IMG/VR virus record: IMGVR_UViG_3300020385_000066
Span: 1-22,516 of that record
From: a virus
DNA: 22,516 nucleotides
Direction: 5' to 3' (one strand)
In this document: piece by piece, positions 1-22,516 of the stretch
How the letters are laid out: every line of letters starts with the position of its first letter
Position numbering within the stretch: the first letter of the stretch is position 1
The notes under the pieces: generated by a model
The model's input: only the letters and a program-made list of their open reading frames with translations
What the model was told of the DNA's origin: nothing
Databases searched by the model: none
Translations under genes and position numbers: made by a program

Positions 1-684
1 TTGAAGATTTGGGTTAATGACTTATATAAACCTCTAGTTAACTTCTGGCAGCAACTGCAGATGTTTGGACCAGAGATGAAAACTAAATTGCAAGAACTCA
101 AGTCTAAATACCCTGACCCTGTTTCTGCAAAAGTTTTATTCTTAGAATCAAAGGAGTATCTAAACGATGAATCCAATAATGACGCTCTACGGCGTGCTAT
201 CAGTTTTTATATTGTTAATAAGTGCTCTTTTAGTGGTCTCACCGAATCGTCCTCTTTCTCAAAACAAGCAAGTGACTCCAACTTCTCATTGCGAGGAATT
301 GAAAAACTCCCAGGATATTCGCAACTAATTTCTAACTGGAATATTACTAACTACTCATATGATTACCTGATGGACAATGAGGGTGATACCTTTGTCTATC
401 TTGACCCTCCATATGATATCAAGGATAATCTGTATGGTAAGAAAGGTTCAATGCACAAAGGGTTTGACCACGATAGGTTTGCCAAGGATTGTGATGAGTG
501 CTTTATGCCTCAGTTGATTAGTTATAATTCTGACCAACTGGTAAAGGACAGATTTAAGATGTGGAGAACTGGTGAGTTTGATTTGACTTATACTATGCGG
601 TCAGTCGGTGAGTATATGAGAGAACAAAAAGCAAGAAAAGAACTATTACTTTTTAATTATGAAATGTCAAGTAAAACTGTATAA
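1..684 (+). CDS. dam: DNA adenine methylase (Dam-like), 5' end cut by window
   Basis: The C-terminal part of an N6-adenine DNA methyltransferase that would transfer a methyl group from S-adenosylmethionine to adenine in phage DNA. The catalytic motif IV is clear: FVYLDPPYDI at about residues 131-140 of the visible part. The visible N-terminus (NDLYKPLVNFWQQLQ) matches the region just after the SAM-binding FxGxG motif in Dam enzymes, so the gene starts upstream of the window and the leading TTG is an internal Leu codon. The closing codons overlap the next small gene by 26 bases. Phage Dam enzymes are thought to protect DNA or modulate expression; the target site cannot be read from sequence. 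The family is fairly sure, the exact specificity unknown. Confidence 0.85.
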   Translation: MKIWVNDLYKPLVNFWQQLQMFGPEMKTKLQELKSKYPDPVSAKVLFLESKEYLNDESNNDALRRAISFYIVNKCSFSGLTESSSFSKQASDSNFSLRGIEKLPGYSQLISNWNITNYSYDYLMDNEGDTFVYLDPPYDIKDNLYGKKGSMHKGFDHDRFAKDCDECFMPQLISYNSDQLVKDRFKMWRTGEFDLTYTMRSVGEYMREQKARKELLLFNYEMSSKTV

Positions 685-799
685 GGCAGGAACTACTTTT
701 ACTGAAGAGGTAGTTGCTACCGATTACCAAGATGCACGTAAGGTTGCTCTTCATCGCAATCCTGGTGCTAAAATTGTGAGTGTTACTGCAGTATTTTAA
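659..799 (+). CDS. Small conserved-type hypothetical protein, 46 aa
   Basis: A 46-codon frame that starts inside the end of the methylase gene (26-base overlap) and stops three bases before the gp62 start. The protein begins MKCQVKLYKAGTTFTEEVVA and ends in KIVSVTAVF. It alternates hydrophobic and polar residues as a small beta-rich fold would, with a central helical stretch (DYQDARKVALHRNP). No signal peptide or membrane span is visible. There is no strong ribosome-binding site, so translation is probably coupled to the methylase. I do not recognise a function. The tight fit between two core genes and the sensible composition support it as a real gene. Confidence 0.6.
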   Translation: MKCQVKLYKAGTTFTEEVVATDYQDARKVALHRNPGAKIVSVTAVF

Positions 800-802
800 A
801 TA

Positions 803-1171
803 ATGGAATTGAAAGATTGGTTGAACTCAATTAACTTCACCAAGGAGGATTTGTCTGAAGACATAAAATCATATCCTCCATATATTATTAATCGTTGTTT
901 GTCTGGTCATCTTGATTGCGTTCTATTCGCTAATGAGATGAACAAGTATCCTAACTTAGATAAAGATATGCAATATTTATTTTATCTAAATACTTTGAGG
1001 AAAAAGAAGAGATTTTCTCCCTGGCTCCGTAAGGATAAAGTCACGGATTTAGAATGTGTAAAACAATACTATGGTTATAGTAATGAAAAGGCATCACAAG
1101 CTCTGAAGATCCTGACTAAAGACCAGATTAACTTTATTAAACAACGACTTGATATTGGAGGAACAAAATGA
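803..1171 (+). CDS. 62: Clamp-loader small subunit (T4 gp62-like)
   Basis: A 122-residue protein placed directly before RegA, the position of gp62 in T4-like phages (order 44-62-regA). In T4, gp62 and gp44 form the ATP-driven clamp loader that places the gp45 sliding clamp on DNA for the gp43 polymerase. The sequence is helical and charged (start MELKDWLNSINFTKEDL, then a LRKKKRFSPWLRKDK basic patch near residues 65-79) and has no nucleotide-binding motif, as expected because the ATPase is gp44. It is much shorter than T4 gp62 (187 residues). The stop overlaps the RegA start in an ATGA, indicating coupled translation. The call rests on context plus weak similarity. Confidence 0.8.
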   Translation: MELKDWLNSINFTKEDLSEDIKSYPPYIINRCLSGHLDCVLFANEMNKYPNLDKDMQYLFYLNTLRKKKRFSPWLRKDKVTDLECVKQYYGYSNEKASQALKILTKDQINFIKQRLDIGGTK

Positions 1172-1608
1172 CTACTACGGTAGAACCTACAGTAAATTGG
1201 TCTCAGGACCAAATGGTAGAAGTCTTTTTAAATGAACCAGATGATTTTCTCAAAGTTCGTGAGACACTAACTCGTATTGGTGTTGCATCACGTAAGGAGA
1301 AAAAACTATATCAATCTTGCCACATTTTACATAAACAGGGTAAGTATTATATTGTTCATTTTAAAGAACTCTTTGCCCTTGATGGGAAAAGAGCAAACCT
1401 TACTGTAAATGATGTACAACGTCGGAATCGTATTGTTAGATTGCTTTGTGACTGGGGACTTGTAACTGTTTTTGATGAAGAAAGAGTAAGTGATATTGCT
1501 CCATTAAATCAAATCAAAGTCCTGGCATATAAGGATAAAGGCGAATGGATTCTTGAGCAGAAGTATAATATTGGTAAAAAGATTAAACCACAAGAGACAC
1601 CCGAATAA
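1168..1608 (+). CDS. regA: RegA translational repressor
   Basis: A 146-residue homologue of T4 RegA, which binds initiation regions of early phage mRNAs and blocks their translation. The similarity is direct: EPDDFLKVRETLTRIG at about residues 23-38, then LYQSCHILHKQGKYYIVHFKE at about 49-69 and LCDWGLV near residue 92, all of which match T4 RegA. It carries about 15 extra residues at the N-terminus compared with T4. The start at 1168 is preferred because of the strong GGAGG about six bases upstream and the ATGA overlap with gp62; an internal ATG at 1213 would give a T4-length protein but lacks such a site. A strong terminator follows. Confidence 0.95.
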   Translation: MTTTVEPTVNWSQDQMVEVFLNEPDDFLKVRETLTRIGVASRKEKKLYQSCHILHKQGKYYIVHFKELFALDGKRANLTVNDVQRRNRIVRLLCDWGLVTVFDEERVSDIAPLNQIKVLAYKDKGEWILEQKYNIGKKIKPQETPE

Positions 1609-1655
1609 ATAATTGTGTGTCTTTCGTGCGGCACACTCTACAATCGGAAACCCGC

Positions 1656-1681
1656 AGACCCCTTGACAGGGGTCTTTTTTT
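1656..1681 (+). terminator. Rho-independent terminator after regA
   Basis: Stem AGACCCC (1656-1662) pairs perfectly with GGGGTCT (1669-1675) around the loop TTGACA, followed by a T run to 1681. It ends the clamp-loader/regA transcript. The loop is itself a perfect -35 hexamer for the next promoter. Confidence 0.9.
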
Positions 1682-1693
1682 GTGCTATAAATA
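1663..1693 (+). promoter_or_regulatory. Dual promoter: sigma70-like and T4-type late, before ParB-like gene
   Basis: TTGACA (1663-1668), 17 bases, then TATAAA (1686-1691) preceded by TG (extended -10). The same -10 is the first six bases of TATAAATA (1686-1693), the T4 late promoter consensus. The -35 lies in the loop of the upstream terminator. The ParB-like gene could thus be read both by host sigma factor and by the phage late sigma; which is used is inference. Confidence 0.75.
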
Positions 1694-1696
1694 AAC

Positions 1697-1731
1697 CAGT
1701 TCCGCAAAGCGTGCAACACCGCTAGGAACTG
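1697..1731 (+). promoter_or_regulatory. Hairpin in leader of ParB-like gene
   Basis: Arms CAGTTCC (1697-1703) and GGAACTG (1725-1731) are a perfect inverted repeat, with an inner stem AGCG/CGCT (1708-1711 with 1720-1723) around an eight-base loop. The expected transcription start (about 1698-1700) falls at its left edge, so the hairpin would cap the 5' end of the mRNA. A stability or translation role is possible but unproven. Confidence 0.55.
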
Positions 1732-1754
1732 CAAAAAAACTACGGAGAATATCC

Positions 1755-2768
1755 ATGGCAAATTTCACTAAACCGCTTGAGGCGGTTATGAATGTCCTGT
1801 CCCTTGTTGCTGGATTTATCGCACAAGGTATTTCAGGAATACGAAAAAAATTTACTCAAGATGACTTTCTTCCTGTCGTCTATGTTCCTATCAAAGACCT
1901 TAAAGTTGATCCTAAGTATCAGAGATTGATCAACGTCAATTTTATCAAGAAGGCAGTGGAGTTTGATCCCCTTCTTGTTAAACCTCTTTCAGTCTTCAAA
2001 CGTCCAAACGGTGACCTGATGGTCGTTGATGGACAGCATACTACAGTCCTTGCAGCGACTTATGTTGAAGACCCGGAAAACTTTGAACTTCCTTGTCAGA
2101 TCCAAGAACATCCTGTTGACTTTACTATTGAGAAGTGTGAAAAGGCAGAAGCAGCATACTTCAAGCGTTTTAATTCACTCCGAAACACTGTGAGTGCAGT
2201 TGCAAAGTTGCGTGCTGACATCGCACAAGGTGCTAAGTATGCTCTCGATACTGAAGAGAGTTTCCAAAGTCTTAATGTTCATGTTGAGGGTATCGGAGCG
2301 CCTGATGATGGCATCAACTCTGTTTATGGTTATGATAAATTGAAGAGGGCTATTGGTAAGTATGGCAACACTCTAGTCAAGACTGCTGTAGATGCATACA
2401 AGGTTCACAACACCACAGACGGCAACAAATGGACACAACCACTTAATGGCGGCATGATCTTTGGTCTTACTGCAACCTATCATTTTCTTGATAACTATGT
2501 GGGTGATGGTAAGAAGCGTGAAGGTTTCCTTGACTTCCTTAATAACCGTCTTGCCAAGCGTTCTGTTGAAAAGTATGTATTGAAGACGCAAGGACCTCAG
2601 ATGGATGTTTTAATTCTTCAAAACATTCTTGACCAGTATAACAACCTTGTGGAACAAGATGTTCTAGACTATCCATCCATTGGTATGGAGAAAGAAAACT
2701 CTAAGTGGAAGGCATGGAGGGAAGATCCTATCCATGGCACACCTAAGGATGAGGATTCTGAGGACTGA
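1755..2768 (+). CDS. ParB/sulfiredoxin-fold domain protein
   Basis: A 337-residue protein with an N-terminal ParB-like domain. After a hydrophobic leader segment (residues about 10-27), residues about 41-50 (VVYVPIKDLK) give the typical first strand and about 90-98 (MVVDGQHTT) match the DGxHR-type motif of ParB-like proteins, with Gln-His-Thr in place of His-Arg. Such domains occur in DNA partition proteins, nucleases and small modifying enzymes, so the activity cannot be fixed. The rest is mixed helical with an acidic C-terminal tail (DEDSED). The start has GGAG seven bases upstream. It sits alone between two terminators, with its own late-type promoter. Probable role: late function, unknown. 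Confidence 0.75.
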   Translation: MANFTKPLEAVMNVLSLVAGFIAQGISGIRKKFTQDDFLPVVYVPIKDLKVDPKYQRLINVNFIKKAVEFDPLLVKPLSVFKRPNGDLMVVDGQHTTVLAATYVEDPENFELPCQIQEHPVDFTIEKCEKAEAAYFKRFNSLRNTVSAVAKLRADIAQGAKYALDTEESFQSLNVHVEGIGAPDDGINSVYGYDKLKRAIGKYGNTLVKTAVDAYKVHNTTDGNKWTQPLNGGMIFGLTATYHFLDNYVGDGKKREGFLDFLNNRLAKRSVEKYVLKTQGPQMDVLILQNILDQYNNLVEQDVLDYPSIGMEKENSKWKAWREDPIHGTPKDEDSED

Positions 2769-2785
2769 TAACCGAATAATAATCT

Positions 2786-2810
2786 ACGGGGTTTACTACC
2801 CCGTTTTTTT
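2786..2810 (+). terminator. Rho-independent terminator after ParB-like gene
   Basis: ACGGGGT (2786-2792) pairs with ACCCCGT (2798-2804) around TTACT, followed by a run of seven T (2804-2810). It ends the ParB-like transcript just before the Hsp20 late promoter. Confidence 0.9.
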
Positions 2811-2821
2811 ATGTTCTATGT

Positions 2822-2829
2822 TATAAATA
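2822..2829 (+). promoter_or_regulatory. T4-type late promoter before hsp20
   Basis: A perfect TATAAATA octamer, 57 bases before the chosen Hsp20 start and directly after a terminator. TG sits just upstream, but there is no -35 hexamer at 17 bases, which favours late-sigma rather than sigma70 use. Confidence 0.8.
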
Positions 2830-2886
2830 TACCGGATGCCTTCGGGGTCCACAAAACACAAACTCGCTTTTAAAGGAGCTACAATA

Positions 2887-3321
2887 ATGGGAAACCTTGC
2901 ACGGTATACTGCTGCGGACTTGCCTGCGTTGATGGAACGTATAAATAGGAATAGTATTGGTATGGATGAATACTTCGATAGGTTGTTTGCTCTTCACGAA
3001 ACAACTAAGAATTATCCACCATTTAATCTAGTCACGGTCAGCAACGTAGAATCGAGACTAGAACTAGCACTAGCAGGATTTAAAAAGAAAGAAGTAAATG
3101 TCTACACACAAGACGGAAAACTTTTTGTCGAAGGACAAAAAGAGGATACCGAAACAGAAACCACTTATGTCCACAGAGGAATGGCTCAACGATCTTTCAC
3201 CAGATCTTGGACATTGGCAGATGATACGGAAGTTAGATCAGTTGAATTTGAGGATGGGTTATTAAGTATTGTTATGGGTAGAATTGTGCCAGAACATCAT
3301 CAAAGAAAAGTTTGGTTCTAA
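2887..3321 (+). CDS. hsp20: Small heat-shock protein Hsp20 (alpha-crystallin family)
   Basis: A 144-residue Hsp20 chaperone, an ATP-independent holdase that binds unfolding proteins. Hsp20 is a signature gene of T4-like cyanophages. The alpha-crystallin domain runs from about residue 44 (FNLVTVSNVESRLELALAGF) through KKEVNVYTQDGKLFVEGQK and a Gly-Leu-Leu-Ser-Ile strand (DGLLSIVM) near the C-terminus. The usual C-terminal I-x-I anchor is not obvious; the tail is RIVPEHHQRKVWF. The start at 2887 is preferred over the in-frame ATG at 2836 because AAAGGAG lies seven bases upstream. It is expressed from a late promoter, and the purC promoter begins within its last codons. Confidence 0.92.
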   Translation: MGNLARYTAADLPALMERINRNSIGMDEYFDRLFALHETTKNYPPFNLVTVSNVESRLELALAGFKKKEVNVYTQDGKLFVEGQKEDTETETTYVHRGMAQRSFTRSWTLADDTEVRSVEFEDGLLSIVMGRIVPEHHQRKVWF

Positions 3322-3340
3322 TTGACATCTGTGCTATAAT
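3312..3340 (+). promoter_or_regulatory. Extended -10 promoter for purC
   Basis: TTGGTT (3312-3317), 17 bases, then TGC plus a perfect TATAAT (3335-3340). The expected start is near 3347, giving a leader of about 20 bases with no clear ribosome-binding site. The -35 lies in the end of hsp20, and the start falls inside the terminator hairpin listed next. Confidence 0.75.
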
Positions 3341-3366
3341 AGAGGGTGATAAAACACCCTCTTTTT
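3341..3366 (+). terminator. Terminator hairpin overlapping the purC transcription start
   Basis: AGAGGGTG (3341-3348) pairs perfectly with CACCCTCT (3355-3362) around ATAAAA, with the T run reaching 3366, one base before the purC ATG. Transcripts from hsp20 would contain the whole hairpin; those started at the purC promoter would lack most of its left arm. Confidence 0.85.
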
Positions 3367-4065
3367 ATGGAAGTAATTATTGAAGGTAAAGTTAAAACGG
3401 TTTATCAGGGAGATGATGCTGATCGTGTAATTATAGAATATCATGATAAAGTAACTGCCGGTAATGGTGAGATGGTTGATCATCCTTTAGGAAAAGGATC
3501 CCTCTGCTGTAGTATCTCATCCATTATCTTTGAGAAACTTGCCAAAGAAAATATTCCAACTCATTATATCAATATGGTTGGTGCTAACAAGATGATCTGT
3601 AAGAAGGTAAGTATTGTTCCCCTAGAAGTTATTTGTAGGAATCGTGCTGCTGGATCTATTGTTCGGGAAACAACTCTAATAGAAGGTGCTCCACTTCCAC
3701 AACCGATTGTTGAGTTCTTTCTGAAGGATGATAGCAAGCACGATCCTCTCCTAACACCAGACCGTGTTCGTCTGATGGGATATAATCCTGAACCTTTCAT
3801 TGAGATGACACTACGGATTAATGATTATCTCCGGCAGATGTTCTACATCTTGGGTATTGACCTTGTAGATTTTAAGGTTGAGTATGGTTATGATGCTCAT
3901 GGTGATTTGTATCTTGCTGATGAGATTAGTCCTGATAGTATGAGACTATGGAAGATTGGTAGTGATGAGAGATTTGATAAGGATTTGTTCAGAAAAGATG
4001 AGGGAGATATCGTTCCTGCTTATCGTGAGATTCTAGATAGACTGCAACCGCTTGCTATTCAATGA
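3367..4065 (+). CDS. purC: SAICAR synthetase (phosphoribosylaminoimidazole-succinocarboxamide synthase)
   Basis: PurC joins CAIR and aspartate using ATP to give SAICAR, a step in purine nucleotide synthesis. The 232-residue length fits bacterial PurC. Signature segments are visible: GKVKTVY near the N-terminus, VPLEVICRNRAAGSIVRE around residues 85-102, LVDFKVEYGYD near 175 and LADEISPDSMRLW near 190. I start at the ATG 3367 rather than an in-frame GTG at 3346, because the GTG lies inside the hairpin and the ATG gives the normal PurC N-terminus. The stop overlaps the next gene as ATGA. With purM downstream it would raise purine supply during infection. It is an auxiliary metabolic gene known in cyanophages. 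Confidence 0.95.
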   Translation: MEVIIEGKVKTVYQGDDADRVIIEYHDKVTAGNGEMVDHPLGKGSLCCSISSIIFEKLAKENIPTHYINMVGANKMICKKVSIVPLEVICRNRAAGSIVRETTLIEGAPLPQPIVEFFLKDDSKHDPLLTPDRVRLMGYNPEPFIEMTLRINDYLRQMFYILGIDLVDFKVEYGYDAHGDLYLADEISPDSMRLWKIGSDERFDKDLFRKDEGDIVPAYREILDRLQPLAIQ

Positions 4066-4331
4066 AACACCATATCCCTGATGAGATTAGAAAGAGTTGC
4101 TTTACTTGCTTCGGTAGTTTAAATTCAGCAGAGAGAGCAGTTGTTTTACTTGGTGATGAAGCATATCGTGAGTCACTAGACCTTGACAATGATGATGCTC
4201 CCTGCTGGCAGATTCCAAGTGGAGAACACTCTACTTTTGCTGGATGGAATCCTCAGTGTGTACCCACCATGGATTACATAGTATGGAAATTAAAACGTCG
4301 TGAACAAATTGCGAAAGGAGAAATACATTAA
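4062..4331 (+). CDS. Unknown 89-aa Cys-containing protein between purC and purM
   Basis: A small soluble protein overlapping purC by ATGA and purM by one base (TAATG), so it is coupled on both sides to purine synthesis genes. It has a CxxC pair (SCFTCF, Cys13 and Cys16) and two further cysteines (Cys48, Cys66), which could bind a metal or form disulfides. A Trp/Gly-rich middle (CWQIPSGEHSTFAGWNPQC) precedes a basic helical tail (VWKLKRREQIAKGE). I see no known enzyme motif. The operon position suggests a link to purine metabolism, but this is inference only. Confidence 0.75.
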   Translation: MKHHIPDEIRKSCFTCFGSLNSAERAVVLLGDEAYRESLDLDNDDAPCWQIPSGEHSTFAGWNPQCVPTMDYIVWKLKRREQIAKGEIH

Positions 4332-5251
4332 TGGACTACAAAACTTCTGGTGTTGATATTGAAAAGGGTAGAGCATTTGTAGAGCATCTCAAAATTGTGG
4401 CACCTACCATTGGTGGGTTTAATGGAACGATGGAAATTCCATCAGGATATGAGAAACCTGTCTTAGTATCTGGTGCTGATGGTGTCGGAACTAAAATTAA
4501 TATTTGTAGGATTGCTTTTGATTACTCCACCATTGGCCAAGATTTAGTTGCAATGTGTGTCAATGATGTAATCTGTAGTGGTGCTAAACCATTATATTTT
4601 CTAGACTACGTTTCTACCAAATCAATCGACTCTAATGTTAATGACATTGTGCATGGAGTTGTTGAAGGATGTGAGATTGCTGGTATGGAACTCCTAGGTG
4701 GAGAAACTGCAGAGCATTTCAGGGCACACGATTATGACCTTGCTGGTTTCTGTACTGGTATTGTAGAGAAGAATGATATTGTTGATGGCAGTAACATCAG
4801 GGCAGGTGATGTAGTCATTGGTATTGAGAGCAGTGGACTGCATAGTAATGGATACACTCTTGTCAATGATATGTTGTCAAAACATAAGATTTTTTATAAA
4901 GAGATGCCTGAGTTGCTAACACCAACTACCATCTATGCCCCTCTCGTTCAGAACCTGTTAGATGAGGTGCCTATCTTGGGTATGGCACACATTACGGGCG
5001 GAGGACTGCCTGAGAACCTCCCACGATGCCTTCCAGCAGGTCTTACAGTTGACGTTGATTACTCTGCTTGGGAACGACCAGAACTCTTCACCAAGATTCA
5101 GAAGGCAGGAGACATTGCCGAGGAAGAGATGAGAAACGTATTTAATCTTGGTATTGGGTTTTGTCTAGTTGTTCCACCAGACGTGGTAGCAGACACTCAG
5201 TCTCTTATCAATATGAAGTCTTGGGTGCTTGGAAATGTCCGAGAACAATAA
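4331..5251 (+). CDS. purM: AIR synthetase (phosphoribosylformylglycinamidine cyclo-ligase)
   Basis: PurM closes the imidazole ring, turning FGAM into AIR with ATP. The 306-residue protein has the family hallmarks in order: SGADGVGTKI near residue 47, DLVAMCVNDVICSGAKPL near 70, LGGETAEH near 122, IGIESSGLHSNGYTLV near 165 and HITGGGLPENLPR near 222. It is somewhat shorter than typical bacterial PurM (about 345), with a trimmed C-terminus, but no motif is missing. The ATG overlaps the preceding stop by one base and is preceded by AAAGGAG (4315-4321). It completes the purC-unknown-purM operon. Confidence 0.95.
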   Translation: MDYKTSGVDIEKGRAFVEHLKIVAPTIGGFNGTMEIPSGYEKPVLVSGADGVGTKINICRIAFDYSTIGQDLVAMCVNDVICSGAKPLYFLDYVSTKSIDSNVNDIVHGVVEGCEIAGMELLGGETAEHFRAHDYDLAGFCTGIVEKNDIVDGSNIRAGDVVIGIESSGLHSNGYTLVNDMLSKHKIFYKEMPELLTPTTIYAPLVQNLLDEVPILGMAHITGGGLPENLPRCLPAGLTVDVDYSAWERPELFTKIQKAGDIAEEEMRNVFNLGIGFCLVVPPDVVADTQSLINMKSWVLGNVREQ

Positions 5252-5264
5252 CAATTTTTTGCTA

Positions 5265-5298
5265 TTGTTGATACAGAAGTGTATCACTATGATACACT
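5265..5298 (+). promoter_or_regulatory. Promoter covered by a 9-bp palindrome (candidate operator)
   Basis: TTGTTG (5265-5270), 17 bases, TATGAT (5288-5293) forms a moderate promoter. Over its -10 lies a perfect inverted repeat: AGTGTATCA (5278-5286), spacer CTA, TGATACACT (5290-5298). A third half-site TGATAC (5269-5274) sits exactly 21 bp before the one at 5290. A further TATAAT occurs at 5298-5303. This has the look of a repressor site controlling the tiny genes downstream. There is no T run, so it is not a terminator. Confidence 0.55.
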
Positions 5299-5336
5299 AT
5301 AATCTATATAATTATGTAATCGATTAGGAGGTATTA

Positions 5337-5420
5337 ATGAACTTCACCACAACTGCCTTAGCAGCTGGAACTCTAATGACTATTTTTATCGGAGTTCCCC
5401 TTACTACATTTGTTTATTAG
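5337..5420 (+). CDS. Tiny single-span membrane peptide, 27 aa
   Basis: A 27-codon frame with an excellent ribosome-binding site, AGGAGGT (5326-5332), four bases before the ATG. The peptide is one hydrophobic helix from about residue 7 (ALAAGTLMTIFIGVPLTTFV) with a short polar N-terminus (MNFTTT), and ends at Tyr. It has the size of the smallest photosystem or cytochrome b6f subunits, but I could not match it to any of these. Its likely location is a membrane, perhaps the host thylakoid or inner membrane. It follows a promoter with a palindrome and is paired with a second tiny membrane frame. Confidence 0.6.
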   Translation: MNFTTTALAAGTLMTIFIGVPLTTFVY

Positions 5421-5423
5421 TAT

Positions 5424-5498
5424 ATGGAAATCTTAGTAACCTTAGCCATTTTTGGAGCAGTAATGAGTGGAGCATTTGCACTAACGCCTAAAAAGTAA
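5424..5498 (+). CDS. Tiny single-span membrane peptide, 24 aa
   Basis: Starts three bases after the previous tiny gene. The 24 residues form one hydrophobic span (ILVTLAIFGAVMSGAFAL) with an acidic N-terminus (ME) and a TPKK tail, a pattern that would place the C-terminus on the cytoplasmic side. No ribosome-binding site is evident, so translation may be coupled to the preceding frame. Function unknown; a small membrane subunit, a lysis helper or a host-membrane modifier are all possible. Being so short, it could be spurious, but the composition and tight spacing favour a real gene. Confidence 0.5.
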   Translation: MEILVTLAIFGAVMSGAFALTPKK

Positions 5499-5533
5499 AT
5501 ACTAAATAAAAATGAATATCGTCGTCGCAGACG

Positions 5534-5575
5534 GAGGGGAAACTGGCCAAATCCAGTTGACGCCCCTCTTTTTTA
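5534..5575 (+). terminator. Two-part Rho-independent terminator
   Basis: Outer stem GAGGGG (5534-5539) with CCCCTC (5563-5568) and inner stem AACTGG (5541-5546) with CCAGTT (5553-5558), followed by T5569-5574. It ends the tiny-gene transcript and carries the next promoter's -35 on its descending side. Confidence 0.85.
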
Positions 5576-5585
5576 TTGCTATAAT
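5557..5585 (+). promoter_or_regulatory. Sigma70-like extended -10 promoter
   Basis: TTGACG (5557-5562), 17 bases, TGC plus perfect TATAAT (5580-5585). The -35 is inside the terminator stem. The expected start is near 5592, about 12 bases before the chosen ATG at 5605. It probably drives the 5605-8804 group, including the polymerase. Confidence 0.8.
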
Positions 5586-5604
5586 TAACCTAATGGAGAA
5601 CTGC

Positions 5605-5760
5605 ATGTCCAAGAAATTCAAAAAAACTGACAGTAAAGGTCGTGAAGAACTTTGGGAGTGGGAAGAAACTCCTGAGGTAACTAAAGCAGTTGCCCGTCTT
5701 CATGAAACTATTCGTGAACTTGAAAAGAAAAATGCACCTGATTATGGAGTAGGAAAATGA
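5605..5760 (+). CDS. Small charged hypothetical protein, 51 aa
   Basis: A 51-residue highly charged protein (start MSKKFKKTDSKGREELWEWE, then a helix VTKAVARLHETIRELEKK). I start at 5605, with GGAG (5595-5598) seven bases upstream; an in-frame ATG at 5593 is possible, but lies almost at the expected transcription start. The frame stays open further upstream through the terminator, which is not coding. The stop overlaps the next gene as ATGA. No known domain. First gene of the polymerase operon. Confidence 0.65.
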   Translation: MSKKFKKTDSKGREELWEWEETPEVTKAVARLHETIRELEKKNAPDYGVGK

Positions 5761-6107
5761 GTATTAAACTTTTAATGCTAAAATCTGGCGAAGATATTAT
5801 CGCAGATGTTGACGAAATGTCTGTTGGGGAAGGTGATGAAAAGAGGATTATTGGTTACTATCTCAATAAAGCGTGTGTAGTTAAACTGAGAAACCCCAAT
5901 GCAACGGAAAATAAAAAGGCATATGAGGTATCTCTGTTCCCCTGGATTCCGTTGTCGGCAGAGGATACCGTTCCCATTGTTGCAGATTGGGTAGTAACTA
6001 TTGTGGAACCAGTAGAAAAATTAATTCAAATGTATGTAGAGGATGTTATCAATGGATCGAATAATCAAAGTAGTTCTACTGACGAACAACGAGAAACTGA
6101 TCAGTGA
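5757..6107 (+). CDS. Unknown protein, first of two overlapping paralogues (116 aa)
   Basis: Starts in an ATGA overlap with the previous gene and has GGAG about eight bases upstream. The N-terminal strand pattern (IKLLMLKSGEDIIADVDEM), the middle strand (YYLNKACVVKLRNP) and the segment FPWIPLSAEDTVPI followed by VVTIVEPVEKLIQMYVEDV suggest a compact beta barrel with a C-terminal helix, in the style of small Sm-like folds; this fold guess is inference. The tail (SNNQSSSTDEQRETDQ) is polar. The next gene has the same order of segments, so the two look like a tandem duplication. The overlap is about 56 bases. Function unknown; position directly before gp43 hints at a replication or gene-expression role. 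Confidence 0.75.
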   Translation: MSIKLLMLKSGEDIIADVDEMSVGEGDEKRIIGYYLNKACVVKLRNPNATENKKAYEVSLFPWIPLSAEDTVPIVADWVVTIVEPVEKLIQMYVEDVINGSNNQSSSTDEQRETDQ

Positions 6108-6309
6108 AATAGAAGAGGTTGGTGCTGATATCGGTCAACCTGATTGTAAACTAATCAATCCAATGGAAATATGTGAAGGCAATATGCTTGCTCCTTGGAT
6201 GATGGATCATACAAAACAGGATAACTTTATGATTAATTCTGATAAGATTATTACTCTTGCTGATCCTATGCCTACCCTACTTGAAAAATACCTCGACCTT
6301 ACTAAGTAA
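6052..6309 (+). CDS. Unknown protein, second of two overlapping paralogues (85 aa)
   Basis: Reads in a different frame across the end of the previous gene. I start at 6052, with AGAGG (6038-6042) nine bases upstream; an ATG at 6043 touches that site and is unlikely. The protein repeats the plan of its neighbour: RIIKVVLLTNNEKLISEIEEV, then PDCKLINPMEI, then LAPWMMDHTKQDNFMI, then KIITLADPMPTLLEKYLDL. Its stop overlaps the polymerase start by one base (TAATG), so polymerase translation is probably coupled to it. No enzyme motif seen. Confidence 0.7.
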   Translation: MDRIIKVVLLTNNEKLISEIEEVGADIGQPDCKLINPMEICEGNMLAPWMMDHTKQDNFMINSDKIITLADPMPTLLEKYLDLTK

Positions 6310-8804
6310 TGCGTTTCTACACTAATGTTCAGATGATTGGAAATCAATTCCTTGTAAGAGGAGTTGAGAATGGAAAAAGATATGAACATCGGGATGAGTT
6401 TTTTCCATCTGTATTTGTTAAGACAAAGAAAGATTCTAAGTATAGAACATTAAATGGCACACCAGTAGAAGAGGTAAGACCTGGAACAGTGCGTGACTGT
6501 AGGGATTTTTATAAAAGGTATGATGGTGTTGATGGATTTGAAATCTATGGAAATGATCGATATATCTATCAATATATTTCTGAAAATTATCCAGAAGATG
6601 AAATCAAGTTTGATATCAGTCAAATCAAACTAGTTACTCTTGATATTGAGACTACAGCAGAGCACGGATTTCCTGACATTGAATCCGCCATAGAAGAAAT
6701 TCTTGCAATTACAATTCAGGATTACACTACCAAAAAGATTACTACTTGGGGAGTAAAACCTTTTGCTAACAAGCAAGACAATGTAACTTATTATCATTGT
6801 CATAGTGAACAAGAACTTCTTGGGCACTTCATTAACTATTGGATGGTTGATGTTCCTGATGTGATTACTGGATGGAACATTCAACTGTTTGATATTCCAT
6901 ACATCTGCAAACGACTTAATCGTGTGTTTGGGGAGAAGGTAATGAAGCGACTCTCTAATTGGGGTCTTGTGACAGAAGGAAAGATTTTTATTCAAGGTCG
7001 TGAGCACGTCACTTATGATATTGGTGGATTGACTCAACTTGATTACCTTGATTTGTATAAGAAGTTTACTTACAAGGCACAGGAATCATATCGCCTAGAT
7101 TATATTGCTGAGGTTGAACTTGGTCAGAAGAAACTTGACCACTCTGAGTTTGATACGTTTAAAGACTTCTATACTAAAGGATGGCAGAAGTTTATTGAAT
7201 ATAATATTGTTGACGTAGAATTGGTTGACCGTCTTGAGAGTAAGATGAAACTGATTGAACTTGCATTGACTATGGCATATGAAGCCAAAGTTAATTATGC
7301 TGATGTGTTCTATCAGGTTCGTATGTGGGATAATATTATCTACAATTATCTGAAGAAGAGCGATATTGTAGTTCCTCCTCGTAAGAAAGAAACTAAAAAT
7401 GAGAAGTATGCTGGTGCATATGTAAAAGAACCAATCCCTGGTAAGTATGATTGGGTTGTGAGTTTTGACTTGAATAGTCTGTATCCTCACCTGATTATGC
7501 AATACAATATTTCACCAGAAACTTTGCTGGAAGAAAGGCACCCAACAGCATCAGTAGATAAAATCCTTAATGAAGAAATCAACTTTGAGTTGTATAAGGA
7601 TAATGCAGTCTGTGCAAATGGTGCTATGTTCCGTAAGGATGTCCGTGGGTTCTTGCCAGAACTGATGGAGAAGATGTACGGCGATAGGGTTATCTTTAAA
7701 AAGAAAATGCTTAAGGCAAAGCAAGATTATGAAAAGACACCAACGAAAGCACTTGAGAAGGAAATCGCCCGGTGTAATAATATTCAGATGGCTAAGAAGA
7801 TTTCGCTTAACTCTGCTTATGGTGCCATCGGTAATCAGTATTTTAGGTACTACAAACTGGCCAATGCGGAGGCGATTACGCTTTCTGGTCAAGTTTCTAT
7901 CCGTTGGATTGAGAATAAGATGAACCAATATCTAAATAATCTTTTGCAAACGACGGATACCGATTATGTTATCGCATCAGACACTGATTCGATCTATCTT
8001 AATATGGGACCTATTGTTGATAAATTTTTTGCTAATAAGTCTAGCGACAAAGCAAAGATTGTGGAGTTACTTGATATGGTCTGCGGTGAAAAACTGGAAC
8101 CGTATATCGAGAAGTGTTACCAGGAGTTGGCGGACTATGTCTCGGCATATGACCAAAAAATGAGTATGAAGCGGGAGAATATTGCTGACCGTGGTATTTG
8201 GACTGCAAAGAAACGTTATATTCTAAATGTATGGAACAGTGAAGGTGTTGCTTATGCAGAACCTAAACTAAAAGTGATGGGTATTGAGTCGGTCAAATCA
8301 TCTACTCCGGCACCTTGTAGGAAGATGCTGAAAGAAGCATTTAATATTTTGATGACAGGAACAGAGGATGATGTTATTAATTACATTGATAGGAGTCGTA
8401 AGGAGTTTAATTCTCTGCCCCCAGAGCAAATCTCTTTCCCTCGTTCGGTATCTGATGTAGTAAAATATAAATCTTCATCAAACATTTATTCAAAAGGAAC
8501 TCCTATTCATGCTAGAGGAGCACTTCTCTTTAATCATTACATTAAGGAGAATAAATTAGATAACAAGTATTCTTTGATTAAGAATGGAGAGAAGATTAAG
8601 TTCTGCTATCTAAAGAAACCAAACATCATCCACGAAAATGTTATCTCTTTTATCCAGGAGTTTCCAAAAGAACTTGGACTGAATCAATATGTTGACTATG
8701 ATCTTCAATTTGAGAAATCATTCCTAGAACCACTGAAAGCAATCCTAGATTCTATTGGTTGGAAAGTGGAGAAGACTAATACCTTAGAGTCATTCTTCTC
8801 TTAA
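6309..8804 (+). CDS. 43: Family B DNA polymerase (T4 gp43-like)
   Basis: The phage replicative polymerase with 3'-5' proofreading, 831 residues (T4 gp43 is 898). Exonuclease motifs: LDIETT at 111-116 (Asp112, Glu114), GWNIQLFDIP at 188-197 (Asp195) and YNIVD at 298-302. Polymerase motifs: A, FDLNSLYP at 386-393 (Asp387); B, KKISLNSAYG at 496-505; C, SDTDS at 557-561 (Asp558, Asp560). All catalytic residues are present and the frame is continuous, with no intein, intron or split as in some T4-like phages. The start overlaps the previous stop and has no strong ribosome-binding site, so it probably relies on coupling. The polymerase works with gp44/gp62 and the gp45 clamp. Confidence 0.97.
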   Translation: MRFYTNVQMIGNQFLVRGVENGKRYEHRDEFFPSVFVKTKKDSKYRTLNGTPVEEVRPGTVRDCRDFYKRYDGVDGFEIYGNDRYIYQYISENYPEDEIKFDISQIKLVTLDIETTAEHGFPDIESAIEEILAITIQDYTTKKITTWGVKPFANKQDNVTYYHCHSEQELLGHFINYWMVDVPDVITGWNIQLFDIPYICKRLNRVFGEKVMKRLSNWGLVTEGKIFIQGREHVTYDIGGLTQLDYLDLYKKFTYKAQESYRLDYIAEVELGQKKLDHSEFDTFKDFYTKGWQKFIEYNIVDVELVDRLESKMKLIELALTMAYEAKVNYADVFYQVRMWDNIIYNYLKKSDIVVPPRKKETKNEKYAGAYVKEPIPGKYDWVVSFDLNSLYPHLIMQYNISPETLLEERHPTASVDKILNEEINFELYKDNAVCANGAMFRKDVRGFLPELMEKMYGDRVIFKKKMLKAKQDYEKTPTKALEKEIARCNNIQMAKKISLNSAYGAIGNQYFRYYKLANAEAITLSGQVSIRWIENKMNQYLNNLLQTTDTDYVIASDTDSIYLNMGPIVDKFFANKSSDKAKIVELLDMVCGEKLEPYIEKCYQELADYVSAYDQKMSMKRENIADRGIWTAKKRYILNVWNSEGVAYAEPKLKVMGIESVKSSTPAPCRKMLKEAFNILMTGTEDDVINYIDRSRKEFNSLPPEQISFPRSVSDVVKYKSSSNIYSKGTPIHARGALLFNHYIKENKLDNKYSLIKNGEKIKFCYLKKPNIIHENVISFIQEFPKELGLNQYVDYDLQFEKSFLEPLKAILDSIGWKVEKTNTLESFFS

Positions 8805-8815
8805 TTATCATATCC

Positions 8816-8866
8816 AGAGCATTGACTTTCAGACCTAACTAGAGTATACTGAATGTCAAATGCTCT
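8816..8866 (+). repeat. Inverted repeat flanking the uvsX promoter
   Basis: AGAGCATTGAC (8816-8826) is complementary to GTCAAATGCTCT (8855-8866) apart from one extra A, with 28 bases between. The left arm contains the -35, the right arm lies in the short uvsX leader five bases before the ATG. In read-through RNA from gp43 it could fold just upstream of uvsX; RNA started at the promoter would not contain the left arm. Confidence 0.6.
8822..8850 (+). promoter_or_regulatory. Sigma70-like promoter for uvsX
   Basis: TTGACT (8822-8827), exactly 17 bases, TATACT (8845-8850). The expected start near 8857 gives a leader of about 15 bases without a ribosome-binding site. Confidence 0.8.
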
Positions 8867-8871
8867 AGACT

Positions 8872-9879
8872 ATGGACTTCCTGAAAGAAATTGTAAAAGA
8901 GATTGGAGATGAATATACACAACTTGCCGCAGACATCGATGAAACCGAAAGATATGTTGATACGGGTTCGTACATCTTTAACGGACTCGTTTCAGGTAGC
9001 ATATTTGGTGGTGTATCTGGGAATAAGATTACTGCCATTGCTGGGGAGTCTAGCACTGGAAAAACTTTCTTCAGCTTGGCAGTCGTCAAGAACTTCCTTG
9101 ATTCTAATCCTGATGGGTATTGCTTATATTTTGACACTGAGGCCGCTGTTAATAAGTCTCTACTCGCAGGTCGTGGGGTAAACCTTGACCGCACAGTAGT
9201 GGTCAATGTGGTCACTGTAGAGGAGTTCCGTAGCAAGGCACTTAAAGCAGTGGATATGTATCTCAAAACCCCTGAGGAGGATCGTAAACCCTGTATGTTT
9301 GTGCTAGACTCTTTAGGGATGCTCTCAACTGAGAAAGAGATTAGAGATGCCCTTGACGAAAAACAAGTCAGGGATATGACCAAATCTCAACTCATCAAGG
9401 GTGCTTTCCGTATGCTGACTCTGAAACTGGGTCAAGCAAACATTCCTATGATTGTCACTAATCACACTTATGATGTCATTGGTTCCTATGTCCCTATGAA
9501 AGAAATGGGTGGTGGTTCTGGTCTTAAGTATGCTGCTTCTACAATCATTTATCTCAGCAAAAAGAAGGAAAAGGATGGAACAGAAGTCATTGGTAATCTT
9601 ATCAAGGCTAAGACTCACAAGTCGCGTTTAAGTAAGGAGAACAAAGATGTTACAGTGCGTCTTTATTACGACAAGCGTGGTCTTGATCGATATTACGGTC
9701 TTCTTGAATTGGGTGAGATTGGAGGACTTTGGAAGAACGTTGCTGGTCGATATGAAATGAATGGCAAGAAAGTATATGCTAAGGCAATACTTAAGGAACC
9801 AGAAGTATACTTCACTGAAGAAGTGATGGAACAGTTAGACCAAATCGCACAGAAGGAGTTTAGTTATGGAGAAAGTTGA
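8872..9879 (+). CDS. uvsX: UvsX RecA-like recombinase
   Basis: A 335-residue strand-exchange protein of the RecA family, used by T4-like phages for repair and recombination-driven replication. Walker A is GESSTGKT (58-65), the Walker B strand is CMFVLDSLGM (Asp146), and VTNHTYD plus GGGSGLKYAAS match the DNA-binding loop region of T4 UvsX. The ATG at 8872 has no ribosome-binding site; nearby upstream ATGs are out of frame or run into a stop, so this start stands. The end overlaps gp41 by 14 bases. It is shorter than T4 UvsX (about 390), missing mainly the C-terminal tail. Confidence 0.95.
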   Translation: MDFLKEIVKEIGDEYTQLAADIDETERYVDTGSYIFNGLVSGSIFGGVSGNKITAIAGESSTGKTFFSLAVVKNFLDSNPDGYCLYFDTEAAVNKSLLAGRGVNLDRTVVVNVVTVEEFRSKALKAVDMYLKTPEEDRKPCMFVLDSLGMLSTEKEIRDALDEKQVRDMTKSQLIKGAFRMLTLKLGQANIPMIVTNHTYDVIGSYVPMKEMGGGSGLKYAASTIIYLSKKKEKDGTEVIGNLIKAKTHKSRLSKENKDVTVRLYYDKRGLDRYYGLLELGEIGGLWKNVAGRYEMNGKKVYAKAILKEPEVYFTEEVMEQLDQIAQKEFSYGES

Positions 9880-11248
9880 GTTTCTAATCCTTAGAAACCT
9901 TCTACACAATGAAGAATATCTCCGAAAAACAATACCATTTATCAAACCTGAATACTTTGAGGATAATCATCAAAAGATTGTCTTTGAAGAGATTCAAAAC
10001 TTTGTTGAAAAGTATAATAAAGTCGCAACCAAAGAGATTCTCTGTATTGAGGTAGAAAATCGTAATGACATTAATGACTCCTCTTTTAAGGAAGTAGTTG
10101 GTTTGATTACTTCTCTGGAAGAAGAGGTGTCAGAGTTTAATTGGTTAGTTGATACTACAGAGAAGTGGTGTCGGGATCGCGCTATATACTTGGCGCTAAT
10201 GGAATCCATTGCTTTAGCAGACGGTAATAACAACGATGAGAAGAAAGGTAGAGATGCTATTCCTACCATCTTATCTGATGCTTTAGCAGTGAGTTTTGAT
10301 ACTCATATTGGTCATGATTATCTTGGAGACTATGAACAACGTTATGAAACCTATCACAGAAAGGAGGACAAAGTTGAATTCGACCTCGAATACTTCAACA
10401 AAATTACAAAAGGTGGCTTACCTAACAAGACTCTTAACATCGCGCTTGCTGGTACAGGTGTCGGCAAGTCTTTATTCATGTGCCATGTTGCTAGCTCCGT
10501 GTTGCTCCAAGGGAGAAACGTTCTCTATATTACAATGGAGATGGCAGAAGAAAAAATTGCTGAGCGAATTGATGCCAACCTCCTCAATGTCCCGATTCAA
10601 GAAATTGGTGACCTTCCAAAAGTAATGTTTGAGGATAAGGTGACAAAACTTGCACAAAAAACGCAAGGCACTCTTATAATTAAAGAATATCCTACAGCAT
10701 CAGCACACAGTGGACACTTTAAATCACTTCTTAACGAACTTGCACTTAAGAAGTCATTTAGACCTGATATTATTTTTATTGATTACCTTAATATATGTGC
10801 TTCCTCTAGGTATCGCGGAAACAGCACTGTCAATTCATATTCTTATATTAAAGCAATTGCAGAAGAGTTGCGAGGGTTGGCTGTTGAAGCAAACGTCCCT
10901 ATCGTTTCTGCCACGCAGACCACTCGTTCTGGTTTTGGTAGCTCTGACGTTGAGCTTACTGACACTTCTGAGTCCTTTGGTCTCCCTGCTACTGCTGATC
11001 TTATGTTTGCCCTTATTTCTACAGATGACCTCGAAGGGCTTGGACAAATTATGGTGAAGCAATTAAAGAACCGATACAATGACCCAACAATCTTTAAGAG
11101 ATTTGTGGTGGGTATTGACCGTGCTAAGATGCGTCTGTATGATTGCGAGCAGTCAGCACAGGATGATATTCTTGACAGTGGGCAGGAAGAGCAGTATAAT
11201 AATGAGGAAACAAAACCAAAAAAATCATTTGAGGGATTTAAGTTTTGA
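9866..11248 (+). CDS. 41: Replicative DNA helicase (T4 gp41-like, DnaB family)
   Basis: A 460-residue 5'-3' helicase that unwinds the replication fork and partners with gp61 primase. The N-terminal helical domain (to about residue 150) is followed by the RecA-like ATPase: Walker A AGTGVGKS at 195-202, TMEMAEEKIAERI just after, Walker B DIIFIDYLNI with Asp306, and a VSATQTTRSG motif, typical of DnaB helicases. The start has AAGGAG (9853-9858) seven bases upstream inside uvsX. The stop overlaps the next gene's TTG start (TTGA). The size is close to T4 gp41 (475). Confidence 0.95.
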   Translation: MEKVEFLILRNLLHNEEYLRKTIPFIKPEYFEDNHQKIVFEEIQNFVEKYNKVATKEILCIEVENRNDINDSSFKEVVGLITSLEEEVSEFNWLVDTTEKWCRDRAIYLALMESIALADGNNNDEKKGRDAIPTILSDALAVSFDTHIGHDYLGDYEQRYETYHRKEDKVEFDLEYFNKITKGGLPNKTLNIALAGTGVGKSLFMCHVASSVLLQGRNVLYITMEMAEEKIAERIDANLLNVPIQEIGDLPKVMFEDKVTKLAQKTQGTLIIKEYPTASAHSGHFKSLLNELALKKSFRPDIIFIDYLNICASSRYRGNSTVNSYSYIKAIAEELRGLAVEANVPIVSATQTTRSGFGSSDVELTDTSESFGLPATADLMFALISTDDLEGLGQIMVKQLKNRYNDPTIFKRFVVGIDRAKMRLYDCEQSAQDDILDSGQEEQYNNEETKPKKSFEGFKF

Positions 11249-11538
11249 ACGGTTACTATTCTGTATTTAATCCCAGAGGTCAAAAGATTGCCGATTGCGG
11301 TTCTGAAAAAGATGCAGTTACTCTTCTTGGTATGAGGAACTGTAGATGGGAAGGACACTACTATTCGTTCATTCCATTACCTGGTAATATTATTGATATT
11401 TCTTCTGGCAAACAACTTCCAACCAAAGACATCGTTGTAAATATGGACGGTGGTGTTGGTGGTAGTTGGTACGAAGTAATAACTAAAGAATTCCCTCAAA
11501 ATTGCCAAGAACCATTTATCCCCGATTTTCATGACTAA
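11245..11538 (+). CDS. Hypothetical protein, 97 aa, TTG start
   Basis: Begins at TTG 11245, overlapping the gp41 stop, with GAGGGA (11231-11236) eight bases upstream; there is no ATG near this position. The N-terminus (NGYYSVFNPRGQKIADCG) is a beta-hairpin-like segment, followed by KDAVTLLGMRN and an aromatic-rich middle (EGHYYSFIPLPG). The tail is acidic and ends in FHD. It overlaps mazG by eight bases. I do not recognise a domain. Position in the gp41-mazG chain suggests co-expression with replication genes. Confidence 0.7.
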   Translation: MNGYYSVFNPRGQKIADCGSEKDAVTLLGMRNCRWEGHYYSFIPLPGNIIDISSGKQLPTKDIVVNMDGGVGGSWYEVITKEFPQNCQEPFIPDFHD

Positions 11539-11938
11539 AGTTGATACTGAAAAATACCTTGATTTTGTACATGGGGTAACCAGTCCTCCTAGCCTTGACT
11601 ATCCTATTCTTGCAACACGTCTAACTGAACTAGAAGTTAGTGGAACTAATGTTACTCAACTCCTGACTGCTGCCCTTGGACTATCTGCAGAAGCAGGTGA
11701 GTTCACTGAGGTTGTAAAGAAGATTATCTTCCAAGGAAAACCTTATAGCGAAGAGAATGTCTTTCACATGAAACGTGAACTGGGTGATATCTGTTGGTAT
11801 TTGGCACAGGCATGTATGGCACTTGATACTACTTTTGATGAAGTGATTGAGATGAACGTTGAGAAACTCAAGGCACGTTATCCTGGCGGTGAGTTTGATG
11901 TTCATAAGTCTGAAAACCGTGTGGAGGGAGACCTGTGA
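11531..11938 (+). CDS. mazG: MazG-type nucleotide pyrophosphohydrolase
   Basis: A 135-residue all-alpha MazG-family enzyme. The metal-binding signature is complete: GLSAEAGEFTEVVKK (Glu57 and Glu60 forming ExxE) and ELGDICWYLAQ (Glu83 and Asp86 forming ExxD). MazG splits nucleoside triphosphates to monophosphates and pyrophosphate. In cyanophages it was long suggested to lower (p)ppGpp, but the characterised cyanophage enzyme prefers dGTP and dCTP, which fits recycling of host-derived nucleotides. The start lies within the previous gene and has no ribosome-binding site, so coupling is likely; it overlaps the next gene by GTGA. Confidence 0.93.
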   Translation: MTKVDTEKYLDFVHGVTSPPSLDYPILATRLTELEVSGTNVTQLLTAALGLSAEAGEFTEVVKKIIFQGKPYSEENVFHMKRELGDICWYLAQACMALDTTFDEVIEMNVEKLKARYPGGEFDVHKSENRVEGDL

Positions 11939-12120
11939 TTAAACTTGAACTTGAAGTGAAGAATGCTGCTGCAATTCGTCACGTATTATATAAAGAGCAA
12001 GAGCGTTATACTTATGATCCTGCCTGCGTTCCAGAAAGGATTACTAATATTCGTGAAACTATTCAAACATTAGATAACCAAATTGAGGAGGAACTAAAGA
12101 ATGAAACTACTAACACTTGA
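11935..12120 (+). CDS. Small hypothetical protein, 61 aa, GTG start
   Basis: Starts at GTG 11935, overlapping the mazG stop, with GGAGGGA (11923-11929) five bases before it. The protein is a strand (IKLELEVKNAAAIRHVLYKEQ) followed by a charged helix (ERITNIRETIQTLDNQIEEELKN) that could form a short coiled coil. No known domain. It overlaps the following gene by 20 bases. Confidence 0.65.
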   Translation: MIKLELEVKNAAAIRHVLYKEQERYTYDPACVPERITNIRETIQTLDNQIEEELKNETTNT

Positions 12121-12340
12121 TGATTATCAAAGAGCAGGAGAAACATTTTGGCCTAAGTATTGGTATATTGCAAAAGAACTTGGTGAAAGTGCTAAGACAG
12201 AAGATGTTCTTAAATGTATGGAAGCAATCGGCGGTGTTGCATTAAAGTTAGCACTAGAAGAAAAGGGAGCAGGTCCATTCGGATTTAATGATAAAGATAA
12301 AGATAAAGAAACCCCTATTGCTGAAAACGAGGAGAGTTAA
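12101..12340 (+). CDS. Small hypothetical protein, 79 aa
   Basis: A good ribosome-binding site, GAGGAGGAAC (12087-12096), lies just upstream, inside the preceding gene. The sequence has a helical middle (VLKCMEAIGGVALKLALEEKG) and a repetitive acidic tail (NDKDKDKETPIAENEES). No known domain. Its stop overlaps the next start by one base, keeping the chain of coupled genes. Confidence 0.65.
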   Translation: MKLLTLDDYQRAGETFWPKYWYIAKELGESAKTEDVLKCMEAIGGVALKLALEEKGAGPFGFNDKDKDKETPIAENEES

Positions 12341-12597
12341 TGAGCGACCAAAATAGTAATAGACCAAATCTTGAAACCGATAATATAGAGTGGATTGATG
12401 ATGCATTCTATGTTTATAAAACAAGATTTGGTTTGTATACAAGTATCCGAAAAGATACTAAAGAAAACTTCTTAACTGGAGCAACTTATGATGGTGTGTT
12501 TGAGATGTCCCGTTGGCATCTTATGTGTGAACAAGAAGGAACACTTGAACAATATACCAGAGTTATTGGAGATGCTTTTGTTGGAGGCAAACTTTGA
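12340..12597 (+). CDS. Hypothetical protein, 85 aa
   Basis: Starts at ATG 12340 with GAGGAG (12330-12335) four bases upstream and a one-base overlap with the previous stop. The protein has aromatic strands (EWIDDAFYVYKTRFGLYTSI), then a segment around FEMSRWHLMCEQEGTLEQ and a glycine-containing end (VIGDAFVGGKL). I recall similar small proteins as conserved unknowns in cyanophages, but have no function to offer. The stop overlaps the TTG start of the next small gene. Confidence 0.65.
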   Translation: MSDQNSNRPNLETDNIEWIDDAFYVYKTRFGLYTSIRKDTKENFLTGATYDGVFEMSRWHLMCEQEGTLEQYTRVIGDAFVGGKL

Positions 12598-12761
12598 AAC
12601 CAGTTGATCTATTATTATTAATTGGAGAACTGGAAGGTAGTTCAGCACACTGTAGAAAGTTAAACTTTTTAGAAGATGCTGCTACACTTGATGAGATGAA
12701 ACGGAAATACTATAAGATGTATTTCCGTCTTTCTAAGGAAGAAAGAAATAAGGGGAATTAG
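12594..12761 (+). CDS. Small hypothetical protein, 55 aa, ends inside the tRNA gene
   Basis: A TTG-start frame overlapping the previous stop (TTGA) with GGAGG (12583-12587) six bases upstream. The protein begins MKPVDLLLLIGELEGSSAHC and continues as a charged helix (DEMKRKYYKMYFRLSKEERNKGN). Its last three codons and TAG stop lie within the first ten bases of the tRNA-Ala gene. No known domain. The overlap and ribosome-binding site argue for a real gene, but the TTG start makes it less certain. Confidence 0.55.
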   Translation: MKPVDLLLLIGELEGSSAHCRKLNFLEDAATLDEMKRKYYKMYFRLSKEERNKGN

Positions 12762-12824
12762 CTCAGTTGGTAGAGCACCTGCTTTGCAAGCAGGCTGTCA
12801 GCGGTTCGAGTCCGCTATTCTCCA
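12752..12824 (+). tRNA. tRNA-Ala (anticodon TGC)
   Basis: A full cloverleaf of 73 bases. The acceptor GGGGAAT (12752-12758) pairs with ATTCTCC (12817-12823) and includes the G3:U70 pair that marks alanine tRNAs. The anticodon stem is CCTGC/GCAGG with loop TTTGCAA and anticodon TGC at 12785-12787; the T arm is AGCGG-TTCGAGT-CCGCT (12800-12816). The CCA end is not encoded. It reads GCA and, by wobble, other GCN codons. T4-like cyanophages often carry a few tRNAs to help translate AT-rich late genes. It sits at the boundary between replication and virion-type genes. Confidence 0.97.
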
Positions 12825-12830
12825 TAAATA
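12823..12830 (+). promoter_or_regulatory. Late-type promoter directly after tRNA
   Basis: CATAAATA, one base from the T4 late consensus TATAAATA and fitting the NATAAATA form reported for cyanophages. Its first two bases are the last two of the tRNA. The next ATG is 16 bases on, a short leader. Confidence 0.5.
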
Positions 12831-12845
12831 TTTGAAAAGAATAAA

Positions 12846-14318
12846 ATGGCAAAGCCACCAAAACCAAAAGCTACTTTATCTTCTGTTGAAGATTTTCTGT
12901 ACGAACTTGGTCCGGTAAGAGGAGATATAATTACATTTAAGGGAATAAAATTTCAAGTCACTAAATTTGAAAGAAAAAGACCTCCAACCTTAGAGATAAA
13001 CTTTGAATATCCAGGAAGTAAATCTTCTCTAAACAGTTTTAAGTCAGCTATATTTAAAGCGGTGAAAGGACATTTTGGTTCAGTAGATGTTCAATCAAAA
13101 GACTTTGGTTCTTATAAAGCATTATACATCCTTGCTGATAAAGCATTTCTTTACCTTGAGCCTAAGGACACTTCTGGAGGCGCTAAAGGAACTGTTCCTC
13201 CACAAATTCATGAAAAAGGCACAGCAGAAGTATTTACTAGAGCTCTGTCAAGTAGAAACCCATATATGTCAGAAGATGATCTGATTAAAGATACTAAAAT
13301 GCAAACTGAGTTGAAAAAAATTTTTGGATCTAAGTATGGGCATAGATTACCAGATTGGTTACATAGTTTTTATGAACAGCAGTCAGCGGCACTAAAGGAA
13401 TATAGTGGTCCTCAGTGGGAGGAATTTGTTTATGGTAAAGGTTCTTTTGTTGATTTTTTTGAAGACCATATGGACAAGTTGCATAGAGACTTGGAACCAG
13501 AACTTAAAGTTGGAAGGTATGAAAAGTGGAATCCATCTGATATATGGGCTGTAAAAAGAGGTAAGACGAAAGAGATAAAAGATAAATTGATAAAGGAGAT
13601 TGGAACACAAACGGTCTTACTAAAAGTCAATGCCATATTGATTAATCTGATGGAAAGTAATGATCTTGTTGGAATATCTCTTAAGAAAATAGACGCAAAA
13701 TCTTCCGGTAATATTAAATTATATAATGTTGATACATCGGATAAGTTGAAAGCCCTTAAATCCTATGCTCATATAGAACTTTATGATATGAATGATATTA
13801 GTTTTGAGCCTGACAATATTTTAATTTTAAAATCTGTTACCACGTATATTAGAATTGGACCTGGGGGAAAATATTTTATTGATATCACTAGGTCTGGCAA
13901 GAATCTTTCCTTTAATAGTCAAATCAAAGGAACTGCTGCACAGGGTGGACAAGCACCGATTGATTTAGTAGTTAAGATGTTGAAAGGAAATACCTTCGAT
14001 AAGAGTAATGCCACGTATCCTCAAGACGCTGATTCGTTTATGAAAGATGTGAATACGTATAAAAAAATGTATAAGGTAGTTTCTAAATATGCATCAAGTC
14101 GCTCTCAGAAAATAGATATAAATGATTGGATAGAAGGAGTGAAAACTCTTTATAAGAAAGATTCAAGAAATGCAATAGTTACTTTGATGCAGTTAAGTTT
14201 TTGGAATGATGCACTTAAGAACCATGCAAATAACCCTGAGTTTTGGACAGATCTCTTATATTATGGTATGAAAGTTACCTCTAAAGGTATGTTTGCTCCA
14301 CATGCAAAGATATCTTAA
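12846..14318 (+). CDS. Large late protein, possible PD-(D/E)xK-like core; paralogue of next gene
   Basis: A 490-residue protein, first of a virion-type block. An N-terminal part (to about residue 115) is beta-rich (DIITFKGIKFQVTKFERKRP). A helical stretch follows (PDWLHSFYEQQSAALKEY, about 169-186), then WNPSDIWAVKRGKTKEI (228-244) and DLVGISLKKI (273-282). The same order, P-[DE]-W...ALK-[KE]-Y, WNPxDI, LVGxSLKxI, occurs in the next gene, so the two are paralogues. Asp232 with Ser278-Leu-Lys280 resembles the D...(D/E)xK pattern of restriction-nuclease folds with Ser in place of the acid; this is a hypothesis. Both proteins end with a similar W..LYYG.K segment. Ribosome-binding site weak. Likely a virion or DNA-handling protein. 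Confidence 0.7.
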   Translation: MAKPPKPKATLSSVEDFLYELGPVRGDIITFKGIKFQVTKFERKRPPTLEINFEYPGSKSSLNSFKSAIFKAVKGHFGSVDVQSKDFGSYKALYILADKAFLYLEPKDTSGGAKGTVPPQIHEKGTAEVFTRALSSRNPYMSEDDLIKDTKMQTELKKIFGSKYGHRLPDWLHSFYEQQSAALKEYSGPQWEEFVYGKGSFVDFFEDHMDKLHRDLEPELKVGRYEKWNPSDIWAVKRGKTKEIKDKLIKEIGTQTVLLKVNAILINLMESNDLVGISLKKIDAKSSGNIKLYNVDTSDKLKALKSYAHIELYDMNDISFEPDNILILKSVTTYIRIGPGGKYFIDITRSGKNLSFNSQIKGTAAQGGQAPIDLVVKMLKGNTFDKSNATYPQDADSFMKDVNTYKKMYKVVSKYASSRSQKIDINDWIEGVKTLYKKDSRNAIVTLMQLSFWNDALKNHANNPEFWTDLLYYGMKVTSKGMFAPHAKIS

Positions 14319-14324
14319 TAAATA
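14317..14324 (+). promoter_or_regulatory. Possible late promoter (AATAAATA)
   Basis: AATAAATA spans the stop of the preceding gene, 14 bases before the next ATG. It fits the loose NATAAATA form of cyanophage late promoters, but such AT-rich words arise easily at TAA stops. Confidence 0.3.
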
Positions 14325-14337
14325 ATTATAAACCAAT

Positions 14338-15510
14338 ATGGCAACCAACGCTAAAGAAACTGCCAAACAAGAAAATGGTTCTAAAGTTTTCTTTGAGCAT
14401 GTTATTGAAAAGGGTAGAGAACCAACAGATAAAATGATGCTGGATGTATATGATGGGTATAGTCCTGAGTGGAGAGATACTTATCGCAAACAAACAGATG
14501 CTTTAAAAAAATATCTAGGATCTAATAGGGGATATGAATATTCCAGAGATTCTGGAGTTATGCCTTATATTGAAAATATTGCAAAAGTTAAATGTGGAGT
14601 ATCTGTTAAGGATCGTTGGAATCCTATGGATATAGTTTTGGTAAAGAAAAATAAGAAAAAAATTGTTGAAGGAACAATAAAAGAGATAACAAATATTGAT
14701 GGAATGACAAAAGACGCAAAATTGAATTTGCTTAATTCTTACATGAGGGAAAGTTTAAAGGAAAAGATTCTTGTGGGAGTTTCATTAAAGGCAATTTCAA
14801 AAACAAAAAAAACTGCTAACGCAGAAGTTGCTAATGCCGGTGGTAAGTCTGTTCCTACTAAAGTTGATATGGTTAAGGGGTCGTTAAAATGTACTTTAAC
14901 CCTTGGTAAAAAGAAACAATTTCTTTTTGATACTGGTGAACTTGGGTTTGATATGGAAACTGCTAAAGGTGGAAAAATACATGGACAGTCTAGAAACTTT
15001 CAATATTCTAAAGATAGAAATTTAGTACAAACTGACTTGACACCAAAAGGAAAAGATGCTGGTGCTAAACTTGGAAAAGTTTCTAGTGTTGCATTAGATT
15101 CTTTCCTTGGTGGTATGGGATTGAATCGTCCTACATCAGCAGCAAAAGATAAAAATATCCCTCCCGTGGGTAAGTGGACTGATATGGAAAAAAGATATTG
15201 GATTGATTTATATAATAAACTAAATTCTTCAGGAATGGTTGATTTTGGTGAAGTTGCTGTGTATGAGAATAATAAAAAAGTTGCTGATGGTTTTGAGGCA
15301 GTTTTAGATTATGCAATCATATATGAGATGAGGAAAGCAGATAGAAGTTCTGCCGGAAGATTTTCTTCTAAGTTAGTTGCTATGGAGTGGGCAAATATCT
15401 GGGTCACTATATCAAAGAAGGGTAAATCAAAAGAATGGTGTACTGCTCTTTACTATGGTGCTAAAAAAGAATTTGGTTCTTCTAATGGACCATTTTTAAA
15501 AATTTACTAA
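14338..15510 (+). CDS. Late protein with the same core as the preceding gene
   Basis: A 390-residue protein that lacks its neighbour's N-terminal domain but shares the core: PEWRDTYRKQTDALKKY (43-59), RWNPMDIVLVKKNKKKIVEG (93-112) and ILVGVSLKAIS (144-154). After this come a beta-rich stretch (GSLKCTLTLGKKKQFLFDTG) and a C-terminal part ending in EWCTALYYGAKK and GPFLKIY, matching the neighbour's end. Asp98 and Lys151 would be the candidate nuclease-like residues. There is no ribosome-binding site before ATG 14338. The conserved pair in a late block suggests packaged or DNA-interacting proteins, perhaps forming a heteromer; not known. Confidence 0.7.
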   Translation: MATNAKETAKQENGSKVFFEHVIEKGREPTDKMMLDVYDGYSPEWRDTYRKQTDALKKYLGSNRGYEYSRDSGVMPYIENIAKVKCGVSVKDRWNPMDIVLVKKNKKKIVEGTIKEITNIDGMTKDAKLNLLNSYMRESLKEKILVGVSLKAISKTKKTANAEVANAGGKSVPTKVDMVKGSLKCTLTLGKKKQFLFDTGELGFDMETAKGGKIHGQSRNFQYSKDRNLVQTDLTPKGKDAGAKLGKVSSVALDSFLGGMGLNRPTSAAKDKNIPPVGKWTDMEKRYWIDLYNKLNSSGMVDFGEVAVYENNKKVADGFEAVLDYAIIYEMRKADRSSAGRFSSKLVAMEWANIWVTISKKGKSKEWCTALYYGAKKEFGSSNGPFLKIY

Positions 15511-15536
15511 ATATAGTATAAGAACTAACAATATAA

Positions 15537-16763
15537 ATGAAAAGTTTCTTTCAATTTTTAGGTGAGGCAAGATCAGAAGCATCACTTAAAGCACAGAAGT
15601 TAAACCTAAAGAGTGATGGGCACGGTGGTTGGTTAGACTCCCGTGGTAAGTTTGTTGCAACTACCGAAGACGGTAAGTTAAAATTTGTTGATAAGAAGAA
15701 AGTAAATGATAAAGAAGAAGAAGGTGGTGGTAGAAAACCAGCACAGCAACCTGTTACTGCCAAACCTGTTGCTAAACCAGAAGAGCAACCTAAAGCAAAG
15801 GCAAAGACTAGTGAACCCGAAGATGGAGATAGTGAAGAGTCAACCGGCACTCTAACTGTCGTATTTGGTAGATTTAATCCTCCTACTGTTGGGCACGAAA
15901 AACTTTTAAAGTCTGCTGATCGTATGGCAGAGGGTGATGACTTTAAAGTATATCCTTCTAGGACACAGGATCCAAAGAAGAATCCACTTGATGCTGATAT
16001 GAAAGTATCTTATATGAAGAAGATGTTCTCTGACTATAAAGAGAACATTGTCAATGATCCTAATATGAGATCTATTTTTGATGTATTAGTTGCTGCAAAT
16101 GAAGATGGATATGACAACATTAATATTGTTGTAGGTGCTGATCGTCAGGCAGAGTTTGAGAACCTGGCACAGAAATATAATGGTGAGTTATATGAATTTA
16201 ATCAAATACGTGTAATTTCTGCTGGTGCTAGAGATGCAGAAGCAGAAGGTGTTGAAGGTATGTCTGCTTCTAAGATGAGAAAGGCAGTAGCAGAAGATGA
16301 CTTTGCCACATTCCGTAGAGGCACACCTAAGACATTAGATGATGGCGATACACAAGCACTATTTGATGCTGTCCGTTCTGGTATGGGTATTAAGAAGAAG
16401 AAAGATGTTGCAGAGATGTGGCAGATTGCTCCTAAGTTTGATCACAAAGGTTTACGTGAGCAGTATGTTAACGATAAGATTTACAGAATTGGTGATATTG
16501 TAGAGAACCTGAATACTGGTTTGATTGGTAGAATTATTCGCAGAGGAACTAATCATCTAATCTGTCTCACTAAGGAAGATTATATGTTTAAGTCTTGGAT
16601 TAGAGATGTGATGGAAGCAGTTGTAAACTACTCAGGACCATCAGGTGTTCCTTCCGACCAGAGACTTATAGGTACAGATTCTCATAGAGAATATGCTCAG
16701 AGAATGACAGGGACAACTGCTATACGAAATTTCATAAATAAGTATAAGAAAAAGAAGTCGTAG
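15537..16763 (+). CDS. Nucleotidyltransferase with internal-head-protein-like N-terminus
   Basis: A 408-residue multidomain protein. Residues 1-11 (MKSFFQFLGEA) closely resemble the capsid-targeting sequence of T4 internal proteins (MKTYQEFIAEA), which the prohead protease cuts after the Glu. Residues about 18-54 hold a small Gly/Trp module (DGHGGWLDSRGKFVATTEDG), then a Pro/Lys/Glu linker to about 104. Residues 106-285 form an HxGH-type nucleotidyltransferase of the NMN/pantetheine adenylyltransferase kind: VVFGRFNPPTVGH (108-120), VVGADRQ (198-204) and GMSASKMRKA (241-250, matching the ISSTxxR motif). A C-terminal beta-barrel-like part follows (NTGLIGRIIRRGTNHLICLT). The substrate is not readable; NAD synthesis is one candidate. 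No ribosome-binding site. Confidence 0.8.
   Translation: MKSFFQFLGEARSEASLKAQKLNLKSDGHGGWLDSRGKFVATTEDGKLKFVDKKKVNDKEEEGGGRKPAQQPVTAKPVAKPEEQPKAKAKTSEPEDGDSEESTGTLTVVFGRFNPPTVGHEKLLKSADRMAEGDDFKVYPSRTQDPKKNPLDADMKVSYMKKMFSDYKENIVNDPNMRSIFDVLVAANEDGYDNINIVVGADRQAEFENLAQKYNGELYEFNQIRVISAGARDAEAEGVEGMSASKMRKAVAEDDFATFRRGTPKTLDDGDTQALFDAVRSGMGIKKKKDVAEMWQIAPKFDHKGLREQYVNDKIYRIGDIVENLNTGLIGRIIRRGTNHLICLTKEDYMFKSWIRDVMEAVVNYSGPSGVPSDQRLIGTDSHREYAQRMTGTTAIRNFINKYKKKKS
16733..16740 (+). promoter_or_regulatory. Possible late promoter (CATAAATA)
   Basis: CATAAATA within the last codons of the nucleotidyltransferase gene, 30 bases before the next ATG; right spacing for a late promoter but only one imperfect motif supports it. 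Confidence 0.35.
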
Positions 16764-16770
16764 TATCCCA

Positions 16771-18156
16771 ATGTCTGAAATTCATTTGAGTGATCTCTCG
16801 AAAATTTATACCAAACAGATTGCAGAGAAAAAAGACGATACGTATCTTGAACCTGATATGAAAAAGCGTCAAGAAAATAATGAGAAGGCCCGCAAGGAAC
16901 TTGCTAAGGGTCCTCAAATGAAAAACCCAGCTTTTAAGGAAGCACTTGACCCTGTAGGTCAGGAAGATGCTGATGTAGATAACGACGGTGATGTTGATAA
17001 GTCTGACAAGTATCTTAGTAAGCGTCGTAAGGCAATCGCCAAAGCGATGAAGAAGAAAATGTCAGAAGACTATAAAGTGCTTCCTAAAGAGAAGATGGCA
17101 CGTCAGTCTAATAAAGCATATGATAAAGAGCAGAAAGCAGTCTCTGCTGGTGATGAAAAAGAAACAAACAAGCAGATGCAGCGCAGAATTGCAATGCAGA
17201 ATCCTGCTGGTCGTAAGGCACAACTTGCAAAAGTTAAGACTGAGTCTTTTTCTAACTGGAGAACTGACCTGATTGAAGTTGCTCCTACTACGGACGATGA
17301 AGAATCAAAAATTAAAGAAAAGAAGGTCAATAATAAAATTGTACTCAACCCCAAACTTGGTGAAGAAGTTGTATCTGAACTAGGTGGAACTATGATTGAG
17401 ATGGTTGAGTATGATGAGTTTGATGGAATGGTTGAGGGTGTATACTTTGAACTTCAAGAAGAAGGATATGTTGAAGGTGATATTGAGGAAGCACTTGAGT
17501 GGGTATTGACCGAGGCAAAAGTTACTTATGGTTCTGATACTGAGTCACCTAAGCAACAGATGATGAAGAAAGCAAAGGGTCGCTTGAGATTCCTTGGCAG
17601 AAAGGTTGGTGGAAAGATGTCATTTGCTAAGAATAAAGCAGGTATGGCATCTGCTCAGGCACAAGTTGCTGCTTACAATAAGGCAAGAGAAGCAAAACAA
17701 TCTGCTTCTGACACTGCTAGAAGAGTTAAAAAGTCTGCTATTGATACTTCTAAGAATGCAAAGAAAGGTTTAAAGAGTAAGATTAAGAGTGCTGCAGAAA
17801 AAGTTGCTGCTCGTATGAGTGAGGAAACTGAATCTGACCCAAAAGAAAAGCAAATGCTTTCTAAGAAGAGGCAGATGATGATGAAGCAACAAATGCTTGA
17901 CAAGCAAAGACTACAAGCACAACAACAGGGCAAGTTGCCTTCTGGTCATAGAACTGAACAGAAAGAAGAAATGACTGCCTTTGAGAAAGTAAAAGCAGAC
18001 ATTATCAAAAAACACGGAAAGAATGCTATTGTAGGTGCTCCTAAAAATAAGGTGGATCACGCTAAAATCAATTCTGCTAAAGCAAGTGCCAGTAAACCGA
18101 ATAAGCGTGAGCAAGAGTCCAGTGGTCGTTACACTGGAGGATACGCAGGAGATTAA
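16771..18156 (+). CDS. Lysine-rich low-complexity late protein with EF-hand-like loop
   Basis: A 461-residue, very Lys/Ala/Met/Gln-rich protein with little hydrophobic core. Residues 66-79 (DADVDNDGDVDKSD) match a calcium-binding EF-hand/dockerin-type loop (DxDxDG...D). Residues 158-170 (ESFSNWRTDLIEV) form an aromatic-acidic motif. A folded-looking acidic stretch at about 195-250 (ELGGTMIEMVEYDEFDGMVEG) precedes long basic helices (about 262-345 and 360-386, MLSKKRQMMMKQQM) that could contact DNA. The end is Gly/Ser-rich. Composition and position fit an internal head or core protein that packs with DNA, but this is inference. No ribosome-binding site before ATG 16771. Confidence 0.65.
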   Translation: MSEIHLSDLSKIYTKQIAEKKDDTYLEPDMKKRQENNEKARKELAKGPQMKNPAFKEALDPVGQEDADVDNDGDVDKSDKYLSKRRKAIAKAMKKKMSEDYKVLPKEKMARQSNKAYDKEQKAVSAGDEKETNKQMQRRIAMQNPAGRKAQLAKVKTESFSNWRTDLIEVAPTTDDEESKIKEKKVNNKIVLNPKLGEEVVSELGGTMIEMVEYDEFDGMVEGVYFELQEEGYVEGDIEEALEWVLTEAKVTYGSDTESPKQQMMKKAKGRLRFLGRKVGGKMSFAKNKAGMASAQAQVAAYNKAREAKQSASDTARRVKKSAIDTSKNAKKGLKSKIKSAAEKVAARMSEETESDPKEKQMLSKKRQMMMKQQMLDKQRLQAQQQGKLPSGHRTEQKEEMTAFEKVKADIIKKHGKNAIVGAPKNKVDHAKINSAKASASKPNKREQESSGRYTGGYAGD

Positions 18157-18159
18157 ATA

Positions 18160-18549
18160 ATGTCAGCAATCTCCAAAGCGCAAAAGAGTTGTAAAGCAGG
18201 ATACTATTATTGCTACACTCATAAAAAGTGTAGAAAACTTCCTATGGGATATTATGTTGGTCGGGGTGGTTATCTTTCCAAAGATGAAGACTCAAGTGAA
18301 GAAACTAAAAAGACGAATGGTAACGGAAATGGAAATGGTAATGGTTCTAACGGTAATGGTGGCAGTAATGGTAACGGCAACGGCGGTGCTGGTGGTGTGA
18401 GTGAAGAAAAAACTTTTACTCAAAGAGATAAAATTATGAAGAAAGCAAAATCACTTCATAAGCATCTATATAAAAATCTTCATAAAAAAGATACATCGGG
18501 TGATGTTAACGAAGGAAAAACATTTAAGCAGTTTATAAGTGATATATAG
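18160..18549 (+). CDS. Cys-rich protein with Asn-Gly repeat, 129 aa
   Basis: The N-terminus has three cysteines in CKAGYYYCYTHKKC (Cys11, Cys18, Cys24) and an aromatic/glycine patch (GYYVGRGGYLS), possibly metal-binding or disulfide-linked. Residues 53-79 are a flexible Asn-Gly run. A basic helix follows (RDKIMKKAKSLHKHLYKN), and the end, GKTFKQFISDI, resembles the capsid-targeting motif at the start of the nucleotidyltransferase gene. The start has AGGAG shortly upstream, one codon-length gap after the previous stop. Probably a virion-associated protein; function unknown. Confidence 0.65.
   Translation: MSAISKAQKSCKAGYYYCYTHKKCRKLPMGYYVGRGGYLSKDEDSSEETKKTNGNGNGNGNGSNGNGGSNGNGNGGAGGVSEEKTFTQRDKIMKKAKSLHKHLYKNLHKKDTSGDVNEGKTFKQFISDI
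18316..18396 (+). repeat. In-frame Asn-Gly coding repeat
   Basis: Repeating AATGGTAACGG-type units coding for alternating Asn and Gly with a few Ser and Ala. Codons vary (AAT/AAC, GGT/GGA/GGC), so it is a degenerate repeat rather than a fresh slippage array. Its likely role is a flexible linker whose length may vary between isolates. Confidence 0.8.
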
Positions 18550-18571
18550 AATATAATCTATTTGAGTTATC

Positions 18572-18787
18572 ATGCTTACATTTTTACTTCCCCTTGCATC
18601 CAAAATTATCACCGATGCTATCAATAAAATTCCAGAGAATGAAGAACTCGGTGAGAAGATGGTTGAGATCTGTCTTGTTATTCTTGCTAAAGCAGTTAAG
18701 TTGACCAAGACTGATATGGATGATCAACTTCTTGAGGTTGTCACCAAGGCAATTAAAACAAGAGAAGAAGCACCTGCTGCAGAATAA
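18572..18787 (+). CDS. Small hypothetical protein, 71 aa
   Basis: An all-helical protein starting MLTFLLPLASKIITDAINKI, with a short amphipathic or membrane-associating N-terminus, then ELGEKMVEICLVILAKAVKL as a second hydrophobic helix and an acidic, Ala-rich tail. Two hydrophobic helices in a small late gene could suggest a membrane-active protein, but charges within them (Lys, Asp, Glu) argue against a standard holin. No strong ribosome-binding site. Function unknown. Confidence 0.65.
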   Translation: MLTFLLPLASKIITDAINKIPENEELGEKMVEICLVILAKAVKLTKTDMDDQLLEVVTKAIKTREEAPAAE

Positions 18788-18795
18788 ATTCTAAT

Positions 18796-18803
18796 TATAA
18801 ATA
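18796..18803 (+). promoter_or_regulatory. T4-type late promoter before Ig-like protein gene
   Basis: A perfect TATAAATA in a non-coding gap, 36 bases before the next ATG. Together with a GAAAGGA ribosome-binding site it suggests strong late expression. Confidence 0.8.
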
Positions 18804-18839
18804 TCTAATATCAAAGTAAATTTTATTGGAAGAAAGGAC

Positions 18840-19436
18840 ATGGCACTCTGGGGTATTACTGATGCTGACGAAGCAAAACCAAAGTGGTTGACCACTGAAG
18901 AAAAAAAGCAGGTCTTCGCAAACGCAAGTGGGTGGGTTGTTGAAGGTGGTTCTATTATGACTGGTAGCGACAATACTGCTGCTCAACCAGAAGTTTTATG
19001 CTGCGTTAAAAGTCTCTCTACTGGTATTGGCGCTGCTGATATTACCGAAGTTGAGATGGTTACCACAACCGCTGACAAGTCTGAAGGATTCACAATCTCT
19101 GTCAGAGTCAGATATAACGAACCTGTTAATGTTGTCACATCAGGTGGCACACCAACACTCGCAGTTACAAATAGTAACGCTGGATCTGGATCAGGAAGAG
19201 GACCACATTCACTATCATATGCATCAGGAACTGGAACTAATGAGTTAATCTTCTCCTTGGCAATTGCAGCTGCTAATGCTGCTACTAACGCCGATGACGT
19301 TCTTTCTGTCGCAGCTCAGAGTATTGCATTAAATAGTGGAACTATTAAGGATGCTACTGGAACTGCCTCTGATGTTGCTGTTGCAATTTCAGGTGCTCAA
19401 GGAACTGCAGCTGGCACTGTAACAGTAACTGCATAA
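18840..19436 (+). CDS. Late virion-type protein with Ig-like (SwmB-type) domain
   Basis: A 198-residue protein. The N-terminus (MALWGITDADEAKPKWLTTE) is of the kind seen at the start of cyanophage structural proteins. Residues about 83-185 look like one Ig-like repeat of the type found in bacterial surface proteins such as Synechococcus SwmB: a VRYNEPVNV strand, GTPTL, YASGTGTNELIF, DDVLSVAA and LNSGTIKDATG in the usual order. The composition is rich in Ala, Thr, Gly and Ser with two adjacent cysteines (Cys54, Cys55). A perfect late promoter and GAAAGGA site suggest it is abundant. It may be a capsid or tail decoration, comparable in role to T4 Hoc, but no homology to Hoc is claimed. Confidence 0.72.
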   Translation: MALWGITDADEAKPKWLTTEEKKQVFANASGWVVEGGSIMTGSDNTAAQPEVLCCVKSLSTGIGAADITEVEMVTTTADKSEGFTISVRVRYNEPVNVVTSGGTPTLAVTNSNAGSGSGRGPHSLSYASGTGTNELIFSLAIAAANAATNADDVLSVAAQSIALNSGTIKDATGTASDVAVAISGAQGTAAGTVTVTA

Positions 19437-19444
19437 TATAGGAT

Positions 19445-19837
19445 ATGCATTTTACTGAACTGAATGAGGATAATTTCCTCCTCTTTGCTATTAAACATTA
19501 TGAAAATCCTCAAGCAGTCACTAGAGAAGACTTTGAAAAAGACTTAAATCATTTTAGGTATATAAAAAGACTTCTTAAAAAATACAAAAACACTGGACAG
19601 TTAAAAGTTCATCTTATACTGAATCATTTTATTATTCTGTATAATGTATTTGGTGAGGCCACAACTCCAATGCTCTTCCATAAAATTGAAATGGATTTGT
19701 GGCCTGTTATGAAGAGTTTCGTTATCTTTCTTGGCAAATTGCCCGAATATCCAAAGTGTTATATTCACGATGTGAAGGTTGATATTAATTGTCTATCCCA
19801 ACTCTATCAAATCTATAATGGACAGGAAGAAACTTAA
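19445..19837 (+). CDS. Conserved-type hypothetical protein, 130 aa
   Basis: A helical protein with segments I recall from T4-like marine phages as a conserved unknown: ELNEDNFLLFAIKHYENPQ at the start, YIKRLLKKYKNTG, then LILNHFIILYNVFGEA and LFHKIEMDLWPVMKSFVIFL. No catalytic motif or signal peptide is visible. It overlaps the following gene by 20 bases if that gene starts at 19818. Function unknown. Confidence 0.7.
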   Translation: MHFTELNEDNFLLFAIKHYENPQAVTREDFEKDLNHFRYIKRLLKKYKNTGQLKVHLILNHFIILYNVFGEATTPMLFHKIEMDLWPVMKSFVIFLGKLPEYPKCYIHDVKVDINCLSQLYQIYNGQEET

Positions 19838-19997
19838 TAAAATAATTGGTATAATTAGAGAAGATATGGCACTGCACACGGGGCAGATTGCCGGAACTGC
19901 TGAGGCAGGTGACGATCCTCCTGTACGTCAAAGAAAGAAAAAGAAATATATTTACATTAAGGGTGTAAGAAAAATCTGGAAACCTGATAATGGCTGA
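19818..19997 (+). CDS. Small basic hypothetical protein, 59 aa
   Basis: Starts at ATG 19818 inside the end of the previous gene (MDRKKLNKIIGIIREDMALH); an in-frame ATG at 19866 with GAGAAG just upstream is a fair alternative. The middle is flexible (GQIAGTAEAGDDPPV) and the end is very basic (RQRKKKKYIYIKGVRKIW), suitable for nucleic acid or membrane contact. It overlaps the next gene by eight bases. Function unknown. Confidence 0.6.
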   Translation: MDRKKLNKIIGIIREDMALHTGQIAGTAEAGDDPPVRQRKKKKYIYIKGVRKIWKPDNG

Positions 19998-20391
19998 ACA
20001 AATTAGGGTCGCAGTGTTAGAAGAAAGATTACAAAATTTTGAAGCAATTGTTTCTAAGTTGGATTCTGCTATAGAAAAATTAGCAGAGGTAAACAATAAT
20101 GTATCAAGAATGCTTGCTGTTCATGAGGAAAGAATAGGTAAACAAGAAAAAATTGATACAGTGTTGTTTGATAAAATTGACAAACTTCGCGATAAAATGG
20201 ACAGTGACCACGACATCGTTACTAAACGACTATCGTTATTGGAAAAAAAACTTTGGATTGGTATGGGGGCACTGGGAGCAATATTAATTGTCACCAATCC
20301 ACAATCAATAAAGACCCTCAAACCCTTGCTAGGGAACGTCAATAGTGCTATACTAGCGCCAGTGGCAACCTTAGTGAATGGATCATATTGA
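19990..20391 (+). CDS. Coiled-coil protein with C-terminal hydrophobic segment, 133 aa
   Basis: Residues about 5-88 are a long heptad-type coiled coil (LEERLQNFEAIVSKLDSAIE, continuing through HEERIGKQEKIDTVLFDKID). Residues about 89-104 (LWIGMGALGAILIVTN) make one membrane span, followed by a hydrophobic tail (ILAPVATLVNGSY). The plan, a soluble coiled coil anchored at its C-terminus, is common in phage small membrane proteins, including some linked to lysis, but no assignment is safe. The gp61 promoter lies in its last codons and it overlaps gp61 by 14 bases. Confidence 0.7.
   Translation: MAEQIRVAVLEERLQNFEAIVSKLDSAIEKLAEVNNNVSRMLAVHEERIGKQEKIDTVLFDKIDKLRDKMDSDHDIVTKRLSLLEKKLWIGMGALGAILIVTNPQSIKTLKPLLGNVNSAILAPVATLVNGSY
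20326..20354 (+). promoter_or_regulatory. Extended -10 promoter for gp61
   Basis: TTGCTA (20326-20331), 17 bases, TGC plus TATACT (20349-20354), all inside the coiled-coil gene. The expected start near 20361 gives a leader of about 17 bases without a ribosome-binding site. It would restart early/middle transcription after the late block. Confidence 0.65.
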
Positions 20392-21355
20392 TTCAAAGTT
20401 TATTGGAATTATATCGTCCCGACTTGCAAAATTTAAAAGAGTAAAGTCTGACCTATACACTTTTCGTTGCCCCATCTGTGGAGACTCTAAGAAAAGTAAA
20501 AACAAAACAAGGGGTTATCTTTATTCTGTAAAGGCAAATATCAACTTTAAGTGTCACAACTGTGGTGCTTCTTTGTCTTTTAATAACTTCTTGAAGCATA
20601 TGGATACTGTTGTCCATAAGCAATATACTATGGAGAAGTTTAAGCAGGGACATACTGGTAGGAACTTTGTTGTAGACGAACCTAAGTTTACTTTTGAGGC
20701 ACCCAAGTTTACTAAAAAAGTAAATCTTCCTAAAGCGTCTAATGACCCTAGACCTGAAGGATATTTGGTTGCAAGAAAACTTGATCCTACTAAGTTTTAC
20801 TTTGCAGAGCACTTTAAAAAGTGGGTGAACTCAAACAAACCTACTTTTAGCGACACAAAATATGATGAGTCTAGAATTATTATCCCTTTATTCTATAAAC
20901 AAAATCTAGTTGGAGTACAAGGAAGAACTTTAGATTTTGTAAATCCTAAAGTTGTTAAATATATCACTGTGATGTTTGATGATGACGCACCCAAAATCTA
21001 TGGTCTCGATGAAATACAAAAAGAACGAACTGTCTACATCACCGAAGGTCCTTTCGATAGCACCTTCATTCGCAACGCGATTGCTATGTGTGGAGCTGAT
21101 GCTGATGTCAGTTGTTGGGGGGTTAACGATCCTGTGTGGGTTTATGATAACGAACCCCGCAATAGAGAGATTATCAACAGAATCTCAAAGTGTATTTCTA
21201 AAGGAGATAAGGTAGTTATCTGGCCTTCAGATATAGACGAAAAAGATATTAATGAGATGGTTTTATCTGGACTTGACGTTCAGTCTGTGGTAGAATCAAA
21301 CACATACTCTGGTTTAGAAGCAACCCTTAAATTTACTACTTGGAAAAAAATATGA
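20378..21355 (+). CDS. 61: DNA primase (T4 gp61-like)
   Basis: A 325-residue primase that makes RNA primers for lagging-strand synthesis with the gp41 helicase (T4 gp61 is 342). The N-terminal zinc site is clear: CPIC (Cys31, Cys34) and CHNC (Cys59, Cys62). The TOPRIM domain has TVYITEGPFDSTFI (Glu223, the conserved glutamate) and IWPSDIDEKDINEM (281-294, the DxD metal motif). The start ATG overlaps the preceding gene by 14 bases and has no ribosome-binding site, but a promoter lies just upstream. The stop overlaps nrdA as ATGA, linking primer synthesis and deoxynucleotide supply in one operon. Confidence 0.94.
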   Translation: MDHIDSKFIGIISSRLAKFKRVKSDLYTFRCPICGDSKKSKNKTRGYLYSVKANINFKCHNCGASLSFNNFLKHMDTVVHKQYTMEKFKQGHTGRNFVVDEPKFTFEAPKFTKKVNLPKASNDPRPEGYLVARKLDPTKFYFAEHFKKWVNSNKPTFSDTKYDESRIIIPLFYKQNLVGVQGRTLDFVNPKVVKYITVMFDDDAPKIYGLDEIQKERTVYITEGPFDSTFIRNAIAMCGADADVSCWGVNDPVWVYDNEPRNREIINRISKCISKGDKVVIWPSDIDEKDINEMVLSGLDVQSVVESNTYSGLEATLKFTTWKKI

Positions 21356-22516
21356 CCAACGGCACCAAAGTACAAAAAAGAGATGGAAGAATTGAGTCTC
21401 TTGATTTAGATAAGATGCATCTTATGGTCGAAGAAGCATGTGATGGACTTGCTGGTGTATCTGCAAGTCAGGTTGAGATGAAATCTGGCATTCAGTTTTA
21501 TGATGGAATTACGACTGCAGAAATACAAGAAATTCTTATCCGCTCTGCTTCTGACCTTATTGATTTGGACCATCCAAATTATCAATTTGTTGCTGCAAGA
21601 CTTTTACTTTTCTCACTAAGAAAGAATCTTTATGGGAAGATGAGAGAACTTCCTAATTTGGAAAATCATATTGTGAGTTGCACCAATAAAGATGTATATG
21701 ATAAGGAAATCTTTAACAAGTATTCTAAAGAAGAGATTGAAAAGGTAAATAGTTATATCGATCACAGTAGAGACTTTCTGTTTACATATGCTGGTCTTCG
21801 CCAGGTGGTGGATAAGTATCTGGTTCAGGATCGTAGTACAGGTGGAGTTTATGAAACCCCACAGTTCATGTATATTATGATTGCGTTGACTATATTTCAG
21901 GAATATCCCAAGGAGACAAGACTGTCTTATGTCAGACGATACTACGACGCAATCAGCAAGCACAAAATCAACATTCCAACGCCAATCATGGCAGGAGTGC
22001 GAACACCACTTCGACAATTTGCTAGCTGTGTGCTTGTTGATGTTGATGACACCCTCGATAGCATCTTTAGTTCTGATATGGCTATCGGCAGGTATGTTGC
22101 ACAAAGGGCGGGTATTGGTATCAACGCAGGTCGCATCCGTGGAATCAATGCTAAAATCCGAGGCGGAGAAGTACAGCACACGGGTGTTGTTCCTTTCCTT
22201 AAAAAATTTGAATCAACTGTACGATGTTGCACTCAGAATGGGATTCGTGGCGGATCAGCAACAGTCCACTTCCCCATCTGGCACCAAGAAATAGAAGACA
22301 TTATTGTTCTTAAAAACAATAAAGGCACAGAAGACAATCGGGTACGCAAACTTGACTACTCAATCCAGATTTCAAAACTTTTCTACGAACGTTTCATCCA
22401 AAATGGAGAGATTAGCCTCTTCTCACCGCATGACGTACCAGGTCTCTATGATGCTTTTGGTACTGATACATTTGACGATCTCTATGTACGTTATGAATCA
22501 GATGAGTTTACTCCAA
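21352..22516 (+). CDS. nrdA: Ribonucleotide reductase class Ia alpha subunit, 3' end cut by window
   Basis: The first 388 codons of NrdA, which reduces ribonucleoside diphosphates to deoxy forms with the NrdB radical subunit. An N-terminal ATP-cone region is seen (VQKRDGRIESLDLDKMH). Redox-active Cys226 lies in FASCVLVDVDDTLDS, equal to Cys225 of E. coli NrdA. Further family segments: GIGINAGRIRGINAKIRGG, FLKKFESTVRCCTQNGIRGG and LKNNKGTEDNRVRKLDYSIQ. The radical-site cysteine and the C-terminal cysteine pair would lie beyond the window. The ATG overlaps the gp61 stop as ATGA. The frame is open to the last base, with no sign of disruption. NrdB is expected next. Confidence 0.97.
   Translation, partial: MTNGTKVQKRDGRIESLDLDKMHLMVEEACDGLAGVSASQVEMKSGIQFYDGITTAEIQEILIRSASDLIDLDHPNYQFVAARLLLFSLRKNLYGKMRELPNLENHIVSCTNKDVYDKEIFNKYSKEEIEKVNSYIDHSRDFLFTYAGLRQVVDKYLVQDRSTGGVYETPQFMYIMIALTIFQEYPKETRLSYVRRYYDAISKHKINIPTPIMAGVRTPLRQFASCVLVDVDDTLDSIFSSDMAIGRYVAQRAGIGINAGRIRGINAKIRGGEVQHTGVVPFLKKFESTVRCCTQNGIRGGSATVHFPIWHQEIEDIIVLKNNKGTEDNRVRKLDYSIQISKLFYERFIQNGEISLFSPHDVPGLYDAFGTDTFDDLYVRYESDEFTP

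Follow-up and report, generated by a model that had tools for sequence, protein, structure and literature searches.

The internal head proteins of phage T4 (IPI-III and Alt) are made late, packaged in the head and ejected, and T4-type internal head proteins carry an N-terminal capsid-targeting sequence with aromatic residues at positions 4 and 7 and L/I-x-E at 8-10. According to a 2010 review, cyanomyoviruses are without denA, ndd and denB, so that their degradation of host DNA is either less efficient or follows a route not yet described (PMC2984593). Among restriction enzymes, the CCGG family follows the pattern PDx21-53Kx12-13E, in which the lysine stays in place and the acid is relocated (PMC4652773; PMC551604). 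T4-like marine cyanophages also have a protein family, phrog_1462 (T4-GC 419 in cyanophage annotation), that is annotated as being of unknown function. Here we compare two adjacent members of this family, g1 and g2, with these systems.

The window, by which we mean the whole 22.5 kb stretch of DNA analysed, belongs to a T4-like marine cyanophage that is closest, among isolates, to Synechococcus phages such as Bellamy and S-SM2. Among the genes along it are, in order, hsp20, purine genes, gp43, uvsX, gp41, mazG (11531-11938), tRNA-Ala, the g1 and g2 pair, a cytidylyltransferase and scaffold-like genes. On the same (+) strand as mazG lie g1 (12846-14318; 490 residues), g2 (14338-15510; 390 residues), the cytidylyltransferase/NMNAT-like gene that follows the pair at the T4-GC 190 position (15537-16763) and a co-located late gene with scaffold/internal-head-like repeats (16771-18156), whose S-SCSM1 counterpart is labelled a virion protein. 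This last gene includes DADVDNDGDVDKSD, which resembles calcium-binding EF-hand/dockerin loops and has comparable stretches in Bellamy gp171 and S-SCSM1 gp280. The tRNA-Ala (TGC; 12752-12824) lies directly 5′ of g1, and a tRNA-Ala occupies the same slot in Bellamy and S-SCSM1. Elsewhere in the window, positions 1755-2768 encode a ParB-like / DUF6551 protein whose family matches are weak.

The two open reading frames are as the first-pass annotation described them, and the motifs and spacings that it listed for both are correct: P-[DE]-W (P169-D-W171 in g1, P43-E-W45 in g2), ALK-[KE]-Y (residues 182-186 and 55-59), WNPxDI (228-233 and 94-99), LVGxSLKxI (274-282 and 145-153) and a C-terminal W..LYYG.K (467-476 and 367-376), with 48 residues from Asp to Lys in g1 (D232-K280) and 53 in g2 (D98-K151). 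Before the shared core, g1 has an N-terminal alpha/beta domain (~10-114) that g2 is without, the extra part being ~111 residues long, where about 115 had been estimated. That the two are tandem paralogues, as had been proposed, is borne out by BLASTP (30% identity over 134 aa, E=3e-8), by profile matches of both to phrog_1462 (g1, 1.7e-48 over residues 57-490; g2, 3.4e-106 over residues 1-390) and by iterative searches that unite them with more than 260 relatives, and on these three grounds the homology is not due to chance. All 66 of the 66 aligned relatives match phrog_1462 as well.

The two proteins represent different forms of the family: g2 is the common form, with 72-78% identity to proteins of P-SSM4, P-RSM4 and S-RIM2, and g1 is a rarer form whose nearest record in the phage collection searched is at most ~38% identical and whose metagenomic relatives reach 81-84% identity. 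Candidate bacterial homologues came down to two MAG contigs whose gene content looks viral. In a bacterial MAG, a contig of phage-like character (L170:293-9230) encodes several adjacent proteins that all start with MDxFDLxKYL-[AST]-E, which may be a capsid-targeting signal. In S-SKS1 the phrog_1462 gene (L002:6992-7968) is unannotated and split across two overlapping ORFs, and may be frameshifted.

The position of the pair, between mazG (or gp41) upstream and the cytidylyltransferase downstream, is a recurrent slot. It was found with both borders in 236 contigs and is occupied by phrog_1462, phrog_2496 or phrog_22045, single or paired, with or without a DUF6267 gene; the contigs were gathered through these same three families, so that the counts are no measure of family frequency, and one common slot is still evident. 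The three families have no detectable sequence similarity to one another when compared. In phrog_2496 the invariant residues are E111, G213-D214 and S228-x-K230 (D214-x13-S-L-K), and in phrog_22045 they are G7xxFE11, EPKTD86 and S99-M-K101, with 12 residues between D86 and S-M-K. A fourth family, first encountered in S-SZBM1 and located between mazG and DUF6267, has a conserved D-x13-S-V-K and was not retrieved by searches with the other three; its loci include L259:6671-8008 (minus strand) and L378-L385. D...SxK is thus common to all four slot families. Homology among them was considered and set aside: hhalign aligned only the GISLK segment of phrog_1462 with phrog_2496 (probability 7%) and gave nothing useful for phrog_1462 with phrog_22045, and the families therefore cannot be called homologous.

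Pairing in this slot takes several forms. Twenty-three pairs join a divergent with a standard phrog_1462 gene and eight, the window included, a standard with a g2-type gene, while mixed pairs comprise 12 of phrog_1462 with phrog_22045 and two with phrog_2496. Within the g1 clade (support 1.0), L224, which is closely related to g1, is paired with a phrog_22045 gene in the position that g2 takes in the window. The slot thus looks like a two-gene unit with an exchangeable partner, and the recurrence of this arrangement fits the heteromer that had been suggested for g1 and g2. In loci other than the window, the DUF6267 protein next to the slot (T4-GC 71; L007:8252-9178, L171:6840-8081) has invariant K-x-D-G and E-G and a nearly invariant K-x-V-D-R, and a PDB profile search with it yielded no match. 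We take these three motifs to be like those of nucleotidyltransferases and ligases.

Late-promoter motifs precede both genes, in keeping with the late block to which they had been assigned. The octamer CATAAATA (12823-12830, + strand) lies ~15 nt before the g1 start codon, and AATAAATA (14317-14324, + strand) overlaps the stop codon of g1 and lies 13 nt ahead of the start codon of g2. The T4 late promoter is TATAAATA, the first base of which is weakly conserved in other T4-like phages, S-PM2 among them (PMC1524935), and ATAAATA stands directly upstream of both g1 and g2. Across loci, the 80 nt upstream of the gene contain ATAAATA in 108/240 phrog_1462 genes (45%), 13/19 phrog_2496 genes, 18/39 phrog_22045 genes and 84/96 scaffold genes, as compared with 0/154 gp41 genes, 1/183 mazG genes and 2.7% of random stretches.

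A link to the virion, also proposed in the first-pass annotation, finds support in one isolate: S-SCSM1 gp282, which matches phrog_1462 at 3.9e-66, is labelled 'virion protein'. The S-SCSM1 virions were CsCl-purified and analysed by mass spectrometry, and their authors allow that some of the proteins may have co-purified (PMC9602691). We considered S-SZBM1 as a negative case for virion presence and rejected it, its slot gene being not phrog_1462 but a member of the fourth family; in the portion of the S-SZBM1 virion proteome available to us, that slot-family protein is not listed. Counterparts of the neighbouring cytidylyltransferase were detected in virions of S-SM1, S-SCSM1, S-SZBM1 and S-CREM2. 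In the window this protein starts with MKSFFQFLGE (codons at 15537-15566, + strand), which has aromatic residues at positions 4 and 7 and L-x-E at 8-10 and so matches the T4 capsid-targeting sequence in its length, aromatic residues 4 and 7 and L/I-x-E cleavage motif (PMC9026906). The same geometry is found in 132/207 cytidylyltransferases (p=4e-113) and 15/109 DUF6267 proteins, as against 13/1176 other ORFs, and in the literature searched we found no description of such a sequence in a cyanophage cytidylyltransferase. It is absent from g1 and g2 and not enriched across the phrog_1462 family (4/252, p=0.35), and is clear in three distant members of the family (L171, L261 and L336).

Conservation across the family suggests a functional site. 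In a set of 264 unique relatives from viral contigs (Neff ~123 at 80% identity), which are otherwise down to ~20% identical, E123, P230, D232, S278, L279, K280, N294 and G368 of g1 are 100% invariant, and W171, W228, N262 and K488 nearly so; the N-terminal domain of g1 contributes no invariant position. The Asp and Lys singled out at first are therefore both fully conserved, and a Glu and an Asn can be added to them. In g1 the core residues are E123, W228-N-P230-x-D232, N262, G276-x-S278-L-K280, N294, G368, P485 and K488, and in g2 E12, W94-N-P96-x-D98, N133, G147-x-S149-L-K151, N166 and G246. Even very divergent second copies (for example L104 and L105) retain the same invariant residues. The resulting signature is E...PxD-x47/52-K, in which Ser stands where an acid is usual and an Asn follows the Lys by 14-15 residues; from the alignment, this pattern fits an active or ligand-binding site. 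The motif had been called 'degenerate', a description that does not hold: no relative departs from the Ser at the acid position, which is therefore a fixed family trait, not decay.

The predicted structures place these residues in an order that is suggestive of a nuclease. AlphaFold2 models are confident for g1 (mean pLDDT 89.4) and fair for g2 (82.3). In the g1 model, E123 is within helix 119-135, the invariant P230-x-D232 comes directly before strand 233-237, much as PD-(D/E)xK enzymes have a conserved aspartate, mostly preceded by proline, where their second core strand begins (the identity of the strand being taken from the predicted model), and the invariant K280 is at the end of predicted strand 274-279, which SLK closes and which is a candidate for the third core strand, where such enzymes have their catalytic lysine; the g2 model agrees in the order of elements. 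This succession of elements in the models is compatible with a PD-(D/E)xK core, an alpha-beta-beta-beta-alpha-beta fold with Asp and Lys adjacent, without demonstrating one. The acid two residues before the lysine is absent, Ser278 occupying that position in 100% of relatives. For the proposed nuclease-like fold, no significant match to a solved PD-(D/E)xK structure was found: Foldseek searches of the PDB with both models gave nothing at E<=0.001, with no recognised PD-(D/E)xK restriction enzyme among the matches listed. The best nuclease row came from VIA-align with g2 residues 1-168, the part that contains Glu, Asp and SLK, for which the top row was the Cas4-family nuclease CtACE1 (PDB 9iab; weak Z=3.2, rmsd 5.1 over 111 residues, 4% identity), yet this is a lead and no assignment. 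With g1, the N-terminal domain filled the match list, so that the core was barely tested.

Searches of Pfam, PADLOC and PDB sequences with single proteins, profiles and consensus sequences returned no nuclease family, and the sub-threshold Pfam rows all look like chance. A mean-field contact analysis appeared to give antiparallel pairing near D232/K280, which we dropped as evidence because the pairs of this high diagonal mostly involve invariant columns, an artefact.

It is conceivable, if doubtful, that the fold is unrelated to PD-(D/E)xK and that E/PxD/SLK/N forms some other active or ligand site, the likeness being convergent or accidental. Such a reading would account for the lack of a significant structural match to any nuclease and for the modelled SLK strand, which leads into another strand (290-293) and not into a helix. 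It would also suit the N-terminal domain of g1, whose nearest VIA-align rows are nucleotidyltransferase folds (Z 7.5 across 92 residues, below the tool's trust level), but that domain is without invariant residues and missing from g2. PD-(D/E)xK is favoured by the succession of a helix with Glu, a strand with Asp and a strand with Lys, and by the canonical short spacing of the partner families.

A second alternative accepts the fold and questions the chemistry. Ser and Asn replace both acid options of active PD-(D/E)xK and CCGG sites, and do so in every relative, so that the site could be non-catalytic; inactive DNA binding is therefore a serious rival, although we consider it unlikely. Here g1 and g2 would be catalytically inactive PD-(D/E)xK-fold relatives that bind DNA, coating or capping either the packaged genome at its ends or the head-tail joint and standing in for T4 gp2 in the protection of DNA ends, and their late expression and the virion association of one family member would be in line with this. 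However, a Glu, Asp, Lys and Asn kept without exception in such divergent sequences are more typical of catalysis than of a structural role alone, and swapping among D...SxK families suggests an activity and no fixed structural contact. That g1 and g2 are instead ordinary structural or scaffold-associated head proteins, present in virions for assembly only and with no enzymatic role, would agree with late expression beside scaffold-like genes and detection among virion proteins, but is very improbable given that the family is not universal in cyanophages and is replaceable by unrelated families, and that its charged invariant residues are clustered in motifs.

We favour the view, which has perhaps an even chance of being right, that g1 and g2 together are a late, head-packaged, PD-(D/E)xK-like, two-subunit DNA-acting enzyme delivered with the DNA. 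The evidence (paralogy, the invariance of the site, the late-promoter motifs and one relative labelled a virion protein) supports late proteins with an invariant PD-(D/E)xK-like residue set, probably present in the virion and often encoded by paired genes; the fold, the catalysis, the location of g1 and g2 themselves in the head, the heteromer and the substrate are inferred. The putative site would have Glu on the first core helix, PxD before a strand, SLK ending a following strand and Ser in place of the second acid, its unusual composition extending to the Asn 14-15 residues after the Lys. Most likely the pair would act as a metal-dependent nuclease or nickase of two subunits, synthesised late and taken into the head alongside the neighbouring cytidylyltransferase. 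At the next infection it would be delivered with the DNA and may then act on host or incoming DNA. Such early action would be the most attractive role for g1 and g2 because cyanomyoviruses are without denA, ndd and denB; action on DNA ends, as envisaged in the first-pass annotation, would be speculation.

If this enzyme is active, g1 and g2 would define a PD-(D/E)xK-like site in which Ser and Asn take the acid positions, and even if they are inactive, the analysis identifies a head-cargo locus of nuclease-like proteins, DUF6267 and cytidylyltransferase. The phrog_1462 family, being late and virion-associated, with an invariant nuclease-like site and one exchangeable slot retained throughout the group, is a concrete candidate for host-DNA degradation by cyanophages. 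A more far-reaching version, which we put forward tentatively and think improbable as a whole, is that the heads of T4-like cyanophages carry a partner-swapping, two-subunit nuclease with a new type of active site (E...PxD...SLK...N), which would be delivered with the DNA and with nucleotidyl-transfer enzymes and take over early host-DNA processing in phages without the T4 genes denA, ndd and denB.

Set beside the known systems, g1 and g2 resemble the CCGG-type arrangement in sequence while falling outside its definition. Like NgoMIV, Cfr10I and Bse634I, they have 47 and 52 residues separating PxD from Lys, which is within PDx21-53K, lack an acid at the second residue ahead of the Lys and have a conserved polar residue ~14 after it. 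In the CCGG enzymes, however, that residue is Glu, where g1 and g2 have an invariant Asn (x13-14), so that the full CCGG pattern is not present; there is no sequence or significant structural match between the two groups, and g1 and g2 are late phage genes with no methylase directly adjoining. The likeness to the T4 internal head proteins lies in the T4-like capsid-targeting sequence, which is carried here by the adjoining cytidylyltransferase and a few distant phrog_1462 members, whereas g1 and g2 are without it and have no known sequence relation to those proteins. Closest of all are the phrog_1462 / T4-GC 419 proteins P-SSM4 gp153, P-RSM4 gp189, P-HM2 gp161 and S-SCSM1 gp282, which are direct homologues and likewise follow mazG, most isolates having one copy where the window has two.

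Follow-up and report, generated by a model that had tools for sequence, protein, structure and literature searches.

A predicted T4-style capsid-targeting leader on a cyanophage nucleotidyltransferase whose orthologues occur in virions

The DNA analysed here (the window, a virus record of 22.5 kb taken at its full length) carries the genes gp43, uvsX, gp41, mazG, a nucleotidyltransferase (NTase) cluster and gp61, in an order that is of the T4-like cyanophage type and is matched in S-SM2. The NTase ORF is real and its boundaries are correct as given in Table 1. Comparison with PHROGs assigns it to family 395, 'cytidyltransferase' (E = 1e-105), and a tblastn search found homologues in 556 phage records, mostly of cyanophages. 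The protein begins with the short sequence MKSFFQFLGEA, which is followed by a small folded Gly/Trp module, a disordered linker, a HIGH-type core and a KOW/SH3-like domain. This last domain and the basic tail that accompanies it were absent from the first-pass annotation of the locus. The module, the flexible linker and the catalytic motifs that it did describe are all borne out: the module is predicted to be compact and folded (confidence near 90), disorder is predicted in the region following it, and both FNPPTVGH (residues 113-120) and SASKMR (residues 243-248) are present and nearly invariant in the NTase alignment.

Table 1. Positions in the window of the NTase gene, its parts and the neighbouring genes of the cluster
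Feature	Coordinates	Strand	Remarks
Upstream gene, PHROG 1462	12846..14318	+	CATAAATA 23 nt before start; in the place of an S-SCSM1 gene labelled virion protein
Upstream gene, PHROG 1462	14338..15510	+	AATAAATA 21 nt before start; in the place of an S-SCSM1 gene labelled virion protein
Late-promoter-like box CTAAATA	15507..15513	+	30 nt before the NTase ATG
Virion-associated nucleotidyltransferase (NTase) ORF, 408 aa	15537..16763	+	PHROG 395; T4-GC 190 family
Capsid-targeting-like sequence MKSFFQFLGEA, residues 1-11	15537..15569	+	
Predicted prohead-protease cut, E10/A11	15566/15567	+	Inferred
Gly/Trp module, residues 14-50	15576..15686	+	One helix and three strands
Disordered linker, residues 51-104	15687..15848	+	Prediction puts disorder at 55-101
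Nucleotidyltransferase core, residues 105-282	15849..16382	+	Contains FNPPTVGH and SASKMR
KOW/SH3-like C-terminal domain, residues 301-360	16437..16616	+	Also given as residues 321-360
Downstream basic protein	16771..18156	+	(L/I)xE sites LIE-V and LTE-A
PHROG 11617 protein, related to S-SM1_195	18840..19436	+	TATAAATA 44 nt before start

The T4 internal proteins have only a short N-terminal leader in common, through which they enter the scaffolding core (PMC3012670). A protease removes this leader, whose length in T4 is 10-20 residues (PMC5694885). We compared the start of the NTase with the leader of T4 ipII and ipIII (MKTYQEFIAEA), as given in the T4 genome record. Five of the 11 residues are identical (M1, K2, F7, E10 and A11), four more are conservative replacements (S/T at position 3, F/Y at 4, Q/E at 6 and L/I at 8), the spacing is equal and both sequences have (L/I)xE-A at positions 8-11 (here and below, a hyphen marks the predicted cut). 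The nearly residue-by-residue match proposed in the first-pass annotation is therefore upheld, as is the conservation that it suggested checking in a homologue alignment. Among 68 homologue N-termini, retrieved by peptides from other parts of the NTase and hence not chosen for the leader, F7 and E10 are present in 68 of 68, K2 in 67 and A11 in 62; position 9 is free. This is the fair count, since in alignment A1 the invariance of M1, F7 and E10 arises partly by construction (22 of its 37 rows were retrieved with the motif).

The leader behaves as a separate unit. In an NTase clade retrieved with the motif (L135, L091 and L125) it is intact although the module and the linker are absent. It is missing from the orthologues of S-PM2, Syn1 and S-H9-2, so packaging is not universal; in S-PM2 the core is preceded by an unrelated N-terminal stretch. 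In close relatives, F7 and E10 are universal, and the loss of the motif that the first-pass annotation had named as counter-evidence occurs only in distant ones, including S-PM2. The members of the clade without module and linker (L135, 2505-3809; L091, 11230-12507; L125, 8262-9539, minus strand) have the leader joined straight to the core.

Carriage of this family in virions is known from the literature. In a study of purified S-SM1 virions by Sullivan et al. (2010), the proteins identified included 'a putative citidylyltransferase (T4-GC190)', which was noted as undetected in S-PM2 (PMC3037559). Mass spectrometry by Wang et al. (2022) showed the S-SCSM1 NTase in virions (PMC9602691), Rong et al. 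(2022) recorded two peptides for S-SZBM1_140 and four for its neighbour S-SZBM1_139 (PMC9146016), and S-CREM2 ORF154 was found in the virion with three (PMC10665884). By our comparison, the S-SCSM1 enzyme is 70% identical to that of the window. The packaging proposed in the first-pass annotation was thus right, although not new, and the new part is the signal. All four of the orthologues detected in virions carry the leader (S-SM1, MKKFSAFLNEA; S-SCSM1, MKSFLQFLKEA; S-CREM2, MKNFSSFLTEA; and S-SZBM1, MRFRQFIIEA, which is one residue shorter) while the undetected S-PM2 orthologue does not. The intact leader peptide of the S-CREM2 enzyme is NFSSFLTEADEK. In the literature searched, which included few subscription papers, the leader as a targeting signal, its spread over unrelated proteins, the shared cassette or module and the equivalence of the protease site appear to be unreported.

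The virion studies worked with purified particles. The authors of those on S-SCSM1 and S-CREM2 propose entry into the host, yet warn that carry-over of an abundant soluble protein is possible (PMC9602691, PMC10665884). In this case the NTase would be an abundant late enzyme of the cytoplasm that adheres to particles or is purified along with them, and its motif would serve for something else (for example, binding to a replication or assembly partner). The low peptide counts (two in S-SZBM1 and three in S-CREM2) and the position of the gene between the replication genes gp41 and gp61 would both fit. Against co-purification stand the T4 internal proteins, whose leader the motif matches at equal spacing, and the motif-less S-PM2 orthologue, which was not found in virions. 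Two other types of evidence also bear on it: the distribution of the motif within individual phages and the promoters of the cluster.

We defined a strict motif, M[KR]x[FYLW]xxF[LIMFV]x[ED]. In S-CREM2 it occurs in four of 219 proteins, compared with 0.012 expected among 219 shuffled N-termini. These are a SAM hydrolase (MKDFDSFLEEF), an APH-like kinase (MKRFDAFLTEE), gp13 (MKDLHSFLTEQ) and the NTase. All four belong to the set of 52 virion proteins identified by mass spectrometry (Fisher p = 0.003), a p-value that is indicative since the expression was written after the S-CREM2 N-termini had been inspected and was not blind, the NTase is itself among the four and gp13 is represented by one peptide. 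This confinement to proteins found in the virion argues against co-purification. Near forms begin gp136 (MQTFSMFFSED) and lie at residues 19-26 of gp12 (FASFMAEA), both also virion proteins, and the tail, baseplate and shell proteins of S-CREM2 have no leader at their start. S-SZBM1 provides no independent enrichment: of its strict-type matches, 140 is a virion protein and 191 was undetected, as was 192, a further protein with a motif of this type. In S-CRM01 a run of genes encodes the leader, namely a kinase (MISFDQFLSEK), gp129 (MKKLDQFLTEK) and the gp127 NTase (MKLFNQFFKEA), with LDSFIKEA further inside gp128. The S-CREM2 paper (PMC10665884) cites this kinase as a protein of the virion.

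The late promoters of T4 and S-PM2 have been described as TATAAATA / NATAAATA (PMC2984593). A late-promoter-like box precedes the NTase gene in 33 of 33 relatives, compared with 27% of the other ORFs in the same loci; [AC]TAAATA lies 26-32 nt before the start in 32 of them and 12 nt before it in the remaining one. In the window, NATAAATA stands 21-44 nt before the genes starting at 12846, 14338, 16771 and 18840, and before none of those starting from 3346 to 12594. Only this position before the cluster genes is informative, because ATAAATA is not enriched over the window as a whole (9 occurrences, 8.0 expected). In S-CREM2, TATAAATA precedes gp154, gp6 and the gp15 operon.

The neighbouring genes also have counterparts among virion proteins. 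In S-SCSM1 the cluster in the same place is labelled as virion proteins (gp089, gp282, the NTase, gp280, gp279 and gp277, that is, five besides the NTase). The downstream basic protein corresponds in position to S-SCSM1 gp280 and to S-SZBM1_139, and the PHROG 11617 protein to S-SZBM1_136, also found in the virion. From the late-type promoters and the S-SCSM1 labels, the NTase cluster is probably a late virion cluster amid replication genes. Both observations tell against co-purification, which, taken with the evidence above, we regard as quite improbable. Judging from its (L/I)xE sites, the downstream basic protein may possibly be cut into several pieces by the prohead protease. The two upstream genes are tandem members of PHROG 1462. 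In the S-SM2 record the tag 'similar to Synechococcus phage S-SM1 protein' is attached to structural genes and to the NTase; we have not counted this as evidence.

The first-pass annotation had noted that LGE-A fits the (I/L)xE rule of the prohead protease. LGE-A is indeed present at this point and a comparison with the sites of the major head protein gp23 agrees, the cut itself being predicted. Among the S-SM2 ORFs taken from their first ATG, the strict motif occurs in three only, SSM2_065, SSM2_108 and the NTase. SSM2_108 (91376-91804 of S-SM2), which adjoins the terminase genes, reads MKTLKQFLKE-TPTNSVGNGGYTSAGGQTVAGYD, and S-SM2 gp23 reads MIAE-QPTNAVGNGGYTSSGGQTVAGFD. From the glutamate onwards the two are 83% identical over 24 residues (E = 2e-13). 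SSM2_108 is therefore a near copy of the predicted mature N-terminus of gp23 after the motif glutamate, which places E10 of the leader at the predicted gp23 cut. (I/L)xE is found at the matching place in gp23 of S-CREM2 (GLLTE-AP), S-SZBM1 (ILTE-AA) and T4 (FGSFLTE-A), the last with the F..FLxE form of the leader. A gp21-type protease (Peptidase_S77) is encoded by S-SM2, S-CREM2, S-SZBM1 and T4, and by five of six IMG/VR contigs longer than 70 kb, counted among motif-carrying contigs alone. None was found in the 22.5 kb window record, which is a genome fragment. On the gp23 comparison, the NTase would be cleaved between E10 and A11.

SSM2_108 is not the only protein of its kind. Two others (L197, 3696-4238, and L129, 339-1253) likewise have a leader and then a segment that copies or resembles the N-terminal arm of mature gp23. 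Such proteins may form a lining inside the shell.

A motif that targets the prohead core does not necessarily mean injection. The NTase could act in head assembly itself (for example, in the core, in DNA condensation or in ligand binding), and T4 core proteins have (I/L)xE sites too. The KOW/SH3-like domain and basic tail are candidates for binding to capsid or DNA, and cyanophages have been reported to be without gp67 and gp68, so that other core proteins may be needed. The catalytic motifs, however, are among the most conserved residues of the NTase, orthologues that have lost the tag retain the core, and other tagged proteins resemble enzymes. An assembly role is consequently unlikely, if less so than co-purification, and we retain the reading of the NTase as an enzyme carried as head cargo.

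The nature of the enzyme was approached through its core. The Pfam family CTP_transf_like is matched with 22.5 bits (cut-off 21), and an HxGH-like and a second motif are present. When the fold of residues 105-282 was compared with the PDB, the top 19 entries were all NaMN/NMN adenylyltransferases (best E 1.7e-4; TM-score by target about 0.6), with pantetheine-phosphate enzymes ranking below them. The NTase of the L135, L091 and L125 clade has a C-terminal Zeta-toxin/AAA_33 P-loop kinase domain, an arrangement reminiscent of NadR. From the modelled fold, we lean slightly towards NMN/NaMN adenylyltransferase as the likeliest activity. None of the NCBIfam NMNAT models reached its cut-off (best about 15-18 bits, against 112-341), and a sequence profile search of the PDB gave weak matches only (best E 0.056; the MJ0541 NMNAT at E 0.16). 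A cytidylyl- or other adenylyltransferase acting on a different substrate, such as a sugar, lipid or pantetheine phosphate, would be consistent with these unreached cut-offs, with the PHROG label 'cytidyltransferase' and with a Pfam match to the general CTP_transf_like family alone. The ranking of the fold matches and the NadR-like kinase fusion in the related clade make such a substrate the less probable choice, though still a serious one.

The Gly/Trp module is not restricted to the NTase, nor is it present in all NTase clades. Kinases and nuclease-like proteins from other cyanophages have it too: it recurs twice in the S-CREM2 kinase, twice in the S-N03 kinase, in S-CREM2 gp12 and in a large ACG-2014f protein, and it can be made out in S-CRM01 gp128 and S-B68 QBP06017. 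The S-B68 (L224, 3133-4884) and S-CRM01 (L223, 4702-5253) proteins match S-CREM2 gp12 over its first 150 residues only, which looks like an exchange of effectors behind a shared front end. A scan of viral_contigs confirmed no relatives of the S-B68 N-terminal cassette. S-CREM2 gp12 (OR473000, 7704-10313, L082, minus strand) has been reported in virions and bears the annotation CRISPR-Cas9. A Pfam search at E 0.01 gave it no family, and it contains the near-form leader, the module and an HNH-like stretch (DHVIGRSSG), so its identity as Cas9 is doubtful.

To examine the spread of the leader, a DNA pattern for MKxFxxF[LF]xEA was searched over IMG/VR and gave at least 120 stretches. Among the matches listed, almost every one opens a reading frame, and in only two cases does the frame close within the contig after fewer than 60 residues. 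Proteins with at least 60 residues form at least 27 clusters. The NTase family has at least 77 members; the other clusters (at least 26), which include DUF6267 and DUF5661 proteins, are dissimilar behind the leader. This recurrence on many unrelated proteins suggests a general selection of proteins that such viruses inject. On balance we consider it somewhat more probable than otherwise that T4-like phages of marine and fresh water use one N-terminal code, MKxFxxF[LI]xE-A, sometimes followed by a swappable Gly/Trp module, for a whole set of head-packaged and injected effectors. These would comprise the NTase, kinases, SAM hydrolase, nuclease-like proteins, DUF6267 ligase-like proteins, DUF5661 proteins and about 20 families of unknown type. 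If so, the injected proteins of uncultured phages could be listed from sequence alone. DUF6267-type proteins with a KWDGAP/KxDG ligase-like motif adjoin the NTase gene in S-SM1 (189), S-SZBM1 (141) and S-PM2, and others (L107, L175 and L180) bear the leader themselves.

Taken together, the results lead us to propose, with a probability of roughly 0.78, that the NTase is a late-expressed head cargo. Its first ten residues would serve as a capsid-targeting sequence of the T4 type and dock the protein on the prohead core; there a gp21-type protease would cut after LGE10 and leave Ala11 as the new N-terminus. The enzyme would then be sealed in the head with the DNA and would most likely enter the cell with it. 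There, as infection begins, the adenylyl/cytidylyltransferase core would most likely convert NMN to NAD or NaMN to NaAD. The targeting motif has sequence support in its spacing, its conservation, its enrichment among virion proteins and the comparison with the gp23 site. The connection of the motif to virion proteins, the equivalent site in gp23 and the late promoter are likewise supported by sequence. Cleavage, the interior position, injection and the substrate are the steps that we infer from these. Proteomes of cyanophage virions have repeatedly given an NMNAT-like enzyme, kinases and a SAM hydrolase without explanation, and their authors left open the question of contaminants. A T4-type leader on these proteins provides both a mechanism and a simple test. 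Since the leader can be searched for in metagenomes, it becomes possible to predict, without phage culture, which proteins are delivered into abundant marine photosynthesisers at the very onset of infection.

Three known systems can be compared with that proposed here. The closest is the NMNAT-like/cytidylyltransferase of cyanophage virions (T4-GC 190; S-SCSM1 ORF91, S-SZBM1_140 and S-CREM2 ORF154), a direct orthologue family with the same leader; the S-SM2 and S-SCSM1 orthologues also have the same gene neighbourhood as the window. NadM, NadD and NadR, the NMN/NaMN adenylyltransferases, share the Rossmann-type HIGH nucleotidyltransferase fold and are the nearest structural matches. The NTase differs from them in falling below the curated NMNAT cut-offs, in its SASKMR second motif and in its phage-specific N- and C-terminal domains. 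Finally, T4 IPI, IPII and IPIII with their capsid-targeting sequence (CTS) resemble the NTase in having a 10-residue N-terminal leader with equal spacing and residue classes and an (L/I)xE-A end. As with the cyanophage proteins, the cargo is diverse, has the leader alone in common and is present in virions (on the cyanophage side, as orthologues). Unlike the T4 proteins, the cyanophage cargo is a conserved enzyme found in most cyanophage genomes, its packaging position and cut are predicted, and its leader often precedes an additional folded Gly/Trp module.
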